Shown in pieces: positions 1 to 64,000 of a stretch of 64,000 nt of DNA (position 1 is the stretch's first letter; each line of letters starts with the position of its first letter). The DNA is from Pseudomonas sp. FP2335 (GTDB lineage: Bacteria > Pseudomonadota > Gammaproteobacteria > Pseudomonadales > Pseudomonadaceae): contig NZ_CP117437.1 of NCBI RefSeq assembly GCF_030687535.1, forward strand, positions 3,121,501-3,185,500. The letters are read 5' to 3'. The translations under genes were made by a program, and so were the position numbers. The notes under the pieces were generated by a model that saw only the letters and a list, made by a program, of their open reading frames with translations, was not told the DNA's origin and ran no database searches.

Positions 1-717
1 GGTGGAGCCGTTGGTGACGTACGCGGCGCCGGTACCTTTGACGTGTCGGCCCACCTGGTGGGAATGGCGGATCGCCATGTTCATGATGCGGTCGGTCATG
101 CCGTTGCGCAGCATGTCGCTGGAGCCGGCCTCGTTGACCTTAAACAGGCCGGATTGCTTGCCGCGCATGTTGCCGATGGCCGAGTGGCCCAGGACCAACT
201 GCAGGTCGTTGGTGGGGGCGCCGTTCTGCTCCAGAATGCCCAGCACGCCAGCGAAGTCGGACAGGTCAGCCGCGGTGCCAAATGGCGTGGTGCCAACAGT
301 ACCGTAGGCGCGGGAGGCGTTGCGGTAAGCCTCCAGCCACAGATCCTTCTCCACCTCGTTCACCAGGGTGCGCATCGCCTGGTAGAAGCGATCCGCCTGA
401 ATGGACGAGAACGTGCCGGCGTTCTGCAGGCCTTTGGTCTGCTCACCATTCCAGCGCACCGGAACGTGCTTGCTCTTGGTGATGGCCACCGCGACGTTAT
501 CGACGATGGTGTCGCCCGAGTCCGGCGCGGTCACGCCTGGGGTGTTGTCGGCCGCAGCCGCTTCGCTGGTGATGGGCACCAGCACGTCCTGGCCGATTGC
601 CGCCCGGGCAACGGACGAGTCACGGGATACCGCCGGGATGAAGCCAGTCATCTCGCGGGAGATCACATCGAGCGCTTCGTACAGAGCCGGCACCAGGCCG
701 TTAAGGGTGTTCGCCAT
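1..717 (-). CDS. Phage major capsid protein, P22 coat-like (3' end missing)
   Basis: Open frame of 239 codons with no stop before the window edge, so the C-terminus is missing. The N-terminus begins MANTLNGLVPALYEALDVIS and continues through a region rich in Ala, Asp and Val with regularly spaced charged residues, which resembles the P22 gene 5 coat family. That protein forms the icosahedral shell around the scaffold. The ATG at 717 follows a GGAGA ribosome site. It lies directly downstream of the scaffold-like gene, in the order scaffold then coat that is normal for these phages. The family call rests on recognition of the sequence and its position. Confidence 0.75.
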   Translation of the reverse strand, partial: MANTLNGLVPALYEALDVISREMTGFIPAVSRDSSVARAAIGQDVLVPITSEAAAADNTPGVTAPDSGDTIVDNVAVAITKSKHVPVRWNGEQTKGLQNAGTFSSIQADRFYQAMRTLVNEVEKDLWLEAYRNASRAYGTVGTTPFGTAADLSDFAGVLGILEQNGAPTNDLQLVLGHSAIGNMRGKQSGLFKVNEAGSSDMLRNGMTDRIMNMAIRHSHQVGRHVKGTGAAYVTNGST

Positions 718-792
718 TTTGGCTTTCTCCACAAAAAAGCCCGCTAAGTGGCGGGCATTGATTACTTGCCGGGCAAACCCCGGCGGCTTTGG

Positions 793-1581
793 TCAGTCAG
801 TTACCAAGCCGCCATTGCGTGCGTGATCAGCCTTGGCGGCAGGATCAAGCGCATCAAATGCGGCTCGCGGAAGGGTCTTCTTGTCGCCACCCTTGCCGCC
901 GTTGTTCGTAGCCCCGCCGCCGCTGGCACCGGAACCCTTGAGGATGTTGTCGCGGTACGGGTAGCGTTCGACCAGGGCTTCCAGCGCCTCATCGAAGTCA
1001 GCCAGCTCACCAGGGCGGGCGCGGCTGTAGATCTTGTTACCATCGTCGCCATAGGCCACGACCTTGCCTTCCTCGACCTTGAAGGCCTTGCCGAAAGTGT
1101 TTTGCAGCATGTCCGGCGGAACGGCGATCTTGTCGGTGACAAACTTGGAGCGGCCGAAGGCGCCGCCGATCTTCTCCTGGTAGAGAATGCCAGTGGTGGT
1201 GTCGCGTTCCGTGGTAACGGTCTTGATCTGCTCTGTGAGCGTGGACACCTGGGCCTTGAACTTCTCCTCAGTGGCCGCGATGGCAGCTTGCTTGATCTCA
1301 TCCACCTTGCCGGCCTGGACCAACTGTCCAGCGTCGAGGTTCGCGACGGTTGCCAGTGCGGCGCGGGCTTTTTCAGGGTCTTCGATGCCCTCGAATGCTT
1401 TGGCACGAGCCTCGGCGGTTTCTTTGGCTTCGCGGTGCCCTTTGGCTTCGGCGTTCAGCGCGGTGATTTTGGATACGGCCGACGGCGCGTCGAACGCCAC
1501 GTCCTTCCCATCGTCATGCGTGTAGACCGGCTTGCCATCCTGCACAACCACATGGCCTTGTTCGTCGAGTTTGAGTTTCAT
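793..1581 (-). CDS. Phage scaffold-like head protein
   Basis: 262 residues, acidic, with a predicted helical and coiled-coil middle (about 45-130, rich in Ala, Glu and Lys) and a glycine-rich linker near residue 220 (GASGGG, GGKGGD). This composition is typical of capsid scaffolds, and the gene lies immediately upstream of the coat gene. An upstream GTG-type start is possible, but the ATG at 1581 (MKLKLDEQG) has a GGAGA motif eight bases ahead and is preferred. It probably resembles the DUF6651 phage proteins; the function is inferred from position and composition. Confidence 0.65.
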   Translation of the reverse strand: MKLKLDEQGHVVVQDGKPVYTHDDGKDVAFDAPSAVSKITALNAEAKGHREAKETAEARAKAFEGIEDPEKARAALATVANLDAGQLVQAGKVDEIKQAAIAATEEKFKAQVSTLTEQIKTVTTERDTTTGILYQEKIGGAFGRSKFVTDKIAVPPDMLQNTFGKAFKVEEGKVVAYGDDGNKIYSRARPGELADFDEALEALVERYPYRDNILKGSGASGGGATNNGGKGGDKKTLPRAAFDALDPAAKADHARNGGLVTD

Positions 1582-1660
1582 CGGTTCATCTCCGGGCATC
1601 CGCCCATTTGGTGGGCCATCCGGCCCGGTGCGGCGCTATCCATCCGGAATTGCGCCCAAT

Positions 1661-1686
1661 AAAAAACCCCGGCATTGCCGAGGTCT
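1661..1686 (-). terminator. Rho-independent terminator after the 1703-2260 gene
   Basis: On the minus strand a GC-rich stem (CCTCGGC/GCCGGGG, loop around AAT) is followed by a run of six T. It separates the hypothetical gene on its right from the scaffold and capsid genes, so those need read-through, antitermination or their own promoter. Confidence 0.7.
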
Positions 1687-1702
1687 CGTTTATTGCGCTT
1701 AG

Positions 1703-2260
1703 TTAAATGTTTGGAGGCTCAACAGTTATTCTGGTCGAGTGCCATGCCATCCCATTTACTTCATTGATGATGTGCTGAATTCGAGTTACTAGCCTTCCTT
1801 TTTTTGACGTCAATTCATCAGGGAATTTCGCTCCAGGCAGACTCACAAAGTCGCCTACCGCAACAGGCCCGAATGGTGCTCTTGATGTCAGAGTATGAAC
1901 GCCTTCACCGGAAGCCAAATCTATGAATTCCAGGCTGTAAAATGGCTCGCCGATTTTACCGAATGCAAGCTTAACCAGTGGTGAGTCATTGCCCTGTTCA
2001 GCGTCAATCTCAACACCTGGGTCGGGAAGCAGCATCCACTGAGGCTTTCCAAACGTTTGGGGATAGCCAATGCCGTCTTTCTCATGCCATCTACAAGCTG
2101 TAGATAGACGAATCCCACCATCCCAATGACCGCGAGCGATCGCAAACTCGCCGTTATCAAAAATAATGGACTTAACTTTGAATTTACCAGTGCTCTCTAA
2201 CACTTTCATGCCCTCTAAACGAACTTTAGTTTTCTGGTCTTGCACCATCGAGTTATCCAC
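1703..2260 (-). CDS. Hypothetical protein, likely prophage cargo gene
   Basis: 185 residues, soluble, no signal peptide or membrane segment. I recognise no family. Tryptophan and glycine motifs (RGHWDGG, CRWHEKDG) and a beta-rich look suggest a small folded domain. The gene is visibly poorer in GC than the head genes on both sides and is followed by its own terminator, both usual for moron cassettes inserted in a late operon. The start may be this upstream codon or the internal Met at residue 5. Confidence 0.6.
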   Translation of the reverse strand: MDNSMVQDQKTKVRLEGMKVLESTGKFKVKSIIFDNGEFAIARGHWDGGIRLSTACRWHEKDGIGYPQTFGKPQWMLLPDPGVEIDAEQGNDSPLVKLAFGKIGEPFYSLEFIDLASGEGVHTLTSRAPFGPVAVGDFVSLPGAKFPDELTSKKGRLVTRIQHIINEVNGMAWHSTRITVEPPNI

Positions 2261-2369
2261 CTAGAGCATGGCCTATCGATTGGGCTCGAACATTTGAGGG
2301 TATAAGGCTGTTTGAGTCAAGCAAAGCAAGTTCAAACAGTAGAGCAGCTGATGAGTCGTATACATGACC

Positions 2370-2621
2370 TCAGCAGATAACAACTCTCTCACCGCGAAGT
2401 AGGCACCCTACACAAAGAAGCGTCCTGGTCCCGCCAGTCGGTTTGCCATTCTTCATCAGCACACCGATCTTCGTTTCGATCACCTCACGCCCGCCACAGC
2501 GATGGCATTGAACCATCGTTGCTGGCTTGGGCATCGCACGAACGCGCTTGCGCACCTGCTCCGCGGGAGTGTCCGGGGCAGGCGTGCCTTGAATGAGGTG
2601 AAGCTTGGGTTTGTCGGTCAT
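2370..2621 (-). CDS. Small phage zinc-ribbon protein
   Basis: 83 residues with two CxxC pairs (CHRCGG at about residue 39 and CVGC at about 70), the classic arrangement for one zinc ion. The ATG overlaps the stop of the head-morphogenesis gene (ATGA), so it is translationally coupled to it. Similar zinc-ribbon proteins sit next to MuF-like genes in other Pseudomonas phages. The role is unknown. Confidence 0.7.
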   Translation of the reverse strand: MTDKPKLHLIQGTPAPDTPAEQVRKRVRAMPKPATMVQCHRCGGREVIETKIGVLMKNGKPTGGTRTLLCVGCLLRGERVVIC

Positions 2622-3730
2622 GCAGCCATCTTAGCGAATGCCTGCGCGTCATGCTCCTTGATCTCATCTAGGGTCAGCCACTCACCGGTTGGCGAGTAGA
2701 AATCCTCAAGGCGTTTGCCGTCCTTGTAGAGCTGGAACCGCATCGGCCCAAGCACTTGGGCCTTGCGGGCGTCCGACTGTCGCTCAAGCCAAGTCCCGTA
2801 AGTGGTATCCCCTGGCACCTGGCCATCCATGCTTGCCCGTTGGCTTGGCGCCATCTCGTCAATGGGAATGCCAAGCTCTCGCCATGATTTGGTTCGCGGC
2901 GTTGAAGTGCTGCGACAGCAGAAGTGAATCCGCCCCGGGCCTTGCAGCCACGGCACCTTGTGCCCTATCGGCTTGTGCGTGCCGACCTCATACGAAAGCT
3001 TGTCCCGGATGATGCAATCGGTGGAGGTCTTCGTGTCCAAGGTGCTGAGCCAGTCTTCGGCCTTCAGGATCTCGCTGTTTGCCACGTTGAACTGTTCGCG
3101 TGCCGTGGCCGCTGTGTGGCTAACGGCAGTCTGCACGACCGCTGCCAGGTCCTTCCGTGGCCGCTCAAGGAAGCCGTCGGCATAGCCGGCCGCCCTGGTG
3201 CCGCGAATGCTGCGAATGATCTGGTCGGTGGTTCTGCCTTCCAGATAGCCGGATCGGATCGCGTTGCGAACCTTGACCATGCGCTCGGCGCCCACCTGCT
3301 TGCCCCAGTCGCGCAACAGGCGCCCCTGGAACGGCCGGGACATAGCCGCTGCATAGGCCTGTTCAGAGCTGATGCTCACCAGCGGAAAGCGCACCAGCAC
3401 CGGCTCCGGCAGCGCCTGCTGAAACAGTGTCTGCTGCCAGTTGGCCTCGTAGCCCGCAAGCTCCTGCAGGTCAGCTTCGAGCGCAGTGAACACCTGGTCG
3501 TAGGCTTGGGCGTTTACTGCCCTCACCTCGTCCAGTAGCAGTTCCAGACGCTCCACGGTGAAGGACTCGGCGGGCATGCTCTCCAGTGCCTCAGTCAACG
3601 CAGCCGACAGGCTGGCGTCCGACCGATTCAGCTGAGCAATGATGCGCCGCACCACGCCAAGCTTGTACTTCTCCAGCGATACCGCGTGAGCGATATGCTC
3701 GTCCTGAAGGATCTCGTTGACCGTTGCCAT
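2618..3730 (-). CDS. Phage head morphogenesis protein (Mu gpF / SPP1 gp7-like)
   Basis: 370 residues. The C-terminal part carries the family hallmark: a TLDTKTSTDC stretch at about 235-245 followed by PGRIHFCCRS at about 270, the Cys/His-containing core of the MuF domain. These proteins enter the procapsid with the portal and assist head assembly or DNA ejection. The gene starts at the base after the portal stop codon and overlaps the zinc-ribbon gene downstream, so portal, MuF and zinc ribbon form a tight translation unit. Confidence 0.85.
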   Translation of the reverse strand: MATVNEILQDEHIAHAVSLEKYKLGVVRRIIAQLNRSDASLSAALTEALESMPAESFTVERLELLLDEVRAVNAQAYDQVFTALEADLQELAGYEANWQQTLFQQALPEPVLVRFPLVSISSEQAYAAAMSRPFQGRLLRDWGKQVGAERMVKVRNAIRSGYLEGRTTDQIIRSIRGTRAAGYADGFLERPRKDLAAVVQTAVSHTAATAREQFNVANSEILKAEDWLSTLDTKTSTDCIIRDKLSYEVGTHKPIGHKVPWLQGPGRIHFCCRSTSTPRTKSWRELGIPIDEMAPSQRASMDGQVPGDTTYGTWLERQSDARKAQVLGPMRFQLYKDGKRLEDFYSPTGEWLTLDEIKEHDAQAFAKMAA

Positions 3731-5125
3731 TTAGAGAGCTCCGAGCGCTGGCCCCTGGTCGGCGATCTTCTGCTTCTCGACCTCCCACTCAATGTCATCC
3801 GAGACCACGCCGCGGCGCTTGTACTCATTGAACAGGGTTTCGTCGGAGAGCCGGCCTTGGGTTGCCATGTTGAGCAGCAGTGGAAGAGTCGTTTCCGGCG
3901 CAAAGTCCACGTCGAAGTTGCCATTCACCTTCACGTGGCCACCTTCCTTCTCGCTCTTCCAGAGCGCGAAATACTGAAGCACCTGGTCAAGCGTGTCCTC
4001 AAGCTGGCCGGCCATGGTTTGCAGCGGGCTCATTTCCTGGGCCGCCTCTTCCTCAGCCTGGGTCGCCGTCTTCGTGGACTGCTTGTCCTTCTGAAGCAGC
4101 TTGGCACCCGCGATGCGCATCTGATCCTCAAGGTCCTCCAGCGACTTGCGGCCAGCCTCAATGGCGGTGCCGGTGTGCTCCACCCACTTCATGTCGCCGC
4201 CGGTGGGCAGCTTGGTAGCGGAACTGGTCCCGACCTTGAGTTCAAAAGCGTCGTCGTCGATACCGGAGATCATCAGCATCGGCACCCGAGCGACGTGCAG
4301 GATGTTGTCCTGATCGCTTTGGGACTGCCAGTGCTTCTTGTTGAGGTGCGCCAACTCCAGCAGCGGCGGCGTCGCAGTCATGAAGCCCGTGCGTTTGGTG
4401 TAGTACGTAGCCAATGGAATGACCGAGAGCGTGTTCGTACCCTCATCAAACTTGGCCCACTCCTTCTTCCCTTTGTCGTCTTCGGTCTTGCGGTACACCC
4501 GCCAGCCGCCAGGGATCAACACTCTGATCTGCGGAATGATGGTCACGCCGAACTCGCCAGAACGCTCCTCAACCACCTCGGCGTACCAGAATTGGGACAA
4601 CGAGCATTCGCCGCCCTTTTCTTCGGTGAGCCAGCCAATCACCTGCTGAGGGTTAATCATCACCGCATAGGGGCGAACGCCGGCGGCCTTTTCGTCCGCA
4701 GCAGTGCGTACAACAGAGTTGCCTTGCTCGTCTTTCGTTTTCGGGTAATCAGCCAGCACATGGCAAAGGCCATGGGAAAGCCCGACCGTGAACAACTGCT
4801 GAGCCCAGACCTGCAGGTTGTTGCCCTGGCGGTCGAAGTTCTGCACGTAGGCCTTGATCGAGTCAGGCACATCCTCGCCAAGCACAATGTTCTCGGCGAA
4901 CACCCTGCCCTTCATGTTCTGGACCGTCTCGCTGAACGCCGGGAGCAACGTGGACAGCGACAGGCGCTCCTTGTAGGCGTCGTCATCTTCCTTTGGCCAC
5001 TTCGGCAAGTAGAGCTTGCCCGCCAGCTGCATCGCCTTCGTTCCGCCCATCAGTGCGTCAACAAGAGCCCAGTCTTCGCGCATGGCGTCTACTGCCGGTA
5101 GCGTTTTGCTTGGGTCATTGCTCAT
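3731..5125 (-). CDS. Phage portal protein (DUF4055 family)
   Basis: 464 residues. The sequence matches the DUF4055 portal family: an N-terminal YLPKWPKE region, a central HWQSQSDQDNILHVARVP segment and a helical, Gln/Glu-rich region around 355-385 corresponding to the portal stem and wing. Portals form the dodecameric DNA channel at one capsid vertex and dock the terminase. The ATG at 5125 (MSNDPSK) is chosen; a GTG nine bases upstream overlaps the terminase stop and is an alternative. It lies between terminase and MuF gene, as expected. Confidence 0.85.
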   Translation of the reverse strand: MSNDPSKTLPAVDAMREDWALVDALMGGTKAMQLAGKLYLPKWPKEDDDAYKERLSLSTLLPAFSETVQNMKGRVFAENIVLGEDVPDSIKAYVQNFDRQGNNLQVWAQQLFTVGLSHGLCHVLADYPKTKDEQGNSVVRTAADEKAAGVRPYAVMINPQQVIGWLTEEKGGECSLSQFWYAEVVEERSGEFGVTIIPQIRVLIPGGWRVYRKTEDDKGKKEWAKFDEGTNTLSVIPLATYYTKRTGFMTATPPLLELAHLNKKHWQSQSDQDNILHVARVPMLMISGIDDDAFELKVGTSSATKLPTGGDMKWVEHTGTAIEAGRKSLEDLEDQMRIAGAKLLQKDKQSTKTATQAEEEAAQEMSPLQTMAGQLEDTLDQVLQYFALWKSEKEGGHVKVNGNFDVDFAPETTLPLLLNMATQGRLSDETLFNEYKRRGVVSDDIEWEVEKQKIADQGPALGAL

Positions 5126-5130
5126 GGGGG

Positions 5131-6429
5131 TCACATTCTCAAGGAGTTGGTGAAAGCAGTCCGCTTAACGATCGGGTACTCGCGATGGATAAAGTAGCCG
5201 CCTGCGTCGTTCGCGTGATCGATACCGGCGGTTTTGTCTGGCTCCCCGTTCGTGCCCCACACCTGCTGTTCCAGGCCATCGGCATAGGTTGGGCAGGTGA
5301 ACGGGTTGATCCGGTAGCGGCGCTCGCCCTGCGCATTGCAGAAGGCGGCGTTCATTGCGTTGATTCGGTCCTTCACCGGCGGGTTCGCCGCTGGGGCGAT
5401 AACCGCGAACCCGGCCTGCTTAAGCATGGCCAAGTCGGTGATGCTGGCGTTCACGGACTTGCGCGAATCGCCCGAGGCGTCCGGGTAGATCCTGATTTCG
5501 CAGGTCTTCTTGAAGTCGTTGCCGTCGTGCTGCCAGTAGCGTTCTTTGATGCGCCGGATCATGTCGGGCGTATCGTAACCGTCGATCAACTCGTCCACGG
5601 CCCTGGGCAACCCCTGATCTCGCTTCACATGGGTGATCGCCGCCATCTTGCCGACGTTGAAGTCCATGCCGATGAACAGCGGTTCGCCCGGCTGCACGGT
5701 GTCGAAGCACCCGTTCAGCTTGCGGTCGTAGGCCGTGTAGATCGTGCCAGACGTCAGGTTGACGAACTGCCCACGGAGATAGGCTTGAATCAATTGCGGC
5801 GGGTACGACTCCATCAGGGATGAGATGTAGTCGTCCGGTAGGTTCAGCTCATTGTCGAAGGTGCTGGCCTGCACCAGGCCGTACATGTCATTGAGCGCAG
5901 GCTTGTCGCGCAGTTGTTTCACGAACTGCTGGTAGACGAACTTGAAGCCTTCCGGTGTCGTGGTGACGTCCACCCCGTTCTTCAGCCCGGGCAGGTTGTA
6001 ACGCATCCGGGCGATGATCTTGCGCCAGGCCTGCTGAGCCTTCAGCAGGCTCATCACGTCCAGCTCGTCGACCAAGGCCTGCCCGATTTTGAAACCCACA
6101 ATGGTCTGTGGCTTCTCCATCGAGCGGCAAATCACTGTGCCGCGATACTGCCGGCCGCTGTAGATGTGAACCTCATGGTTCGCCTGGTTGATCTTGGTCT
6201 TCAGCCCCCAGTCATAGGCCACCTCATCCATGGTCGGATAGAAGATGTCCCGGATCTGCGGGTAAGTCGGCGCGAAGTAGCCAGCGTTGACACCAGGCCA
6301 CTCCATGAAGTGCTTGCTCAGTGCAGAGCATCCCACCCAGGTCTTGCCTGAGCCGAACCCGGCGACGAATGCGCGAAACTTGTGGGACAGCGTGAGGAAT
6401 TGAGCCTGGGGAACGTTAAGGCTCGGCAT
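5131..6429 (-). CDS. Phage terminase large subunit
   Basis: 432 residues. The N-terminal ATPase has a Walker A at residues 24-30 (GFGSGKT) and a Walker B-like hydrophobic-plus-acidic segment (ALVDELD, about 140). The C-terminal RNase H-like nuclease shows its three acidic clusters: GMDFNVG, YPDASGD and DHANDAGGY. Together they drive packaging and cut the concatemer. The ATG at 6429 has an excellent ribosome site (GAGGAAACC) inside the end of the small-subunit gene, which it overlaps by 14 bases. Confidence 0.92.
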   Translation of the reverse strand: MPSLNVPQAQFLTLSHKFRAFVAGFGSGKTWVGCSALSKHFMEWPGVNAGYFAPTYPQIRDIFYPTMDEVAYDWGLKTKINQANHEVHIYSGRQYRGTVICRSMEKPQTIVGFKIGQALVDELDVMSLLKAQQAWRKIIARMRYNLPGLKNGVDVTTTPEGFKFVYQQFVKQLRDKPALNDMYGLVQASTFDNELNLPDDYISSLMESYPPQLIQAYLRGQFVNLTSGTIYTAYDRKLNGCFDTVQPGEPLFIGMDFNVGKMAAITHVKRDQGLPRAVDELIDGYDTPDMIRRIKERYWQHDGNDFKKTCEIRIYPDASGDSRKSVNASITDLAMLKQAGFAVIAPAANPPVKDRINAMNAAFCNAQGERRYRINPFTCPTYADGLEQQVWGTNGEPDKTAGIDHANDAGGYFIHREYPIVKRTAFTNSLRM

Positions 6430-6877
6430 TTGGTTTCCTCGCATCAACCACGTCGACCTGAATCCGAGTCGGAATTACCGGTTCGTCGCCCGCCTCCTCC
6501 TTCCGCGCTCGATTGACGTAGATGTCGCCGGTTTCTTTCGCGGCCTGCTCCAGGATCTGCATAGCCAGACCAATGTTCTTCATCGACTCGGCCCTCTCCA
6601 CGAAGCGGTTCATGGCACGAAGGCGGAAGGCACGATTGGCGATCGGGATGTCAGCTGTCTCTTCGCGGAACCGCTTACGGGTGTCGTGAAAGAGGGTCTG
6701 CCACTTGAGCGCCAGATGGGAGCCGGCGCGCTTTGTCGGGTCATGCTGCTCAACCTGCTGGCGGGTTACATCTACATCAAATTCTTGCTTCACCGCTTGT
6801 GAGACCTGGCTTGGGGTGTCGAAGCACGCTAAAGCCTGAACGATGAAGCTCTTCACCTCATTTTTCAGGGCTGCCAT
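6416..6877 (-). CDS. Phage terminase small subunit (DUF2280)
   Basis: 153 residues. The N-terminal half (KNEVKSFIVQALACFDTPSQ) followed by a helix-turn-helix-like segment (QVEQHDPTKRAG) matches the DUF2280 family, which supplies the DNA-recognition subunit of the terminase. The helical middle (FRLRAMNRFVERAE) would mediate oligomer formation. It overlaps the large-subunit gene downstream. Confidence 0.8.
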   Translation of the reverse strand: MAALKNEVKSFIVQALACFDTPSQVSQAVKQEFDVDVTRQQVEQHDPTKRAGSHLALKWQTLFHDTRKRFREETADIPIANRAFRLRAMNRFVERAESMKNIGLAMQILEQAAKETGDIYVNRARKEEAGDEPVIPTRIQVDVVDARKPNAEP

Positions 6878-6908
6878 AAGTTAGATTCCGTCTCACGCCT
6901 GTCTTACA

Positions 6909-7532
6909 TCAGGCCAACTTGAGCAGACAGGTTCCGCAGGCCCTCGCAATGTTCAATTTCCCCACCTCAGCAGGACTGTTTGCAGCATCCACCAACGCTT
7001 GAACGTCAGGGCTTGCACCGTAGCGGCGGACGACACCGACGAACTCCTCGACGTCGTGGCCCTGCAGCTTGATCTTCGGTGCGCCGTCTTGGGTGAATGC
7101 TGGTTGACCGTACTTGTCGGTCGCATGAGCCAGGTGATACAGCTCGTGTTCGATCAGGGCGCAGAACTCAAGGTCACTGCACTGGGCGCAGTAGTCGGCT
7201 GCCAGGGTGATGATGAAAGCCGGCACATCGCCGAACCAATCCCGCATCTGTTGCTCCATCCGGGCTTTCTGCCAGCCACCGGCGCGGAACGCTACCTGTT
7301 CGGCCTGGCCCAGTACTGTACGGCCCTGTTTGGCGAAGCTCGATGACGCCCACATGATCCGGATGTCTGCATCCAGTAGGTGGGCATGGTCTTCGTTGTG
7401 AATGGTGCCGGTGTCGGCAAGGACCTCGGTCTGGAGCCATTCCCACACCTCAGGTGCAGGTGTTAAGCGCATACCTAAGTCGGAAAGCTCGGACAGCTCA
7501 AGAAGTGACGATGGAGGGTATGGCCTTTCCAT
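6909..7532 (-). CDS. Putative phage metallopeptidase
   Basis: 207 residues with a zinc-protease HExxH motif at 129-133 (HELYH) preceded by a CAQC/FCALIE segment. This matches the 'putative metallopeptidase' proteins often found beside phage terminase genes. The substrate is unknown; a cell-wall or head-maturation role is only inferred from position. The ATG at 7532 has a modest AAGG ribosome site. The gene is the most upstream member of the head block before the inserted cargo genes. Confidence 0.75.
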   Translation of the reverse strand: MERPYPPSSLLELSELSDLGMRLTPAPEVWEWLQTEVLADTGTIHNEDHAHLLDADIRIMWASSSFAKQGRTVLGQAEQVAFRAGGWQKARMEQQMRDWFGDVPAFIITLAADYCAQCSDLEFCALIEHELYHLAHATDKYGQPAFTQDGAPKIKLQGHDVEEFVGVVRRYGASPDVQALVDAANSPAEVGKLNIARACGTCLLKLA

Positions 7533-7608
7533 GGGTTACCTTGAACTTGAAATTGTGGAGTGTTACCGGTATTGGTGGCGGCTTCAAAAAGTAAGGAAGC
7601 TCAATTCA

Positions 7609-8040
7609 ATGTCTCGCATTAAATGTATTTGCCTTAGCGCTCTCGCAGTCGCAACTCTCTCAGGATGCGTTACTGCCCCTACCTGGGTTAACAGGGGGCC
7701 AGTAGATCTAGACGTTTGGAACGGCCTGATGAATTGCTACACCGACGCAAATATCATCGACGGAGAAAGGATGGAGGGTACGCTCTGCGCCACGCAGGAA
7801 TCCGGTTTCTTCGGAGGCGGCGAACCTGAAGTCTATTTCGGGCCATGGAATCGGAAATTCATGAAAGAGTACGCTAGCGCAGCCACTGCGGGTGTAGCTC
7901 AGGACTGGAAGGGTAAAAGAGTGTTCTTGCAATGCGCCCCCACACTCGCGAGTGATAACAAAACCGTTGCGAAACGCTTTTGCAAAGTCACAGTCAACGA
8001 TCAGTTACTGGTTAGCGCAACCGTCAAATACGTGAAGTAG
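7609..8040 (+). CDS. Small lipoprotein, prophage cargo
   Basis: 143 residues. The first 20 form a lipoprotein signal with an LSGC lipobox (Cys20), so it should be lipid-anchored, probably in the outer membrane facing the periplasm. Four further cysteines in the mature part could form disulfides. No family is recognised. It is the only plus-strand gene in a long minus-strand late operon and has lower GC than its neighbours, both typical of a lysogenic-conversion gene. The ATG at 7609 follows AAGGA; reading further upstream would remove the signal peptide. Confidence 0.7.
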   Translation: MSRIKCICLSALAVATLSGCVTAPTWVNRGPVDLDVWNGLMNCYTDANIIDGERMEGTLCATQESGFFGGGEPEVYFGPWNRKFMKEYASAATAGVAQDWKGKRVFLQCAPTLASDNKTVAKRFCKVTVNDQLLVSATVKYVK

Positions 8041-8080
8041 AAATAGGCCTCTCAAGCCATCAGACTCATAACCCGGCCCG

Positions 8081-8125
8081 TTAGGCGCGCTCGATTGCCT
8101 TCCAGTCGGGTTGCTTGGTTGTCAT
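8081..8125 (-). pseudogene. Nonsense-truncated start of a phage gene
   Basis: On the minus strand an ATG opens MTTKQPDWKAIERA followed by TAA; the frame then reads RAGL before another stop. A KQPDWxxIERxYxAG start is what I would expect of a phage small-terminase-like protein, so the TAA replaces the conserved Tyr codon. A second decayed copy of the same motif lies at 38.1 kb on the minus strand. The family assignment is from memory and tentative. Confidence 0.5.
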
Positions 8126-8142
8126 GAAAAACGTCACCCAAT

Positions 8143-8169
8143 AAAAAACCTCGCACTTGGCGAGGTCTT
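8143..8169 (-). terminator. Rho-independent terminator after the 8185-8664 gene
   Basis: Minus-strand stem CCTCGC/GCGAGG with an intervening CAAGT loop, followed by six T. It closes the cargo gene on its right. Confidence 0.7.
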
Positions 8170-8184
8170 GTCAAAACTATGCAG

Positions 8185-8664
8185 TTATTCAGGAAAGTTA
8201 TCAGCCTTCCCAATCATATAGAACATCGAACCGGCGAGATGATGAACTGCACCTGTACGTTCATGATCGAATGATCGCCATGCGCTAAACAGTTCCGCTC
8301 CAGTTTCTCCATCATGAATACCGCCATCTTTCGAGACTCGTATCGCCCAAACAGGCTTCCATGCGATCACACCGTCAGAATTCCGAGTCTCTTTTTCAAT
8401 GACGTAACGCCCGTACAGCTCTTTGTCGCCTATCTCAACAATTAAGCTAGACCGGGCCTTTCCAAAAACCGACTCAATAGTTGCGGAAACATTGTCCGCC
8501 CCAACTTTGAAATCCACACCCCAGCGCGACTTCGGAGACTGTGCATCAAAGCATTCTCGAAGGCCTGCTACGAGAGCCTCAGCATATCCCTTTATCTCAC
8601 TCGCGGTTTCAACAACACGTCCAAGGGCAGCAATCGTGCCCGGAGCTACTGGTTTGAACTGCAT
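8185..8664 (-). CDS. Hypothetical protein, likely prophage cargo gene
   Basis: 159 residues, soluble, no family recognised. It has a helical N-terminus (TIAALGRVVETASEIKGYAE) and a mixed alpha/beta remainder. The ribosome site is near perfect (AGGAGGT) and the gene has its own terminator, so it looks like an independent unit placed between the metallopeptidase and the lysis-type genes. Confidence 0.65.
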   Translation of the reverse strand: MQFKPVAPGTIAALGRVVETASEIKGYAEALVAGLRECFDAQSPKSRWGVDFKVGADNVSATIESVFGKARSSLIVEIGDKELYGRYVIEKETRNSDGVIAWKPVWAIRVSKDGGIHDGETGAELFSAWRSFDHERTGAVHHLAGSMFYMIGKADNFPE

Positions 8665-8711
8665 ACTAACCTCCTGTCATTAGAGAGCAGGCAGTATGCC
8701 ACTGCGCAGCG

Positions 8712-8900
8712 TCAAGTCACCATGAGGTGAGTTTGCGCATGGGCATGTCCGTGGAGCGAGGCGACGACAATACCCTGAGGAAGGCCGGCAGCTTTGGCGA
8801 CGTCAATTGCCTTGGCGATAGACACATCCAGGTCACCCAGCGCCTTGATGATGTCCGGACTCAAAGGGAGCGCGTGGTGCAGGCGGGTAACGTTGCTCAT
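8712..8900 (-). CDS. Small phage protein
   Basis: 62 residues from ATG 8900 (MSNVTRLHHALPL); a GAGG ribosome site precedes it and a TTG six bases upstream is less likely. Residues about 10-50 form two helices. The C-terminus has a His-rich stretch (HGHAHAQTH) that could bind metal. Function unknown. A perfect-arm inverted repeat lies just upstream. Confidence 0.55.
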   Translation of the reverse strand: MSNVTRLHHALPLSPDIIKALGDLDVSIAKAIDVAKAAGLPQGIVVASLHGHAHAQTHLMVT

Positions 8901-8911
8901 CTGCAAAACCT

Positions 8912-8947
8912 CGCGCCACGATTTGGCGCATTCGAAAACGTGGCGCG
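8912..8947. repeat. Copy A of a dispersed inverted repeat
   Basis: Nine-bp perfect arms (CGCGCCACG / CGTGGCGCG), extending to 12 of 13 with one mismatch, around an 18-base centre. It lies in the short space between the 8712-8900 gene and the gene to its right. Related copies occur at 15.8, 28.2 and 39.0 kb. Confidence 0.7.
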
Positions 8948-8949
8948 GA

Positions 8950-9294
8950 TTACTTGCCCCGGCGCTCTACTCCACCCGGAGCCTTGTCACAGTGCAGGCA
9001 GTGCTCGCAGCTCAGTGTCCGACACAGCCAGGCCTTCACCCGCTGCCAGTACGTGACCATGAAGATGTGCCGGGCGCCAGCCAGAGCCAGGGACACATGA
9101 AGCGTCAGGCCAGCACTGCTCGGGCCGAAGAAGATGTTCTGGCTGCGCGCCATGACGACAAAACCGCTGATGGCGATCGTCGAGTAGATCAGCTTCCCGA
9201 GGATGCCGTCCCTCACCTTCCCACTTAGTACGCACCAGGCAGCCCACAGCGCGATAAGTCCGCAGGCGATGGAGTTGATCAGTTCAAGATTCAT
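8950..9294 (-). CDS. Holin-like membrane protein
   Basis: 114 residues with two membrane segments (about 8-27 and 35-50) and a basic, cysteine-containing tail (CEHCLHCDK). Small size, two membrane spans and position between tail and terminase genes fit a holin or spanin-like lysis factor, but no endolysin is visible next to it. The ATG overlaps the upstream gene's stop (ATGA). Confidence 0.55.
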   Translation of the reverse strand: MNLELINSIACGLIALWAAWCVLSGKVRDGILGKLIYSTIAISGFVVMARSQNIFFGPSSAGLTLHVSLALAGARHIFMVTYWQRVKAWLCRTLSCEHCLHCDKAPGGVERRGK

Positions 9295-9629
9295 GGTGGA
9301 TTGCCTCCCCCGAACCGCTGGCGAATGAGCGCCCAGAGGTCAGCGGACTTAATGGCTCGATTGATGGCCGCCAAGAGCGAGCCGCCGAAGGCCCCCAGCA
9401 GGAAGCCGATGCCGGCGACGATCTTTGGCTCGGTCACGCCCAGGTAGGTGCTGACCATACTCGTCAGGTAGATCGAGCAGGCCATGCCGGTGATGAGAAA
9501 GATCATCCAGGCGCGCCAGTCGTTCAGGTCGTCCTTGTGCCACCAACTGGCGATCACCGCCCCAACGAGGCCCGCAATCAACAATTCGAACCTGTCGATC
9601 TTGTCGAGCAGGCGCTGTAAATACTCCAT
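9291..9629 (-). CDS. Putative phage holin
   Basis: 112 residues from ATG 9629 (MEYLQRLL), chosen because GGAG precedes it; the ATG at 9650 lacks a ribosome site. Three hydrophobic segments follow a short amphipathic N-terminus (LLIAGLVGAVIASW, WMIFLITGMACSIYL, IVAGIGFLLGAFGGSLLA), ending in a charged tail: the layout of a class I holin. It is coupled to the next small membrane gene, giving a two-gene lysis-type unit. Confidence 0.65.
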   Translation of the reverse strand: MEYLQRLLDKIDRFELLIAGLVGAVIASWWHKDDLNDWRAWMIFLITGMACSIYLTSMVSTYLGVTEPKIVAGIGFLLGAFGGSLLAAINRAIKSADLWALIRQRFGGGNPP

Positions 9630-9665
9630 GCGCTCGACTCCGTGGGGCATGTTTGAAGGGAATGG

Positions 9666-10412
9666 TTATCGCGAATACTTGGGCGCCTGGGTGATCTTCA
9701 CCAGGCCGTCAGGCAGGATTTCCATGTAGGAAGCCTTCACGATGATGTCTGGATTGACGTCAGACGCTGTACCAACGCCAATGCCGAACCCCGCAGCGTA
9801 AGACTTACCGGCCTGGGAAATCTCAAGCCGGACCGACCACATATTGGTGAGCTGATCATTAGCGATCTTGGTCTTCTTGATCGAACCGTCATCGATGAAG
9901 GCCTGATCTACAAAAACCTGGCCATCCGCTACTACGAATGGCTGAGGTTGCTCGGCCTTCGTGAGGCCGCCACAGCGAAAGCGAGTGACGCCATCGATAA
10001 AGATGGTAGTCAACCCGCCCGTTTGCGTGATGCGTGTTCCAGCGACTCTTGCCCTCGCCTGCCGCGCAGCTACCTCTTCGGCAGTTTCGTGGCGCTCGTA
10101 GGTCAGCGAGGTCCGCACATCCGAACCATCACGATCAAATGAGATGTCCTCGGTCGTGAACTCAGCGCTTGCTCGGCACTCTGCTGGGACCTTCTCCAAC
10201 TCAGCTCCGATAAACGACAGGCGCTCCAGCGCGTTGGCTGGCAGATCGTATTGCGACCAAGAGCCCGCCGTTACGGTGATCAACTGAGGATCGCTTGGCA
10301 GGGTGCCGACTTGGATCTGGGCGCTGTTGATTTCGAAGTCGCCGCTGACGTGGTCGAGCTTCCAGCCGGAAACGCCCGGCACGTAGTTGCTGGATTGGAT
10401 CGTGCCGGACAT
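9666..10412 (-). CDS. Tail-tip / GpJ-like C-terminal protein
   Basis: 248 residues from ATG 10412, preceded by GAGG. The C-terminal part (MWSVRLEISQAGKSYAAGFG and the segment after it) looks like the end of lambda J-type host-specificity proteins, and the N-terminal SGWKLDHVSGDFEINS region occurs in phage tail-tip proteins. It stands alone next to the lysis genes rather than in a tail operon. It could be an accessory receptor-binding tip protein. Confidence 0.6.
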   Translation of the reverse strand: MSGTIQSSNYVPGVSGWKLDHVSGDFEINSAQIQVGTLPSDPQLITVTAGSWSQYDLPANALERLSFIGAELEKVPAECRASAEFTTEDISFDRDGSDVRTSLTYERHETAEEVAARQARARVAGTRITQTGGLTTIFIDGVTRFRCGGLTKAEQPQPFVVADGQVFVDQAFIDDGSIKKTKIANDQLTNMWSVRLEISQAGKSYAAGFGIGVGTASDVNPDIIVKASYMEILPDGLVKITQAPKYSR

Positions 10413-10422
10413 TTTCTGAGCC

Positions 10423-10614
10423 TCATAACGAGAAAAGCCCCAGCGAATGCTGAGGCCCTGAATAGGTGCGCGTGTCTTCCCACGCTGCCAGCCAAAGACC
10501 TTCCCAGCGTCGACGCCCAAATGCATCGATCTCGCTGATCTGGTATCGCGCCACTCTGGAAGTCAGGTGTGAACAGAGCGCGTGGGCTGCCGGTGTTTTT
10601 CCGTAGCGCTGCAC
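10423..10614 (-). CDS. Possible small phage protein (weak)
   Basis: A 63-codon frame from a GTG, ending ten bases before the tail-tip gene. The frame stays open for some distance upstream without a start codon, so it may be the tail of a decayed gene. The segment ARYQISEIDAFGRRRWEG has protein-like composition. I see no good ribosome site. Confidence 0.25.
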   Translation of the reverse strand: MQRYGKTPAAHALCSHLTSRVARYQISEIDAFGRRRWEGLWLAAWEDTRTYSGPQHSLGLFSL

Positions 10615-10721
10615 TACCGGCTTATCAGCGTCCAGGCCTTCCGTGAGGCTGCCCTGGCTGCAGTGAAACTGGCTACATCTGGGAAAGAATCCACTTGGGT
10701 AGCTGCTTTCCTCGGAGGTAC

Positions 10722-10754
10722 AAAAAAGCCCGGCGCGTATGTCCGGGCTTTTTC
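10722..10754. terminator. Bidirectional terminator
   Basis: GCCCGG/CCGGGC stem with A-run before and T-run after, so it can stop transcription from both sides. It follows the 10773-11075 gene on the minus strand. The 100 bases between it and 10,614 show nothing else. Confidence 0.75.
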
Positions 10755-10772
10755 TGTTGCTTCCAGGCGTAT

Positions 10773-11075
10773 TCAGCAGGGGGTCAGACCGACGCCATCA
10801 GGGGCAGGCTTGGCCGAAGCCATCACGAAGTGGTTGCTGGATGCGCGCAGGTTGGAAGCGAGACCTTCATCGGTCGACTGGCTACCCGATCGCCACATTG
10901 CCAGGGTCAGTTCCAGTCGCTGCATGGCAACGCCTTGCGGCTCGCTCAGGCCGTACGCGGACAAGTACGCAGTGCGATAGGCGCTGGAGATTGGCTCGGC
11001 GAATGCCGACAGTGAGAAACAGGACAGGCAGGCAGCAAGCGCCAAGCCCAGGTAAGCGGACATTCGCTTCATCAT
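10773..11075 (-). CDS. Small exported protein
   Basis: 100 residues with a clear Sec signal peptide (hydrophobic LGLALAACLSCFSLSAFA, cleavage probably after the AFA at about residue 26). The mature part is short and soluble; no family is recognised. The ribosome site AAAGGA is well placed for either of two adjacent ATGs. It is framed by terminators on both sides, so it may be another cargo gene. Confidence 0.65.
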   Translation of the reverse strand: MMKRMSAYLGLALAACLSCFSLSAFAEPISSAYRTAYLSAYGLSEPQGVAMQRLELTLAMWRSGSQSTDEGLASNLRASSNHFVMASAKPAPDGVGLTPC

Positions 11076-11108
11076 TCGGCATTCCTTTCGGTGGGTTTCT
11101 TAGGGCAA

Positions 11109-11141
11109 TAAAAAACCCGGCTCGGTGGCCGGGTTCTTTTT
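11109..11141 (-). terminator. Rho-independent terminator after the NinG operon
   Basis: Minus-strand stem ACCCGGC/GCCGGGT followed by six T, downstream of the 11214-11885 gene. It would end the replication and nin-like operon unless antitermination occurs. Confidence 0.75.
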
Positions 11142-11213
11142 AGTCAGTCCTACACGCGCAGGAATGACAGGATGGGCACATAATCGGCGAACCGGCAGGC
11201 CCTGTCAAGGCCC

Positions 11214-11885
11214 TCATGCGGCATCCTGGTCATCGAAGAAGACGCCCTCCTTGGTCAGGATCTCGCCAGCTTCGAGAAGTGCCTCATTGACCAGCTTATC
11301 CAGTCCCTTGAAGATCTTCCGGCGCCAGTCCCGCCGGGTGCGCTCCGGTGTGCCGTCCATATCCCAGGTGTTCATGTCGTAGTTGTGGGCCGGCAGGATG
11401 ATCACCCCTTCGCACGGAGCCTCCTGGCGCTGCTTCAGCTTGGCGTTGATGGCCTTCTGAGCCTTCGCCACCGCCGCCTTCCTCCAGGCGGGAGCATCAT
11501 CATCAATCTCTAGCGACACCTTCCCGGCGGGCGCACGCTCAGCGCCGCCAAGTTGTGGGTAGGCCCAGGCTGTGACTGCCTTGGTCAGAAACAGGCGCGG
11601 CGCCGACGAGGACACGTGCGAAACGATCAGCCCAATAGCTCCAACCTTCGAGGCCATGTGCGTCGAGTAGCATGCGTTTAAGGCCATCCAATGTTTCGGC
11701 GCAAGGCAAGAGTGAAGCCGACCAAACACCCAGCAATCAGTGAGGAAGGCCGCCTCCTTACCCACGATCTCGCCCTTCAGCTTGTTGGCTTGGACCTTTG
11801 GCGTGTAATCGCAACCTCCAGCGCTGTTGATCGTCTCGGACGCCAACGCACGGATCACTGCGGAAATAACGTCTCGATAGATCAT
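11214..11885 (-). CDS. Phage protein in the Q-antiterminator position
   Basis: 223 residues. It follows NinG with an ATGA overlap and is the last gene before a terminator and the late genes, which is where lambda-type Q lies. A Cys/His-rich region at about 50-85 (CWVFGRLHSC, CYSTH) could bind zinc, and the C-terminal RRDWRRKIFKGLDKL is basic. A Q-like antiterminator is therefore plausible, but I do not recognise the family. Confidence 0.5.
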   Translation of the reverse strand: MIYRDVISAVIRALASETINSAGGCDYTPKVQANKLKGEIVGKEAAFLTDCWVFGRLHSCLAPKHWMALNACYSTHMASKVGAIGLIVSHVSSSAPRLFLTKAVTAWAYPQLGGAERAPAGKVSLEIDDDAPAWRKAAVAKAQKAINAKLKQRQEAPCEGVIILPAHNYDMNTWDMDGTPERTRRDWRRKIFKGLDKLVNEALLEAGEILTKEGVFFDDQDAA

Positions 11886-12484
11886 GCTGCAGCCCTCTTC
11901 AGCTCTCTGGTCATTGCCCGGTATTTGGCCTTGATGGCCTTGATCTCTTCCACGGTGTACTTGCAGGCCGGGTGCAGCCCCTCCAGCCAGGCCACTTTGT
12001 CGGCGCCGATGCGCTGGACCAGGCGAATGCGGTACTCCACTGCGTTGCCGGAAAGGTTGCGGTTGCACTTCACACACTGGCGGTGGATGTTCAGCGGCTC
12101 GAAGCGCAGTTCCGGGCAGGCGCCGACGGATCGGTAATGCCCAGCATCCCAGCGGCTACCCGTCATCAGGTCGTTGTCGTTCGGCATTGAGTCGCAGCTG
12201 ATGCACGGCAGGTGCGCGTCACGCAGGCGCACGTACTCGTTCACGGCGGTCTGGGCTTCGCGCAGGTGTTCCGCCCTGCTCTTCAGCTTCTCCCTGCGGA
12301 CCTTGATCTCGGCTCGCTCGATGTCGGCAAGAGCCTTGCGGGATTTCGGCGCGTGGCGCGGCCCGTCAACGAGGGCGCACGCCGGACTGCACACCGCCTG
12401 CCCGATCCGCGCCGGGACGAATGAGGCCCTACAAGTAGCAACGCGGCACTTCTTTGGCTTGGGCTGTTTCCGCTCGATAGTCAT
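11882..12484 (-). CDS. ninG: Recombination protein NinG (Rap-like)
   Basis: 200 residues from ATG 12484, with a strong AGGAGG site. It has the NinG layout: an N-terminal zinc-binding region (KKCRVATCRASF, CSPACA), a coiled helical middle, and a C-terminal HNH-type Cys cluster (CISCD, AGHYRSVGACPELRF, HRQCVKCNRNLSGN). NinG/Rap acts on recombination intermediates with the Red/RecT pathway, which this phage encodes on its other arm. Confidence 0.88.
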   Translation of the reverse strand: MTIERKQPKPKKCRVATCRASFVPARIGQAVCSPACALVDGPRHAPKSRKALADIERAEIKVRREKLKSRAEHLREAQTAVNEYVRLRDAHLPCISCDSMPNDNDLMTGSRWDAGHYRSVGACPELRFEPLNIHRQCVKCNRNLSGNAVEYRIRLVQRIGADKVAWLEGLHPACKYTVEEIKAIKAKYRAMTRELKRAAA

Positions 12485-12783
12485 ACAGCCTCCTTGAATT
12501 TCTGCTGCTCTGGGGTGGAGTCGCCGCGAAGAGGCATCAGCTTGTATTCGCAAATTGGCCCGCGCATGACGTGGGCCTTGCGGCGCGCTTCCAGAGGCTC
12601 ACCTTCCACCTCGATCACCCAAATCTGGCTCCCAGTCGTATTGCGGTACTCAACCCCTTCCCAAAAATACACGGCTGGTGACCCGAGGCATTTGACCAAG
12701 GAAACTGTTCTTCCTACGTTCGCTTCTCGTGCGCGACGATCAACGATCAGCGCCAGGTCACCCGGCTTGAAGTTATGGCTCAT
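12481..12783 (-). CDS. Phage protein of unknown function
   Basis: 100 residues, beta-rich. The N-terminus MSHNFKPGDLALIVDRRA and a GSQIWVIEVEGEP segment suggest a small SH3/KOW-like barrel; that is an inference from pattern only. It overlaps NinG downstream and the DUF1367 gene upstream by ATGA, so it belongs to the nin-like block. Confidence 0.65.
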   Translation of the reverse strand: MSHNFKPGDLALIVDRRAREANVGRTVSLVKCLGSPAVYFWEGVEYRNTTGSQIWVIEVEGEPLEARRKAHVMRGPICEYKLMPLRGDSTPEQQKFKEAV

Positions 12784-13295
12784 GCAACCTCCTTAAACGC
12801 TTCGAACTCAGCCATCTCGGTCAGCCGCTCTTCGGTAAGGATCGGCCAGTCATGCAGCACCAGGTACGCGCAGCACTGGCGCCAGAAGTCTTGGAATGTC
12901 TCCTCTCCCATCGAGTCGTAGGAGAGGCTGCGGGGTGTCTTGCGGGTGAGCTGGCCCAGACCCGGAATGTCGAACAATTCCTGGTCGCAGTACACGCCCG
13001 ACTCCAGTTGCAGTGCCTTGATTGCGTCATGGGACTGCTTGCCTGAGAACCGATCAATGTTCTGGCTCAGCACGCGGCCCAGGCCGTGGACCAAACCATT
13101 GAACCTTGGGTTGCGCGGCTGCTTGAGGTCGGCGCGGATCTTCGCGTTCATCTTGAATTCACGCTCGCGGAGAATCGATCGGTCAGCATCGGAGGACGGC
13201 ACGAATGCGGCGACCTCCTTGCCGGTGGCTGGATCGACCAGTCGGCGCAGCACCAAGTACACGGGCATTGGGCGGGGTTTTGCTGGCTTTGTCAT
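12780..13295 (-). CDS. DUF1367 family phage protein
   Basis: 171 residues. The block FKMNAKIRADLKQPRNPRFN followed by a LVHGLGRVLSQN segment is the recognisable core of DUF1367, a family found between phage replication and ninG genes in place of NinB. A role in recombination or replication is likely but not shown. ATGA overlaps link it to both neighbours. Confidence 0.75.
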   Translation of the reverse strand: MTKPAKPRPMPVYLVLRRLVDPATGKEVAAFVPSSDADRSILREREFKMNAKIRADLKQPRNPRFNGLVHGLGRVLSQNIDRFSGKQSHDAIKALQLESGVYCDQELFDIPGLGQLTRKTPRSLSYDSMGEETFQDFWRQCCAYLVLHDWPILTEERLTEMAEFEAFKEVA

Positions 13296-14089
13296 TTCGC
13301 CGCCCTCTTCGCTTCAAGCTCCAGGGCCTGCTGGATCAGCAGCTCCCGGCGATCCGCCAACTCGTTGGCCGCTTCAATTCGTAACTCAGTTTTCCGCTCG
13401 GCGCTTGCCTTGCGCATTTCCAGCATGGAGTTCTTCACCAGCTCAAGCTTCTGGCGCAGCGCCGGCTCTGGCCGGGTAACAGCACCAGTGAGCAAACCAG
13501 CGATGGCGCGACCGTCTTCGGAAATCGGTTCAACACTCAGGTCAGCCAAGTACTTTTGGCCGTGGTCGCGGGGGATTCGCTTCAGATCCATGGCCTTGGT
13601 GACGGCCTGGATACGGCGGCTGGCGTCAAAGCCCACGGAAACATGCCAGTTGACCGGTTTCGCATCTTCGCGGGCCTGGCCCACAAACCGCTGGTAGGCG
13701 TCGATGAACGCCATGCGCGCGCCGATTTTGTCGCCAACATCGAGGACAGGTTTCGCGGCGGCCAGGGCTAACTGAATCTCGTCGGTCAGCACCACGGTTT
13801 CGAATTCGTCGTTGGTAGTCATGGCGATGGCCCAGGCCTCGTCCTTGCCGGGACGGCCGTCGGAGGACTGGACGCGTTGCAGGATGTCAGCCATTGCCAG
13901 CTTGCCCTTCACCTCGAAGCGGCAGGCCTTCAACGCAGCTTTGACGACAGGCACCGGATACGCGCAGAGATCTTCAGCCATCATCGCGGCAGTGCCTGGG
14001 TTCATCTCTTGGCCCATGGCCTCGGCCGTCGCGCAGATGGCGGCGGCCAGCCCGGCGACCTGGTGGTCATTCATCTCAGAGGTATTCAT
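13292..14089 (-). CDS. Probable phage replication accessory protein (helicase-loader candidate)
   Basis: 265 residues from ATG 14089, with an AGGTGA ribosome site; it overlaps the end of the replication initiator gene. The N-terminal part (AMMAEDLCAYPVPVVKAAL and a KLAMADILQRV segment) resembles the DnaB-loader/inhibitor domain of phage G40P-type proteins, and the C-terminus (340 bases) is a long charged helix. Gene order O-like then this one parallels lambda O-P. The loader role is inferred. Confidence 0.55.
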   Translation of the reverse strand: MNTSEMNDHQVAGLAAAICATAEAMGQEMNPGTAAMMAEDLCAYPVPVVKAALKACRFEVKGKLAMADILQRVQSSDGRPGKDEAWAIAMTTNDEFETVVLTDEIQLALAAAKPVLDVGDKIGARMAFIDAYQRFVGQAREDAKPVNWHVSVGFDASRRIQAVTKAMDLKRIPRDHGQKYLADLSVEPISEDGRAIAGLLTGAVTRPEPALRQKLELVKNSMLEMRKASAERKTELRIEAANELADRRELLIQQALELEAKRAAK

Positions 14090-15053
14090 TGCGGTCACCT
14101 GCTTGGCGTTTGGCCAGAACCATCTGGGCGGCCTGCTCCGCTGCGGAGTGGTTCGCTTCCGTCCGCTCCATCTGGCGGGCGGTCGTGCCGTTGATGCGCT
14201 GACCGGTCACCCACTGGGTGTGATAGCTCTCGGCGTTGGCCAGCAGCTCGTTGAGGCTGTGGCACTTGCGCAGCACAGCGGCGTCGCTGGTTTTCAGGAA
14301 GTGGGCGGCGACGTGGTGGGCGACATCGGCGCCCAGGCGGTCGACCAGTTGGCCCAGCTGGCCGCCGACCTTGGCGTTCCACACCGGCCAGGCGCTGTAG
14401 CGCTTGCGGTAGGCCATGGCGTAGTTCGCCCAGACCTTGAAGGTTTTGCAGGTCTGGTCTTTGGGGCCAGGCATGTCGGCGGGGATCTCAACCCGTGGAG
14501 TGTCGGTGCGATCCACCACCAGGGCCAAGGCGCGGGACTGAGCCGGCTTGCCGGTGGCGTCCTGCAAGTCCTGACTGGTGTCCTGATTTGTATCCTGATG
14601 ATTGGTATCCTGATTTGTCGGAGATTTATCCGACCCTTGCCCGGATTTTTTTCCGATCTTGATCGGAGATTTATCCGAGGTAGATCGGATTTTTTTCCGA
14701 CCCTTGTTGTTTGGTGGGGTCGGATATTTTTCCGACCCGTCCAACTTCTGGTTCCACTCGACGGCTTTCTCGGTCAGGCGGAAAAGCGTGATGTTCGACG
14801 TGCTGGAAAGCTCAATCAAGCCGGCCTCTTCCAGGGCCTTCAACATGCGGTAAGCGGTGTCGGGCTTATCGGTGAGTAGCGGTAGCTCCTCGATGATCTT
14901 GGCCTTGCTCAACGCGAAGAAGATCCCGTCATCGGTCTTGATTGGCTTGGTCCAGCTCGGGCAGCCATAGACGAAGGCGAACAGCAGGGCCTGCTGAGAA
15001 TTCAGCCCCCACTCCAGCGCCTTAACCTGATTAATCGTGACGGTGTATTGCAT
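14076..15053 (-). CDS. Phage replication initiator, lambda O-like
   Basis: 325 residues from ATG 15053 (MQYTVTINQVKALEWG). The N-terminal winged-helix domain (about 1-110; KAKIIEELPLLTDKPDTAYR) binds DNA. The middle (about 115-170) is a low-complexity Lys/Ser/Asp linker whose codons are the iterons of the origin, and the C-terminus would contact the helicase loader. Having the origin inside the initiator gene is exactly the lambda O arrangement. Confidence 0.8.
   Translation of the reverse strand: MQYTVTINQVKALEWGLNSQQALLFAFVYGCPSWTKPIKTDDGIFFALSKAKIIEELPLLTDKPDTAYRMLKALEEAGLIELSSTSNITLFRLTEKAVEWNQKLDGSEKYPTPPNNKGRKKIRSTSDKSPIKIGKKSGQGSDKSPTNQDTNHQDTNQDTSQDLQDATGKPAQSRALALVVDRTDTPRVEIPADMPGPKDQTCKTFKVWANYAMAYRKRYSAWPVWNAKVGGQLGQLVDRLGADVAHHVAAHFLKTSDAAVLRKCHSLNELLANAESYHTQWVTGQRINGTTARQMERTEANHSAAEQAAQMVLAKRQAGDRNEYL
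14618..14735. other. Prophage replication origin: five 16-bp iterons
   Basis: Five near-identical palindromic units, TCGGANNTTTNTCCGA in form, start at 14618, 14641, 14663, 14685 and 14720. Spacings are 23, 22, 22 and 35 bp, about two helical turns. Each unit is AT-rich between TCGGA and TCCGA ends. They lie inside the initiator gene. Just downstream in the gene a shorter ATCCTGATT-type direct repeat adds AT-rich sequence. Confidence 0.8.
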
Positions 15054-15054
15054 G

Positions 15055-15858
15055 TCAGGCCTTCCCGACCTTAGCGGCCAATTCAAGGAAGCGATCCACG
15101 TACCAGTGAGGCTGCGTCTCGCGGGGGCATTGAGGGCTGGTGAGGTTCTTGCCGTAGGCCATGCCCTTCTCGGTCACAGACCAGAAGTCGACCATTTCCT
15201 GCTTGGAGTTTTTGCGCTGCAGGACCTTGAGGAAGCCGTGGGCTTCAAGTGCAAGATTGAAGGCGCGTGGCGTGCTGGCAATGGAGTGATCTTTGATCAG
15301 GGCGGTGATTGCCTTGGTCGGCATCGATGAGCCGCCAGCTGCGTCAGGGGCGGCGTCCACCGCATAGCCTGGGAGGAATTTGGCATCCAAGCCGTTGTTG
15401 GTGGCGATCTGGGCGAGCATCATCACTTGGCTGGATGGCGCAGGCTTCAGCAGGCGTGTGAAGCATTCCAGGATTGCGAGCTCGCCGACGACCTTCGTGC
15501 CGTTGGCGATCACCGCTTGACGAGCTGCGGCCTGCCCTTCCAGTTCGTGCCAGCGTCGAATGACCTTCATGCGCATCGGAGCGCTGTAGCCTGTCAGTAG
15601 GCAGTCGGTATGCTCGCGATCAAGAAGATACTGCACTTGCTCACGATTACGACCGTCTAGGTAGATGTCCTCAAATCTGAGGAGATCGACTTTCAAGTCC
15701 TTGAGCATGGCTGCGATGTCACGCAGCACGTTATCGTGTCGCTTGCCGGTTACGCTAGCGATCTCGCGTGACGACATAGTCCGCGCCACGTTTTGAAATT
15801 GCGAAAAACGTGGCGCGGAAATGTTGGGGGTATTGATCGATTCGGTGTGTTGGTGCAT
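15055..15858 (-). CDS. Rha family phage regulatory protein
   Basis: 267 residues. The N-terminal domain carries the Rha signature (FQNVARTMSSREIA, TGKRHDNVLRDI, LTGYSAPMRMKVIRRWHELE). The C-terminal half (about 150-267) is a separate domain seen fused to Rha and anti-repressor proteins. Rha proteins modulate phage development and are lethal when host factors are absent in P22-type phages. The codons for SAPRF...FQNVAR form a 15-bp-arm inverted repeat. GGAG precedes the ATG. Confidence 0.8.
   Translation of the reverse strand: MHQHTESINTPNISAPRFSQFQNVARTMSSREIASVTGKRHDNVLRDIAAMLKDLKVDLLRFEDIYLDGRNREQVQYLLDREHTDCLLTGYSAPMRMKVIRRWHELEGQAAARQAVIANGTKVVGELAILECFTRLLKPAPSSQVMMLAQIATNNGLDAKFLPGYAVDAAPDAAGGSSMPTKAITALIKDHSIASTPRAFNLALEAHGFLKVLQRKNSKQEMVDFWSVTEKGMAYGKNLTSPQCPRETQPHWYVDRFLELAAKVGKA
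15780..15819. repeat. Copy B of the dispersed inverted repeat, inside the Rha gene
   Basis: Perfect 15-bp arms TCCGCGCCACGTTTT around a ten-base centre, near the 5' end of the Rha gene. It is the most symmetrical of the four copies. Confidence 0.75.
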
Positions 15859-15886
15859 GATTCGCTCCAGTTGTTTACCGCTGTAG

Positions 15887-15916
15887 AAAAAGCCGACCTC
15901 GTACGTCGGCTTTTTT
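15887..15916. terminator. Bidirectional terminator between the YdaT-like and Rha genes
   Basis: AAAAAGCCGAC/GTCGGCTTTTTT stem. It splits the leftward early transcript (Cro-like, YdaT-like) from the Rha and replication genes, so replication would depend on antitermination, as at lambda tR1, or on another promoter. Confidence 0.8.
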
Positions 15917-15927
15917 GTGCCTGGAAT

Positions 15928-16545
15928 TCAGGCGATGGATTTCAAATTCGGCCGGGCGTCCTTCATCAACTGTTCAGCCTTGCGCCCCAACTCCCCCGCC
16001 TTTGCTTCAACCTGGCGGCACTGCTTGGCGAAGGCCGGCAAGTGCGGCAGGTCTTGCTCGCACATCACTTGGTCGTCAAACACTTCGCTGCCGGTGTCGA
16101 TCACGTCGCCGAGGGCGCGGATCAGTGCACCGAAGCTCTTGTTCGCGCATTGATCGCTGGTCATCTGGCGGGCGCCGGTCAGGCCGTGGCGGCTCGCCAG
16201 CTCGTTCAGGCAGTGATCTCGGTATTCAGGCTCAAGCGCATTGACCCAAGACTCTTCCAGCCAGGACGGCATTTCCTGATCGCCAGATAGCCAGCGCTGA
16301 ACACGCTTAAGCCAGCGTCCGGTCGCCTTCACGAACTCACTCACGTCGCCGGTCAGGTCGGGCGAATTGAAATCAGGGACGACCTTCTCCTTGGCGCGAT
16401 CAGGAATCGACAGGTGCAGTTCGCGGCTCAAAGCCTGAGCGAAGTCGTCCTGGCTCAAGCTGGTGCGCGCGATCTGGTTTTGAGCATGGGCGACCAGCAC
16501 CTGATCACGGGTTTGTAAGGTGTGTCTGGAACTGGACGTTTGCAT
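15928..16545 (-). CDS. YdaT-like phage protein (cII position)
   Basis: 205 residues. The segment SEFVKATGRWLKRVQRWLSG and the helix after it resemble the core of YdaT, which in E. coli Rac follows the Cro-like YdaS and blocks cell division when expressed. Position after a YdaS-like gene supports this. A CII-type regulator is an alternative. The C-terminus (about 165-205) is a charged helix. Confidence 0.55.
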   Translation of the reverse strand: MQTSSSRHTLQTRDQVLVAHAQNQIARTSLSQDDFAQALSRELHLSIPDRAKEKVVPDFNSPDLTGDVSEFVKATGRWLKRVQRWLSGDQEMPSWLEESWVNALEPEYRDHCLNELASRHGLTGARQMTSDQCANKSFGALIRALGDVIDTGSEVFDDQVMCEQDLPHLPAFAKQCRQVEAKAGELGRKAEQLMKDARPNLKSIA

Positions 16546-16599
16546 GGGGGCTGCTCTCTTCTAATCTGGCTTCAATGGAACGGCGGAAAGGGATGTCGC

Positions 16600-16815
16600 T
16601 TAGGCGGCCATCTCGGCCCATGGAAACGACGGACAAAGGGATTCTTTTTTGAAGGCACCCCCGGTCAACGCCTCCGCTCGCTTGGCAACCACTGGAGACA
16701 TGCCGTGCTTCTCGCGAACCCAACCGGAAACGGTGCTTTGATCAACCTTGAGCTTTTCAGCCGTGACCTCCTGAGTGCCGAAGAAGGCAACGAGGTCCTT
16801 ATAAATAGTTTTCAT
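16600..16815 (-). CDS. Cro-like / YdaS-type DNA-binding protein
   Basis: 71 residues from ATG 16815, preceded by GGAGG. It has a helix-turn-helix (AEKLKVDQSTVSGWVREKHG) followed by SPVVAKRAEALTGG, the pattern of Cro/YdaS proteins. It is the first gene of the leftward early transcript, facing the repressor across the operators, and should repress repressor transcription. Confidence 0.8.
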   Translation of the reverse strand: MKTIYKDLVAFFGTQEVTAEKLKVDQSTVSGWVREKHGMSPVVAKRAEALTGGAFKKESLCPSFPWAEMAA

Positions 16816-16827
16816 GCTGCCCCTCCA

Positions 16828-16891
16828 TACGGGAATACCCATATAGTAGTTTATGGGAATACCGATTTGCAAGGATATGGGAGCACCCGTA
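16828..16891. promoter_or_regulatory. Right operator region: three repressor operators
   Basis: Three 16-bp palindromes of consensus TATGGGAATACCCATA at 16828-16843, 16852-16867 and 16876-16891. They are spaced exactly 24 bp start to start, fill the gap between the Cro-like and repressor genes, and match the two sites at 21.9 kb. Confidence 0.85.
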
Positions 16892-16895
16892 ATAC
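16843..16895. promoter_or_regulatory. Back-to-back PR and PRM promoters sharing one -35
   Basis: The palindromic hexamer TTGCAA (16867-16872) can serve as -35 in both directions. Rightward: 17-bp spacer then TAATAC (16890-16895) for the repressor. Leftward: 18-bp spacer then TACTAT (16848-16843) for the Cro-like gene. Operators overlap all elements. Confidence 0.65.
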
Positions 16896-16902
16896 TCGCG
16901 GA

Positions 16903-17571
16903 ATGGAATTCAAAGATCGTTTAAAGGCAGCGCGCCGGCACGCCAAGCTCAATCAGGGCGAATTGGCCGCGAAAGCTGGTATCACGCAGACGTCAATTTC
17001 TGACCTTGAGCGTGGAAAATCGAAAGCCACCGCACACGTCGTGAAGATCGCCGACGCATGTGGGGTGAGCGCCAAATGGCTCTCAGACGAGATTGGGCCA
17101 ATGTTGGCGCCTGGGTCGACGTCCGGCTCTGGCGAATCGAACGTCTCCCCCGCCGCGCAACCCACCAAATCATTCCGCTACCCGGTAGTGAGCTGGGTTG
17201 CCGCCGGTGCCTGGGCAGAAGCCGTAGAGCCCTACCCGGCCGGAATTTCAGACACCTACGAGTTTTCGGAGTACGACTCCAAAGGCCCGGCGTTTTGGCT
17301 GACAGTTAAAGGTGATTCGATGACGGCGCCTGCCGGCCAGAGCATTACTGAGGGCACGCTGATCCTGGTAGATACCGAGGCCGAGGTTGCCCCAGGTAAG
17401 CTGGTCGTGGCCAAGCTCCCAGACAGCAACGAAGCCACTTTTAAGAAGCTGGTCAGCGATGGCGGTCGGCTGTTCTTAAAACCGCTGAACCCGAGCTACC
17501 CAATTGAGGCGGTGGACGAGAGCTGCCGGATCGTGGGCGTGGTTGTGCAGGCGCTGCAGAAGTTTTACTGA
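16903..17571 (+). CDS. Phage repressor, CI/LexA-like (HTH plus S24 peptidase)
   Basis: 222 residues. The HTH is at about 16-40 (LNQGELAAKAGITQTSISDL). The S24 self-cleavage domain has an Ala-Gly cleavage site (A101-G102), catalytic Ser139 in KGDSM and Lys171 in VVAK. RecA-stimulated self-cleavage would allow SOS induction. No Shine-Dalgarno precedes the ATG, and the predicted transcription start falls on or next to it, so the message is probably leaderless like lambda cI. Confidence 0.9.
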   Translation: MEFKDRLKAARRHAKLNQGELAAKAGITQTSISDLERGKSKATAHVVKIADACGVSAKWLSDEIGPMLAPGSTSGSGESNVSPAAQPTKSFRYPVVSWVAAGAWAEAVEPYPAGISDTYEFSEYDSKGPAFWLTVKGDSMTAPAGQSITEGTLILVDTEAEVAPGKLVVAKLPDSNEATFKKLVSDGGRLFLKPLNPSYPIEAVDESCRIVGVVVQALQKFY

Positions 17572-17810
17572 TGCCATCCGCACTTGGAAAACCGTCGAGC
17601 TCATGGCGAGAGCAGAGCTTCTGGAGCAAGGTGTGGACCTATGCTCTGCTGGCGCTCATGCTGGTTTTCACAACCGAAGCCGGCATTTGGCCGGACGGCA
17701 GTTCATCTCATCGCAAGCGAGTCTTCAGCCCTGGCTTCGTTGTGCTCTGCACCATCGTGGCGGTGATTGAGCTGATAGCGCTGAGCCATTACTATGGCTT
17801 GAATGGATGA
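17571..17810 (+). CDS. Small inner-membrane protein next to the repressor
   Basis: 79 residues with two membrane spans (about 20-37 and 55-72) separated by a polar loop (WPDGSSSHRKRVF). Its ATG overlaps the repressor stop (TGATG), so it is made with the repressor in the lysogen. It is clearly homologous to the host protein at 51912-52127: both share KxWTYALLA, a WPDG loop, RKRVFxPGF and a Tyr-Gly end. It sits in the position of lambda rexB, also a membrane protein, though the sequences look unrelated. Confidence 0.75.
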   Translation: MPSALGKPSSSWREQSFWSKVWTYALLALMLVFTTEAGIWPDGSSSHRKRVFSPGFVVLCTIVAVIELIALSHYYGLNG

Positions 17811-17893
17811 GGTGGGAGAGTCGGTCGTCGCTTGTTCTACGCCTGACCACAGAAATTTATCCAAATATCTAAAACGTACCGAATAATCACGGG

Positions 17894-19669
17894 ATGACTA
17901 TGACGGATCGTCGCACGAGCAAAAAAAGCTCCGCAGCTGCAGTGGCAAACAACAGCAAACAAAGCTTGTCCCTTCTTAGTCTTAGAATAGAAACGCCAGC
18001 CTTTCGCAAGCTAAAAAATATCTCTATAGATTTCGCTGAAAGAATAACCCTAATAGCCGGACACAACGGAATAGGAAAATCAACAATACTTGGGTTAGTT
18101 GCAAACGGCTCCGGTATAACGGTAAAAACTGCGAGAACACTAGGCATTGCTCCGACTTATACGGGAAAGCTATTCAACGGCGTACTCAATGAAATAGTAC
18201 ATATTGACTACGAGAGCGAATATCTTGTAAACAAACAGGAAAATAAATTGGCCAGCCCACACCTAGACTATCGTGTGAATGGCGATGAAATATCCATGAG
18301 ATGCGGCTTCACGCATCGCGAAGTGAAAAATAGTGACAACATCACGAGCCGAATCGAACCACGAGTCGTGGCTAGAATTTCAAAAAAATATATAGACCCA
18401 ACCGGAAAAGTCTCGATCGGCGTCGCATCAAAGATGCCACTACCTACAATTTATCTAGGTATGACGCGAATGATCCCTATTGGAGAAAGCAATCCAGAAT
18501 TAGTTGAAAGCACACGCGACAATACTATCACCGAGGATGACGGAAAATTCATTGAGGATTTCATCCAAGACATCATTAATGTTACAGGACGAAAACAAAA
18601 AAATAGTGGCGTGATCACAACCCAGTCGATCCGTGGCACTAACAAAATTGCAAAGCATCCCGAATACCCTCACAGCCCGAAAAGTGTTTCGCTGGGCCAA
18701 GATAGCTTGAGCGCCATAGCTACCGCCTTGGCGTCCTTCAGACGTTTGGAGAGAGAATGGCCAGATTATCCTGGCGGTTTGTTAGTGATCGATGAGATAG
18801 ATGCCGGCTTCCATCCTCACGCACAGAAAGCGCTTATAGATGGGCTTAAAAATATTGCAAAGAAACTACGACTGCAAGTAATAGGCACAACTCACTCTTT
18901 ATGCATGATAGAGGCAATCCATCCAGATACCAACCCAATCCCTGAACGAGGAACGAGAGTTGACTCCGTGGTTTATTTGACCGACTCCATAGCACCTCGC
19001 TTTGCACGAGACATGTCTTTCATACAAATAAAAGATGATATGTCGCTAACCCCGCCCAAGCCCCCAGAAAAGGCTGCAAAAATCGACAAAACTCTTAAAG
19101 TCTATCTGGAAGATGCAGAAGCAAACTTTATGCTTGGCCTACTTCTTACTCAAAAACTAAAGAGGCAAGTTAATACCGCGACTGGAAGAACGCTCAAGGC
19201 AATACCGATAAGTGTTGGCTGTAACAACCTGCAAGGCCTCCAGAACTTCGACAAATATTTTAAAACCGTGCTAATAGTTGTTGACGCAGACTCAGCAGTA
19301 AACGCAAGCTTAAAGAATGTGGTAAAGCTTCCAGGGGGCTCAGATAAGGCAGGAAATGGCTTTTCTCCGGAAAGGACCATTTATGAGTTTTTACAAGAGC
19401 TAATGGAGGACAACGAAAAATACCCTACTGCTCGATCAGCGCTGGAAAAAATGAATATCAGTCGCGATCAAATTGGCACTCACCTTCTTAAAGGCGATGT
19501 AAACATTACAAATCGGATTTCGTCAAAAAGCTGGATGAAAGCCAAGTTACAAAAAATCAAGGACTGGAAAATAGTTGAGCTTTGGTTTGTGGAGCATCCT
19601 GATCTGGTCAAAAAATTCGAAACCGACCTGATTTTAGCCGCTACCAGGACCGCAATGCTGACGAAATAG
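17894..19669 (+). CDS. AAA ATPase-TOPRIM protein, OLD-like; candidate phage defence
   Basis: 591 residues. ABC/SMC-type ATPase: Walker A GHNGIGKST (56-64), signature-like VSLGQDSLSA (about 270), Walker B LLVIDEID (about 299) and a GTTHS switch His (about 330). The C-terminal third has a TOPRIM-like pattern: an acidic motif in KVYLEDAE (about 404) and VVDADSA (about 462), then LPGG and an ERTIYEFL helix. This is the architecture of OLD and Gabija GajA nucleases, and of fused PARIS proteins. The gene is clearly AT-richer than its neighbours, downstream of the repressor and upstream of a DNA methyltransferase. Which known system it is closest to cannot be decided by eye. No good ribosome site; a second ATG at 17900 is possible. 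Confidence 0.8.
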   Translation: MTMTDRRTSKKSSAAAVANNSKQSLSLLSLRIETPAFRKLKNISIDFAERITLIAGHNGIGKSTILGLVANGSGITVKTARTLGIAPTYTGKLFNGVLNEIVHIDYESEYLVNKQENKLASPHLDYRVNGDEISMRCGFTHREVKNSDNITSRIEPRVVARISKKYIDPTGKVSIGVASKMPLPTIYLGMTRMIPIGESNPELVESTRDNTITEDDGKFIEDFIQDIINVTGRKQKNSGVITTQSIRGTNKIAKHPEYPHSPKSVSLGQDSLSAIATALASFRRLEREWPDYPGGLLVIDEIDAGFHPHAQKALIDGLKNIAKKLRLQVIGTTHSLCMIEAIHPDTNPIPERGTRVDSVVYLTDSIAPRFARDMSFIQIKDDMSLTPPKPPEKAAKIDKTLKVYLEDAEANFMLGLLLTQKLKRQVNTATGRTLKAIPISVGCNNLQGLQNFDKYFKTVLIVVDADSAVNASLKNVVKLPGGSDKAGNGFSPERTIYEFLQELMEDNEKYPTARSALEKMNISRDQIGTHLLKGDVNITNRISSKSWMKAKLQKIKDWKIVELWFVEHPDLVKKFETDLILAATRTAMLTK

Positions 19670-19735
19670 AGGCTGGCCAAGTATACTGCGCGCCGTTAAA
19701 CTGAGGCTCAGACGCCTCAAAGGATGAGATAGAAA

Positions 19736-20614
19736 ATGTACTCCAACAAGCTATACAGCCCCTTACGCTACCCCGGAGGGAAGGCTCGCTTTGCGCCTTT
19801 CATTGCTGAGGTAATGCGGGCTAACGGCCTGGCGGACGGACACTATCTCGAACCGTTTGCCGGCGGAGCCGGTGTTGCCCTTGAGTTGCTTTTCGACGGG
19901 CATGCAACTCATATCCATATCAATGATCTCGATCCGGCTGTATTCGCCTTTTGGTCAGCCGCCACTACCGATCCGGACGGGATCCTAAAACTGCTCAGAG
20001 ACACTCCAATCACTATGGAGCAATGGCATCACTGGCGTTGCGTGATGCTTGGTCAAGACCCTGACCTATCCCTTGCGGAAAGGGGTTTTGCAACGCTTTT
20101 TGTTAACCGCACCAACCGCTCAGGCATCCTCAAGGGCGGAGTCATCGGAGGGAAGGCTCAGACTGGCGCCTACAAACTCGATGCTCGATTCAGCAAAGAG
20201 ATGATTGCTGCCAGACTTGAACGAATCGCGCTGAATGCAGATCGGATTTCGGTATATTGCGAGGACGCCTTTCTTTTGCTGAGCCGCGCAGCAGAATTTC
20301 TGCCAGAACAATCGCTGATCTACCTTGACCCGCCGTACTACGTTAAAGGGCGCGGCCTATACCGAAACTTCTACAAGCACGAAGATCACCTTCAAATTGC
20401 TAAATTGCTGCAGTCGCCTGACTTTGAGAGGCCGTGGGTAGTCTCCTACGATAACGCGCCAGAAATCTGCGAGATGTATAGCCAGAACGAGGCGCTGACG
20501 TATGGACTGCACTACACCGCTCAAGCGCGATATGTAGGCGACGAGGTCATGTTCTTCAAAGAAGGTATCTCCGTACCTGATGCGAAGATCCCTAGAGCCA
20601 CTGTGGCGGCATGA
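19736..20614 (+). CDS. DNA adenine methyltransferase, D12 class (Dam-like)
   Basis: 292 residues. It opens with the family's SPLRYPGGKARFAPFI, followed by motif I EPFAGGAG (about 41) and motif IV DPPYY (about 200). D12 enzymes methylate adenine N6, often in GATC. It lies 66 bases after the ATPase-TOPRIM gene, in the same direction, and ends at a terminator, so the two may act together (self-protection plus effector) or it may simply shield phage DNA. Confidence 0.88.
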   Translation: MYSNKLYSPLRYPGGKARFAPFIAEVMRANGLADGHYLEPFAGGAGVALELLFDGHATHIHINDLDPAVFAFWSAATTDPDGILKLLRDTPITMEQWHHWRCVMLGQDPDLSLAERGFATLFVNRTNRSGILKGGVIGGKAQTGAYKLDARFSKEMIAARLERIALNADRISVYCEDAFLLLSRAAEFLPEQSLIYLDPPYYVKGRGLYRNFYKHEDHLQIAKLLQSPDFERPWVVSYDNAPEICEMYSQNEALTYGLHYTAQARYVGDEVMFFKEGISVPDAKIPRATVAA

Positions 20615-20622
20615 ATCCAAGT

Positions 20623-20648
20623 CCGGCCCAGCGCCGGGCTTCTTATTT
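20623..20648 (+). terminator. Probable terminator after the methyltransferase
   Basis: CCGGC/GCCGG stem with a CCAGC loop followed by a T-rich tail, ten bases after the methyltransferase stop. It would end the repressor-led operon. Confidence 0.55.
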
Positions 20649-20708
20649 CTGGCAAGCGCCCTGCTCTGCTATGGTGGCGCCCTCTGATCGCAATGGAAGC
20701 ATCGAAGA

Positions 20709-21035
20709 ATGGACTCATGGAAGACCCTGGCGATCGCCGTCATGGTGATGAGCAGTGCTGACGCTATAGCGTTTGAAGTCGAGAATCCCGTCGAAAGAAC
20801 ACTGACCGTCACCACCATGGTCCCAACGATGATCCTCGGCGGAACAACGGCATTCACAGTCTACGGCCCCTCAATGATGATAAAGGCGAAAGACGATGCC
20901 CTCGCATTCATTGGCTCAGAGGGCGAGATTCGTGGCGCAGAGTTTGAGCAGGCATCCAGATACTACCATTCGACCGATCCTTCTCCGCTCATGTCAGACA
21001 TGCAGTTGGCCCAGTCGATAGCTACATCATTCTGA
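20709..21035 (+). CDS. DUF2388-like exported protein
   Basis: 108 residues with an N-terminal signal sequence (TLAIAVMVMSSADAIA). The block AKDDALAFIGSEGEIRGAEF followed by a SDMQLAQSIA end is the recognisable core of DUF2388, a Pseudomonas family of small exported proteins. Function unknown. It is unusual on a prophage; a separate unit with its own terminator suggests cargo. Confidence 0.7.
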   Translation: MDSWKTLAIAVMVMSSADAIAFEVENPVERTLTVTTMVPTMILGGTTAFTVYGPSMMIKAKDDALAFIGSEGEIRGAEFEQASRYYHSTDPSPLMSDMQLAQSIATSF

Positions 21036-21151
21036 AAGCGGCCTTCAAGCAGGCCGCGATGCGAGACCTTTCGTTTCGGCGACATCCTTTTCACCTGGCA
21101 TTTACAGGACGGAGTGCAAAGTCGCCCTACTCCTTTGAAGAATTCCCTTTA

Positions 21152-21179
21152 GGCCCGCACATAAGCGGGCCATTTTTTT
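21152..21179 (+). terminator. Rho-independent terminator
   Basis: GGCCCGC/GCGGGCC stem, ACATAA loop, followed by seven T with one A. It lies about 115 bases after the DUF2388-like gene. Confidence 0.8.
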
Positions 21180-21222
21180 GCCCGCGGCTATGCTTTCCAT
21201 GCCATCTACTGGAGACCAAGCG

Positions 21223-21441
21223 ATGCCTTCGCCCGAATACTCCCTTACAGACACCTTGGAACGCATGTATGAGAACCAGCTCGCCCTAGAAGCTGCGCTG
21301 ATGGAGTTGACGCTGCTCGTCGAAAGCCAAGGCCATGCCAATATCGGCGAGAATGTGCGCGGCGCCCTAGAGGCGATCGGAGAGAACGCCGGGCATATCA
21401 AGCAGGGCCTGGCCAGGTTGAAGGCCCGGGAGCCGGATTGA
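21223..21441 (+). CDS. Small phage protein
   Basis: 72 residues from ATG 21223 (MPSPEYSLTD), preceded by GGAGA. It is almost all helix and acidic, with a probable coiled coil (LERMYENQLALEAALMEL). No family is recognised. It is enclosed by terminators and so is an independent unit. Confidence 0.6.
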   Translation: MPSPEYSLTDTLERMYENQLALEAALMELTLLVESQGHANIGENVRGALEAIGENAGHIKQGLARLKAREPD

Positions 21442-21456
21442 CGAATTGAGTTTGCG

Positions 21457-21482
21457 AGCCCGCCGCTAAGCGGGCTTTTTTG
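21457..21482 (+). terminator. Rho-independent terminator
   Basis: AGCCCGC/GCGGGCT stem followed by six T, just after the 21223-21441 gene. Confidence 0.8.
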
Positions 21483-21569
21483 TGACCGTAGGAAAAAACC
21501 CTCAGCCAATATATGCACTTATGCATAAATTTACCGCTGGGCTATTGTCAATGTACGCCAACGCAAATA

Positions 21570-21585
21570 CTGTACTTACACACAG
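21570..21585. promoter_or_regulatory. LexA-like SOS box before the DUF1654 gene
   Basis: CTGTACTTACACACAG fits the CTG-N10-CAG LexA pattern and lies 20 bases before the next ATG. It overlaps the -10 region of a possible promoter (TTGTCA, 17-bp spacing). This would switch on the DUF1654 gene after DNA damage. Confidence 0.6.
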
Positions 21586-21604
21586 TAATCGCAAGGAGCG
21601 AAGC

Positions 21605-21856
21605 ATGAACCAGACACCCTACTCCGCATCAAAACCAAGAAATTCCTACGAGCTTGTTGGCCGACGCCTGCAAGGCTTGATCGCTTCCCCTCGGGTCCAG
21701 AGGATTCAGTTGGTGGAGGTATCAAGGCGCGACGACGAAAGCCCTGAAGCCTGGCACCAGGTCATCCAAGACATCGGCGACACCGCCGGCATAAGGATCG
21801 AGCATTTGGATGATGGCGCCGTAAGGATCGGCTGGCGCGAGTACTGCGATTACTAA
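21605..21856 (+). CDS. DUF1654 family protein, probably SOS-regulated
   Basis: 83 residues from ATG 21605, preceded by AAGGAG. The pattern LVGRRLQGLIASPRVQRIQL, then ESPEAWHQVI and DDGAVRIGW matches DUF1654, a small Pseudomonas family common in prophages. A LexA-like box lies just upstream and a terminator just downstream, so it is a single-gene damage-inducible unit. Confidence 0.75.
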   Translation: MNQTPYSASKPRNSYELVGRRLQGLIASPRVQRIQLVEVSRRDDESPEAWHQVIQDIGDTAGIRIEHLDDGAVRIGWREYCDY

Positions 21857-21859
21857 ATG

Positions 21860-21883
21860 AGCCCGCCAGTGAGCGGGCTTTTT
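21860..21883 (+). terminator. Rho-independent terminator
   Basis: AGCCCGC/GCGGGCT stem followed by five T, three bases after the DUF1654 gene. Third terminator of nearly the same sequence in this area. Confidence 0.8.
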
Positions 21884-21901
21884 ATCGCCACCCATAAAAT
21901 A

Positions 21902-21944
21902 TATGGGAATACCCATTGACGATAAATATGGGAATGCCTATATT
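21902..21944 (+). promoter_or_regulatory. Left operators and PL-like early promoter
   Basis: Two repressor palindromes, TATGGGAATACCCATT (21902-21917) and TATGGGAATGCCTATA (21927-21942), 25 bp apart. Between and over them is a strong promoter: TTGACG (21916-21921), 17-bp spacer, TATATT (21939-21944). It points right, towards the recombination genes. The layout mirrors lambda OL/PL. Confidence 0.8.
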
Positions 21945-22047
21945 TGTATTCATCGAGACGCCAAAGCGAATCGCCAGAGCCGAGGGCTCGAAGTTCTTTA
22001 GCGACCCCCCTTGCCGGATCACCACCGGCCCAGATTCAAAGGCAGCG

Positions 22048-22194
22048 ATGAACCGGCCTAAACGGTTCAGAGGGTTGGCAACTGACCCGGGCGTGCAGCG
22101 TAAAGCGCCAAGAACAGTTATCCAGCGGGAGAACAAGCCGAAAGGCCCGCGGCTGGAAGAACATTTGATTCAAGCCGGTGACCGACGCCAGTAG
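22048..22194 (+). CDS. Small basic peptide, possible N-like antiterminator
   Basis: 48 residues, first gene after the PL-like promoter, with AAGG seven bases ahead of the ATG. It is rich in Arg and Lys (MNRPKRFRGLA, VQRKAPRTVIQRENKPKG), like the RNA-binding arm of lambdoid N proteins. No family match is claimed. The frame is open further upstream, but those starts fall inside the promoter. Confidence 0.4.
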   Translation: MNRPKRFRGLATDPGVQRKAPRTVIQRENKPKGPRLEEHLIQAGDRRQ

Positions 22195-22268
22195 CGGGTC
22201 ACGGCGGAAAGCATCACTGAGCAGCCTTCTCGCGAGGGCTGCTTGGGATGACAACCGGAGGTACGGAA

Positions 22269-22469
22269 ATGCCAACGAAGCGCGGCAGTGAAATTGAAAT
22301 AGGCGACGTGATCTACCTCGGCCTTGGCGATCGCACAGGTCGAGTCACTGACTTCAAGGCTCACCCGACGCTTGCAGAGCTGCATCCCGGCTTGACGGCC
22401 AGGGTCGCGATAACTGATCGGGGCTCAATCACGATCATCGACCAGCAGCCGATCAGGGTGCCGGAGTGA
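22269..22469 (+). CDS. Small phage protein
   Basis: 66 residues, with a strong GGAGG site. The pattern EIGDVIYLGLGDRTGRVTDF, then LTARVAITDRGSITII suggests a small beta barrel. It is preceded by a GC-rich hairpin (22221-22242). Function unknown. Confidence 0.65.
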   Translation: MPTKRGSEIEIGDVIYLGLGDRTGRVTDFKAHPTLAELHPGLTARVAITDRGSITIIDQQPIRVPE

Positions 22470-22528
22470 AGCTTTCACTGGCAGGCCTTCGCAAGAGGGC
22501 CTGACGGGAAATCAAACGGGAGTCACAC

Positions 22529-23290
22529 ATGAAGGTCGATAACGAAGTGATGGCGCTACTCAGCACCTCGCGCACTGAAGACAACAAACTGTTCATCACC
22601 GGCGGCCAACTCGACAAAAGCCTGTACCAGCGTCTCGACAAAACGCTGAAGGCTGCCGGTGGAAAGTGGAACACCAAGGCAAAGGCGCACCTGTTTGCCG
22701 GTGACGCGGCCGACGCAATCGAAAACATCCTGATGACCGGTGAGGTTACCGTTCCGCAGGACTTTGGCTTCTTCCCTACTCCGCCGCACGTTGCGAAACA
22801 GGCTGCGGATCTCGCCATGATCGGTGACGGGATGATGGTGCTGGAGCCAAGCGCGGGCCGTGGCGCTCTTGCTGTGGCCGCCAACTCCGCAGCAGTAGGC
22901 GTCATGGTCGACATGCACGAACTACTGCCGGACAACCACAAAGCGCTGATCGAACTGAAGTTGCCACTATCGGGAGTTTCCGAACCCTGCGACTTCCTGC
23001 AGGTCGAGCCGAAGCCCATCTATGACCGCGTGCTGATGAACCCGCCTTTCGACAAGAAGCGCAGCGACATTCACCACGTCGTTCACGCCCTGAAGTTCCT
23101 CAAACCCGGCGGCCGACTGGTGGCGATCATGCCTTCCGGTGTGACCTTTCGCGATGACGCTCTGACCCGGGACTTTCGCGGGATCGTAGAGCAGCGCGGC
23201 GGCAGTATCGAAACCCTGCCAGAAGCCTCATTCAAGCAGGCCGGAACGATGGTCAACACCGCATTGGTGGTGATCCCGGCCGCAGCCTGA
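22529..23290 (+). CDS. Phage SAM-dependent DNA methyltransferase
   Basis: 253 residues. After a roughly 80-residue N-terminal domain (LYQRLDKTLKAAGGKWNTKA) comes FFPTPP, motif I VLEPSAGRGAL (about 110) and motif IV MNPPF (about 171), the adenine-N6 type catalytic motif. It is common in early regions of Pseudomonas phages and probably protects phage DNA. It is the second of three methyltransferases in this prophage. A hairpin (22482-22503) precedes the ribosome site. Confidence 0.8.
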   Translation: MKVDNEVMALLSTSRTEDNKLFITGGQLDKSLYQRLDKTLKAAGGKWNTKAKAHLFAGDAADAIENILMTGEVTVPQDFGFFPTPPHVAKQAADLAMIGDGMMVLEPSAGRGALAVAANSAAVGVMVDMHELLPDNHKALIELKLPLSGVSEPCDFLQVEPKPIYDRVLMNPPFDKKRSDIHHVVHALKFLKPGGRLVAIMPSGVTFRDDALTRDFRGIVEQRGGSIETLPEASFKQAGTMVNTALVVIPAAA

Positions 23291-23363
23291 CAACCAGCGC
23301 CAACGACAGCCTGTCGTTAACTGCCCGAGGCCCTGGTACTCCCCAGCACCAGGCTGCATCGGA

Positions 23364-23489
23364 GTGTGATTTGTGGATCGGTTCGACGGTATGAAGGCCG
23401 GTATCGCCACAGATATGCAGCGCAAGGCGACGGGCGCCCGGTAGCCGAACGCGTAAGTCTTCCAGGTTCGATTCCTGGGCAGATCACAC
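23364..23489 (+). ncRNA. tRNA/tmRNA-like structured RNA element
   Basis: 126 bases closed by an 11-bp stem (GTGTGATTTGT with GCAGATCACAC, two G-U pairs). Directly inside the 3' strand is a perfect T-arm: stem CCAGG/CCTGG with loop TTCGATT. Just after the 5' strand is GGTTCGACGG, close to the GGATTCGACGG of bacterial tmRNA. A second stem TGTGG/CCACA follows. No ordinary cloverleaf or anticodon arm could be drawn. It fills most of the 320-base gap after the methyltransferase gene; a small AACGACA/TGTCGTT hairpin at 23302-23318 is the only other structure there. Confidence 0.45.
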
Positions 23490-23612
23490 CCCGATGCAGA
23501 AAACACCCTTCCCCGCCTCTACCCGTCAGCACTCACCCCGCGCCCATCGGCAACAAGCGGGAGGAATGAGTGTTGACGAATACAGGTGAACAGCACGCCC
23601 CTGGAGGCGAAC

Positions 23613-23879
23613 ATGATCCAAAGTCAGCACGCTTACTGCGATGTAGCGCTCGCAATGAACCAGCGCCGCAACATGGCTCTAGCCCTTTGCCTTGGGCTGG
23701 TCGGCTCCAGCGCTCCAAAAACCTCACCGCTCTATCGGGTCATCCCGGCAGGGAATGAGTTCTTCCACGTCGTCGACTCCAACACCGGCAAGGTGAAAGG
23801 GTTTCGCCGCAACCACAACGAAGCCTGCGCCCTCGCCCGGCGCCTAGAGTCCCGCCATGTCCAGCATTTACGCGGATAG
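23613..23879 (+). CDS. Small phage protein
   Basis: 88 residues from ATG 23613, with a TGGAGG site. The C-terminal half (PLYRVIPAGNEFFHVVDSNT and a basic KGFRRNHNEA) looks like a small folded domain. No family recognised. It overlaps the next gene by 23 bases. Confidence 0.6.
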   Translation: MIQSQHAYCDVALAMNQRRNMALALCLGLVGSSAPKTSPLYRVIPAGNEFFHVVDSNTGKVKGFRRNHNEACALARRLESRHVQHLRG

Positions 23880-24087
23880 CGCTCAGGCCAGGGAATCCGA
23901 AAGGCGCTTTGACTTGCCGAACTTCGGAAGGAAACAGCACGCCGATCTGTTCCACGAGTACACGGCAGTCGATTTGACAGAGCGCGAAGCGCGACGCATC
24001 AAAGAGCGCTCCAACCTCAAGGTGCGGATTGGCCTAGCCATGACACAGATGGAAGTCATCTGCCCGCCTACTGGAGCTGTTGGATGA
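23857..24087 (+). CDS. Small phage protein
   Basis: 76 residues, mostly helical and charged (ESERRFDLPNFGRKQHADLF). No strong ribosome site, but it overlaps both neighbours (ATGA with the next gene), which supports coupled translation. Function unknown. Confidence 0.6.
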   Translation: MSSIYADSAQARESERRFDLPNFGRKQHADLFHEYTAVDLTEREARRIKERSNLKVRIGLAMTQMEVICPPTGAVG

Positions 24088-24311
24088 ACATCTCACAACG
24101 AGACCACCAAAACGCCGTCAGCTGGATCGAGGGCGAGATCGAAAACATGATCCGCGACCTCGGAAAACCAAACGCCAGTTCGGCGGCAACATCGTGCGTC
24201 ACCCTGGCCTTCATGCTTCGCGTGATCGATGACAACGAGCATCGGTACTTCCGGGCGCGCATCGACAAGATTTACGACGACTACAACGCATCACTCATTT
24301 CCGCCGCCTGA
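24084..24311 (+). CDS. Small phage protein
   Basis: 75 residues, helical, acidic N-terminus (NAVSWIEGEIENMIRDL). The ATG overlaps the previous stop. No family recognised; it is one of several small early genes before the recombination block. Confidence 0.6.
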   Translation: MNISQRDHQNAVSWIEGEIENMIRDLGKPNASSAATSCVTLAFMLRVIDDNEHRYFRARIDKIYDDYNASLISAA

Positions 24312-24367
24312 CGGCAGCACTCAACCCCACTACTTCAATGCTGCGCCTGGCGCAGCGAGGGATCGTC

Positions 24368-25519
24368 ATGTCCAAAAACACCAAACAAGCAGTTGCACAA
24401 GAACCGCTCGAAACGAGCAGAACCGAAGATTCCAACAATTCCGTTGTCCCTGCTGTTGCCGTCACCGACATCGCCGAATATCAGCCGCACGAAGAACAGA
24501 TCGTTCGCCTGGAGACCACCTACGCAAAGCTGGTCGTTGATTGCTCGACCAGCGAAGGCTTGGCAAACGCCAAAGAGGTTCGCGTCGATATCCGCGACGT
24601 CCGCTACGCCCTTGCGAATACAACCAAGACAGCGCTCGTCCCGTATCAACAAAAAGTCAAAGACGCCCAGGCGCGTGTCAACCAGGTGAAAGAGTTCGGC
24701 GAGGCGCTGAAGGCACGCGTTCTGGTACTTGAAGAACCAATCGACGAAGCCATCAAAGCCGAAGAAAAGCGCGTTGCCGATGCCAAAGCCGAAAGGGAGC
24801 GGCTGGAGCAAGAACGCATCGAAGCCATCCGGGCGAAAATCAACCGGTTCAGCTCTGTCGCTGCCGCCTATGCAAGCCGCAGCGCCGCCGATGTCGCAAG
24901 CGTTCTGCAGAGCGTCAAAGAGTCGGTGATCCTGCCCGAGGAATATGGCGAATTTGAAGCCGAAGGCACCATCGCTCGCGATAACGCCATTGAGCAATTG
25001 GAAGCGCTGCACAAGGCTGCTGTTGACCGGGAAGAAGCTGCTGCCAAGCTGCTGGAACAGCAGAAAGAACTGGACGAACTGCGCGAAAAGCAGCGTAAGG
25101 CCGACGTCGAGGCCGAAGAGCTGCGCAATCAGCGCGCAGAAGAAGACCGTAAACGCTTGAAGCAGCAGCAGGACGAATTGGACCAGCAACGCCGCGATAT
25201 GGAAGCGCAGCAACGCCAGCAGCGTGAGCAGTTGGAAGAGCAAAGAGCCCAGCAGCGTGAACGCGACGCACAATACCAACGCGACCAGGAGGAGCTGGCC
25301 CGCCTGCGCGCTCAAGCTGCAGTCCCTGCGCCAGCCGCAGGCACTGTGAACGAAGAGAAAGCGGAAGTCGCACCTGCTGTCGTACATACCCCCGTGATTG
25401 AAGCCATCAATGCGGACCCGGCCACACCGCAGGCTGACGACATCATCGAAGTTGTCGCCCTGGGCTTCGACGTGGACCTCGATACCGCTCGCGCCTGGCT
25501 TCGCGCCATCAACTTCTAA
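24368..25519 (+). CDS. Phage coiled-coil protein upstream of RecT
   Basis: 383 residues. Roughly residues 125-310 form long coiled coils (LEQQKELDELREKQRKADVE and a Gln/Arg-rich stretch around 255-300). The flanking N-terminal domain (about 30-120) and a short C-terminal domain (DIIEVVALGFDVDLDTARAW) look folded. Such proteins often lie just ahead of recT in Pseudomonas phages. A GCTGCGC hairpin and GAGG site precede the ATG. It may be a recombination accessory, by position only. Confidence 0.7.
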   Translation: MSKNTKQAVAQEPLETSRTEDSNNSVVPAVAVTDIAEYQPHEEQIVRLETTYAKLVVDCSTSEGLANAKEVRVDIRDVRYALANTTKTALVPYQQKVKDAQARVNQVKEFGEALKARVLVLEEPIDEAIKAEEKRVADAKAERERLEQERIEAIRAKINRFSSVAAAYASRSAADVASVLQSVKESVILPEEYGEFEAEGTIARDNAIEQLEALHKAAVDREEAAAKLLEQQKELDELREKQRKADVEAEELRNQRAEEDRKRLKQQQDELDQQRRDMEAQQRQQREQLEEQRAQQRERDAQYQRDQEELARLRAQAAVPAPAAGTVNEEKAEVAPAVVHTPVIEAINADPATPQADDIIEVVALGFDVDLDTARAWLRAINF

Positions 25520-25572
25520 CCACCCTTTCCATCTGACGGCCAGCATACCCCATGCTGGCTACGGAGAGCGTT

Positions 25573-26562
25573 ATGACCGATACACCCCCCCAAGCACAAA
25601 CCGGCCTCGCGACCTACCACGATCCATCGCACAACGCGGCCGCGCTAATCCTCGACCCAGGCACCATGCGGTCGATGAGCGACCTCGCACTGATGATGTC
25701 GCAGGGAGTGACCACCGTCCCGAAGCATCTCAAAGGCAACCAAGCCGATTGCATGGCGGTGGTGCTTCAAGCAATGCAGTGGCAAATGAACCCCTTTGCC
25801 GTGGCGCAGAAGACGTTCATCGTCAACGGCGGCGCATTGAGCTATGAGGCGCAGCTCGTCAACGCGGTGATCACCGCCAAGGCACCAGTCAAGGGTCGCT
25901 TGAACTTCGAGTGGTTTGGAGCCTGGGAAAACGTCATCGGGAAGATGCGTGAGGTCACCAGCAAATCCAAGAAGGACGAGGACACTGGCGAGTTCAAAAA
26001 GTACCGCGTTCCGGCCTGGAGCTTTGACGATGAAAAAGGACTCGGCATCAAGGTTTGGGCAACCTTCCGGGGCGAAGACGAGCCGCGCACCCTGGAACTT
26101 CTGCTGACCCAGGTCCGCACCCGCAACTCTACGCTCTGGGCGGAAGACCCCAAGCAGCAGATCGCGTACCTGGTTACCAAAAAATGGGCCCGCCTCTTCT
26201 GCCCCGACGTGATTCTTGGCGTGTACACCCCCGACGAATTCGAAGAATCGTACGGTGGCGAGATCGACATCACCCCCGCCAAACAGGCCGCGAACACCGC
26301 CGCAACTGCTGGCGTGTCATTCGGCCCGAAATCCCCCTCGCCTGAAATCGACGGAGTATTCGCGGATCTGCTGGCCGTTGCGAAGCGCCAGGACATCGAA
26401 GCCTACGCGGCAGCCTGGGCAGGCCTCAAGCCGAAGCAGCGTGCAGCGATCGGCCTGGCGTGCCACGAAGCACTCAAGAGCATGGCTGCAACCGTCGATG
26501 CTGATTTCACCGACATGACCGGTTCCAACAGCGACCAGCCCCGCACAGAGGAGGCCGCGTAG
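25573..26562 (+). CDS. recT: RecT family single-strand annealing protein
   Basis: 329 residues. The core NQADCMAVVLQAMQWQMNPF, then AVAQKTFIVNGGALSYEAQL, ending with LVTKKWARLFCPDVILGVYT, is characteristic of RecT. It anneals complementary strands during phage recombination, working with the adjacent exonuclease. The C-terminal 100 residues are specific to this subgroup. A GCCAGCAT hairpin lies between the previous gene and the ribosome site. Confidence 0.9.
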   Translation: MTDTPPQAQTGLATYHDPSHNAAALILDPGTMRSMSDLALMMSQGVTTVPKHLKGNQADCMAVVLQAMQWQMNPFAVAQKTFIVNGGALSYEAQLVNAVITAKAPVKGRLNFEWFGAWENVIGKMREVTSKSKKDEDTGEFKKYRVPAWSFDDEKGLGIKVWATFRGEDEPRTLELLLTQVRTRNSTLWAEDPKQQIAYLVTKKWARLFCPDVILGVYTPDEFEESYGGEIDITPAKQAANTAATAGVSFGPKSPSPEIDGVFADLLAVAKRQDIEAYAAAWAGLKPKQRAAIGLACHEALKSMAATVDADFTDMTGSNSDQPRTEEAA

Positions 26563-27224
26563 TGAGAAATGAGCTTCAGGGCACAGAGAAGTGGCATGCG
26601 GATCGATCTGGCCGCGTGACAGCCAGCCGCTTCAAGGATGTGATGGCCTGGGGGAAGCCGGACAAAAACGGTAAACGGGTTCCGCAAGGCGCCCGCACCA
26701 CCTATATGCATGAGCTGTGTTTTGAGCGCTTGGCAAAGCGCGCCAAGCACAGCGTCAGCAGCAAGTCGCTTGCGTGGGGGCATGAGCAGGAAAAGCCATC
26801 CCACGACGCGTACGAGATGCTGACCGGCAATGTGGTGACCAAGTCAGGTTTCATCGTTCACCCAAAGTACGACTGGCTTGGGTGCTCCCCTGACGGACTG
26901 ATAGACATTGATGGCGGAATCGAATCGAAGAACCCCTTCAGCGAGGCGATTCACGTCAGGACCTGGCTTGAAGGCATGCCCGAGGAACACATGCCGCAAG
27001 TCCAGGGCTGCATGTTCGTGACGGGCCGTAAGTGGTGGGACTTCCTGTCCTTCGATTCTCGCCAGGATGAAGAGTGCCAGCTCTACATCGAGACGATTTA
27101 CCGCAACGAAGACTACATCGCCAACCTTCACAAAGAGCTGGTCCAGTTCAACTTGGAGCTGAATCGCATGGTTGACGAGGTGGCAGACAAAGCTCGGGCG
27201 CAAGCCCATCGTTTAGGAGCCTGA
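26562..27224 (+). CDS. YqaJ / lambda-Exo-like exonuclease
   Basis: 220 residues from a GTG that overlaps the recT stop (TAGTG). Nuclease motifs: RVTASRF, the WGHEQEKPSHDAYE helix with catalytic Glu, CSPDGLIDIDGGIESKNP with the metal-binding Asp/Glu-x-Lys, and the QVQGCMFV Gln motif. It degrades one strand to supply substrate to RecT. It is the second gene of the recombination pair. Confidence 0.9.
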   Translation: MRNELQGTEKWHADRSGRVTASRFKDVMAWGKPDKNGKRVPQGARTTYMHELCFERLAKRAKHSVSSKSLAWGHEQEKPSHDAYEMLTGNVVTKSGFIVHPKYDWLGCSPDGLIDIDGGIESKNPFSEAIHVRTWLEGMPEEHMPQVQGCMFVTGRKWWDFLSFDSRQDEECQLYIETIYRNEDYIANLHKELVQFNLELNRMVDEVADKARAQAHRLGA

Positions 27225-27226
27225 TC

Positions 27227-27469
27227 ATGATCAGCAACCATCTCAACCTGGTCGAGCAGCAGCGCCGACACGCCGATTCAATATCGGAACGTACGGCGCT
27301 ATTCCTGGCCGCTGGCGGAACGATCTACCAAGGCGAAAGCCCAGCGATCAACCCGCCACCGCCGAAGCGCTCGACCAAGATCGATCCCGAAACAATCCTC
27401 AAGCGTCGCAAGCCAATTCTGACAAGGGCTGAGCGTAACGCGCAGCGCAAACTCGCGGAGGCACTATGA
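27227..27469 (+). CDS. Small basic phage protein
   Basis: 80 residues, basic C-terminus (ILKRRKPILTRAERNAQRKL), proline-rich middle. Directly follows the exonuclease gene; no family recognised. Confidence 0.6.
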   Translation: MISNHLNLVEQQRRHADSISERTALFLAAGGTIYQGESPAINPPPPKRSTKIDPETILKRRKPILTRAERNAQRKLAEAL

Positions 27470-27936
27470 GCAAGCGCAAACCTCACAACCTCAAAGCCCG
27501 CATTGACCGGTCCTGCCGGTCGCTACTGGCCTCCAATCACGTCGCTGTGGTGAACATCGACCCCAGCGGCCGCCAGGGCATGATCAATTACAAGTCGATG
27601 AAGAACATCGCACCGGGGAAGATTGGTCAGGCTGTCTGCAGCATCCCTCACCGATGGACGATCTACCTCAGCGCCCTTTGCATCGACGCCCGAGGCGACC
27701 GCTATAGCAAATCCGTGGAGGTTGCGCCCGATGGCGTCTACCTCTCCGACCACCTCGAAGACGTGATCGAGCATTGCTACAAGAAGCTGCGTGACGAGGC
27801 GAATCAAAGCCAGATGGTGGCTTCAGGCTGGATCGCCATTCCCGAAGTGATGTCGCTGGACGAGGAACACGCCGCGCGGATCTTTGAGGCTGTCGGCGCC
27901 TGGCGCCAGGTGAAGACCGATTCATGCGCCGCATAG
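27466..27936 (+). CDS. Phage protein of unknown function
   Basis: 156 residues. Two cysteines in SCRSLLASNHVAVVNIDPSG and AVCSIPHRW, and a helix SLDEEHAARIFEAVGAW near the end. Similar proteins are common beside RecT/Exo genes of Pseudomonas phages. The ATG overlaps the previous stop. Confidence 0.65.
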   Translation: MSKRKPHNLKARIDRSCRSLLASNHVAVVNIDPSGRQGMINYKSMKNIAPGKIGQAVCSIPHRWTIYLSALCIDARGDRYSKSVEVAPDGVYLSDHLEDVIEHCYKKLRDEANQSQMVASGWIAIPEVMSLDEEHAARIFEAVGAWRQVKTDSCAA

Positions 27937-28005
27937 CCCGCATTCAGCAACGCAAACGTCAAACCTGGCTCGCACTGCCGGCCAGCGGAATAGAAGAGGT
28001 AGGCC

Positions 28006-28353
28006 ATGGCCAAATCAGTACAGGAGCGTTCGGCCAAGGCTGCGCAGAAGCGCTTGGCAGTCGCCGAGAAGGAATTGCGGCACAAGGTCAGGCCGGGCAT
28101 CGAGCAAGCCATGGAACGGATCTGCGCCAGAGGCAAGACGCCGATCATTAGCGAGGTCCTGCAGATCGCCATCATGAAGATGGACTTGATGGTCGACGAA
28201 GAGCTTGCGGACTTCTTGAGCTATCCGCGCCACGAAATCATGATTAGCGAAAACGTGGCGCGAGCTTTTCATAGCGAAAGTCTGCGAGAATTACGCAACG
28301 ACCCTGGCGACGAATATTTTTCGCCAGCCGGAACTCATAAGCGGATCATTTAG
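28006..28353 (+). CDS. Phage protein, possible DNA-binding
   Basis: 115 residues, GAGG site before the ATG. The N-terminal two thirds (RHKVRPGIEQAMERICARGK and an ISEVLQIAIMKMDLM helix) resemble a small helix-turn-helix-like domain. Near the C-terminus its codons for YPRHEIMISENVAR form copy C of the dispersed inverted repeat. Confidence 0.65.
   Translation: MAKSVQERSAKAAQKRLAVAEKELRHKVRPGIEQAMERICARGKTPIISEVLQIAIMKMDLMVDEELADFLSYPRHEIMISENVARAFHSESLRELRNDPGDEYFSPAGTHKRII
28225..28262. repeat. Copy C of the dispersed inverted repeat, inside a coding gene
   Basis: Arms CGCGCCACG / CGTGGCGCG (nine bp) around a centre that contains TCATGATTA. The right half (GCGAAAACGTGGCGCG) matches copies A and B closely. 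Confidence 0.7.
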
Positions 28354-28453
28354 TTATTTTGAACCCCGCTTTACTGCAGCAGTCGTGATTTATAGAGGGC
28401 AAAAAGCCCCGTGAGGCCCAGAGCCTGAGAAGTTCGCGTGTGTGGAGTAGAAG

Positions 28454-28687
28454 ATGACCAGTGAATGTTTCGACTTGCCAGTCGCAGCACGGCGCCCTGC
28501 AGAAAAAATTCTCAGAGATATAGAAACTGCTGGATCAATGATACTGGCGGTGAAATACGGCGCGAAAGCTCATGGCTTTGTAATCGGCCTGACTTGCGCT
28601 GGCGTCATCAATGAGGAGCAATCTGAAGCACTTCTCCTCCAGTTTGATCATGCAGCGGAAAGAAAGCTGAGAGAACTGTCGATGTAA
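28454..28687 (+). CDS. Small phage protein
   Basis: 77 residues, helical (ARRPAEKILRDIETAGSMIL, EEQSEALLLQFDHAAERKL). GGAG precedes the ATG. No family recognised. Confidence 0.6.
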   Translation: MTSECFDLPVAARRPAEKILRDIETAGSMILAVKYGAKAHGFVIGLTCAGVINEEQSEALLLQFDHAAERKLRELSM

Positions 28688-28749
28688 CTCGCGAATAGGA
28701 CCTTGAGGCTCAACGCCGCCAGGCAGGCACTTGAGTTAGGACCCCTTTA

Positions 28750-28851
28750 GTGGTTACCGAAAAGGTGTCGCAGATCATTCGGGCGGCGGGGCTGAAGGCG
28801 CTCGCAGACGACCCGCCAGAGCCTGACGACGAAATCTTGCAGGGCTCATAG
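28750..28851 (+). CDS. Possible 33-residue phage peptide (GTG start)
   Basis: Frame from GTG 28750, with AGGA ahead; the peptide (TEKVSQIIRAAGLKALADD, then an acidic tail) has a plausible amphipathic helix. It ends inside the 3' end of the converging minus-strand gene. Small, so uncertain. Confidence 0.35.
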   Translation: MVTEKVSQIIRAAGLKALADDPPEPDDEILQGS

Positions 28852-29196
28852 CCCCGTGGTCTTTCTCTTGTGATCTACATCTTTAATGATCCCTCCCAGG
28901 ATGGTGTTAGAACGATATAGATCTGTCATGGTTTTCTCGGTTAGGTCTCCACTCTCAATCAGTCGAAAAAGCTCGGCATGATAGTGAGCAAAAAGCGCAA
29001 GCGGTGCGATGGCGCCCTGGGCTTGGCCCAGTTCTTTTGCCAAACGAATTGTATCGTTACGGTCCTGTACGGCGATGTCCATGACAAGCTTCAGGCGTTC
29101 GCGCCGAGTTTGAAAGTAACTCTGAATCCAGACGCCCGCCACGGATCCCGTTGCGCCAACAAGCGTACCAATCAATCCTGCTATCCATGCTTCCAA
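28846..29196 (-). CDS. Membrane-anchored small protein, reversed cargo gene (TTG start)
   Basis: 116 residues. TTG 29196 is the start: it has a strong GAGGTGA site and no in-frame ATG gives the membrane segment. One N-terminal span with a glycine-zipper look (GLIGTLVGATGSVAGVWI), then a basic stretch and a cytoplasmic helical domain. It lies opposite to all neighbours. Known phage exclusion proteins include small single-span proteins, but no family is recognised. Confidence 0.65.
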   Translation of the reverse strand: MEAWIAGLIGTLVGATGSVAGVWIQSYFQTRRERLKLVMDIAVQDRNDTIRLAKELGQAQGAIAPLALFAHYHAELFRLIESGDLTEKTMTDLYRSNTILGGIIKDVDHKRKTTGL

Positions 29197-29313
29197 GCGT
29201 CACCTCAAAAAGTCTTCGACCTTCCGGCCCATGCCGGTCACCCGTAATACCCCAACCCAAACCAAATTGCCACCACCGGATACGGAGGGCGGCGCTTACC
29301 TGAGGTAAACGAA

Positions 29314-30321
29314 ATGCCTGTACGCCATAGCGTCATCCACAAGATCGACAAGAAGCCCGACGGCAGCCCGGCTGTTCTGTTCCTTGGCGCATCCGAGCAA
29401 GTCGACAGTCCGGCCCGCGACGACCTGATGAGCCAGCTGAACGAAAGCTACAACGCCACCGCCGGCAAGGGCTGGGGGTTCTTTCATAGCGAGTCAGGCG
29501 CCCATCCATTCAGTGGCTGGCTCGGCAAATACCTGGCTGGCGTCACCGACTTCCTGGCGTTCAGCACCATCGCCGTCGAACACCTGACCAAGCTGATGGA
29601 AGAATCGAACCTCACCACCGGTGGGCACGCCCTCTTCTGCCACTACCAGCAAGGCCTGACCGATTATCTGGTGATCGCGTTGGTGCAGGAAACCGAAGCG
29701 GTGACCATGACCGAAGAACTGGCCCTGCTGACGGTGAAACGCCTGGACCTGGACCATGTCCGCCTGGCCGCGCGCATCAACATCAGCGAATGGCAGACCG
29801 ACCGCCAGTCGAAACAGTACATCTCGTACCTGAAGGGCAAGCAGGGCCGGAAGCTCAACGACTACTTCCGCGACTTCATCGGCTGCCAGGAAGGGATCGA
29901 CGCGCCGAGCGAAACGCGCTCGCTGCTGAAGGCGTTCAGCGACTTCGTTGAAAGCGAGGACATGGTCGAAGATGCCGCCCGCGAAAAGACTCACACGCTG
30001 GTCAGCTACTCCATGGCACAGGCAAAGCTGGGCGAGCCGATCACCCTCAACGAACTGTCGAGCCTGATCGATGAAGACCGGCCGACGAGCTTCTACGACT
30101 TCATCAAGGCGAAGGACTACGGGATTTCCGAAAGCCTGCCGCCGGACAAAAAGACCCTCAACAAATTCCGACGCTTCACCGGGCGAGCCGAAGGGATGTC
30201 GATCAGCTTCGAGGCTCACCTGCTGGGCGACAAGATCAAGTTTGACGAGGGGGACGGCACTCTGACGCTTCGCGGCCTGCCCACGCAACTGACCGAACAG
30301 CTCAAGCGCGCTACCGCCTGA
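29314..30321 (+). CDS. Nucleoid-associated protein, YejK/NdpA-like
   Basis: 335 residues. It begins with a typical YejK start ([19 protein letters not shown]) and contains the conserved [20 protein letters not shown] and [20 protein letters not shown] blocks. Host YejK binds DNA at the nucleoid. Prophage copies are frequent in Pseudomonas; the likely role is DNA binding during phage growth or modulation of host nucleoid. It is a complete, full-length copy. Confidence 0.85.
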
Positions 30322-30376
30322 AGCCCACCACTGCGCCGCGCTCCCGATGGTGGCGGCGCCTTACTGGAGATAATCC

Positions 30377-30688
30377 ATGAGCATCCCTGCAAGTGCTTTG
30401 AGCGACGAAGAGTGCCTGCACTATGCAGCGCTTGAGCCAGCCGCAGCGGCTGAACTTACCAGGCGCCTAACCGAGCAATGCATTGACCCTGGCGCCGAGA
30501 CCGAGAGCCTTCGCGAAGATATCCGCCTGCTTGAAAGCCAGGCAGATGACAACGATGAAGAGCTGGATCGGCTGCGCGACAACGCTGAAGAGGCATGCGC
30601 CTACATCAAGCGCGCAATGAATCACGACGAGGACGAAGAGCTGCCGGTGAGCAAGTTGCTTCAGAAAGCCCTCGACAGCCTGGAGTAA
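30377..30688 (+). CDS. Small acidic phage protein
   Basis: 103 residues, very acidic, with a probable coiled coil around 40-75 (LREDIRLLESQADDNDEELD). GGAG precedes the ATG, and a CCACCA/TGGTGG hairpin lies just upstream. Function unknown; acidic DNA mimicry cannot be excluded. Confidence 0.65.
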   Translation: MSIPASALSDEECLHYAALEPAAAAELTRRLTEQCIDPGAETESLREDIRLLESQADDNDEELDRLRDNAEEACAYIKRAMNHDEDEELPVSKLLQKALDSLE

Positions 30689-30692
30689 GGCC

Positions 30693-31070
30693 ATGACAAC
30701 TTTTGCAGTGTTTGGCATGAGTGAAAACTGGGCTCGCGAAGATGCTCGCGAGACCACCGGGACAATCAAGGTTGTCGACGGCAAGCGCTTCGAGCTGACG
30801 ATCCCTGAATGGGAGGCAGCGGTGGAGGCTCAGGTGGCAAAGATCATGGCGGGCAAAAAGTGCGTGCGCCTGTCGCCGTTCTTCGATGCCCCCCAGTACG
30901 CCCAGCAATTCATTGATATGGCACGCCGCAGCATCACCTGTCGCGACATGAAGATCAGGACCAAGGCTGTGCTGGTCAACGCCAAGGGCGAGCCGATCAT
31001 CAACCCCAAAACCGGCGTAGAAAAGGTCGGATTTGCCGACTGGATTCCCGAGGCGAATTACGCAGCCTAA
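30693..31070 (+). CDS. Phage protein of unknown function
   Basis: 125 residues, compact and mixed alpha/beta (FAVFGMSENWAREDARETTG, SPFFDAPQYAQQFIDMARR). It lies five bases after the previous gene, so the two are probably made together. No family recognised. Confidence 0.65.
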   Translation: MTTFAVFGMSENWAREDARETTGTIKVVDGKRFELTIPEWEAAVEAQVAKIMAGKKCVRLSPFFDAPQYAQQFIDMARRSITCRDMKIRTKAVLVNAKGEPIINPKTGVEKVGFADWIPEANYAA

Positions 31071-31131
31071 TCCAGCGTAGCCGCGCCCCGCCCGCTCATC
31101 TTTAAATCAAGCCGACCAGCAAGGACTACTC

Positions 31132-32868
31132 ATGCCCTCAAAACATAGCGCCACTCAATTCATCCACGGCCAGGCAAGCATGGGTCTGCCGTTTCAGAAA
31201 GAGCTGGTGGTGGACCTGTTCGCCGGCGGCGGTGGTGCAAGCACTGGCATTGCCCGCGCGTATCGAGAGCCTGATGTGGCGGTGAACCACAACCCCATCG
31301 CCCTGGCCGTACATCGCGCCAATCACCCCAAGACCGCGCACTATGTCGCGGACGTGTTCGAGGTCGACCCGGTGCTGGCCACTGGCGGGCAGCCCGTTGG
31401 CATCCTCTGGGCATCGCCCGACTGCCGCCATCACAGCAAGGCCAAGGGAGGCGCACCGCGTGACCGTGGCGTACGCGGCCTGGCGTGGGTTGTCGTTCGC
31501 TGGGCACACGCCACACGCCCCCGCCTGATGTTCCTGGAGAACGTTGAAGAGTTCTGCGACTGGGGGCCAATCGACGAGGATGGCCAGCCAATCAAGGCGG
31601 AGCGCGGGCGCACCTTCAAGTCGTTCATCGCGGCGCTCAGTACCGGCCTACCGGCGGATCACCCGGACATGCCGGAGGTTCTGGAATCCATCGGTGAGTT
31701 CGTGCCGCTGGAAGCGCTGGTGCGCGGCCTGGGCTACAACGTCGAGTGGCGGGAGCGAATCGCGGCGAACGCCGGCGCGCCGACCATCCGCAAGCGCCTG
31801 TACCTGGCGGCTCGCAGCGATGGCCTTCCGATTGTTTGGCCGGAGCCAACCCACCGCAAAAAGCCGTCGGCAAAACAGAAGCCTTGGCGCACCGCCGCCG
31901 AGTGCATCGACTGGAGCAACTTGGGCAAAACCATCTTTCGCGCAAAGGACATGGCACTGAACACCCGCCGCCGGGTGGCCAAGGGCATGTGGCGGCACGT
32001 CATCACCAACGACAAGCCTTTCATTGTTCCAATGCGGGGCACCTCCTCAGCCCACACCAGCACCCACAGCGTCGATGAGGCGGTATCGACCATCAGCTCC
32101 GGCGGCACCCACCACGCGCTGGTGCAGCCTGTAGCGGCACCATTCCTCACCGAGTGCGCCAATGGATCGTCACAGCGCAACTTCGATGCACAGGAGCCGC
32201 TGCGCACCCAGGTCGCCCAGGTCAAGGGCGGGCACTTCGCGATGGCGGCCTGCCACCTGACCCACCCCGGAGTAGTCGCGGCGTTCTTCGAGCAAGCCAA
32301 CGGCGGATTCTACAAGGGTGATGGGCGCCCGGCTGACTCACCGATTTCCACCATCTGCCAGTCCGGCTCTAACCAGCGGCTGGTGAACGCTTACCTGGTG
32401 AAGTACTACGGGTGCGACAAGGGTGGCGTTTCGCTCACCGAGCCAATGCACACCCTGCCGACAAAAGACCGCGTAGCTCTGGTGGAAGTGGTCCAGGTGC
32501 CGGACACGCTCACCCCCGAACAAATGGAAGGCGCCCGGCGCTGCGCTGCGTTCATGCACGAGCATTTGCCTGAGCACTTCAAAGACCCTGCCGACATGGT
32601 AATGATCAATGGCTACGTGCTGGTGGATATCACTTTGCGCATGCTGCAACCCCCGGAGCTGAAGGCCGCTCAGGGCTTCGATAAGGGCTACATCATTGAC
32701 CGTGGGCTGTTTGTTGACCCAGTAACCGGTGCCGAGCAGTGGCTACCGATCAACAAGACGAATCAGGTCAGGCTCATCGGCAACAGCGTCTGTCCCGACG
32801 AAGCAGAGGCGTTGGTACGAGCCAACGCCGCCGACATCATTAAGCTTTACCAGCGGCTAGCAGCTTGA
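31132..32868 (+). CDS. C5-cytosine DNA methyltransferase
   Basis: 578 residues, longer than simple C5 enzymes. Motif I is VVDLFAGGGGASTGI (about 26), motif IV carries the catalytic Cys in ASPDCRHHSK (about 97) where most enzymes have a Pro-Cys, motif VI is ENVEEF, motif VIII lies around RKRLYLAA, and motif X is LIGNSVCP. The long middle (about 290-480) has four imperfect repeats of an (E/D)xxxT...LV type, probably the target-recognition part. It protects phage DNA; no partner nuclease is adjacent. Confidence 0.88.
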   Translation: MPSKHSATQFIHGQASMGLPFQKELVVDLFAGGGGASTGIARAYREPDVAVNHNPIALAVHRANHPKTAHYVADVFEVDPVLATGGQPVGILWASPDCRHHSKAKGGAPRDRGVRGLAWVVVRWAHATRPRLMFLENVEEFCDWGPIDEDGQPIKAERGRTFKSFIAALSTGLPADHPDMPEVLESIGEFVPLEALVRGLGYNVEWRERIAANAGAPTIRKRLYLAARSDGLPIVWPEPTHRKKPSAKQKPWRTAAECIDWSNLGKTIFRAKDMALNTRRRVAKGMWRHVITNDKPFIVPMRGTSSAHTSTHSVDEAVSTISSGGTHHALVQPVAAPFLTECANGSSQRNFDAQEPLRTQVAQVKGGHFAMAACHLTHPGVVAAFFEQANGGFYKGDGRPADSPISTICQSGSNQRLVNAYLVKYYGCDKGGVSLTEPMHTLPTKDRVALVEVVQVPDTLTPEQMEGARRCAAFMHEHLPEHFKDPADMVMINGYVLVDITLRMLQPPELKAAQGFDKGYIIDRGLFVDPVTGAEQWLPINKTNQVRLIGNSVCPDEAEALVRANAADIIKLYQRLAA

Positions 32869-32893
32869 GAAATAGGCATGTTCGGCAGGGATC

Positions 32894-33547
32894 TCAAGTT
32901 GGAAGAGATTGCTTCCGTACAATGTAACTGTCACCCTTCTGATCCTGATAATGCTGAGCTGTAAAAGTCTGGAAATTAGCTCTACCACTTCTTGTTTTGT
33001 ATTTAACAACCACCTCAAACCCCTCCCACTCATGGAGCTCTCCAAAGCGGGCAATACAAGAGCCCATGCTAAATAAAGGGTCAATATCACGGACTCTCTT
33101 GTCACCGTTAGAAGCGGTCAGCTGTATTTCAACACAATCACAGTAGTCACCAGTATTACCAATATTCAGACTGACATAGAACCCACCGTCGTCCATACCT
33201 GCATCTACAACATTCATTTGTAGCAAAGGCTCTAGTGAACGCTCGTAGTTAGCCAAGCTAGCCTTCTGCGTTGCTACAAGCTCAGTCTGCTGCTCGACAG
33301 AGTTACTAAGCTCTTTGGCTTGAAGCCTAAGCGCATCGGTGCCTTGTCGAAGCTCTATACCCTGCTGAAAGAAACCCAAGACTAGCCAGAGAATGGCTAC
33401 GGGTCCAAAGGCCCCGGCGAGAAAGTCCCCGACCTCGTTTAAATCCATGCATCGAAGCGTCTGGATTCTATCCCCGACCAACCACCAAGCGAAAAGCGCG
33501 TAACCCAACGTTAGAACAATCCCGATTGCTGCCAGCACCCGCCCCAT
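32894..33547 (-). CDS. Two-span membrane protein with coiled coil, reversed cargo gene
   Basis: 217 residues from ATG 33547. Two membrane spans (about 3-24 and 45-65, the second with a FLAGAFGPVAILWLVLGFFQ motif), then a coiled coil (about 75-110) and a beta-rich soluble domain. This arrangement occurs in scattered mobile-element proteins of unknown function. AT-rich and opposite in direction to the surrounding operon, it looks like a moron. Confidence 0.65.
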   Translation of the reverse strand: MGRVLAAIGIVLTLGYALFAWWLVGDRIQTLRCMDLNEVGDFLAGAFGPVAILWLVLGFFQQGIELRQGTDALRLQAKELSNSVEQQTELVATQKASLANYERSLEPLLQMNVVDAGMDDGGFYVSLNIGNTGDYCDCVEIQLTASNGDKRVRDIDPLFSMGSCIARFGELHEWEGFEVVVKYKTRSGRANFQTFTAQHYQDQKGDSYIVRKQSLPT

Positions 33548-33609
33548 AACCACCCCTTTCCGATCAAATAACGTCTGAGCTTACAACGAACAGGCTTCGA
33601 GGACTCCCC

Positions 33610-34047
33610 ATGCCTACAGAAAACAAAACCATCGGCCAGCAGCGCCTGGACCGGATCATCGCTGCGAACGAATTCCTCAGGGTGATCGCTAACTGCGGCC
33701 GGTGCTTCTTTCGTAACAAGGGGGCCCGGCACGATGCATACCTCGCTCTCAACGGACGGCGCAATATCGTCTGGCTGTTCGATGACTACACAGGGGCGCG
33801 CATCAACGTTATGCGGGAAGGTCCGTGGGAGGGCTTCTCGCACGGCGGCACGCTGAAGAGCCTGGTCGGATCTATCGGTTCGTTCGTACTCAACGGGAAG
33901 ATGATGCGCTACGGGTATTTCCAACCGCTGATGGATAACGGCTTCGAGAATCCATGGGGCTATGGCGACGACATCTTGATCGTCCGCGATGAAGGCGTGC
34001 GCCTGGGCTTGATCCGCAAGCCGGATGAGCAAAAGGAGGCAGCATGA
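33610..34047 (+). CDS. Phage protein of unknown function
   Basis: 145 residues. Soluble, mixed alpha/beta, with a distinctive FVLNGKMMRYGYFQPLMDN segment. No family recognised. Its stop overlaps the start of the truncated DUF4406 gene (ATGA). Confidence 0.6.
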   Translation: MPTENKTIGQQRLDRIIAANEFLRVIANCGRCFFRNKGARHDAYLALNGRRNIVWLFDDYTGARINVMREGPWEGFSHGGTLKSLVGSIGSFVLNGKMMRYGYFQPLMDNGFENPWGYGDDILIVRDEGVRLGLIRKPDEQKEAA

Positions 34048-34145
34048 AGCGCATATACCTCAGTGACCCCATGACCGGCCTGCCCGGCCTAAACTTTTCC
34101 GCCTTACACGCAATGAACATCTGCATGCACGCGGGCAGCCCTTAG
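34044..34145 (+). pseudogene. Truncated DUF4406 gene
   Basis: Opens MKRIYLSDPMTGLPGLNFSA, the recognisable start of DUF4406 (normally a roughly 100-residue nucleoside-phosphate-binding-like protein), but ends after 33 codons. The lost part coincides with the inserted minus-strand gene that starts at the overlapping stop codon. So the insertion probably destroyed it. Confidence 0.65.
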
Positions 34146-34366
34146 TCCGAACTGATCTCAATATCTTCTGGAAAGATAAGCTTTACATACCAGCCGTGCC
34201 CGGCCGTAAGAGCAGATATTGGAGCAAGTAAAAGTGCTGCCAGTAACATGGCTCTCTTCAACCCGCCGATGCTGCTGACCATCACCCAGCAGATAAGCCA
34301 TAGATGAAGAAGACTCGCACCACACGCAAGAAAGATAAACCCGAAGGCCTGAAACGAGCTAGACAT
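34142..34366 (-). CDS. Small two-span membrane protein, reversed cargo gene
   Basis: 74 residues from ATG 34366, which has a strong GAGGA site; an upstream start is possible. Two membrane segments (about 6-27 and 34-52), short polar ends. Third reversed membrane gene in this operon. Function unknown. Confidence 0.6.
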   Translation of the reverse strand: MSSSFQAFGFIFLACGASLLHLWLICWVMVSSIGGLKRAMLLAALLLAPISALTAGHGWYVKLIFPEDIEISSD

Positions 34367-34473
34367 CCGTGTTCCTCGCTTCGTTAAAAACCGAATCATA
34401 GCGCGTCCGAAGCGCTACCTGACAGTAACCCTCCCCCTTCAAAGCCAGCCGCTATAGCGGCAAGGACGAAGTC

Positions 34474-34920
34474 ATGCCTGAAGAAACTCAAAAAGCCGGG
34501 CCGGATCACTTCCGCTACATCGACACCATCGGCCCGGATGGTCTTGAGGTTCACTGCATCACCTACCACGTGATCGGCGAAACCGCGCAGTGCTACTACA
34601 TCGGCGACACCTACACCTGCGACCTGATCAAGGGCCCGCAATACAGCTGGACCGTTGATGCAGTGAAAAAGCGCCGCAAGCGCGTACTGAAAGACGGCGG
34701 CAGCTGGGGTAAGCGCTTCGCCTATACCGACAAGGCGCTGGCACTTCGCTCCTACAAGGCCCGCAAGTCCTGGCAGTTGCGACACGCCCAGCTGTCGATG
34801 GAGCGCGCTCAGGCAGCTATCGGATATTTCGGTGACACCCAAGTCGAAAGCGCAATACCCGACGCAGCCGTGACCATCCCGAACGAATACATCCAGAGCA
34901 TGAACTGGGAGGGCTATTGA
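34474..34920 (+). CDS. Phage protein of unknown function
   Basis: 148 residues. Beta-rich first half with paired Cys (TYHVIGETAQCYYIGDTYTC), helical basic second half (VDAVKKRRKRVLKDGG, KARKSWQLRHAQL). No family recognised. A perfect GCCGCTATAGCGGC palindrome lies 12 bases upstream of the ATG. Confidence 0.6.
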   Translation: MPEETQKAGPDHFRYIDTIGPDGLEVHCITYHVIGETAQCYYIGDTYTCDLIKGPQYSWTVDAVKKRRKRVLKDGGSWGKRFAYTDKALALRSYKARKSWQLRHAQLSMERAQAAIGYFGDTQVESAIPDAAVTIPNEYIQSMNWEGY

Positions 34921-35594
34921 TGACCATCTCACCGCAACCGAAAGAACGTCCCATCCTGTTCTCGGCGCCGATGGTGCGCGCCATCCTGGAAGGCCGGAAG
35001 ACGGTCACGCGGCGCGCAGTGAAAGGCTTCCAAATCCCAACCGAGGACACCGCCATTCCGGTTGGCGATCGTCAGCGCTGGAGCGCAATTGGCCAGCGAG
35101 ACCCGCGCTATGGCTTCTGCGTATTTGGATCGACCGAAGCTGAGTGCGCCAAGGAGCTTGAAGAATACGCACCTTGTCCGTATGGCAAGCCCGGCGACCG
35201 GCTGTGGGTGCGCGAAGCCTGGGCGGAGATCAGCGTGGCCCAGGCTCCTGGCGAAAGCTGGGTTGTCTACCGCGAGTGCGACAACCGCACCGACTACGGC
35301 GGCCCATGGAAGCCCAGCATCCACATGCGCCGCCGTGACAGCCGCATCCTGCTGGAGATCACCGACGTGCGCGTCGAGCGGTTGCAGGACATCAGCGAAG
35401 AGCAAGCCAAGGCCGAGGGCGTAAGGCTCTACACCGATCACGCGGAACTGGGTGATTGGTGGCACGTCGAGGGGATCGAGACATACAGCGCTGATCCGCG
35501 CAAATCGTTCGAACTGCTCTGGTCATCCGTCGGCGGCGACTGGCAAGCCAACCCGTGGGTATGGGTGGTCGAGTTCAAGCGGGTGACGCCATGA
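34920..35594 (+). CDS. ASCH-like phage protein
   Basis: 224 residues from ATG 34920 (overlapping the previous TGA). Opens RPILFSAPMVRAILEGRKTV followed by TRR, and contains GDRLWVREAW and EITDVRVERLQDISEEQAKA, a pattern characteristic of the ASCH-related phage family (RNA or nucleotide binding suspected). It ends WVWVVEFKRV, also typical. Confidence 0.75.
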   Translation: MTISPQPKERPILFSAPMVRAILEGRKTVTRRAVKGFQIPTEDTAIPVGDRQRWSAIGQRDPRYGFCVFGSTEAECAKELEEYAPCPYGKPGDRLWVREAWAEISVAQAPGESWVVYRECDNRTDYGGPWKPSIHMRRRDSRILLEITDVRVERLQDISEEQAKAEGVRLYTDHAELGDWWHVEGIETYSADPRKSFELLWSSVGGDWQANPWVWVVEFKRVTP

Positions 35595-35647
35595 TCGCCA
35601 CCCTCTGGTTCGCCTACGTGTTCATCTACAAGGGGCCAAGGCCATGA
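35591..35647 (+). CDS. 18-residue coupled peptide (uncertain)
   Basis: MIATLWFAYVFIYKGPRP, starting in the stop of the ASCH-like gene and ending in the start of the next (ATGA at both ends). A similar DNA segment recurs in the remnant at 39.13 kb. The tight coupling suggests it is translated, perhaps only to carry ribosomes to the next gene. Confidence 0.4.
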   Translation: MIATLWFAYVFIYKGPRP

Positions 35648-35832
35648 TCCCGCGAGACGGATTCATTCGGCGAAAATTCGAGGCAGCCATGATCCGACTG
35701 GCTATCGCAATCCTCATGGGCCGGAATGTTCAACGCTCCCTTGTCTTGTCGCGCAGTGACAACAACCACATGTGGAGCATGGCCGAAAAGCTTGACGCTA
35801 TCGCAACACGCATCAGCAAAAACTACCCCTAA
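35644..35832 (+). CDS. Small phage protein
   Basis: 62 residues, helical (IRRKFEAAMIRLAIAILMGR, MAEKLDAIATRI). The ATG overlaps the preceding stop. No family recognised. Confidence 0.5.
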   Translation: MIPRDGFIRRKFEAAMIRLAIAILMGRNVQRSLVLSRSDNNHMWSMAEKLDAIATRISKNYP

Positions 35833-35879
35833 CCCATTCCCCTACGTGCCAGCCGGTGAACGGCGGGCAAGGACATCCC

Positions 35880-36101
35880 ATGTTCGCAATAAAGCTCACC
35901 CTGATCCTCGCGGGCTTCATCCTGTATCTGTTCGGCACGGTCGTTGGCTTTGTAGTAGGCATTCCCGCACTACTGAGTTCAGGCGAAACGCAAGACATCA
36001 TCACGGCCTTCGGTGGCTTCATAACCTGGCTGCTGATCAGCTTCGGTTTCATCATCCACATCATCAAGACAGCGCGGCCCACCACGGGCGGCGGGAGGTA
36101 G
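35880..36101 (+). CDS. Small inner-membrane protein
   Basis: 73 residues from ATG 35880, with AAGGA ahead. Two membrane segments (about 5-29 and 43-62). No family recognised. It lies just upstream of the DUF4224 and integrase genes. Confidence 0.6.
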   Translation: MFAIKLTLILAGFILYLFGTVVGFVVGIPALLSSGETQDIITAFGGFITWLLISFGFIIHIIKTARPTTGGGR

Positions 36102-36103
36102 GT

Positions 36104-36319
36104 ATGGACGGAATTCACTTCCTGTCGCACGAAGACGTTTGCGAACTCACAGGTGCCAAGACAAAGGCAGGACAGATTCTGGTCCTGTCCCGCAATGGCA
36201 TCCGCCACACTATCAAGCGAAATGGCTGGCCCTGCGTTATCTCGGCATCGTTGCTGGCCGGAAAGAAAGATCGGCAACCCGAAAAGACCGAATGGCAACC
36301 ACGGATGGGAATTCAGTAA
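36104..36319 (+). CDS. DUF4224 protein, excisionase-like
   Basis: 71 residues, GGGAGG site. FLSHEDVCELTGAKTKAGQI followed by LVLSRNGIRHTIKRNGWP is the DUF4224 pattern: a small winged-helix-like domain found next to tyrosine integrases. A role in directing excision or integrase activity is likely. The stop is directly followed by the integrase ATG. Confidence 0.8.
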   Translation: MDGIHFLSHEDVCELTGAKTKAGQILVLSRNGIRHTIKRNGWPCVISASLLAGKKDRQPEKTEWQPRMGIQ

Positions 36320-37354
36320 ATGGCGCGACGGCCCACCAACCCCGGCAGCATCCCCCGGCTGCGCAAGCGCCTGCGATCCGGGGGAAGGGTTTATTACTAC
36401 TACGATGCAGGCGATAAGCCCAGGAAGGAAATCGCCCTTGGCTCCGACTATGGTGCCGCGATAGTTGAGTATGCGCGCCTCGAAAAGAGCCGGGCAGCGA
36501 ATGCGCTGGTCGCCGCGGCGCTGACCTTCGAGTACGTCGCAAACAAGTACGTGGAAGAGGTGGTGCCTACGAAGTCGCCGGCCACACAGAAGGACAACGC
36601 GCGAGAGTTGAAGCAGCTCCTGATCTTTTTCAACGACCCGCCAGGTCCATTGGAGGCAATCGAACCAAAGCACGTGGTTCAGTACCTGCGCTATCGCTCA
36701 AAAACCGCGAAGGTACGCGCCAATCGGGAAAAGGCTCTGCTCAGTGCGATCTGGAACTTCGCCCGCCAGAGCGGCTACACGTCGCTCGCCAACCCATGCG
36801 CGGGCATCAAGGGGAACAAGGAGACCGGCCGGGACACCTACGTCGAGGACGAAATGCTAGCGGCTGTATACCTGCACGCCGATCAACCGCTCAAAGACGC
36901 ATTGGATCTGTTCTACCTCACCGCCCAACGCATTGGCGACACCCTGAAGATGGATGAGCGCCACTTGCTGGATGATCAACTGCTGATCACGCAGGGGAAG
37001 ACCAGCATGAAACGACGAATCGAGGTTGTTGGGGAGCTGAAGGTCGTGATCGACCGCATACTGGAAAGGAAGAAGGGGCACAAGATTCGATCAACCAGGC
37101 TCGTTGTAATGGACAACGGCCAGCCGATGACAGCAAGCATGCTGAGGGGGAGATTTGACGCGGCCAGGATGAAGGCCGGGATTGAAAAGTCTGCGTTTCA
37201 GATGCGCGACCTTCGCGCTAAAGCTGCCACGGACAAAGAGGAATCGACAGGTAGCATTCGTGACGCTCGGGACCAATTGGGCCACACGACCGTCGGGATG
37301 ACAGAGCAGTACATTCGGCGTCGCAAGGGCCTGAAAGTGCTCCCAACCAAGTGA
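36320..37354 (+). CDS. int: Tyrosine integrase
   Basis: 344 residues. N-terminal arm-binding (about 1-60) and SAM-like core-binding domains, then the catalytic domain: Arg in TAQRIGDT (about 210), Lys in QGKTSMKRR (about 231), RDLR (about 296; the usual His is replaced by Arg), His in QLGHTT (about 318) and Tyr in EQYIRRR (about 332). It inserts the phage into the 3' half of tRNA-Leu(TAA) lying 120 bases downstream. Confidence 0.92.
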   Translation: MARRPTNPGSIPRLRKRLRSGGRVYYYYDAGDKPRKEIALGSDYGAAIVEYARLEKSRAANALVAAALTFEYVANKYVEEVVPTKSPATQKDNARELKQLLIFFNDPPGPLEAIEPKHVVQYLRYRSKTAKVRANREKALLSAIWNFARQSGYTSLANPCAGIKGNKETGRDTYVEDEMLAAVYLHADQPLKDALDLFYLTAQRIGDTLKMDERHLLDDQLLITQGKTSMKRRIEVVGELKVVIDRILERKKGHKIRSTRLVVMDNGQPMTASMLRGRFDAARMKAGIEKSAFQMRDLRAKAATDKEESTGSIRDARDQLGHTTVGMTEQYIRRRKGLKVLPTK

Positions 37355-37362
37355 AAATCCGT

Positions 37363-37429
37363 TCCGCAATAAAAATGGCTCCCTTGAAAACAAAGGGCTA
37401 CAAGCGAGCCATTGCAGAACTATTGCGGA
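37363..37429. repeat. Nested inverted repeats between integrase and attachment site
   Basis: Outer arms TCCGCAATA/TATTGCGGA, middle arms ATGGCTC/GAGCCAT and inner CCCTT/AAGGG. Could be integrase arm-type sites or an RNA terminator stem, or both. The rest of the 450-base space to 37,804 holds only the tRNA remnant and no gene that I can see. Confidence 0.55.
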
Positions 37430-37472
37430 CCGGAAATAGCCATAAGCTATTGATTTAAAGCACTTTATGGCC

Positions 37473-37530
37473 GGACTTAAAATCCCCCGCTCGTAAGGGC
37501 GTCCCGGTTCGATTCCGGGTTCGGGCACCA
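37473..37530 (+). other. attR: 3' half of tRNA-Leu(TAA)
   Basis: From the anticodon loop (GGACTTAAAATCC, anticodon TAA) through a long variable arm, T-arm CCCGG-TTCGATT-CCGGG and acceptor TTCGGGC with ACCA. The 5' half is absent: upstream sequence (TATGGCC) does not complete the anticodon stem, so phage DNA begins here. The restored complete tRNA should be at the left end outside the window. Confidence 0.8.
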
Positions 37531-37804
37531 TATATATCAAGGGCTTGCATGAGATACTTCATGCAGGCCCTTAGTGTTTCTGTTGCGCAATTTCTTAAGC
37601 TGCTCCGCAATTCCCCTTCCCCGGCGTCCCGAGCTTTCTGCCAACCGCCGGCGCGAATCGCTGCCTGATCGGCTGGATGCTGGCGGCACTGGTCTGTTCA
37701 CACGCCCTCCTTGAAGATTCTCAAAACGCGCACGCCGGGCTATTGAGGCACCGTCTAGCGTCGGGCACACTTGCGTGGACTCATCGCCAAAAAAGGAATT
37801 TACG

Positions 37805-38059
37805 ATGCCGTTTTCATCAGATGAAAGGACCGCTTTGCTCGCGCTCAAAGGCGTAGGACCAACCGTCATTACACGGCTTGAGCAAATGGGTATCGAATCG
37901 CTCGCAGAACTCCGAAAATCAGATGTTGGTGACATCCTGGCTCAAGCATCAGCGGCATTAGGCTCGACCTGCTGGAAGAACAGCCCTCAAGCCAGAGCGG
38001 CCATCACCGCTGCAGTGGCGCTCGCGAGGCGCTCTGCAGAGCAAATCCCGGCCAGGTAG
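37805..38059 (+). CDS. Helix-hairpin-helix protein
   Basis: 84 residues from ATG 37805, AAGGA site. A single HhH motif (LLALKGVGPTVITRLEQMGI) at about 12-32, followed by SLAELRKSDVGDILAQASAA. Resembles small Cdd1/mitomycin-resistance-type proteins that bind DNA non-specifically. First host-side gene after attR. Confidence 0.65.
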   Translation: MPFSSDERTALLALKGVGPTVITRLEQMGIESLAELRKSDVGDILAQASAALGSTCWKNSPQARAAITAAVALARRSAEQIPAR

Positions 38060-38100
38060 GTTCGTTCGATTGTCTCCCAGTCGGGTTGCTTGAATGGTCG
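38054..38100 (-). pseudogene. Remnant of a phage gene
   Basis: On the minus strand the frame reads KQPDWETIERTYLAGI with no start, the same motif as the broken gene at 8081-8125. About 24 of 26 bases are shared (CCAGTCGGGTTGCTTG on the plus strand). It lies between and overlaps the ends of two plus-strand genes. Confidence 0.45.
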
Positions 38101-38180
38101 AGCACGTGAACTACCCCACTCTGATTGAATCCATTACAGCAATGGAAACTCAGACAACTGCAATCACGGAAGAACCGCCT

Positions 38181-38981
38181 TTGAAACTTCGTCTTTCAGT
38201 CCTCCTTTTCAGCATCGCTCTGTGTGCTGAGGTGCAGGCTGTGCCAAGCCCCGAAACCGAAGCTGTCTTTGAACACGCAATGCTGTTAGGTGATGCCATA
38301 CAACAACGAGCCGATCAGCTGGTTGAAAGAGAACAGCAGGGAAAAATTGACAAGGGCACACTGAGCCAGTCAATACAGGAGGCAACCAAAGGGCTTGAGA
38401 CTTATGAGGACGAGCTGCGTAAAGCTAGCGCCGGAGGGCACGGTGTAGCGACTTTCATGTTGGCGAATATGCAAGAGGTTAAAGCGGCAACCTTTTTAAG
38501 TGGCTATAAGGCTATGCATGTAGAGGCTTGCGCGCTTTACCAGAACGCCGCGGATCAAGGCTTGGTTGCCGGAGCGATAATGGTGTTGCGCGACTGTGAC
38601 GAGGCATTCCTGCGATTCAAGTTCGATGACCCCGAGTCTCTTCGCAAGTATACCCAGCTAGCCAGTGCTCTAGAGCAGCCGGATCTGTACGCTGGCCATT
38701 ATCCACTGCCGGCAGTACGCTCGTACTGCTTCAAAGATTCACTGAAAGCCGAAGCCAATCGCGAACTACCGTTGACCACTATGAGGGACTTCCTCAAGCC
38801 GGTTTCTCTGAGCCTGGAACAGTTTCGCGCCGACGGGTATTACCTGTTAGCGCTCAAGGGCGATTTCGCGAACCCGAAAGTTCAGGCCTATTTCAAGCAG
38901 TCGCAGACGATAGCACCTGACTGCCTAGACCCTTCCAATCTCAAGGCACTGTTCAAAAATAGAGAGGGGAAAAACCACTGA
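38181..38981 (+). CDS. Exported protein of unknown function
   Basis: 266 residues if the TTG at 38181 is used: this has GGAAG ahead and yields an ideal signal peptide (LKLRLSVLLFSIALCAEVQA, cleavage after AQA-like VQA). In-frame ATGs at 38142 and 38094 would add 13 or 29 residues. The mature part is helical with scattered Cys and a GHGVATFMLANMQEVKAATF, ACALYQNAADQG pattern, suggesting Sel1-like repeats. Function unknown. Confidence 0.6.
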   Translation: MKLRLSVLLFSIALCAEVQAVPSPETEAVFEHAMLLGDAIQQRADQLVEREQQGKIDKGTLSQSIQEATKGLETYEDELRKASAGGHGVATFMLANMQEVKAATFLSGYKAMHVEACALYQNAADQGLVAGAIMVLRDCDEAFLRFKFDDPESLRKYTQLASALEQPDLYAGHYPLPAVRSYCFKDSLKAEANRELPLTTMRDFLKPVSLSLEQFRADGYYLLALKGDFANPKVQAYFKQSQTIAPDCLDPSNLKALFKNREGKNH

Positions 38982-38989
38982 CGTTAGCC

Positions 38990-39190
38990 CTCTTTCAACA
39001 CGATTTGGCACATTAGAAAACGTGGCGCTGATAAACGTAGCGGCCGGCAGCGACTACAACACCCTGGCGTACCACTTCCACCGCACCGAGCCAGGCGGTG
39101 ATGGACGGGCTCGGCCAGTGGGTGAAACCATGATAGCCCCCCCTCTGGTTCGCCTGAGTGTCTATCTACAAGGTGGTGAACTGACTCACG
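38990..39190 (+). other. Prophage remnant with copy D of the inverted repeat
   Basis: 38999-39030 matches the 8917-8948 copy of the dispersed repeat almost base for base but has lost its outer arm. 39124-39170 matches the start of the prophage peptide at 35588 (shared CTCTGGTTCGCCT and ATCTACAAGG). A 64-codon frame at 39022-39216 runs across it but is probably debris. So pieces from both ends of a related prophage lie side by side here. Confidence 0.55.
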
Positions 39191-39239
39191 AAGTCTTTGG
39201 GGTCCTCGTGTGGTAACAACCGGTTATTCACCGGCCCGT

Positions 39240-40904
39240 TCAGCGCACCTCCTGGTGAGTGAGCAAGAAACGATCGAGCACATTTTTAGTGATCATCACG
39301 GTGTAAGTGTCAGCTTGTATGAGCCCATGTACCCATTCGCACGTGGCGGCGGTAAAGACCTCACCTCGGCCTTTGTGGAAGTGCACCACCATACCGGCCC
39401 CACGGCTGTGTAAAGCGATGCTGGCGTCACTAAGGTCAGGCGCCAGGATGGAAGCCCGAAACCGGGCATCGCCATCGCCGAGCATGAATGAATAGGCATC
39501 TTCGCTGCGGCCATGCTCGGCATTGGTCGCCCAGCCCATTGCGAGGATTTGCAATCGGCAAGGCGCACCGTCTGTGCCGAGCGGTTCTGGGAGGCCATCG
39601 ACGAACGTGTACTCGAGGCCATCGACTTCATAGCCAAAGATGTTGGCTTCGTCTCCGAACATGTCCGCGTAGCCGAGGCCTGTTCCCATAAACGCCCAGT
39701 GCTGAGGCCTGAAGACCGTGTATCCGCGCGGGTTGCGCGGTGCCATTGCGCCAAAGCTAGCGTATATCCCACGCAGAGCATTCACCCCGAACGTCGATGC
39801 TCCGGGGTGATTGACCCTCGGATCTTCCCAGGCCCCCGTTAGCCGATGAGGCTCGGTAGCCGCCACAGGATCGAGTGCACCGGCATCGTACTTGTAGGCC
39901 ACCTGCCGCCGGCCCTCCTCCTCCAGGCGAATCTGCCACATGAAATTGCCGGCGAAGCGCGCGACCTTGCCGCCCTCCTCGACAAAGGCGTCGACGTGGT
40001 CGCGCATTTCTCGCGTCCAGTACTCGTCGTGCCCGGCAAAGACGGCGCAGGCGTAGCCCTCCAGCGCGTGCGGGTCGTGATGCAAATCGTCCTGGGTCAG
40101 GATATGGACCCTATACCCCTGCTGTTCGGCCCAGACCACAAAAGGCCTCTCGAACGAAGCCCAACCCGCCAAGGCGTAGTACTTGGCATAGCCGTTAAGA
40201 GCGGCCCATTCGATGAACTCATAACGCGCCGGGCCTGGCTTGCGGGGCCGGGTCGTGTTGATGCAACGGGGCGCACCCTCCGGCAGCCAGACCTGCCCGC
40301 GCGCCCAGGGCCGTTGTGCCGAGAGTAACGGTGAGCGGCCACGCGGCGTGCCGGGGTGGAGGCCAAAGTAATGATTGGCACCGCCCCAGTCGTTATAAGC
40401 GGCCCAGGTCGATGTGGCTGCAACGAGCACCAAGGCATCGGCGCGCTTGAGCACCGCCTTGACGATAAACAGATGATGCCCCAGCACGCTGTCAGCGCCA
40501 TCCCGTACTTCGACCATATAGCCACCCGGCTCGGCCTCCACCGGGATTGTCCATCGCATGAAGACTGGCCACTGGCAGCCATGCTCATAGGCACGTTCGG
40601 GTATGGGGTGGAAGCAAGCATCCAGGCTGTCGGTGGTATGCACCGTACAGGTGTCGGCTCCATCACGATAAATCCGCAGTCTCACTTGCGCGCAGTTCGA
40701 CGACAGATACAGGCAAACCGTATCACCCGGGCTGTAGGCACGGCGGTCCGAGTAGCACCAAGCGGCAGCCGGGCCCGACTCGCAAGGCACTTCCACCCAG
40801 GTCTCGCGTGCGGCCTGACGTGGGCCCGAAGCCTGGCTGACGGTCACGTTGGCGCCCGGGCGTTCACCTCGTGCAGCGGCGTTTTGCGGGGCGGCTGAAT
40901 TCAT
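39240..40904 (-). CDS. N,N-dimethylformamidase beta-subunit-like enzyme
   Basis: 554 residues. An N-terminal beta-sandwich-like domain (about 30-170) precedes the DMFase large-subunit domain with conserved VFAGHDEYWTREMRDHVDAF and VARFAGNFMWQIRLE segments. The family holds a mononuclear iron and hydrolyses C-N bonds of small amides. No separate small subunit gene is seen nearby. It overlaps the MHS transporter gene (ATGA), suggesting uptake and breakdown of the same compound. The true substrate is unknown. Confidence 0.75.
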   Translation of the reverse strand: MNSAAPQNAAARGERPGANVTVSQASGPRQAARETWVEVPCESGPAAAWCYSDRRAYSPGDTVCLYLSSNCAQVRLRIYRDGADTCTVHTTDSLDACFHPIPERAYEHGCQWPVFMRWTIPVEAEPGGYMVEVRDGADSVLGHHLFIVKAVLKRADALVLVAATSTWAAYNDWGGANHYFGLHPGTPRGRSPLLSAQRPWARGQVWLPEGAPRCINTTRPRKPGPARYEFIEWAALNGYAKYYALAGWASFERPFVVWAEQQGYRVHILTQDDLHHDPHALEGYACAVFAGHDEYWTREMRDHVDAFVEEGGKVARFAGNFMWQIRLEEEGRRQVAYKYDAGALDPVAATEPHRLTGAWEDPRVNHPGASTFGVNALRGIYASFGAMAPRNPRGYTVFRPQHWAFMGTGLGYADMFGDEANIFGYEVDGLEYTFVDGLPEPLGTDGAPCRLQILAMGWATNAEHGRSEDAYSFMLGDGDARFRASILAPDLSDASIALHSRGAGMVVHFHKGRGEVFTAATCEWVHGLIQADTYTVMITKNVLDRFLLTHQEVR

Positions 40905-42250
40905 TGAGTCATACTCCTTGGTTCGGCGGATTCTGCGGATCGAGCAGCCAATGCATTTACGCGGACTCGCGCGCCAGGCGCCCCGATATGCGCAAGGTCA
41001 ATGCCCGCCGTTTCTTCGATAAGAAACCCAGCCATTACGGTGACAACGCCCAAGCCAATGACATAGCTGACATACAGGTAGCCAAGGTCGGCGCCGCTGA
41101 GATAGTTATGTAGATAGGGGGCAGTGCCGCCAAAGATCGCCACCGAGATCGAAGACACCAGGCCGACGCCCTGCGCCCGTGCCTGGGTCGGCACTTGTTC
41201 GGACAGCACCGCAGGGAAAATCGCCGCGATCAGCGACCAGGCGCCAAGCCCCAGAACCTGGGCCAAAAACAGCGTGTAGGGCTCAGTGGTCACCATTATC
41301 GAGATGGGATAGGTCAGCAGGATCACGCCCAGGCCCCAGGCAATGACCATAGGCCGGCGCCCTACCCGATCAGACAACATTCCGCAGACCGGCAACCAGC
41401 ACACACAGAGGACCTGCGCGAGAAGACTGGCCATGTAGGCACCCGTGGCGTCCATACCCTGGGCGATCGCGGTCGAAGCGCCGAACGTGACCCAGGCGTA
41501 GTAAGTGACATTGGCGGCCGCGGCCAGCATGACGATGTTACGCGCAACGCGCAGCATCTCCGCCGTGGACAGCTTGCGCGGCGGCCGCGCCTGCCCCTGC
41601 TGCGCTACAAATACATGAGATTCCTGCGCACCGCGGCGCAAGAACAGTGCGTAAAAACCAAGCACTCCCCCCATGGCAAAACCGATCCGCCAGCCATACT
41701 CACCCATGGCCTGCGCGCCCAGCAGCCAGGTCAGCGCCGCCGCCACCGCCGTCGCTGCCATGACCCCTAGCGTCACGCCCACATAGACGGAACTCGACCA
41801 CAAGCCACGGTGCTTGCTCGGGGCGATTTCGGCGACATAGGTGTAGGACACCCCGGTCTCGCCACCATGGGCGAGCCCCTGCATCAGGCGGAAAAACAGC
41901 AGCGCGACCGAGGCGTACAGGCCAATGCTCTGGTAGCTGGGAATCAGCGCGATGCCCAGACTGCTGATCGCAAGCAGCAGCATGGTGATCACCATGATAG
42001 TCCGACGCCCCAGTCGGTCGCTCAGCCGGCCAAACAACCAGCCGCCGACCGGGCGGGCAACAAAGCCAACCGCAAACACAGCAAGGGTCGCGAGCATCGC
42101 CGAGCGCGCATCGGTCTTGTCGAACAGATTGCTTGCCAGGTACACCGAAAAGGTTGCGTACAGGGTCCAGTCAAACCATTCCAGCGCATTGCCGATACTT
42201 GCCGCGCGCAACGATTTGAGGCGTCCTTGGTGAGACGTCGTATTGTTCAT
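40901..42250 (-). CDS. MFS transporter, metabolite:H+ symporter (MHS) family
   Basis: 449 residues, about 12 membrane spans. It has the MHS start (ASIGNALEWFDWTLYATFSV), the RPVGGWLFGRLSDRLGRR signature between spans 2 and 3, and the HGGETGVSYTYVAEIAP motif. These symporters import organic acids, osmolytes or amides. Coupled with the downstream amidase-like gene. Confidence 0.85.
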   Translation of the reverse strand: MNNTTSHQGRLKSLRAASIGNALEWFDWTLYATFSVYLASNLFDKTDARSAMLATLAVFAVGFVARPVGGWLFGRLSDRLGRRTIMVITMLLLAISSLGIALIPSYQSIGLYASVALLFFRLMQGLAHGGETGVSYTYVAEIAPSKHRGLWSSSVYVGVTLGVMAATAVAAALTWLLGAQAMGEYGWRIGFAMGGVLGFYALFLRRGAQESHVFVAQQGQARPPRKLSTAEMLRVARNIVMLAAAANVTYYAWVTFGASTAIAQGMDATGAYMASLLAQVLCVCWLPVCGMLSDRVGRRPMVIAWGLGVILLTYPISIMVTTEPYTLFLAQVLGLGAWSLIAAIFPAVLSEQVPTQARAQGVGLVSSISVAIFGGTAPYLHNYLSGADLGYLYVSYVIGLGVVTVMAGFLIEETAGIDLAHIGAPGARVRVNALAARSAESAEPRSMTQ

Positions 42251-42296
42251 GGAGTATCTCCTGGTTACGGAAGGGATCGCGGTTTGGCAAACCGGA

Positions 42297-43547
42297 TCAA
42301 AGGTGCAACGCGGGCTTGGGCTGGCCTAAACCCTGGGCAACCGGGACGCGGACACGCAGCGCAATCAGCAATGCGGCCAGCAGCATGAGCACGGCCGCCG
42401 CGATGAATACGCCTGCGCTGCCACCGAGGTTGAACACGGCACCGCCAGCGGCGGCGCCGGTTGCGATAGCCGACTGCACAGATGCCACCACCATGCCCCC
42501 GGCGCTTTCGGCCTGATCAGGGACTGCACTGGCAACCCAGTTCGACCACGCCACCGGCACACCACCAAAGGCCAAGCCCCAGATGCTCAGCAGTACTGCC
42601 TGCCCCGCAATCGAGGCCGGCAACAGCACCAACGCCAGTGCTGCAACGCCGACCAGCGCGGGCATCAACACCAGAGTGGCCAGCGGGTAGCGCTCCAGCA
42701 GCTTTCCGGCCAACAGCGTGCCAACGAAATTCGCCACACCGAACCCCAACAGCATCAGCGACAGCCCCTGCGTACCGATGCCGGTCGTCCCCTCAAGAAA
42801 TGGCCGAACATAGGTGAACATCGCGAAGTGCCCGCTGTGCACCAGCACACACCCGAACATCCCCATGGCGATGCCCGGGCGCTGCAGCACGTCGAGGATG
42901 GTGCGCAGACGTGCCGGCCGGCGCGGCGCCAGGCGCGGCAGAGTGAACGACTGGAACGCCAGAGTGGCCATGCCGACCGCTGCCGCCGCAAAGAATGCAC
43001 TGCGCCAGCCATACAGCCCGCCCAGGTAGCTGCCCAGCGGCACTGCTACGACGGTGCCGATGGCAATGCCGCTGAAAATGATCGAAAGCGCCCGTGGCAA
43101 CAACGCACTCGGTACCAAGCGCATCGCGACCGCCGCCGCCATGCTCCAGAACCCGCCAAGGGCAATGCCCAGCAAGATACGCATCAACAACAGCACCGCG
43201 AAGCTGGAGGAAACGGCGACCAACAGATTGGAGGCGACCATCAAGGTGGAAAACCCCAGCAACACCCAACGGCGGTCGATGCCGCGGGTCAGGCCCGGGA
43301 CCAATAAGCCCGCGAACAGCGCCACTACCGCAGTCACTGTGACCGCTTGGCCCGCCAGCGCTTCGGACACTCCCAGGTCGTTCGCCATCAGCGTCAACAA
43401 GCTGGCCGGAAGGTACTCGGCGGTCAGTAATCCGAACACGCCCATTGCCAGCGAAAACACGGCCATCCACGCGGGGGTGGCAGGCTCCACGTCCGGGACG
43501 ACGCCGGGATGGCGGTCGGATACGGAATTACACACACAGTCAGTCAT
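42297..43547 (-). CDS. MFS transporter, DHA1-type
   Basis: 416 residues, 12 spans. ALGGFWSMAAAVAMRLVP and the MGVFGLLTAEYLPASLL start are typical of the AraJ/YdhP-like drug or sugar efflux subgroup. Divergent from the AraC-type regulator 100 bases away, which probably controls it. Confidence 0.85.
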   Translation of the reverse strand: MTDCVCNSVSDRHPGVVPDVEPATPAWMAVFSLAMGVFGLLTAEYLPASLLTLMANDLGVSEALAGQAVTVTAVVALFAGLLVPGLTRGIDRRWVLLGFSTLMVASNLLVAVSSSFAVLLLMRILLGIALGGFWSMAAAVAMRLVPSALLPRALSIIFSGIAIGTVVAVPLGSYLGGLYGWRSAFFAAAAVGMATLAFQSFTLPRLAPRRPARLRTILDVLQRPGIAMGMFGCVLVHSGHFAMFTYVRPFLEGTTGIGTQGLSLMLLGFGVANFVGTLLAGKLLERYPLATLVLMPALVGVAALALVLLPASIAGQAVLLSIWGLAFGGVPVAWSNWVASAVPDQAESAGGMVVASVQSAIATGAAAGGAVFNLGGSAGVFIAAAVLMLLAALLIALRVRVPVAQGLGQPKPALHL

Positions 43548-43649
43548 TGCACGGATCTCCCAATCTTCATGGCGATCCGCAGTCTAGGCGCGGGAATCCG
43601 GATGATCTATGATCTAAAGTCTCTACTTTTTGACCAAAACACCTGAACA

Positions 43650-44603
43650 ATGCCTACAGATCAGTTTGCGCTCTCCTCGGACCTCATCACCGAACTGTTA
43701 CGCGGCATGCGCCTGCGCGGCGTCGAATACCGGCGTATTCAAGCGGGACCCACCTTCGGTTTGGGCTTTGCTGAAAAACCTGGGCATGCCTGGTTCCACT
43801 TCATGGCCGTCGGCAATGCGGTGCTGCGGATGGAGGACGGAACCACCTACGCGCTGGGTGCGGGCAACGCCGTGTTCATTTCCCATGGCGCGGCCCATCA
43901 ACTGTTTTCCGATCCTCACGTGCCTGTTCAAGACATCGACCTTCTAGACGGCGCCCCCCTCGGCGAAGCCGTCAGCGCGGTGGATACCGGAACCGGTGGC
44001 AGCCCCACGCCGAGCACTATTGTGTTCAGTGGCTGCATGGAGTTTGAACTGGGCAGTCTCCACGGCCTTGGCCGGCTGATGCCGGGCCTGATGTTGATCG
44101 ATGCCGGCGGCCAGCGTTACCCCGGACTGGTGCCTATCCTGGCCACCATGGAACGCGAGGTCAGCGCTGCACGTATCGGCTTCGCCGGTATCCTCGCGCG
44201 CTTGGCCGACGTGGTGGCGGCCATGGTCGTGCGCGGCTGGGTGGAGTGCGCCTGCGGGAATGCCTCTGGCTTGGTCGCCGCCTTGCGCGATCCACGCTTG
44301 GCCGGCGCCCTGCTTGCACTGCACCAGCAACCGGGCCGTGACTGGACCGTTGCGCAGTTGGCAGAGCAATGCAATACCTCACGCTCGGTCTTCGCGGACC
44401 GCTTCCAGGTAACGATCGGCATGAGCCCGCTGCGCTATGTCACCGAACTGCGAATGCGCCTTGCAAGCCAGTGGCTGACCCTCGAACGGCTGCCGATTGA
44501 AGAGGTAGCGCAGCGTTTGGGCTACACCTCCCAGGCCGCGTTCAGTCGCGCCTTCAAACGCATTACGGGCAACACACCTGGCTTGAGTCGCAAGGTCAGG
44601 TAG
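43650..44603 (+). CDS. AraC family regulator with cupin-6 domain
   Basis: 317 residues. The N-terminal cupin-like domain (about 1-190; WFHFMAVGNAVLRMEDG) senses a ligand; the C-terminal double HTH (about 215-315) has VAQLAEQCNTSRSVFADRFQ and the second helix pair EEVAQRLGYTSQAAFSRAFK, both AraC-type. Transcribed divergently from the MFS transporter. Confidence 0.88.
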   Translation: MPTDQFALSSDLITELLRGMRLRGVEYRRIQAGPTFGLGFAEKPGHAWFHFMAVGNAVLRMEDGTTYALGAGNAVFISHGAAHQLFSDPHVPVQDIDLLDGAPLGEAVSAVDTGTGGSPTPSTIVFSGCMEFELGSLHGLGRLMPGLMLIDAGGQRYPGLVPILATMEREVSAARIGFAGILARLADVVAAMVVRGWVECACGNASGLVAALRDPRLAGALLALHQQPGRDWTVAQLAEQCNTSRSVFADRFQVTIGMSPLRYVTELRMRLASQWLTLERLPIEEVAQRLGYTSQAAFSRAFKRITGNTPGLSRKVR

Positions 44604-44655
44604 GCGACTGCCCGTTGAAGCCGAGCGCACGCAGTCGCTGATCCGTGGCGCTGGC

Positions 44656-45417
44656 TTATTTACCACCCGTCACGTCGAGAAATGTGCCGGTGACGAATGA
44701 TGCCTGCTCGCTGGCAAGCCATAGAATCGCCTGTGCCACTTCCTCCGGCTGGCCACCCCGCCCCATGGGGATCGAGTCCTTGACCCGATCGACCCGGCCC
44801 GGCTCGCCACCACTGGCATGCATGTCGGTGTAAATATGCCCGGGGCGAATACCGTTGACGCGTATGCCTTCCCGAGCCACCTCCTTTGCAAACCCAATGG
44901 TAAACGTCTCCAGGGCGCCCTTTGAGGCCGCATAGTCGATGTATTCATTAGGGCTGCCGAGACGCGCCGAGGCCGAAGAGACATTGATCACCACGCCGCC
45001 CGGGCCGTTGTGACGGTAAGACATGCGCTTCACCGCCTGCTGGGCACAGAGTATCGGCCCAATGGAATTGACCGCAAAAATGCGTTGCATCCGCTCGAAG
45101 CCAAGGCCTTCCAGGCGTGACTGAGGCGCCAGCATCCCGGCGTTATTGACCAGTACGTCAATACGTCCGAACGAGCGGTCGATGGCTGCGAACAAATCGG
45201 CCACCTGTTGCGGGTCCGCACTGTCGGCGCGCACCGCCAACGCCCTGCGCCCCAGTGCTTCGACATCCGCAACCACTGCCAGCGCGGCGGCCTCGTGGGC
45301 GACGTAGCTGATGGCGACGTCATAACCGCGTGCGGCAGCCAACCGGGCGGTGGCCGCCCCCACGCCACGACTTCCTCCGGTGATCAGAATCAGCGGTGCC
45401 TTTGAGACGTTGATCAT
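44656..45417 (-). CDS. SDR family oxidoreductase
   Basis: 253 residues. Rossmann TGGSRGVG (about 11-18), NNAG (about 92), catalytic Ser in NVSSAS and YAASK (about 163-167). NAD(P)-dependent; substrate unknown. The ATG at 45417 has a strong AGGAGG site. The same frame is open much further upstream through the EamA gene, but that part is a shadow. About 30 bases follow the EamA gene stop, so they may be co-transcribed. Confidence 0.88.
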   Translation of the reverse strand: MINVSKAPLILITGGSRGVGAATARLAAARGYDVAISYVAHEAAALAVVADVEALGRRALAVRADSADPQQVADLFAAIDRSFGRIDVLVNNAGMLAPQSRLEGLGFERMQRIFAVNSIGPILCAQQAVKRMSYRHNGPGGVVINVSSASARLGSPNEYIDYAASKGALETFTIGFAKEVAREGIRVNGIRPGHIYTDMHASGGEPGRVDRVKDSIPMGRGGQPEEVAQAILWLASEQASFVTGTFLDVTGGK

Positions 45418-45446
45418 TGAACCTACCTCCTGGCCAGTCGGCCGTA

Positions 45447-46274
45447 TCAGCCGATAATGAGGGTACCGCTGGCGATCACGACGCACGCCAGTATCCGGCG
45501 CGCTGTAAGCGTCTCGCCGAGGAACACATAACCGATCAACAACGCAAACAACACGCTGGTTTCGCGCAACGCGGAGACCGCGCCCAGGGGCGCTTCGTTC
45601 ATGGCGTAGATGACCATTGCATACGCAAGCAAAGAGACCAGTCCGCCGCCCATGGCGGTAAGCATTCCTGGCCGAACCGAGAACAAGCTGCGCGGACCAC
45701 GCAGACCGATGTAAACCACCGGCATCAGCACGCCCCACAGGGCGCACATCCACACGGCGTAGGACAACGGTGCACCGGATAGCCTGGCGCCTATGCCGTC
45801 GACAACGCTGTAGGCCGCAATGAAGCAGCCTGTTCCCAGCGCATAGGGCAAGCTGGGAACCGACAGACTGCGCCCTTTGAAGGCCAGCGAAACAATCCCG
45901 CCTGACACCAGCGCCACACCGAGCAACTCGCCAGGGCTGATGCTTTCTCCGGCAAAAACCGCGGCCCCCAAGGTAATCAGCACCGGCGACGATCCGCGTG
46001 AAATCGGATAGATCTGCCCCAGGTCGCCAACTCGGTAACTGCGCACGAGGAACAAGTTGTAGCCCACATGCAGTAACCCCGAAAGCAGCGCGTAGCTCCA
46101 GCTTTCCATGGCCGGTGGGACCATGAAGGCGGCGGCGACGGCACAGACTATTGCAATGGCAATGCACATCACCGTCATGGACCACAGGCGATCGTTACCA
46201 CTGCGCAGCAGCGCATTCCAGCTTGCATGCAGGAGCGCGGCGAAAAGAACCAGCAAGACGATATGAATAGGCAT
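45447..46274 (-). CDS. EamA/DMT family transporter
   Basis: 275 residues with about ten hydrophobic spans in two repeats. HASWNALLRSGNDR in the first repeat and the GGIVSLAFKG, ALREVSV-like LRETSVLFALLIGYVFLGE in the second are typical of EamA. Probable exporter of small metabolites. First gene of a unit with the SDR. Confidence 0.85.
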   Translation of the reverse strand: MPIHIVLLVLFAALLHASWNALLRSGNDRLWSMTVMCIAIAIVCAVAAAFMVPPAMESWSYALLSGLLHVGYNLFLVRSYRVGDLGQIYPISRGSSPVLITLGAAVFAGESISPGELLGVALVSGGIVSLAFKGRSLSVPSLPYALGTGCFIAAYSVVDGIGARLSGAPLSYAVWMCALWGVLMPVVYIGLRGPRSLFSVRPGMLTAMGGGLVSLLAYAMVIYAMNEAPLGAVSALRETSVLFALLIGYVFLGETLTARRILACVVIASGTLIIG

Positions 46275-46348
46275 GCGCCACTCTAGGCAATCCGTTTCCG
46301 AGACAAAAGCGAAGTATCCTCATTGCAGCATGAACGGATACTCATGCA

Positions 46349-47254
46349 TTACGCTTGCACTCGTTGTACTTTCAGCGCTTCGCTGACTAGCCATTGGCGA
46401 AAGCTGGCGACATGCGGTTGCGATTCGATGCCCTTGGGGCAGACGAAGTAGTACGCAAGCGGCGATGGAAGCGGCACGTCGAACAGCCGAACCAAACGGC
46501 CATCGGCGATTTCGTTCTCGACATGCCCGCTGCGCACCAACGCCACGCCTTGGCCGAGCAAGGCCGCCTCGACCGTCATGTTGGTGTCGCCAAATCTGAC
46601 GCTTTCCTTGAGCGGCAAATAGGCCAGCCCGACGGCTTGAAACCACGTCTCCCATTTAGGTACCAGCTCGGCACCATCACGCGTCAGCAGTGGAAAATCC
46701 AGCAACTGTGCAGGGCTCTGCGGTGTCCCGACGCGTCGCAGCAGTTCAGGGCTGGCCACAGGAAATACCTGCTCTCCAAACAAAAATTCCGAATACAGAC
46801 CTGGGTAAGCACCCTTGCCGAGCCTGATCGCAACATCCGCCTGGCCGTGAGAGAAATGGATGATTTTGTCCGTGGTATCCAGCGAGACCAACAGCTCGGG
46901 GTGCTGGCGAGAGAGCAGCGGCAAGCGTGGCAGCAGCCATTTGAGCGCGAAGGAATAGGTGGTGCTGACGCGCAGTCGAACCCGGCCTTTTTGCTCGCGC
47001 AGGTGGCCCAAAGTCGCCTCCAGGCTGATGAAGAATTCGCGCACGATGGGCGCCAGCGTTGCCCCCGCGGCCGTCAGGCGTAACGCCTTGCCACGTTCGA
47101 ACAACTGCAGCCCCCAAAGCGCCTCAAGATGCTTGAGCTGGTGGCTGACGGCGCTCTGGGTCACATGCAGTTCCTGCGCGGCTGCGGTGAATGTCGGGTG
47201 GCGCGTAGCAACTTCGAACGCACGCAATGTCGCGGTGGGCGGCAAATCTCTCAT
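46349..47254 (-). CDS. LysR family transcriptional regulator (GcvA-like)
   Basis: 301 residues. N-terminal HTH PTFTAAAQELHVTQSAVSHQ followed by LKHLEALWG is of the GcvA subgroup; effector-binding domain follows from about 90. It faces the same direction as the EamA-SDR genes downstream and may control them, or act on a distant target. Confidence 0.88.
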   Translation of the reverse strand: MRDLPPTATLRAFEVATRHPTFTAAAQELHVTQSAVSHQLKHLEALWGLQLFERGKALRLTAAGATLAPIVREFFISLEATLGHLREQKGRVRLRVSTTYSFALKWLLPRLPLLSRQHPELLVSLDTTDKIIHFSHGQADVAIRLGKGAYPGLYSEFLFGEQVFPVASPELLRRVGTPQSPAQLLDFPLLTRDGAELVPKWETWFQAVGLAYLPLKESVRFGDTNMTVEAALLGQGVALVRSGHVENEIADGRLVRLFDVPLPSPLAYYFVCPKGIESQPHVASFRQWLVSEALKVQRVQA

Positions 47255-47374
47255 AGGGGCGGTATCCGGCGAAGTATCAGAAAGACGCTTGCATGAACGC
47301 TAGCTCATAAGGCGCTGAATTCACTCTAACCGTCGCCGCCCTGCCGTGACAGGGGTGCACCGGAAACTAGCAGC

Positions 47375-47584
47375 TCAACGACGCCCAGGCTTCTCGATGG
47401 GCTGGGTGGGTGAGTCGTTGCGCTTGGAAGCAGCGTCTTGCCGGGGAGCTGTCTGTTGCCGGTGTTGTTCTTTATGGAATGCCTCATGCCACCGCATCAG
47501 TGCTTCCGCGCCGTCAGAAGCCAAGGCCGAGAGTGGCGCGCAGGCTATCCACGCGGTTGCCATTACGAGTGTCAGTTTTTTCAT
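47375..47584 (-). CDS. Small exported protein
   Basis: 69 residues with a Sec signal peptide (KKLTLVMATAWIACAPLSAL, ASA-like cut after ALA) and a short polar, Gln/Arg-rich mature part with RWHEAFHKEQHRQQ. AGGTGA precedes the ATG. No family recognised. Confidence 0.6.
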   Translation of the reverse strand: MKKLTLVMATAWIACAPLSALASDGAEALMRWHEAFHKEQHRQQTAPRQDAASKRNDSPTQPIEKPGRR

Positions 47585-47679
47585 TACGTATCACCTGGGT
47601 TGGTTGAAATCCAAATAGTCGGCGCGCAGAAGCCTACGGCGCCCGTGTGGTGCCATGCGGTCATGCCTGGGTGTATGAC

Positions 47680-49644
47680 TCAGGGCGTGGAACGCGCGAG
47701 CTGCGCGTATTGCTCCAGCAGCCAGGCCAAGTCGTGGTAACAGGTCGCTAAAGCGTGCGCGCCAAGCCTTCTCATCGACCTTGATGTGCGGCGAGCCTGC
47801 GCCGCGCAGATCGCCGGGTCACCCGCCCAACGAGCTATCCGCCGGGCGCCGCTTTGTGCGCAACGGGCGACGGGCGAGCCCGGCTCAACACGCTTCGCCT
47901 TAGCCTGTAACCGGCGCAATTGCTTACTCAATTGCAGGGACAAGTAGCCCGCCCGGTAATCGTGCCTGTTATCGGCGCCGAGCAAATTGATCAACGCGAC
48001 GATTCGAGATTGCTGCCTGGCCTGCCATTTAGCGTGGTCGATCGTGCTTGCAAGACGAAGTAGCTGGCGTGTGTGCTTATGCAGTGAACGTTTCAACGCC
48101 CGAATATGTTTGACCGGATCTCTGGGCAAGATCTGGAACGCCAATAAGCAGATCAGCATTGCAACAATCCACGCCAGCGCCTGGTTCGCAAAGTCGGCGA
48201 AATCATAGGAGGCGATGGCACCCGTGCTCACCAGGGTGTTGAACCCGATCAGGTAGGCGATGCCTTGCAAGGCGTGACGCGGTTGGCTCGTCGCATGGAT
48301 CCCGAACGACCAGAACGCCGCCAACAGCATAAATAACAGCGGGAAACCGTTGATCTGTGGCATCAACAGGAACTTGCACAGCGCGGCAGCCACAATGGCG
48401 TAGAGCGTGCCACGTATAAAACTGGCCATACCCTGCGCCGGCGCCGCGGCCGTGGCCAGCAGCGTGCAACCTGGGCCCAAGACTGCCAGCAGCGTCGGCC
48501 CTTGATTCCAGCCGCTGAAGTACCAGACCGCCCCCGTGGCCAGGGTTGCGAGCACGGCCCGGATGCCGTTTCGTGCCGCGTCCGCGTAATGGCGGTGGTA
48601 GCCCACGGCGCGGACCTGCGCCGGGCGTCGCTGATCGAGGCTGGAGAAGTTCAGCAAGGCCTCAGTCAAATCTGTCAATTGCTCGTGCAAGCGTTCGCTG
48701 AACAACCGCGAGCCTTGAGTTGAGTCTGCATGCTCATCCGCCAAGCGACGCAGTTGCCCTACCGTATCGGCCGCCACCTGGAAGGTGCAGCGGCTGCCCG
48801 CCAGGCGCTCACTCAGTTGCAGTAGCGCGCTGGCATTGTCCGCCAGCAGCACGGGATCGACGCCACGGGCGGCATCGTCCAGGTGCACGTCCAGCACCGC
48901 CGATTGCAAATGCGCCAGGCCTGCTTGAATCGCCAGTTGCCGGGAGCGAATCAGCGCCGACTCCCCACGGGCGAGTCCCAGTTGATCGTCCACCTTGCCG
49001 ATGTCCATCGCGAGCTGGTGACGTTGTGCCGTCAACGCCGCGATAGGCTCGCCGGTGAGTCGAGAGGCGAGCAGTCGGGCACTGCGGGCACAGATGCCGA
49101 CCAGCGCGCTGCGCACCTTGTCCTCCATGGTCTTGGCACTGAACAGCGTGACCACCAGGCTCAAGCTCAGCACCCCCAATGCGACCGCCGTACCACGGGT
49201 GATGATGTGCTCAAACCCCAGTTGCGGCGCAACGATTGCAGGGCCCAGCGCCAGGCAGACGGTATAGCCCGCCACCACCGCCGCCGTGGCCTGATAATGG
49301 CGCAAAACGGTCATTGCACTGACGCACAGGCCCAGCCACAGAGCGATACCGAGCAGGAACAACAGCATCTGTTGTGCGAACAGGCCTGTCAGCACTACCG
49401 CCGCGACCAGGCCGACCAGGGTACCCAGCATCCGGTAGACACCCTTGCCACGAACCGCCCCCTGGATGGGCTGTAGCAACAACAACACGGTGGATGCGCC
49501 CGCGAACGGGGCGTCCAGATGCAGTTCAAAGCCAAGCCACAGCGCCAGACCTGCAGCCAAGATACTGCGCAACACGTAGAAGAACGTGACGGACGCCGAG
49601 GGCCGCGCAATGCTCGCGAAAAGGTGTGTCAGCCGGTTCGTCAT
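47680..49644 (-). CDS. FUSC family efflux protein
   Basis: 654 residues from ATG 49644. Two blocks of about five membrane spans (about 12-165 and 355-500) flank a cytoplasmic domain, as in AaeB-type aromatic acid exporters. The first block contains the PFAGASTVLLLLQPIQGAV motif. It forms the pump with the HlyD-type adaptor and DUF1656 protein upstream; start and stop codons overlap (TGATG). Confidence 0.85.
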   Translation of the reverse strand: MTNRLTHLFASIARPSASVTFFYVLRSILAAGLALWLGFELHLDAPFAGASTVLLLLQPIQGAVRGKGVYRMLGTLVGLVAAVVLTGLFAQQMLLFLLGIALWLGLCVSAMTVLRHYQATAAVVAGYTVCLALGPAIVAPQLGFEHIITRGTAVALGVLSLSLVVTLFSAKTMEDKVRSALVGICARSARLLASRLTGEPIAALTAQRHQLAMDIGKVDDQLGLARGESALIRSRQLAIQAGLAHLQSAVLDVHLDDAARGVDPVLLADNASALLQLSERLAGSRCTFQVAADTVGQLRRLADEHADSTQGSRLFSERLHEQLTDLTEALLNFSSLDQRRPAQVRAVGYHRHYADAARNGIRAVLATLATGAVWYFSGWNQGPTLLAVLGPGCTLLATAAAPAQGMASFIRGTLYAIVAAALCKFLLMPQINGFPLLFMLLAAFWSFGIHATSQPRHALQGIAYLIGFNTLVSTGAIASYDFADFANQALAWIVAMLICLLAFQILPRDPVKHIRALKRSLHKHTRQLLRLASTIDHAKWQARQQSRIVALINLLGADNRHDYRAGYLSLQLSKQLRRLQAKAKRVEPGSPVARCAQSGARRIARWAGDPAICAAQARRTSRSMRRLGAHALATCYHDLAWLLEQYAQLARSTP

Positions 49645-50552
49645 CACAGGAACGCCTGCAGCCATTGGGTGAGCCGCCAGCGTGGCGCAGCGTTCGACTC
49701 CTTGACTTCGACACTGGCGGTCATGCCCGCCACCAATTCCACGCCCTCCGGCACCTGATCCAACTCAATGCGCACGGGTACGCGCTGGGCCAACCGAATC
49801 CAGCTGAAGGTCGGGCTCACCTCGGGCAAGCCGTTGGCATTACGCACTTCATTAACATCGGCGATCCCCCTGCCCATGCTTGCCACGTGCCCTTCCAATA
49901 GTGGGGCAAACCCCATCAGCTTGATGGAGACCGGGGAGCCGACCCGCACGGCCGGCAGCTTGGTCTCCTCAAAATAGGCCGTGACCCAGAAACTATGGCC
50001 ATCGACGACGAACAGGTTGGTAATGCCAGCCTGTGCGTAGTCACCGGGTTGCAGGCGCAGTTGAGTGACGTAGCCGTCTACCGGCGAACGAATGGTCGTG
50101 CGCTCCACGTCGAGCTGCGCTTGGGCGACCTGGTGGGCAGCTGCGTCCAGGCGCGCTCGGGCAACGGCCAGGTCGCGGGCGGCGTTATCAATCTCTTCCT
50201 GGGCAATGGCCCCGGCCAACTGGGCTCGCCGCTTGAGTTGGGCGCTGCGTTGCTCGAACACGCTGCGCGCCTCGGCAAACTGCGCGGTGCGCTGCTGTAG
50301 GGCCAATTGATAAGCGCGCGCATCGATGCAATAGAGCAAATCGCCCTTTGCCACCCATTGATTGTCCCTGGCTGGCAACCGATCGACTTGGCCGGACACC
50401 TCGGGAGCGATACGGATAACCTGCGCACTGACCCTCCCGTCACGCGTCCACGGGGCCAGGACGTACGCCCGCCATAGTTGCAGGCAGAACACCAGGGCCA
50501 GCAAACCAAGCAACAGGGTAAGCGCCGGTTTGAGGATTTTGACGATAGACAT
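49644..50552 (-). CDS. HlyD-type membrane fusion protein (AaeA-like)
   Basis: 302 residues. One N-terminal membrane span, a lipoyl half-domain (APEVSGQVDRLPARDNQWVA), a coiled-coil hairpin (about 75-140) and the second half (TIRSPVDGYVTQLRLQPGDY). Links the FUSC pump to the outer membrane. Confidence 0.88.
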   Translation of the reverse strand: MSIVKILKPALTLLLGLLALVFCLQLWRAYVLAPWTRDGRVSAQVIRIAPEVSGQVDRLPARDNQWVAKGDLLYCIDARAYQLALQQRTAQFAEARSVFEQRSAQLKRRAQLAGAIAQEEIDNAARDLAVARARLDAAAHQVAQAQLDVERTTIRSPVDGYVTQLRLQPGDYAQAGITNLFVVDGHSFWVTAYFEETKLPAVRVGSPVSIKLMGFAPLLEGHVASMGRGIADVNEVRNANGLPEVSPTFSWIRLAQRVPVRIELDQVPEGVELVAGMTASVEVKESNAAPRWRLTQWLQAFL

Positions 50553-50564
50553 GACCTGCCCCAC

Positions 50565-50753
50565 TCAACAATTGACGACCATCGTCGACAGGACGATGAG
50601 CGAGACAAAAAAACGCGCCAGTGCCGGGTGCCAGGCCCAATCCAGCCAGCAGCGGGTCAGGTTCTCGATAAGCGTGTAGGCCAGGACCGACACGCCCAGG
50701 TAGATCAACAAAGGTGGGAAATACAGGTTGGCGATGGAGACTTCGCTAAACAT
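50565..50753 (-). CDS. DUF1656 membrane protein (AaeX-like)
   Basis: 62 residues from ATG 50753 (a TTG 18 bases upstream is possible). SEVSIANLYFPPLLIYLG is the family's start; two membrane spans. It lies first in DUF1656-HlyD-FUSC operons such as aaeXAB. Confidence 0.8.
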   Translation of the reverse strand: MFSEVSIANLYFPPLLIYLGVSVLAYTLIENLTRCWLDWAWHPALARFFVSLIVLSTMVVNC

Positions 50754-50896
50754 GGCAAATACCGGGTTCAAGGGGCTGTAGCATCTCCCCTTCCTACAGG
50801 GGGCTTGTTGATGATGCTAAGCAATTACCACCACTGCCGATATTGAGTAGACTGCCAGAATATAATCAAATCCAGACAACCTCACGATTGCATGCC

Positions 50897-51739
50897 ATGG
50901 CCGAAATCCATCCTTTACACGTCGATCAGTTCGAGTACGACACGCTTGTTCAACCTGCCGTCGCACTGAGGCTGGAAACACAACGCAACGACAGTGAGTC
51001 CGCGGTACACAAGCACCGCAAGGGGCAACTGGTCGTGGCGTATGGCGGTGGCATTGTGTGTACGGGCGAGGACGGCGTGTGGATGGTCCCGTCGGGTTTT
51101 GGCGTGTGGATACCAGGGGGCGTGGCCCACAGCAACCGTGTGACGGCCAACGGGCAGGTGTGCTTTCTGTTCGTAGAGCCCGGCGTTGCGTTACTGCCAG
51201 ACCACTGCTGTACGCTGGCGCTGTCGCCCCTGATCCTCGAGCTGATCCTCCACCTCAGCGACCAGGCCCAGAATTACCCTCCACACTCGCGCACTGCGCG
51301 GCTGGCCAACGTGTTGCTGGAAGAGCTTGAGCTGGCCCCCACCGAACAGCTGTACCTGCCGTTGCCGGCATCAACCGCGCTTCGCACAATCGCTCGGGCG
51401 CTGGCGCAAGACCCAGCCAACCGCGCCACCATGGCGAGCTGGGCGCACCATGTGGCCATGAGTGAACGCTCGCTGTCGCGCCTGGTAAAAGGCGAAACGG
51501 GCCTGACCTTCGGCCAGTGGCGCAAGCAGTGGCAGATCATTGTCGCGCTGCAAAGCCTGGCCGAGGGGTTGTCGGTACAGAGGACGGCCGAAGCCCTCGG
51601 CTACGAGTCAGTCAGCTCGTTTATCTCCATGTTTCGTAAAACCCTGGGCACCTCTCCAGCACGCTACCTGCGCAACACTGCTCTTCCCGCCAAGAACTCC
51701 GGTCATCGCGCTTCTGCCGTTGCGTCTGTTCCCAGGTGA
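50897..51739 (+). CDS. AraC family regulator
   Basis: 280 residues from ATG 50897. N-terminal cupin-like part with the HKHRKGQLVVAYGGGIVCTG motif, then a C-terminal AraC HTH (ATMASWAHHVAMSERSLSRL and RTAEALGYESVSSFISMFRK). Divergent from the efflux operon, which it probably controls. Confidence 0.88.
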   Translation: MAEIHPLHVDQFEYDTLVQPAVALRLETQRNDSESAVHKHRKGQLVVAYGGGIVCTGEDGVWMVPSGFGVWIPGGVAHSNRVTANGQVCFLFVEPGVALLPDHCCTLALSPLILELILHLSDQAQNYPPHSRTARLANVLLEELELAPTEQLYLPLPASTALRTIARALAQDPANRATMASWAHHVAMSERSLSRLVKGETGLTFGQWRKQWQIIVALQSLAEGLSVQRTAEALGYESVSSFISMFRKTLGTSPARYLRNTALPAKNSGHRASAVASVPR

Positions 51740-51911
51740 TCAACCTTACGTCCCACTTTTGACCTTGCTCCAGACCCGCGTACGCACGCGCGCTCATTTG
51801 AGGAGTGGGGAACGTGCACGAAGTCTAGGTTGCGAGGCAGCCGGTGACGATAACCCGCTGTTGTTACCCCGAAAGCGTTAAGCTACGCCCCCCGAGCGAC
51901 GGAGCCCCCGG

Positions 51912-52127
51912 ATGACACAATGGCGAAAACAAGGCACATCGAGCAAGGCGTGGACCTATGCACTCCTGGCCTGCGTGCTCCTGTTTACCTGCTTCACGGG
52001 GGCGATCTGGCCGGACGGCTACACGTCCAATCGCAAGCGGGTGTTCACCCCGGGCTTCCTGGTGGTTTGCACGATGGTGGCGGTGGTTGAGTTGTTAGTG
52101 CTGAACCACTTTTACGGCGTGCGTTAA
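51912..52127 (+). CDS. Small inner-membrane protein, paralog of the prophage protein
   Basis: 71 residues, two spans around a WPDGYTSNRKRVFTPGF loop. Aligns along its whole length with the prophage-encoded protein at 17571-17810 (same WTYALLA start, loop and FYG/YYG end). GGAG lies ahead of the ATG. Function unknown. Confidence 0.7.
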   Translation: MTQWRKQGTSSKAWTYALLACVLLFTCFTGAIWPDGYTSNRKRVFTPGFLVVCTMVAVVELLVLNHFYGVR

Positions 52128-52162
52128 GACCGCTGGGCCGAGCACTCTGATGAAATCCAGCC

Positions 52163-52597
52163 TCAGGCGGTGGTACTGACCAACGTACCCGACGTGTCGC
52201 TACCCTCAGCGGTCACTGCCTGCAACAACGCTGCGGTAGCGGTCTGCAATGCCGCCGTCGTCGCAGCAATCTGCACCTGGGCCGCGGCAACCGCAGCTGC
52301 CTTGGCCTCTTCACTTAGCTTGGCGGACTGGGCTTTTTGCAGCGCCTGCTGCTGGGCCTGAAGTTGCTTTTGCAACTGTTCAATCTGTTTTTTCAGTTGT
52401 TTGACGGTGTCGGACGTTTGCGTCGATGAACTGCCGGAAGCCCCGCCACCTGCAGCAGTTGCGCGTTTGCTGGCACTGGTGGCGGTAGTCGCGGTGGTGC
52501 TGCTCGACGACTCGGCAGTCGTGTCTGCGCTCGCGGGACTGGTGGCCGCTGGCGTGGTAGGGACTGCGCTTGGAACAGTGGCGACATTGACGATCAT
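52163..52597 (-). CDS. FlxA-like coiled-coil protein
   Basis: 144 residues: a Ser/Thr/Ala-rich N-terminus of about 60 residues, then a coiled coil (VKQLKKQIEQLQKQLQAQQQ) and an Ala/Gln-rich helix. Resembles Pseudomonas FlxA-like proteins. No clear ribosome site, so the start is uncertain. Confidence 0.6.
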   Translation of the reverse strand: MIVNVATVPSAVPTTPAATSPASADTTAESSSSTTATTATSASKRATAAGGGASGSSSTQTSDTVKQLKKQIEQLQKQLQAQQQALQKAQSAKLSEEAKAAAVAAAQVQIAATTAALQTATAALLQAVTAEGSDTSGTLVSTTA

Positions 52598-52738
52598 GCT
52601 GAGTACTCGGTTGCGACTGGAAGAGCTGCTGCGGATATTTCAATTTGTTTCTGGGCCCTGCAGGGCAACTTTATACGCCGCACTGCCATCATCACGCCAG
52701 CCCTGTTGGGCTGAACTTGGCGTAAGAAGGCCGTATCT

Positions 52739-52752
52739 CTGATTCAGATCAG
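52739..52752. promoter_or_regulatory. ANR/FNR-like box before the GNAT gene
   Basis: CTGATTCAGATCAG keeps the TGAT-N4-ATCA core and lies 88 bases upstream of the GNAT ATG. Confidence 0.5.
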
Positions 52753-52839
52753 ATTCTTGCCCCGCCGGTGGCGTACAAAAGAAGCGTCTGCAGGGTGTGC
52801 TGTGCGCGCCCGTGTTTTAACCGAACAGAGGGTTTACTC

Positions 52840-53403
52840 ATGCTTAGCGTCAAAGAGCACAACGAACGGGCCGCCACGATCTATGCCACGAGCACCGGCC
52901 AACACTGGATTGAAGCGCTCACGGACGGCCGCCACGTGCTGATCAGGCCCTTGAGCGAAAAGGATCGGGAGCGTGAATACGCTTTCATCAAACACTTGTC
53001 GCCCGAATCGCGGCACATGCGTTTTCTGGGGCAGATCAGCGAGCCGTCCGGGACCTTGCTTAATCAATTGATGGACACCGATAACCGGCTGCGCATGGCC
53101 TACGTGGCGTTGGTGCATGACAATGGTCAACTGATCGAGATCGGTGTAAGCCGCTATGCCGCCACCGGCGAGCATGAATGTGAGTGTGCCGTGACCGTCG
53201 CGGATGAATGGACGCATCTGGGGTTGGGGACGTTGCTGATGAAGCACCTGATCAAGGCGGCGCACAACAATGGTATGCGCCGGATGTATTCAGTCGATGC
53301 CGCCAGCAATGCGCCCATGCGCGACCTGGCCCAGGCGCTGGGCTTTGCGCGGCACGCTGATCCTGCAGACCCCCACCAGGTGATTCACAGCCTACGCTTG
53401 TAA
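52840..53403 (+). CDS. GNAT family N-acetyltransferase
   Basis: 187 residues from ATG 52840. The GNAT core is visible: LIRPLSEKDREREYAFIKHL, an acceptor strand around AYVALV, and the acetyl-CoA pocket region AVTVADEWTHLGLGTLLMKH. Similar genes appear in ANR-regulated Pseudomonas clusters, and a box lies upstream. Confidence 0.8.
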   Translation: MLSVKEHNERAATIYATSTGQHWIEALTDGRHVLIRPLSEKDREREYAFIKHLSPESRHMRFLGQISEPSGTLLNQLMDTDNRLRMAYVALVHDNGQLIEIGVSRYAATGEHECECAVTVADEWTHLGLGTLLMKHLIKAAHNNGMRRMYSVDAASNAPMRDLAQALGFARHADPADPHQVIHSLRL

Positions 53404-53409
53404 CGTCTG

Positions 53410-53429
53410 GCCCCGACGAGCGTCGGGGC
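53410..53429. terminator. Hairpin between convergent genes
   Basis: GCCCCGAC/GTCGGGGC stem with a GAGC loop, no clear T-run. Lies between the converging GNAT and stress-protein genes. Confidence 0.5.
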
Positions 53430-53447
53430 GCTCGCCGGCTGCGGCCG

Positions 53448-54365
53448 CTATAGCCCCCGGCCCGGCTTGATCGCCAACAGGCTACAAGGCGCACGGTGCA
53501 GGAGCTGTTCGGCAGTGGTGCCCAACAGTTTGCTCAGCCCTTTGTGTTGCACCGTACCCGCCACAATTACATCGACTTGGTGTTGTTCGACGAATTGGCA
53601 AATGACCGGCACCGGCACACCCTCGATGAAGTGACGGCAGTCGGCCGCAACGCCATGGCGCTCGGCTATCGCCGCGAACGCTTCACGCTGTGCCACGCCC
53701 TCGGCTTCGTAAATGCCGGTGGCCAGGGGTAAGGCGCCGAAGCCCATGTCCATCGTGTACGCAGCCGTCCAGTCGTACGCATGCAGCACTTCAACCTGAG
53801 CATTGCAGACCTCGGCCAGTTTCGACGCGGCGGCGAGAATCTGATCGTTGAATACCAGGTCCTGGTCTTCGCTGCGCAACACATCAATGATCGCCAGGAT
53901 ACGACGGGGGTGCGGGTTCTGGGCGTTGGTCACCAGGTGCACCGGGACCGGGCAATCCCGCAACAGTTGCCAGTCCAGTGGGGTGTAGAACACCCGTTTC
54001 AGCACCGACTCCTCGCGGGCATCCTTGATGATCATCGTCAGCGGCATTTCCTTGATGAAGTGCAGGATCTCCGCATACGGATCGCGCACCCACACCACCT
54101 CGCTGGTGACCGTGACACCGTATTCGCGCATCCGGCTCGCCTGTTCTTCAAGCCAGTGGCGGTGCTTTTCCAGATACGCATCGCGGACCGCGGCGATCTG
54201 TTCGGGCGCGAACAGGTCGGCCACCGCCAGCGCCTGTAAATAATCAAACGCCACGATATGCAGGGGTTGTCGCAAGGCTTGCGCCAACGCCGCTGCACGT
54301 TCGAAGGCCGGCGTATGGGTCATGGCTGACGGGGCGATCAAGAGTAAACGCGGTATCTGTGACAT
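53448..54365 (-). CDS. Universal stress protein, two UspA domains
   Basis: 305 residues from ATG 54365 (strong GAGGTG site). Domain 1 about 1-150; domain 2 about 155-305 with the VIVAGTVQHKGLSKLLGTTA motif near the end. Resembles the ANR-dependent tandem Usp proteins that help survival without oxygen. About 50% similar by eye to the one at 60486. Confidence 0.85.
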   Translation of the reverse strand: MSQIPRLLLIAPSAMTHTPAFERAAALAQALRQPLHIVAFDYLQALAVADLFAPEQIAAVRDAYLEKHRHWLEEQASRMREYGVTVTSEVVWVRDPYAEILHFIKEMPLTMIIKDAREESVLKRVFYTPLDWQLLRDCPVPVHLVTNAQNPHPRRILAIIDVLRSEDQDLVFNDQILAAASKLAEVCNAQVEVLHAYDWTAAYTMDMGFGALPLATGIYEAEGVAQREAFAAIAERHGVAADCRHFIEGVPVPVICQFVEQHQVDVIVAGTVQHKGLSKLLGTTAEQLLHRAPCSLLAIKPGRGL

Positions 54366-54433
54366 GGTGCACCTCGGCACTTGAGCGATGGCTGGGAATA
54401 CTCCAAGGCTGATCCCCTCGCCCGACGACCCAC

Positions 54434-54447
54434 TTGATCTTTGTCAG
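54434..54447. promoter_or_regulatory. ANR/FNR-like box before the minus-strand Usp
   Basis: TTGATCTTTGTCAG, one perfect half-site and one partial, about 70 bases before the ATG at 54365. Read from the other strand it matches the box at 60404 almost exactly. Confidence 0.55.
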
Positions 54448-54466
54448 TCATCGGGCAAATCATCGT

Positions 54467-55705
54467 TCAATGCACCAGCAGCGCGACCCACATGGCCGAG
54501 GTCAGCAGAATCTGCCCGGGGATGACATACGTGGCAAAGCGTCGCCCACCGCTGATCCAGGCCAACAGGCATTTGCTCAGCGCATTGCTGCTGACCGCCA
54601 ACAGCACGGGCGGGGCAACGGCGCTATAGGCCAGGTGCCCGCCTTTGGCCAGCGAGGCAATCGAGGCCGTGGACGAATGGGCGTCGGCGAAGCCGCTGAA
54701 GATGGCCGTGAGCATCACGCCCGCCTGACCAAAACGATCAAGCATCAGTGACGATAAAAACGTCATTCCGGCCATGGTCAACGTGACCGCCAGCGCAAGT
54801 TTGAGGTTGAACGCACCGCCGACCTTGATCGGCCGGCTGGCGATACCCGCGGTTTTCGGGAAGAGCAGGCAAGCGCTGAACAGCAGCGTGACGCCAAGCC
54901 CGGCCAGCAGCGGCCCCCACACGTACGGCAACAAGGCGGTATCGACCGCGCCGAGGATCAGCGCAACCTGGGCCACCGTGGCCAGATTCGACAGAATGGC
55001 CGCCGCACTCAATACCTTGAGGTTATCCGGCTCTTTGCGCGCAATGTGCCCCATCGCCGCGATGGTCATGGTGCTGGAAGCAAAGCCGGAGGCGATGGCG
55101 CTGACGACATAGCCGTAGCGAACACCCAACGTGCGCACGGCGATATGGCCAATGGCCCCCACCGCCATCAGCATCACGGTCAATGTGCACAGGGTGCGCA
55201 AGTTGAGCGCCGAGTAGGGACCGATGAAGCGATCAGGGGTCAGCGGCAACACCACCAGCGCAGCGATCAGCAACACCAGGCCGTCGCGCATCTCGGCTTC
55301 GGTCAACTGGCTACGGGCAAAGTGATGGAGTTTCTCTCGGTAAGCCAGCAACCCAGCCATCACCACGCCAATGGCAATCGCCTGTTCCGGTGCTGTACCG
55401 CACAGTGCGCCAAGTAACAACACAGTGAGCAAGGCCACTTCGCTGGTCACGCCCGGATCGCTGCCCAGGCTGCGCCAATAGGCCACACTGACCAGCAATG
55501 CCAGGCAGCCGCCCATGATCCCCAGCAATAGCGCTCCGCCAACCTGCATCGCCACGTAACCCAGCAAAGCTGTGATCGCAAACGTGCGCAACCCGGCACA
55601 GGCACGGCTGTCGCCCCGACCTTTATGCCGTTCACGCTCAAGACCGATCAACAGCCCGATCCCCAGCGCCGCGGCGGCGCCCGCCAGCCCCGGTGTTTCA
55701 TGCAT
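54467..55705 (-). CDS. MgtC/SapB and DUF4010 membrane protein
   Basis: 412 residues from ATG 55705 (MHETPGLAGAAAALGIG). The N-terminal MgtC-like part has GIGLLIGLERERHKGRGD and AGLRTFAITALLGYVAMQVG; about eight more spans belong to DUF4010. Inner-membrane protein of unknown substrate, perhaps involved in magnesium or pH stress. Confidence 0.8.
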   Translation of the reverse strand: MHETPGLAGAAAALGIGLLIGLERERHKGRGDSRACAGLRTFAITALLGYVAMQVGGALLLGIMGGCLALLVSVAYWRSLGSDPGVTSEVALLTVLLLGALCGTAPEQAIAIGVVMAGLLAYREKLHHFARSQLTEAEMRDGLVLLIAALVVLPLTPDRFIGPYSALNLRTLCTLTVMLMAVGAIGHIAVRTLGVRYGYVVSAIASGFASSTMTIAAMGHIARKEPDNLKVLSAAAILSNLATVAQVALILGAVDTALLPYVWGPLLAGLGVTLLFSACLLFPKTAGIASRPIKVGGAFNLKLALAVTLTMAGMTFLSSLMLDRFGQAGVMLTAIFSGFADAHSSTASIASLAKGGHLAYSAVAPPVLLAVSSNALSKCLLAWISGGRRFATYVIPGQILLTSAMWVALLVH

Positions 55706-55893
55706 GGCGGCGCAACCCCGGCGGTTGCGTCGGGCCGGGCGTGGCATTGGCCGAAAACCGTCTGCGCGGCGTCCTGGTTATCAACATTCACCTCCGGCTG
55801 ATGCTCGTGTCTGGCCCATATTCAGGGCGCCCAAGACGTTTGCTGCAAGGCTCTCCCGCTGATCCAGACTGCGCCGGGCGACGTTGCCGGGAG

Positions 55894-56000
55894 TTGATCA
55901 TGATCAACAATCCGGGTGGGACACCCTCACGCCCTGGATGACGACGTGCGTCGCGGCGGCCCGAAAACACGGCGTGTTTACACTTTCTGACTTAAATCAA
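55894..56000. promoter_or_regulatory. Two ANR/FNR-like boxes between mgtC-like and APC genes
   Basis: 55894-55907 is a perfect TTGATCATGATCAA; 55987-56000 is CTGACTTAAATCAA. They lie in the middle of the 386-base divergent spacer, which otherwise shows no gene that I would defend. The perfect box could serve both directions. Confidence 0.65.
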
Positions 56001-56091
56001 ACGATGGCTGAGGGTTCACGGGGACATTGGAGCCAGCATTCACACCACCCTACGCGGTGAGTGTAGAAACCCTCGTTTCGTGGAGGCTTCT

Positions 56092-57582
56092 ATGACTACG
56101 CACCTGCAAGACACCCACTCAACCCTTCCTCCCGCAGGGCAACCCATCGCAGGCAGTTTGCAAAGAGCCGACTCCCGGCGGCTCTCCCTGAGCCTGCTGG
56201 TGGCCCTCGTGATCGGTTCGATGATTGGCAGCGGCATTTTCAGCCTGCCGCAGAACATGGCCGCCCATGCGGGTGCCGGAGCGATCCTGATAGGTTGGGT
56301 GATCACCGGCATCGGCATGCTTTCGTTGGCGTTGGTTTATCAAACCTTGTCCAACCGCCAGCCGGCGCTGGACAACGGCGTATTCGCCTACGCCCGGGTC
56401 TTGGGGGGCGAGTTCCTCGGGTTCAATTCCGCCTGGGGCTACTGGATCAGTGCCTGGATCGGCAACGTCAGCTACCTGGTGATTCTGTTTGCAGCCTTGA
56501 GTTACTTCTTCCCGATGTTCGGCGAAGGCAATAACGCCGCCGCCGTTGCCGGCGCCTCGATACTGCTGTGGTCGCTGCATTGGATGATTTTACGAGGCAT
56601 GCGCACCGCGGCCCGCGCCAATGCACTGACGACGCTGGCCAAAATCGTGCCCTTGTTGCTGTTCATCGGCCTGGTGATCGTGGCCTTCCGGCGTGAAACC
56701 TTCGCCGTCGGCTTCTGGGGCTCGCCTGATTTGGGCAGCACCCTCGATCAAGTCAAAAGCACCATGCTGGTGACCGTTTGGGTGTTCATCGGGATCGAAG
56801 GGGCCAACGTTTTCTCGGCGCGTGCGGCCGAACGCAAAAATGTCGGGCGTGCCACCGTGATCGGGTTCGTCATCACCTTGTTGCTGTTGATTGCGGTGTC
56901 CCTGTTGTCACTGGGCATCCTCAAGCAACCCGAACTGGCGACCTTGAAGAACCCATCCATGGCCGGTGTGCTTGAGGCTGCGACCGGCCCTTGGGGCGCG
57001 GTGTTGATCAGCATCGGCTTGATCATCTCGGTGGGAGGTGCACTGCTCGCCTGGACGCTGTTGGCCGCCGAGTCGGTCTTCACGCCGGCCAAAGAGAACG
57101 TCATGCCTGGGATGCTGGCAACGGAAAACGTGCACGGTGTGCCCAGCCATGCGCTGTGGATCACCAACGGCTGCATTCAGCTGTTTCTGTTGCTCACGCT
57201 TTACTCAAGCGCCAGCTATCTCGCGCTGATTTCCCTGGCGACCTCAATGATTCTGCTGCCGTACCTGTTCAGCGGCCTCTATGCCTTGAAACTGGCCTGG
57301 CAAGGCCTGACGTACGAGGGCCATCCTGGTCTGCGAGCCCGTGACGCGGGCATTGCCTTGGTAGCCACGGTGTATTGCGTGTGGCTGCTGTATGCCGCCG
57401 GCCCCAAATACATGCTGCTCAGTGCCTTGCTGTACGCGCCAGGCTCATTGATTTATCTGGCCAGCATGAAAGCCCGTCAGGGCCAACCCCTCAACGGCGC
57501 CGAAACGGGCCTGTTGATCATCATCTGGGCCGCCGCGGCCTTTGCCGGCCGCATGTTGTGGACGGGGGCACTGACCTTGTGA
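56092..57582 (+). CDS. APC family basic amino acid antiporter (ArcD-like)
   Basis: 496 residues, 12 spans. Starts with the APC motif LVIGSMIGSGIFSLPQN; the IGIEGANVFSARAAERKNVG region is typical of basic amino acid/polyamine antiporters. Arginine:ornithine exchange would fit a low-oxygen setting. GGAGG precedes the ATG at 56092. Confidence 0.85.
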   Translation: MTTHLQDTHSTLPPAGQPIAGSLQRADSRRLSLSLLVALVIGSMIGSGIFSLPQNMAAHAGAGAILIGWVITGIGMLSLALVYQTLSNRQPALDNGVFAYARVLGGEFLGFNSAWGYWISAWIGNVSYLVILFAALSYFFPMFGEGNNAAAVAGASILLWSLHWMILRGMRTAARANALTTLAKIVPLLLFIGLVIVAFRRETFAVGFWGSPDLGSTLDQVKSTMLVTVWVFIGIEGANVFSARAAERKNVGRATVIGFVITLLLLIAVSLLSLGILKQPELATLKNPSMAGVLEAATGPWGAVLISIGLIISVGGALLAWTLLAAESVFTPAKENVMPGMLATENVHGVPSHALWITNGCIQLFLLLTLYSSASYLALISLATSMILLPYLFSGLYALKLAWQGLTYEGHPGLRARDAGIALVATVYCVWLLYAAGPKYMLLSALLYAPGSLIYLASMKARQGQPLNGAETGLLIIIWAAAAFAGRMLWTGALTL

Positions 57583-57669
57583 GGAGCGCGCTCACACCGT
57601 GTTTTTTTCAGGGCGGCCTGGCGTACCGGGAATGTGCCGCCTGCCCTTCACCCAAGAGGAGTCGTCAAG

Positions 57670-58212
57670 ATGAGCAATTCCGAGAAAAAAATGCCGATCC
57701 CGACCGAGGCCAAGTCGAATCAGCATCCCTTGTCGTCAGACCTGTGGCAGCCCTTTGAAAAACTCCGGCAGCAGGTCGATCACCTGTTTGACGATTTCAA
57801 TCGCGGTTCAGGGCTGTCGCCCTTCAGTCGCGGTTTGTTTGATCTCGAACCGCTGTGGCGGCACGAACGGATCGGCCAGCGCCGGCCCGCCGTGGACATC
57901 ACCGAGAAGGACAAAAGCTTTGAAATCAGCGCCGAACTGCCCGGCATGGATCAGAAGAGCATCGAGCTCAAGCTGTCCAACGGCAACCTGATCATTAAGG
58001 GGGAAAAGAAAGCGCAGAAGGTTGAAAAAAACAAAGGCTACCACCTCAGCGAGCGTCACTACGGCGCCTTTGAACGGGTATTCAGCCTGCCCAAAGGCGT
58101 GGATGCCGAGAAGATCGAAGCCAGCTTCAGCAATGGCGTACTGAACATCTCGTTGCCCAAGAAGCCCGAAGCCATGAAGGCGGACAAGGTCGTACCCATC
58201 AAGGCCGACTGA
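57670..58212 (+). CDS. Small heat shock protein Hsp20
   Basis: 180 residues from ATG 57670. Alpha-crystallin domain from about 75 to 165 (PAVDITEKDKSFEISAELPG and the LKLSNGNLIIKGEKK, GVLNISLPK blocks). An ATP-independent chaperone that holds unfolding proteins. A GAGGAG site precedes it. Confidence 0.9.
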   Translation: MSNSEKKMPIPTEAKSNQHPLSSDLWQPFEKLRQQVDHLFDDFNRGSGLSPFSRGLFDLEPLWRHERIGQRRPAVDITEKDKSFEISAELPGMDQKSIELKLSNGNLIIKGEKKAQKVEKNKGYHLSERHYGAFERVFSLPKGVDAEKIEASFSNGVLNISLPKKPEAMKADKVVPIKAD

Positions 58213-58227
58213 GGCTTGGCCCACTTG

Positions 58228-58258
58228 CCCCTGCCGGAATAACGACAGGGGTTTTCTT
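58228..58258 (+). terminator. Rho-independent terminator after hsp20
   Basis: CCCCTG/CAGGGG stem with a 12-base loop followed by TTTTCTTTG. Confidence 0.7.
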
Positions 58259-58391
58259 TGATGACAGGGTTCACGTCATCACCGGAGGACCGTTCGTCGC
58301 TTTTTATTGAATTAAATTGAACCAAACGAACGTATAAACTTTTGCGCCGCTACTCTTAACTGACTTTTACAGGGAGGGCGCAAGGTCAGCC

Positions 58392-59129
58392 ATGTCTGAA
58401 GTCAACTATCAGCGCCGCTCCGTCAAGGCGGCCTGCGCCAATTGCGGCGTGCTGGAGTTGTGCCTGCCGCTCGGGCTTACAGGGCAAGAGGTCGAACGCC
58501 TGGACCAAATGATCTTGCAGCGCATCAAGGTCAAAAAAGGCAATGCACTGTATCGCACCAGCGATCCATTCAGTGCGCTGTACGCAGTGCGCATCGGCTC
58601 CTTCAAAACCACCGTACTCACGGTTGATGGTCGCGAGCAGGTCACGGGCTTCCAGATTTGCGGCGAGATGCTCGGCCTGGATGCCATCAGCAGTGGTGCA
58701 CACGCCGGAAATGCCTTTGCCTTGGAGGACAGTGAGGTCTGCCCTATTCATTACCGGCATCTGGAGCGACTCGCGCGGGACCTGCCTTCGCTGCAACAAA
58801 ACCTGAACAAGATCTTCAGCCGCGAAATCGTTCGCGATCACGAGGTGCTGATGATGCTGGGCAACATGAGTTCAGATGAACGCCTCGGCGCTTTTCTGCT
58901 GAACCTGTCGCAACGCTTGAGTATGCGCGGGTACTCGTCCAGCCATTTTGTGCTGAAAATGTATCGGGAGGACATCGGCTCCTACCTGGGCCTGCGCCTC
59001 GAAACCATCTGCCGGAGCATCGCTCACCTGCGTGAACTGGGACTGGTGGAAATAAGCGGGCGCGAGGTCAATATCCAGAATATGGAGGGGCTCAGACAAC
59101 TGATCACAGGCTGCCATCATCTGCGCTGA
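58392..59129 (+). CDS. Crp/Fnr family regulator, ANR-type with Fe-S cysteines
   Basis: 245 residues. Cys15, 18, 24 and 117 align with the four [4Fe-4S] ligands of FNR (20, 23, 29, 122; constant offset 5). The cyclic-nucleotide-like domain is about 30-140; HTH near 200 has LRLETICRSIAHL, where FNR has ETISR, so the recognition Ser is Cys. Oxygen-sensing activator, probably a paralog of the main Anr. Confidence 0.88.
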   Translation: MSEVNYQRRSVKAACANCGVLELCLPLGLTGQEVERLDQMILQRIKVKKGNALYRTSDPFSALYAVRIGSFKTTVLTVDGREQVTGFQICGEMLGLDAISSGAHAGNAFALEDSEVCPIHYRHLERLARDLPSLQQNLNKIFSREIVRDHEVLMMLGNMSSDERLGAFLLNLSQRLSMRGYSSSHFVLKMYREDIGSYLGLRLETICRSIAHLRELGLVEISGREVNIQNMEGLRQLITGCHHLR

Positions 59130-59193
59130 CAGCCGATGCGGCTCACTCAACGACGCAATCGAGTGAACCGCACGTCGATGCCACGCCCCCGGT

Positions 59194-60267
59194 TCACGGC
59201 GTGATTGCAACTTTCATGACCCCGTCCCGCTGGTGTGCAAACAGGTCGTAGGCCGCTTCAATGTCGTCGAGACGGAATCGGTGAGTGACCAGCGGCGACA
59301 GATCCACCAACCCGCTACGCACGACGGCCATCAAGCGGCGCATACGTTCCTTGCCGCCAGGGCACAGCGTCGTAACGATGCTGTAATCGCCCAGCCCTGC
59401 CGCAAAGGCATCGAGCGGTATGTGCAGGTCTTTGGAATACACGCCCAGGCTCGACAGGCGACCACCGGGACGCAACACGCGCAACGCCGATTCAAAGGTG
59501 CCCTGGGTACCGAGCGCTTCGATCGACACATCCACCCCGCGCCCGTCGGTCAGGGCCATGATCTGTTCGACCACATCGCCGTCCTTGAAGTTGACCACAT
59601 GGGTAGCCCCCAATCCACGCGCCACCGTCATGCGCTCGGCCACGGCATCCACACCTATGATGGTGCTGGCGCCTTTGAGCCGGGCACCGGCAATTGCACA
59701 CAAGCCAATCGGCCCCAGGGCAAATACGGCTACGGTATCGCCGATCTTCACTTCACCGCGCTCGGCGCCGGAAAAGCCGGTGGACATGATGTCCGGGCAC
59801 ATAAGCACCTGTTCATCACTCAGGCCGTCGGGAATCGGGCACAGGTTGGCCAACGCATCAGGCACCAGCACATATTCAGCCTGGCAGCCGTCGATGGTGT
59901 TGCCGAACTTCCAGCCGCCGATAGCCCGAAAACCATGGCGAGTATCCGGGCCATCCTGGGAACCACAGCCACACAGGCAGGCGTAACTCTGGCCGCTGGG
60001 GGTGATGGCGCCGGCAATCACGCGCTGCCCTTCCACAAACCCACGCACCTGGGACCCCAGCCGCTCGATGATGCCCACCGGCTCGTGACCCACCGTCAGG
60101 CCCTTGGCCACCGGGTATTCGCCTCGCAGGATATGCACATCCGTACCGCAGATGGTGGTGGTGGTTATTCGAATCAATGCGTCCAGCGGGCCGACTTCCG
60201 GAATCGGCTTGTCTTCGAGCACGATGCGATTGTTTTCGACGAATATCGCCGCTTTCATAGTGGCCAT
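59194..60267 (-). CDS. Zinc-dependent alcohol dehydrogenase
   Basis: 357 residues from ATG 60267 (AGGAG site). Catalytic zinc ligands: Cys in TICGTDVH (about 40), GHEPVG (about 63) and downstream acid; structural-zinc-like CLCGCG region (about 100); cofactor-binding GPIGLCAIAG (about 180). Likely reduces aldehydes or oxidises alcohols during fermentation. ANR boxes lie upstream. Confidence 0.88.
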   Translation of the reverse strand: MATMKAAIFVENNRIVLEDKPIPEVGPLDALIRITTTTICGTDVHILRGEYPVAKGLTVGHEPVGIIERLGSQVRGFVEGQRVIAGAITPSGQSYACLCGCGSQDGPDTRHGFRAIGGWKFGNTIDGCQAEYVLVPDALANLCPIPDGLSDEQVLMCPDIMSTGFSGAERGEVKIGDTVAVFALGPIGLCAIAGARLKGASTIIGVDAVAERMTVARGLGATHVVNFKDGDVVEQIMALTDGRGVDVSIEALGTQGTFESALRVLRPGGRLSSLGVYSKDLHIPLDAFAAGLGDYSIVTTLCPGGKERMRRLMAVVRSGLVDLSPLVTHRFRLDDIEAAYDLFAHQRDGVMKVAITP

Positions 60268-60327
60268 TACCTTCTCCTGGTGGGTTCGACGCTTGGCCCA
60301 GGCTGCACCGGACTGCGTGGCCCGGGT

Positions 60328-60417
60328 TTGATAATGATCAATAAAGCGTGACGTACCGCCGGGTGGACCACCTGTCAGGCCACCGGATGCGGGTATGCGT
60401 TGTTTGACAAAGATCAA
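60328..60417. promoter_or_regulatory. Two ANR/FNR-like boxes between adh and usp
   Basis: TTGATAATGATCAA (60328-60341) lies 60 bases before the dehydrogenase ATG (minus); TTGACAAAGATCAA (60404-60417) lies about 70 bases before the Usp ATG (plus). Each divergent gene thus has its own box. Confidence 0.7.
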
Positions 60418-60485
60418 GCACCCGGATCGCGCCAGGCGCAGCCTGTTGGCATCGACTCGACACACCTTGCCAAGGGAGCTTCGCC

Positions 60486-61412
60486 ATGTCCGGACAACCG
60501 CGTTTCATGCTGATCATCTCACCGCTGATGGAACACAGCCCCGCCTTGGATCGGGCCGCGGCACTCGCCAAGGCGTCGGATGCGGCCCTGCATATTGTGG
60601 CTTTCGACTACCTTGACGGGCTGGCGACAGCCGGTATGGTCAACGAGCAGGCACTGGAACAGATGCGCATCGGCTACGTCGAACGTCATCGCCAATGGTT
60701 GGAAGACCAGGCACGGCCACTGCGCAACATCGGTATCCCCGTCACCACCGAGGTGGTCTGGGTGGAACGAGCGCTGCAGGAAATTCTCACTCATCTGAGG
60801 GAGCAGCCCATGGCGGTGCTGATCAAGGCCTTGGTCCCGGAGCCGTTCATGTCGCGCCTGATGTTCACGCCGCTGGACATCCACTTGTTACGCGAATGCC
60901 CGGTGCCGCTGCATTTTGTCAGCCACGCCAAGCATGCCCTGCCGCGCAAGATCCTCGCCGCTGTGGACCCGTTTCACCGCGACGGCCAATACGCCGACCT
61001 CAACGACAGAATCCTGCACGAAGCGGTGAAACTGGCCAGCGCCTGCGATGCTGAGCTGGATGTGCTCTACGCCCATGACCTGTCATCGAGCAGCGCCAAT
61101 GAACTCGGCATCGATAAGGCCATGGCGTTTTTCTCCTCAGGTGCCGCCAAGTCACTGTTGGATGCCCAGGCCGATGCTTTACGCACGCTGGCCGAACGCA
61201 ACGGGATTCCAGAAGAACGCCGGCACCTGGTCATGGGCAACCCGGCCAAGGTGCTCTGCAACTACGCCGCCAGCTACGACATCGACATGGTGGTCATGGG
61301 TCGGGTTGGCCACCGGGGTATCAGCCAGTTGATCGGCAGCACGGTGGAACGGGTGTTGTACAAAATGCCGTGCAGCGTATGGGTAGTTTCACCGCAACCC
61401 CTGTCGGACTGA
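60486..61412 (+). CDS. Universal stress protein, two UspA domains
   Basis: 308 residues. Domain 1 about 1-150, domain 2 from about 155 with the VVMGRVGHRGISQLIGSTVE motif near the end, which binds ATP in many Usp proteins. Paralog of the protein at 53448-54365. AGGGAG lies ahead of the ATG. Confidence 0.85.
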   Translation: MSGQPRFMLIISPLMEHSPALDRAAALAKASDAALHIVAFDYLDGLATAGMVNEQALEQMRIGYVERHRQWLEDQARPLRNIGIPVTTEVVWVERALQEILTHLREQPMAVLIKALVPEPFMSRLMFTPLDIHLLRECPVPLHFVSHAKHALPRKILAAVDPFHRDGQYADLNDRILHEAVKLASACDAELDVLYAHDLSSSSANELGIDKAMAFFSSGAAKSLLDAQADALRTLAERNGIPEERRHLVMGNPAKVLCNYAASYDIDMVVMGRVGHRGISQLIGSTVERVLYKMPCSVWVVSPQPLSD

Positions 61413-61427
61413 ACATCCAGGCCCCTA

Positions 61428-61979
61428 CTAAGAGCGCTCACGCCCACCCAGCATGCGGTCCAGGGTGTTGTCCCGCACCCAATAGTGATGCAGCAACCCT
61501 GCCGCCGCGTGCAGGCCGATCAGCCAATAACCCGCACTGCCAAGCCATTCGTGCCACCCCTTGAGCTGCTTGGCCAGGTCGGGGTCGACCGCCACCAGCG
61601 CCGGCAGATGAAAGCCGAAGTACGGAAAGGCTTTGTCGCCGGCGGCGAGCATCAGCCAGGCCAGCACCGGGGTGACGATCATCAACATATACAGGGCCAG
61701 GTGCATCAGGTGCGCGAGTGCGGTCTGCCACGCCGGCGGTGTCGGCGTGATCGGCGGGCGCGGCGACAGGCGTGCGAGCAGGCGACCCCATACCAAGACG
61801 AAGATGCTCGCGCCAAACACCCCGTGCAATCCCATGAACAGGCTTCGCACCTCGCTGCCTCGGGGCAGCAAGCCCTTGATTTCAACGCAGGCATAGACAC
61901 CGACAAACAACACCAGCATCAGCCAGTGCAAAGTGATCGACAGTTTTCCATAACGGGTGACAGCGGTGTCGCGGGTCAT
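61428..61979 (-). CDS. Cytochrome b561 family protein
   Basis: 183 residues from ATG 61979 (GAGG site). Four membrane spans with heme-ligand candidates in SITLHWLM, FMGLHGVFG, LMHLALYM and GLHAAAGLLHHYW. Inner-membrane electron carrier, di-heme type. It converges with the Usp gene, 15 bases apart. Confidence 0.85.
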   Translation of the reverse strand: MTRDTAVTRYGKLSITLHWLMLVLFVGVYACVEIKGLLPRGSEVRSLFMGLHGVFGASIFVLVWGRLLARLSPRPPITPTPPAWQTALAHLMHLALYMLMIVTPVLAWLMLAAGDKAFPYFGFHLPALVAVDPDLAKQLKGWHEWLGSAGYWLIGLHAAAGLLHHYWVRDNTLDRMLGGRERS

Positions 61980-62214
61980 AATAGCCTCGTGATGATCGTA
62001 AGCGACGGCCGATTCGTTCGGCAGTCTCGAGTCGGTTGCCACCCTGCTCTGATAGTCTTAAGACAATCTGAAGATCGACGGTTACGTCGGTTTTTTTTAC
62101 CTTCAGCCTTGGTTAAGAAATGGCCCGGATACTCCACGCGCCGCCTCCCTTGGGAGCGGCGTTACGCCCATGGCCGGTGGGCGTGAACAACAATCCCGAC
62201 TCAAAGGAGTCCGT

Positions 62215-62877
62215 GTGCGTCTATTACTGATCGAGGATGATGTGGCCCTCGGCGAGGGCGTTCAGCAGGCGCTGGGGCGCGAAGGCTATACCGTCGACTG
62301 GCTCAAGGATGGCGCCAGCGCGCTGCACGCCTTGCTCAGTGAAACCTTTGACCTGGCGGTACTCGATCTCGGCCTGCCGCGCATGGACGGTCTCGACGTA
62401 TTACGCCGCCTGCGTGACAGCGGTTCAAACCTGCCGGTGCTGATTCTCACCGCCCGTGATGCCACCGAAGACCGCATCGCAGGGCTGGACGCCGGCGCCG
62501 ACGACTACCTGATCAAGCCCTTCGACCTCGCCGAACTCAAGGCCCGCCTGCGCGCCTTGCTGCGACGCAGTGCAGGGCGCGCGCAGATGCTGATCGAACA
62601 CGCCGGTATCAGCCTCAACCCCGGCACCCAGCAGGTCAGCTACCTCGGCCAGCCGGTGGTGCTCACGCCCAAGGAGTATCAACTGCTGCACGAGCTGCTG
62701 TCGCCACCGGGCCGGGTCATGACCCGCGATCAACTGACACAGCTGCTCTACGGCTGGAACGAGGAAGCCGAAAGCAACACCCTGGAGGTGCACATCTACC
62801 ACCTGCGCAAGAAATTTTGCGCCGACCTGATCCGTACCATTCGCGGCGTAGGCTACCTGGTGGAGGAGCGCCCATGA
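62215..62877 (+). CDS. OmpR-family response regulator
   Basis: 220 residues from GTG 62215, with AAAGGAG ahead. Receiver domain with acidic IEDD, phospho-acceptor Asp in LDLGLP (about 51), Thr in LTAR and Lys in IKPFD. Winged-helix output (about 125-220) ends RKKFCADLIRTIRGVGYLVE. TctD/QseB-like. Its stop overlaps the kinase start. Confidence 0.9.
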   Translation: MRLLLIEDDVALGEGVQQALGREGYTVDWLKDGASALHALLSETFDLAVLDLGLPRMDGLDVLRRLRDSGSNLPVLILTARDATEDRIAGLDAGADDYLIKPFDLAELKARLRALLRRSAGRAQMLIEHAGISLNPGTQQVSYLGQPVVLTPKEYQLLHELLSPPGRVMTRDQLTQLLYGWNEEAESNTLEVHIYHLRKKFCADLIRTIRGVGYLVEERP

Positions 62878-64000
62878 GCTCGATCCGCCGCCGTAGCCTG
62901 ACCCTGGTCATCGGCCTGATGCTTGCCGGCCTGGCAGTGCTCAGCCTTTTCAGCCTGCACGACAGCAACCACGAAATCGCCGAGGTCTACGACGCGCAAT
63001 TGGCGCAGAACGCGCGCCTGCTGCAAGGCGTCATGCGCATGCCGTTGGCCGGGCAGGAACGCGCCAACCTGTATCAAGCCTTCAACTCGGCGCTGGCTGA
63101 AGCCGTGCCTCGGGGTGATGGCCATCGCTACGAAAGAAAGATCGCCTTTGAGGTGTGGAGCCCCCAAGGCGAAGTCCTGGTGCGCACCGCCAGCGCACCT
63201 TCCTTCTCCACGCCACCCGCCCAGCCCGGCTTCAGTGATGCGCTAGACCTGAACAAGCACCACTGGCGGTCCTTCCTCCTGGAGGATAAACAGAACGGTT
63301 TGCGCATCTGGGCGGGCGAACGCTATGACGTGCGTGCGGAACTGGTCAGTCGCATCGTCCGCCATACGTTGTGGCTGAACCTGATCGGCAGCCTGGTGCT
63401 TGCCACAATGATCTGGTTCGCCATCGGCTGGGGCCTCAAACCCCTGGCCAACATGGCCGCGACCCTGCGCGCGCGGCACAGTGGCGCCCTTGAACCGCTG
63501 CAACTGACGCCGCTGCCCAGCGAGCTGGAGCCGATGCAGACCGCACTCAACCGCATGCTCGCGCAGATCCAGGAGGTGTTGGGGCGTGAACGGCGCTTCA
63601 TTGCCGATGCCGCCCACGAAATGCGCACGCCCCTGGCGGTACTGCGGGTTCACGCGCAAAACCTGCTGGAGGCCGGCACCGAACAGGAGCGCCACGAGTC
63701 ACTCGAATTTCTGATCGCCGGCGTCGATCGTACCAGCCGCCTGGTCAGTCAATTGCTGACCATGGCCCGACTCGAACCCCAGGCCACCGCGCCCGCCTAC
63801 AAACCCATCGACCTCGGCGAAACCGTCCGCAACAGCCTGGTGCAGCTCACGCCATGGTTGCTGAGCAGGCACCTGGAACTGGCTTTTGACGTCAGCGACC
63901 ACCCCTTCAACACCCTCTCCGATCCCATCGCCATCGATATCGCCCTGAACAACCTGATTAGCAACGCTGCCAACTTCTCCCCGGAACATGGCGTGATCAC
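62874..64000 (+). CDS. Sensor histidine kinase (3' end outside window)
   Basis: At least 375 residues; no stop before the edge. N-terminal membrane span (about 10-27), periplasmic sensor domain to about 160, second span (about 168-188), HAMP-like linker, H-box FIADAAHEMRTPLAVLR (about 245) and the start of the ATPase domain (NNLISNAANFS). The TctE/QseC type matches its regulator, with which it overlaps by ATGA. Confidence 0.9.
   Translation, partial: MSSIRRRSLTLVIGLMLAGLAVLSLFSLHDSNHEIAEVYDAQLAQNARLLQGVMRMPLAGQERANLYQAFNSALAEAVPRGDGHRYERKIAFEVWSPQGEVLVRTASAPSFSTPPAQPGFSDALDLNKHHWRSFLLEDKQNGLRIWAGERYDVRAELVSRIVRHTLWLNLIGSLVLATMIWFAIGWGLKPLANMAATLRARHSGALEPLQLTPLPSELEPMQTALNRMLAQIQEVLGRERRFIADAAHEMRTPLAVLRVHAQNLLEAGTEQERHESLEFLIAGVDRTSRLVSQLLTMARLEPQATAPAYKPIDLGETVRNSLVQLTPWLLSRHLELAFDVSDHPFNTLSDPIAIDIALNNLISNAANFSPEHGVI

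Follow-up and report, generated by a model that had tools for sequence, protein, structure and literature searches.

A prophage-borne OLD-type ATPase-TOPRIM protein paired with a PD-lambda-5-family adenine methyltransferase: a candidate restriction-modification-like module

Which function is served by the genes that a Pseudomonas prophage keeps next to its repressor gene, and do they form a single antiphage unit? The original prediction, made for a 64,000-nucleotide stretch of the chromosome of Pseudomonas sp. FP2335 (contig NZ_CP117437.1; the whole stretch is called the window), had read them as a Rex-like, repressor-controlled operon of a membrane protein, an ATPase-TOPRIM protein, and an adenine methyltransferase. 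Our analysis makes it rather likely that two of these genes, those for the ATPase-TOPRIM protein and the methyltransferase, constitute a prophage-carried, restriction-modification-like antiphage module. The block lies in a prophage, with genes for terminase, portal, head morphogenesis, a RecT-like protein, and integrase around the block, and its relevant features are as follows.

16600..16872, minus strand: Cro-like regulator, divergent from the repressor (PHROG 35, E 2.9e-14; Pfam P22_Cro, 5.4e-05)
16829..16890: operator cluster 1, with 14-bp sites at 16829 and 16853, plus one at 16877 (3 mismatches)
16903..17571, plus strand: CI-type repressor, HTH and S24 peptidase (PF00717, 6e-27; PF01381, 1.4e-12)
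17571..17810, plus strand: 79-aa hydrophobic protein (PHROG 29612, 2.2e-44; hydropathy)
17894..19669, plus strand: 591-aa ABC ATPase of OLD type, probable TOPRIM domain at the C terminus (AAA_15, 1.1e-19; PHROG 3940, 7.8e-107; models)
19674..19702, plus strand: methyltransferase promoter (-35 TGGCCA, 19674-19679; 17-bp spacer; -10 TAAACT, 19697-19702)
19736..20614, plus strand: D12 DNA adenine methyltransferase, PD-lambda-5 B family, 292 aa (PF02086, 5.9e-17; PD-Lambda-5_B, 5e-110)
20619..20641, plus strand: terminator-like hairpin (hairpin search)
21903..21941: operator cluster 2, with an exact site at 21903 and another at 21928
36320..37354: integrase, a prophage gene

The predicted positions of the repressor, membrane protein, ATPase, and methyltransferase genes were all confirmed from open reading frames and profiles, and the ATPase gene is indeed AT rich (G+C content of 43.8%, against 58.9% for the window). 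Clusters of ATGGGNATNCCCAT-type sites lie on both sides of the block, in agreement with the two proposed operator regions; only the sites at 16829, 16853, 21903, and 21928 come within one mismatch anywhere in the window, and sites within two mismatches number 9, compared with 2.18 in shuffles. The genes between the operator regions are read in the same direction as the repressor gene, as expected for a position like that of lambda rex. The closing terminator held up in part: the hairpin at 20619-20641 is present, but terminator-like hairpins in the region are not above chance (9, compared with 7.7 in shuffles; sd, 3.0). Control of a single operon by the repressor is likewise an incomplete description; since the methyltransferase gene also owns a conserved promoter, the block is not just one repressor-controlled operon.

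The ATPase-TOPRIM protein

The 591-residue protein carries an intact ABC ATPase head of the OLD type and, at its C terminus, a probable TOPRIM domain, in line with the original prediction. Its ATPase head has Walker A, signature, Walker B, and switch histidine, and eight residues (K62, D300, E301, H334, E406, D407, D464, and D466) are conserved in all 94 aligned sequences, among them the TOPRIM glutamate (E406) and the DxD residues (D464 and D466). The order and spacing of the active-site residues agree with the mapped active site of Burkholderia pseudomallei OLD. The residue matched by order to E404 of the second-metal site of that protein is E409 (85/94), with a spacing of i+3 instead of i+4, while an S/T-x-E/D stretch at 491-493 (59/94) and K545 (92/94) are matched to T506, E508, and K562 by order alone. 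Relatives of the ATPase were found only with alignment A1 as the query; single-sequence scans of viral and genome contigs returned none. On the strength of its sequence, the protein is a predicted metal-dependent nuclease.

The presence of a TOPRIM fold is supported by the structural model, the fold comparison, and the active-site residues taken together. The C-terminal part had no match in Pfam and nothing significant in a viral fold library, its profile found nothing related among PDB sequences, and the isolated TOPRIM model had no Foldseek match at an E value of 0.001 or better. In the VIA fold comparison of that model, the best among the matches listed was a response-regulator domain, and PARIS AriB was among the longest TOPRIM alignments listed. 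The closest solved folds of the ATPase part are PtuA and retron effectors. These likenesses to AriB and to PtuA/retron effectors would also suit abortive infection, in which the ATPase-TOPRIM protein would be a toxic effector that lies dormant (like AriB in PARIS and the Eco8 retron effector), silenced by the methyltransferase or by methylated DNA, and a phage that disturbs methylation frees the effector, so that the cell dies; PD-lambda-5 itself has been described as RM+Abi. We nevertheless consider this reading unlikely: the order of the active-site residues is that of OLD, a DNA nuclease, and apart from the methyltransferase, no conserved sensor gene was found at the loci.

The methyltransferase and its partners

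The 292-residue methyltransferase matches the PADLOC family PD-Lambda-5_B (E 5e-110) over residues 5-285, and the DPPY motif is invariant in its alignment (A2). By sequence, it thus belongs to the family of the methyltransferase of PD-lambda-5, a proven prophage defence system (Vassallo et al. 2022, PMC9519451). The A protein of that system has about 440 to 610 residues and a conserved EGNRR stretch, and neither of two members searched against Pfam gave a match. At the present locus, its profile matched no open reading frame of the extracted region (about 16394-21166 of the window), nor did it match any ATPase reading frame; PD-Lambda-5_A was not among the best 25 of 128 PADLOC families for the ATPase, and the A model PDLC04017 had no match in the whole genome, control genomes being equally without a match. 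A "ParB-like" protein found between the ATPase and methyltransferase genes at some loci is PD-Lambda-5_A according to PADLOC, the similarity to ParB being a weak sequence match (6ryk, E 0.042). PADLOC detection labels the methyltransferase half alone here, and such units may be undercounted.

The pairing itself is conserved and is met with in many bacteria. The same methyltransferase subfamily occurs, within the fetched stretch, at 92 of the 101 ATPase-anchored loci and another D12 methyltransferase at 2; of the remaining 7, 4 stop at a contig edge, 2 are fragments, and 1 belongs to another family. No intact member of the ATPase family with enough flank lacks a D12 methyltransferase, and all six phage records with the ATPase also carry the methyltransferase. 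Seen from the methyltransferase side, an ATPase-TOPRIM and/or PD-lambda-5 A partner is present at 39/40 subfamily loci in the viral scan and 25/26 in the genome sample, compared with 1/40 loci of more distant D12 methyltransferases; the two partnerless loci by profile among these 66 are L128, where the gene lies at a contig edge, and L209.

Orphan phage methyltransferases are common, and the methyltransferase is also found without the ATPase, together with PD-lambda-5 A. Both points would fit two separate morons, a methyltransferase that shields phage DNA from host restriction and an ATPase-TOPRIM protein with an unrelated role in superinfection exclusion or repair, but the invariable D12 methyltransferase beside intact ATPase genes and the mere 2 of 66 loci without a partner make such an arrangement quite improbable.

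The effectors are exchanged. Elsewhere, the same methyltransferase pairs with PD-lambda-5 A or with the ATPase-TOPRIM and A proteins together, and in one prophage, a methyltransferase of 95% identity is accompanied by an ATPase of only 28% identity. The ATPase and methyltransferase genes thus recombine freely, an oddity if the nuclease has to read the site of the methyltransferase, unless one mark is common to all members.

The original prediction had also placed a TGATG-coupled membrane protein with two spans in the unit. The coupling was confirmed, the ATG of the 79-residue protein gene overlapping the repressor stop; the hydropathy profile gives one clear span (51-69) and one marginal span (21-39). 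Homologues occur at only 2 of the 101 ATPase-anchored loci (L007 and L012), and a single unannotated record was found in isolated phages. The membrane protein is not a conserved module component, and of the predicted co-occurrence of three genes elsewhere, only that of the ATPase and methyltransferase genes was recovered; the proposed defence module, which is probably what the pair represents, thus stands without it. The position between operators and the coupling to the repressor gene might still suggest Rex-like exclusion, with the membrane protein as the effector and the ATPase as its sensor, but that rarity led us to reject a Rex-like three-gene unit and, with no Rex family among the PHROG matches of the membrane protein, ATPase, and methyltransferase, leaves such exclusion highly improbable.

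Methyltransferase promoter and proposed mechanism

The -35 box of the conserved methyltransferase promoter is the palindrome TGGCCA. The pattern TGGCCA-N16..18-TAnnnT is present in 40 of the 80 ATPase-type loci (0.1 expected from resampling) and in 6 of 34 held-out loci (0.06 expected), and the box is shared by loci ranging from those of Pseudomonas to those of the Bacillus type and of Streptococcus. The TGGCCA promoter is missing at many loci, even beside a 95% identical methyltransferase (L222). Other palindromes showed no enrichment at the promoter position, and TGGCCA is not avoided in the window (18 sites in the prophage part and 29 in the host part, compared with maximum-order expectations of 18.4 and 28.3). 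Passages of PMC12707154 describe CfrBI, AhdI, and LlaDII as systems in which the methyltransferase gene is controlled by methylation of its promoter, and by analogy, the palindromic -35 box is probably a methylation-sensitive feedback site.

The pair probably works as an antivirus system that tells its own DNA from foreign DNA. The methyltransferase would mark the lysogen's DNA with N6-methyladenine, and the ATPase-TOPRIM protein would be made from the lysogenic operon; its ATPase head would gate the TOPRIM domain of a metal-dependent nuclease that attacks incoming DNA without the mark. With its own promoter, the methyltransferase could mark DNA before the nuclease appears in a cell newly entered by the prophage, and a promoter that senses methylation would exert feedback on the methyltransferase gene.

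More tentatively, the methyltransferase family may be a common chassis for exchanged effectors (PD-lambda-5 A, the OLD-type nuclease, the two together, or HerA-type sets) and may define a new class of OLD nucleases associated with a methyltransferase, in which the recognition site is TGGCCA and the promoter reads the methylation state, the methyltransferase being on only in an unmarked genome. The TGGCCA mark and the methylation-sensing promoter are family-wide predictions from sequence. If this reading is true, the promoter switch overcomes the difficulty that a mobile restriction-modification system has in becoming established, OLD nucleases, so far familiar from Gabija, retrons, and PARIS, also act as exchangeable restriction effectors that follow a DNA mark, and PD-lambda-5 is a single branch within a larger family of modular make-up.

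Comparison with known systems

We found no published name for the pairing of an OLD-type ATPase-TOPRIM protein with a D12 methyltransferase, the papers retrieved dealing with BREX, Dnd, jumbo phages, or Gabija, and the OLD family reviews consulted do not mention a methyltransferase-associated class. A passage of a 2026 paper credits a 2020 survey of conflict-system ABC ATPases with OLD-ABC genes accompanied by various nucleases in restriction-modification-like systems, and a similar pairing may therefore have been noticed earlier, most likely in that survey.

Members of OLD classes 1 to 5 (single OLD, Gabija GajA, retron OLD, PARIS, and archaeal Cran1) share with the present protein the ABC ATPase head, the probable TOPRIM domain, and the order of active-site residues, but the conserved partner here is a DNA adenine methyltransferase and not a helicase, a reverse transcriptase, or a separate TOPRIM protein. 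The scanned neighbours of the OLD gene included no helicase family that could represent Gabija GajB and no reverse-transcriptase match, and Rfam had no match in 16000-22500, as might be sought for an OLD retron. In PARIS, AriB is a separate TOPRIM gene, whereas here TOPRIM is fused in one 591-residue frame; the fused AriAB model PDLC02981 is absent from the best 25 of 128 PADLOC families for the window protein. Lambda cI-rexAB resembles the locus in having genes between operator regions that are read with the repressor gene, but enzymes of a conserved module take the place of Rex.

Type II restriction-modification systems with promoter-methylation control, as outlined for CfrBI, AhdI, and LlaDII in the passages cited above, likewise have a promoter of the modification gene over a palindrome and a methyltransferase beside a nuclease; the predicted nuclease here is instead a large ATPase-TOPRIM protein, and different effector families occur on one methyltransferase. 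PD-lambda-5 is also a prophage-borne two-gene unit with a methyltransferase of the same family, and at some loci both versions, the ATPase-TOPRIM protein and the A protein, stand side by side; in the Pseudomonas prophage, by contrast, the place of the missing A protein is taken by a predicted ATP-dependent nuclease of the OLD type.

Effector exchange beside one methyltransferase

One METHYLTRANSFERASE is combined with several effectors. In a viral scan anchored on the D12 methyltransferase of the window, the best 80 of 571 relatives comprised 40 of its own subfamily and 40 more distant D12 enzymes. The 40 listed subfamily loci, some of them near-duplicates and five sharing contigs with ATPase-anchored loci (L008, L020, L033, L034, and L047), carried an ATPase-TOPRIM protein at 14, the PD-lambda-5 A protein at 24, both at one (L137), and no partner at one (L128), where the methyltransferase gene lies at the contig edge. 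Among the matches listed, the distant D12 enzymes had a partner at 1/40, a truncated subfamily-like gene (L169).

Sampling of genomes, 18 of 369 at the class level and 8 of 398 at the genus level (each set including the window's own), gave 26 loci: the ATPase at 5, two of which (L196 and L197) have only a divergent relative; PD-lambda-5 A at 19; both at one; and neither by profile at one (L209), whose 437-aa neighbor has a DGNRR stretch resembling the one in A-family proteins. Four of these 26 loci (L205 to L208) are the source places of A proteins in the A profile. A and the ATPase stood together at nine loci of earlier sets. At L061 and L114, HerA-type helicase genes accompany the methyltransferase, both in the presence and in the absence of the ATPase; there (7758-12102 and 4986-9428, respectively), its family adjoins these genes and a 460-aa protein that belongs to no Pfam family, which may be a third set of effectors.

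Exchange of effectors is recent, with near-identical methyltransferases kept beside ATPases of 27 to 28% identity: relative to the window, L228 has a repressor of 96% identity (123 aa), a membrane protein of 78% (32 aa), a methyltransferase of 95%, and an ATPase of 28%, and L221 and L239 combine 97% identical methyltransferases with ATPases of 27%. Over 4371 pairs, the methyltransferase was the more similar protein in 93.9% (Spearman correlation of the identities, 0.58).

A Bacteroidales locus (L084, 1691-9909) carries the ATPase, PD-lambda-5 A, and the methyltransferase in a defense-island setting; by eye, the genes 5' of the module resemble those for a restriction helicase, a DndD-type ATPase, and a GIY-YIG protein.

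Conservation of the ATPase-methyltransferase pair

ATPase and methyltransferase form a conserved pair. Scans anchored on the ATPase found 101 loci before dereplication, 54 viral and 47 from genomes, in Proteobacteria, Firmicutes, Bacteroidales, and others, and 92 had the methyltransferase subfamily inside the fetched stretch; dereplication at 95% identity left 80 of 94 paired full-length sequences. At the other nine of the 101 loci, a different D12 methyltransferase adjoins the ATPase on the opposite strand (L011 and L026), the stretch ends at a contig edge (L014, L024, L028, and L050), the locus is a fragment (L102 and L103), or the protein is of a different family with TOPRIM in a separate frame (L104). 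With three phage records included (104 loci), the methyltransferase was directly downstream on the same strand, at most 300 bp from the match, in 77, upstream in 5, and on the other strand in 2; phage records with the ATPase had it in 6/6. S24 repressors made up 22 of 146 proteins within two genes upstream (76 dereplicated loci), and integrases 7 of 143 downstream proteins in dereplicated loci.

Gene order is reversed, methyltransferase then ATPase, at L089, L090, and L098 to L100, in Bacteroidales and Mucispirillum-type genomes. L104 (6010-7785, a Bacteroidetes genome) encodes an AAA ATPase followed by the TOPRIM-like frame and looks PARIS-like by eye. The phage contig of L026, IMGVR_UViG_2843959644_000001, is also that of L149 and carries a PD-lambda-5 A and methyltransferase pair near the end opposite the ATPase and other D12 methyltransferase.

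A TGGCCA promoter and its possible role

The methyltransferase gene has a dedicated promoter with a palindrome:

19674-19702, promoter 5' of the methyltransferase gene: -35 TGGCCA, 17-bp spacer, -10 TAAACT

GGCTGGCCAAGTATACTGC occurs in the ATPase-methyltransferase gap and is common to prophages with different ATPases. TGGCCA was the top hexamer 5' of the methyltransferase, at 46 of 80 distinct ATPase-type loci (resampled mean, 1.73; maximum, 7 in 200 resamples; any hexamer, at most 27). TGGCCA-N16..18-TAnnnT was found at 40 of the 80, with 17 bp in 36 (chance mean, 0.097; maximum, 2 in 300 resamples), and at 7/39 other loci versus 0.05 expected. The motif is real in held-out loci, though rarer than in the discovery set: 6/34 versus 0.063 (maximum, 1), divided into ATPase type 3/15, PD-lambda-5 A type 3/17, and others 0/2. 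At ATPase-type loci, it accompanied 31/42 intergenic gaps of at least 30 bp and 8/34 smaller ones, and 1/4 loci without a codirectional upstream effector. It ranges over Pseudomonas, Rhodanobacter, Comamonas, Neisseria, Nitrospinota, and Bacillus-type genomes and a Streptococcus phage.

Since the motif occurs with both effector types, the protein most likely to read it is the methyltransferase that they share, and because each strand of TGGCCA has a single adenine, the predicted mark is TGGCCm6A. Two observations count against this reading: L222 lacks the promoter beside a 95% identical methyltransferase, and no avoidance of TGGCCA was seen in the window. In excerpts of PMC12707154, the methyltransferase genes of CfrBI, AhdI, and LlaDII are controlled through methylation of their own promoters.

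We infer all functional steps of the following mechanism. Transcription from the repressor (lysogenic) promoter could continue into the ATPase gene, as the shared orientation and apparent lack of a strong internal terminator suggest, and the methyltransferase would be topped up from its own promoter. On entry into a naive cell, unmarked TGGCCA would leave that promoter open, so that the DNA would first be marked; after marking, the promoter would shut, the ATPase-TOPRIM nuclease would be tolerable, and unmarked DNA of a superinfecting phage would be attacked.

Prophage setting and known systems

The window holds a prophage that extends beyond its left edge:

2.6-6.4 kb, minus strand, terminase, portal, and head genes
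16829, 16853, 16877 (5' of the repressor) and 21903, 21928, operator sites of one sequence family
16903-20614, module block: CI-type S24 repressor, 79-aa hydrophobic protein, 591-aa ATPase, D12 methyltransferase
25.6 kb, RecT-like protein
36320-37354, tyrosine-type integrase

The start of the gene for the hydrophobic protein overlaps the repressor stop. The ATPase gene is AT-rich (G+C, 43.8% versus 58.9%), and the copy number in the genome is one. Directly 3' of the module lies a DUF2388 protein (20709-21035; 3.4e-16), with a 61% homolog after the module in L007. Just beyond the second group of operators, in what is presumably the early-left operon, is a further N6-methyltransferase-like gene (22529-23290; PF02384, 0.00012; PHROG 9133, 2.9e-63). 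The prophage also carries a nucleoid-associated protein (29314-30321; PHROG 3767, 2.6e-120) and a second kind of methylation gene, a phage DNA methyltransferase (31132-32868; PHROG 116, 8e-90) that is of cytosine-5 type by eye.

The module's methyltransferase matched PF02086 (5.9e-17) and, across residues 5 to 285, PADLOC PD-Lambda-5_B (5e-110), from a system discovered in E. coli through functional selection (PMC9519451). The best 25 of 128 PADLOC families for the window ATPase included no PD-Lambda-5_A model, and the A profile built here matched no ATPase ORF. OLD classes 1 to 5, in excerpts of PMC10568477 and PMC12796447, include no methyltransferase-associated class; a 2020 ABC-ATPase survey is cited for RM-like OLD systems in an excerpt of PMC12839542. 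No description of the pairing was found in the literature, searched mainly outside subscription journals. In lambda, cI-rexAB is framed by OR and OL, and the flanking of the window's block by two operator groups resembles this arrangement.
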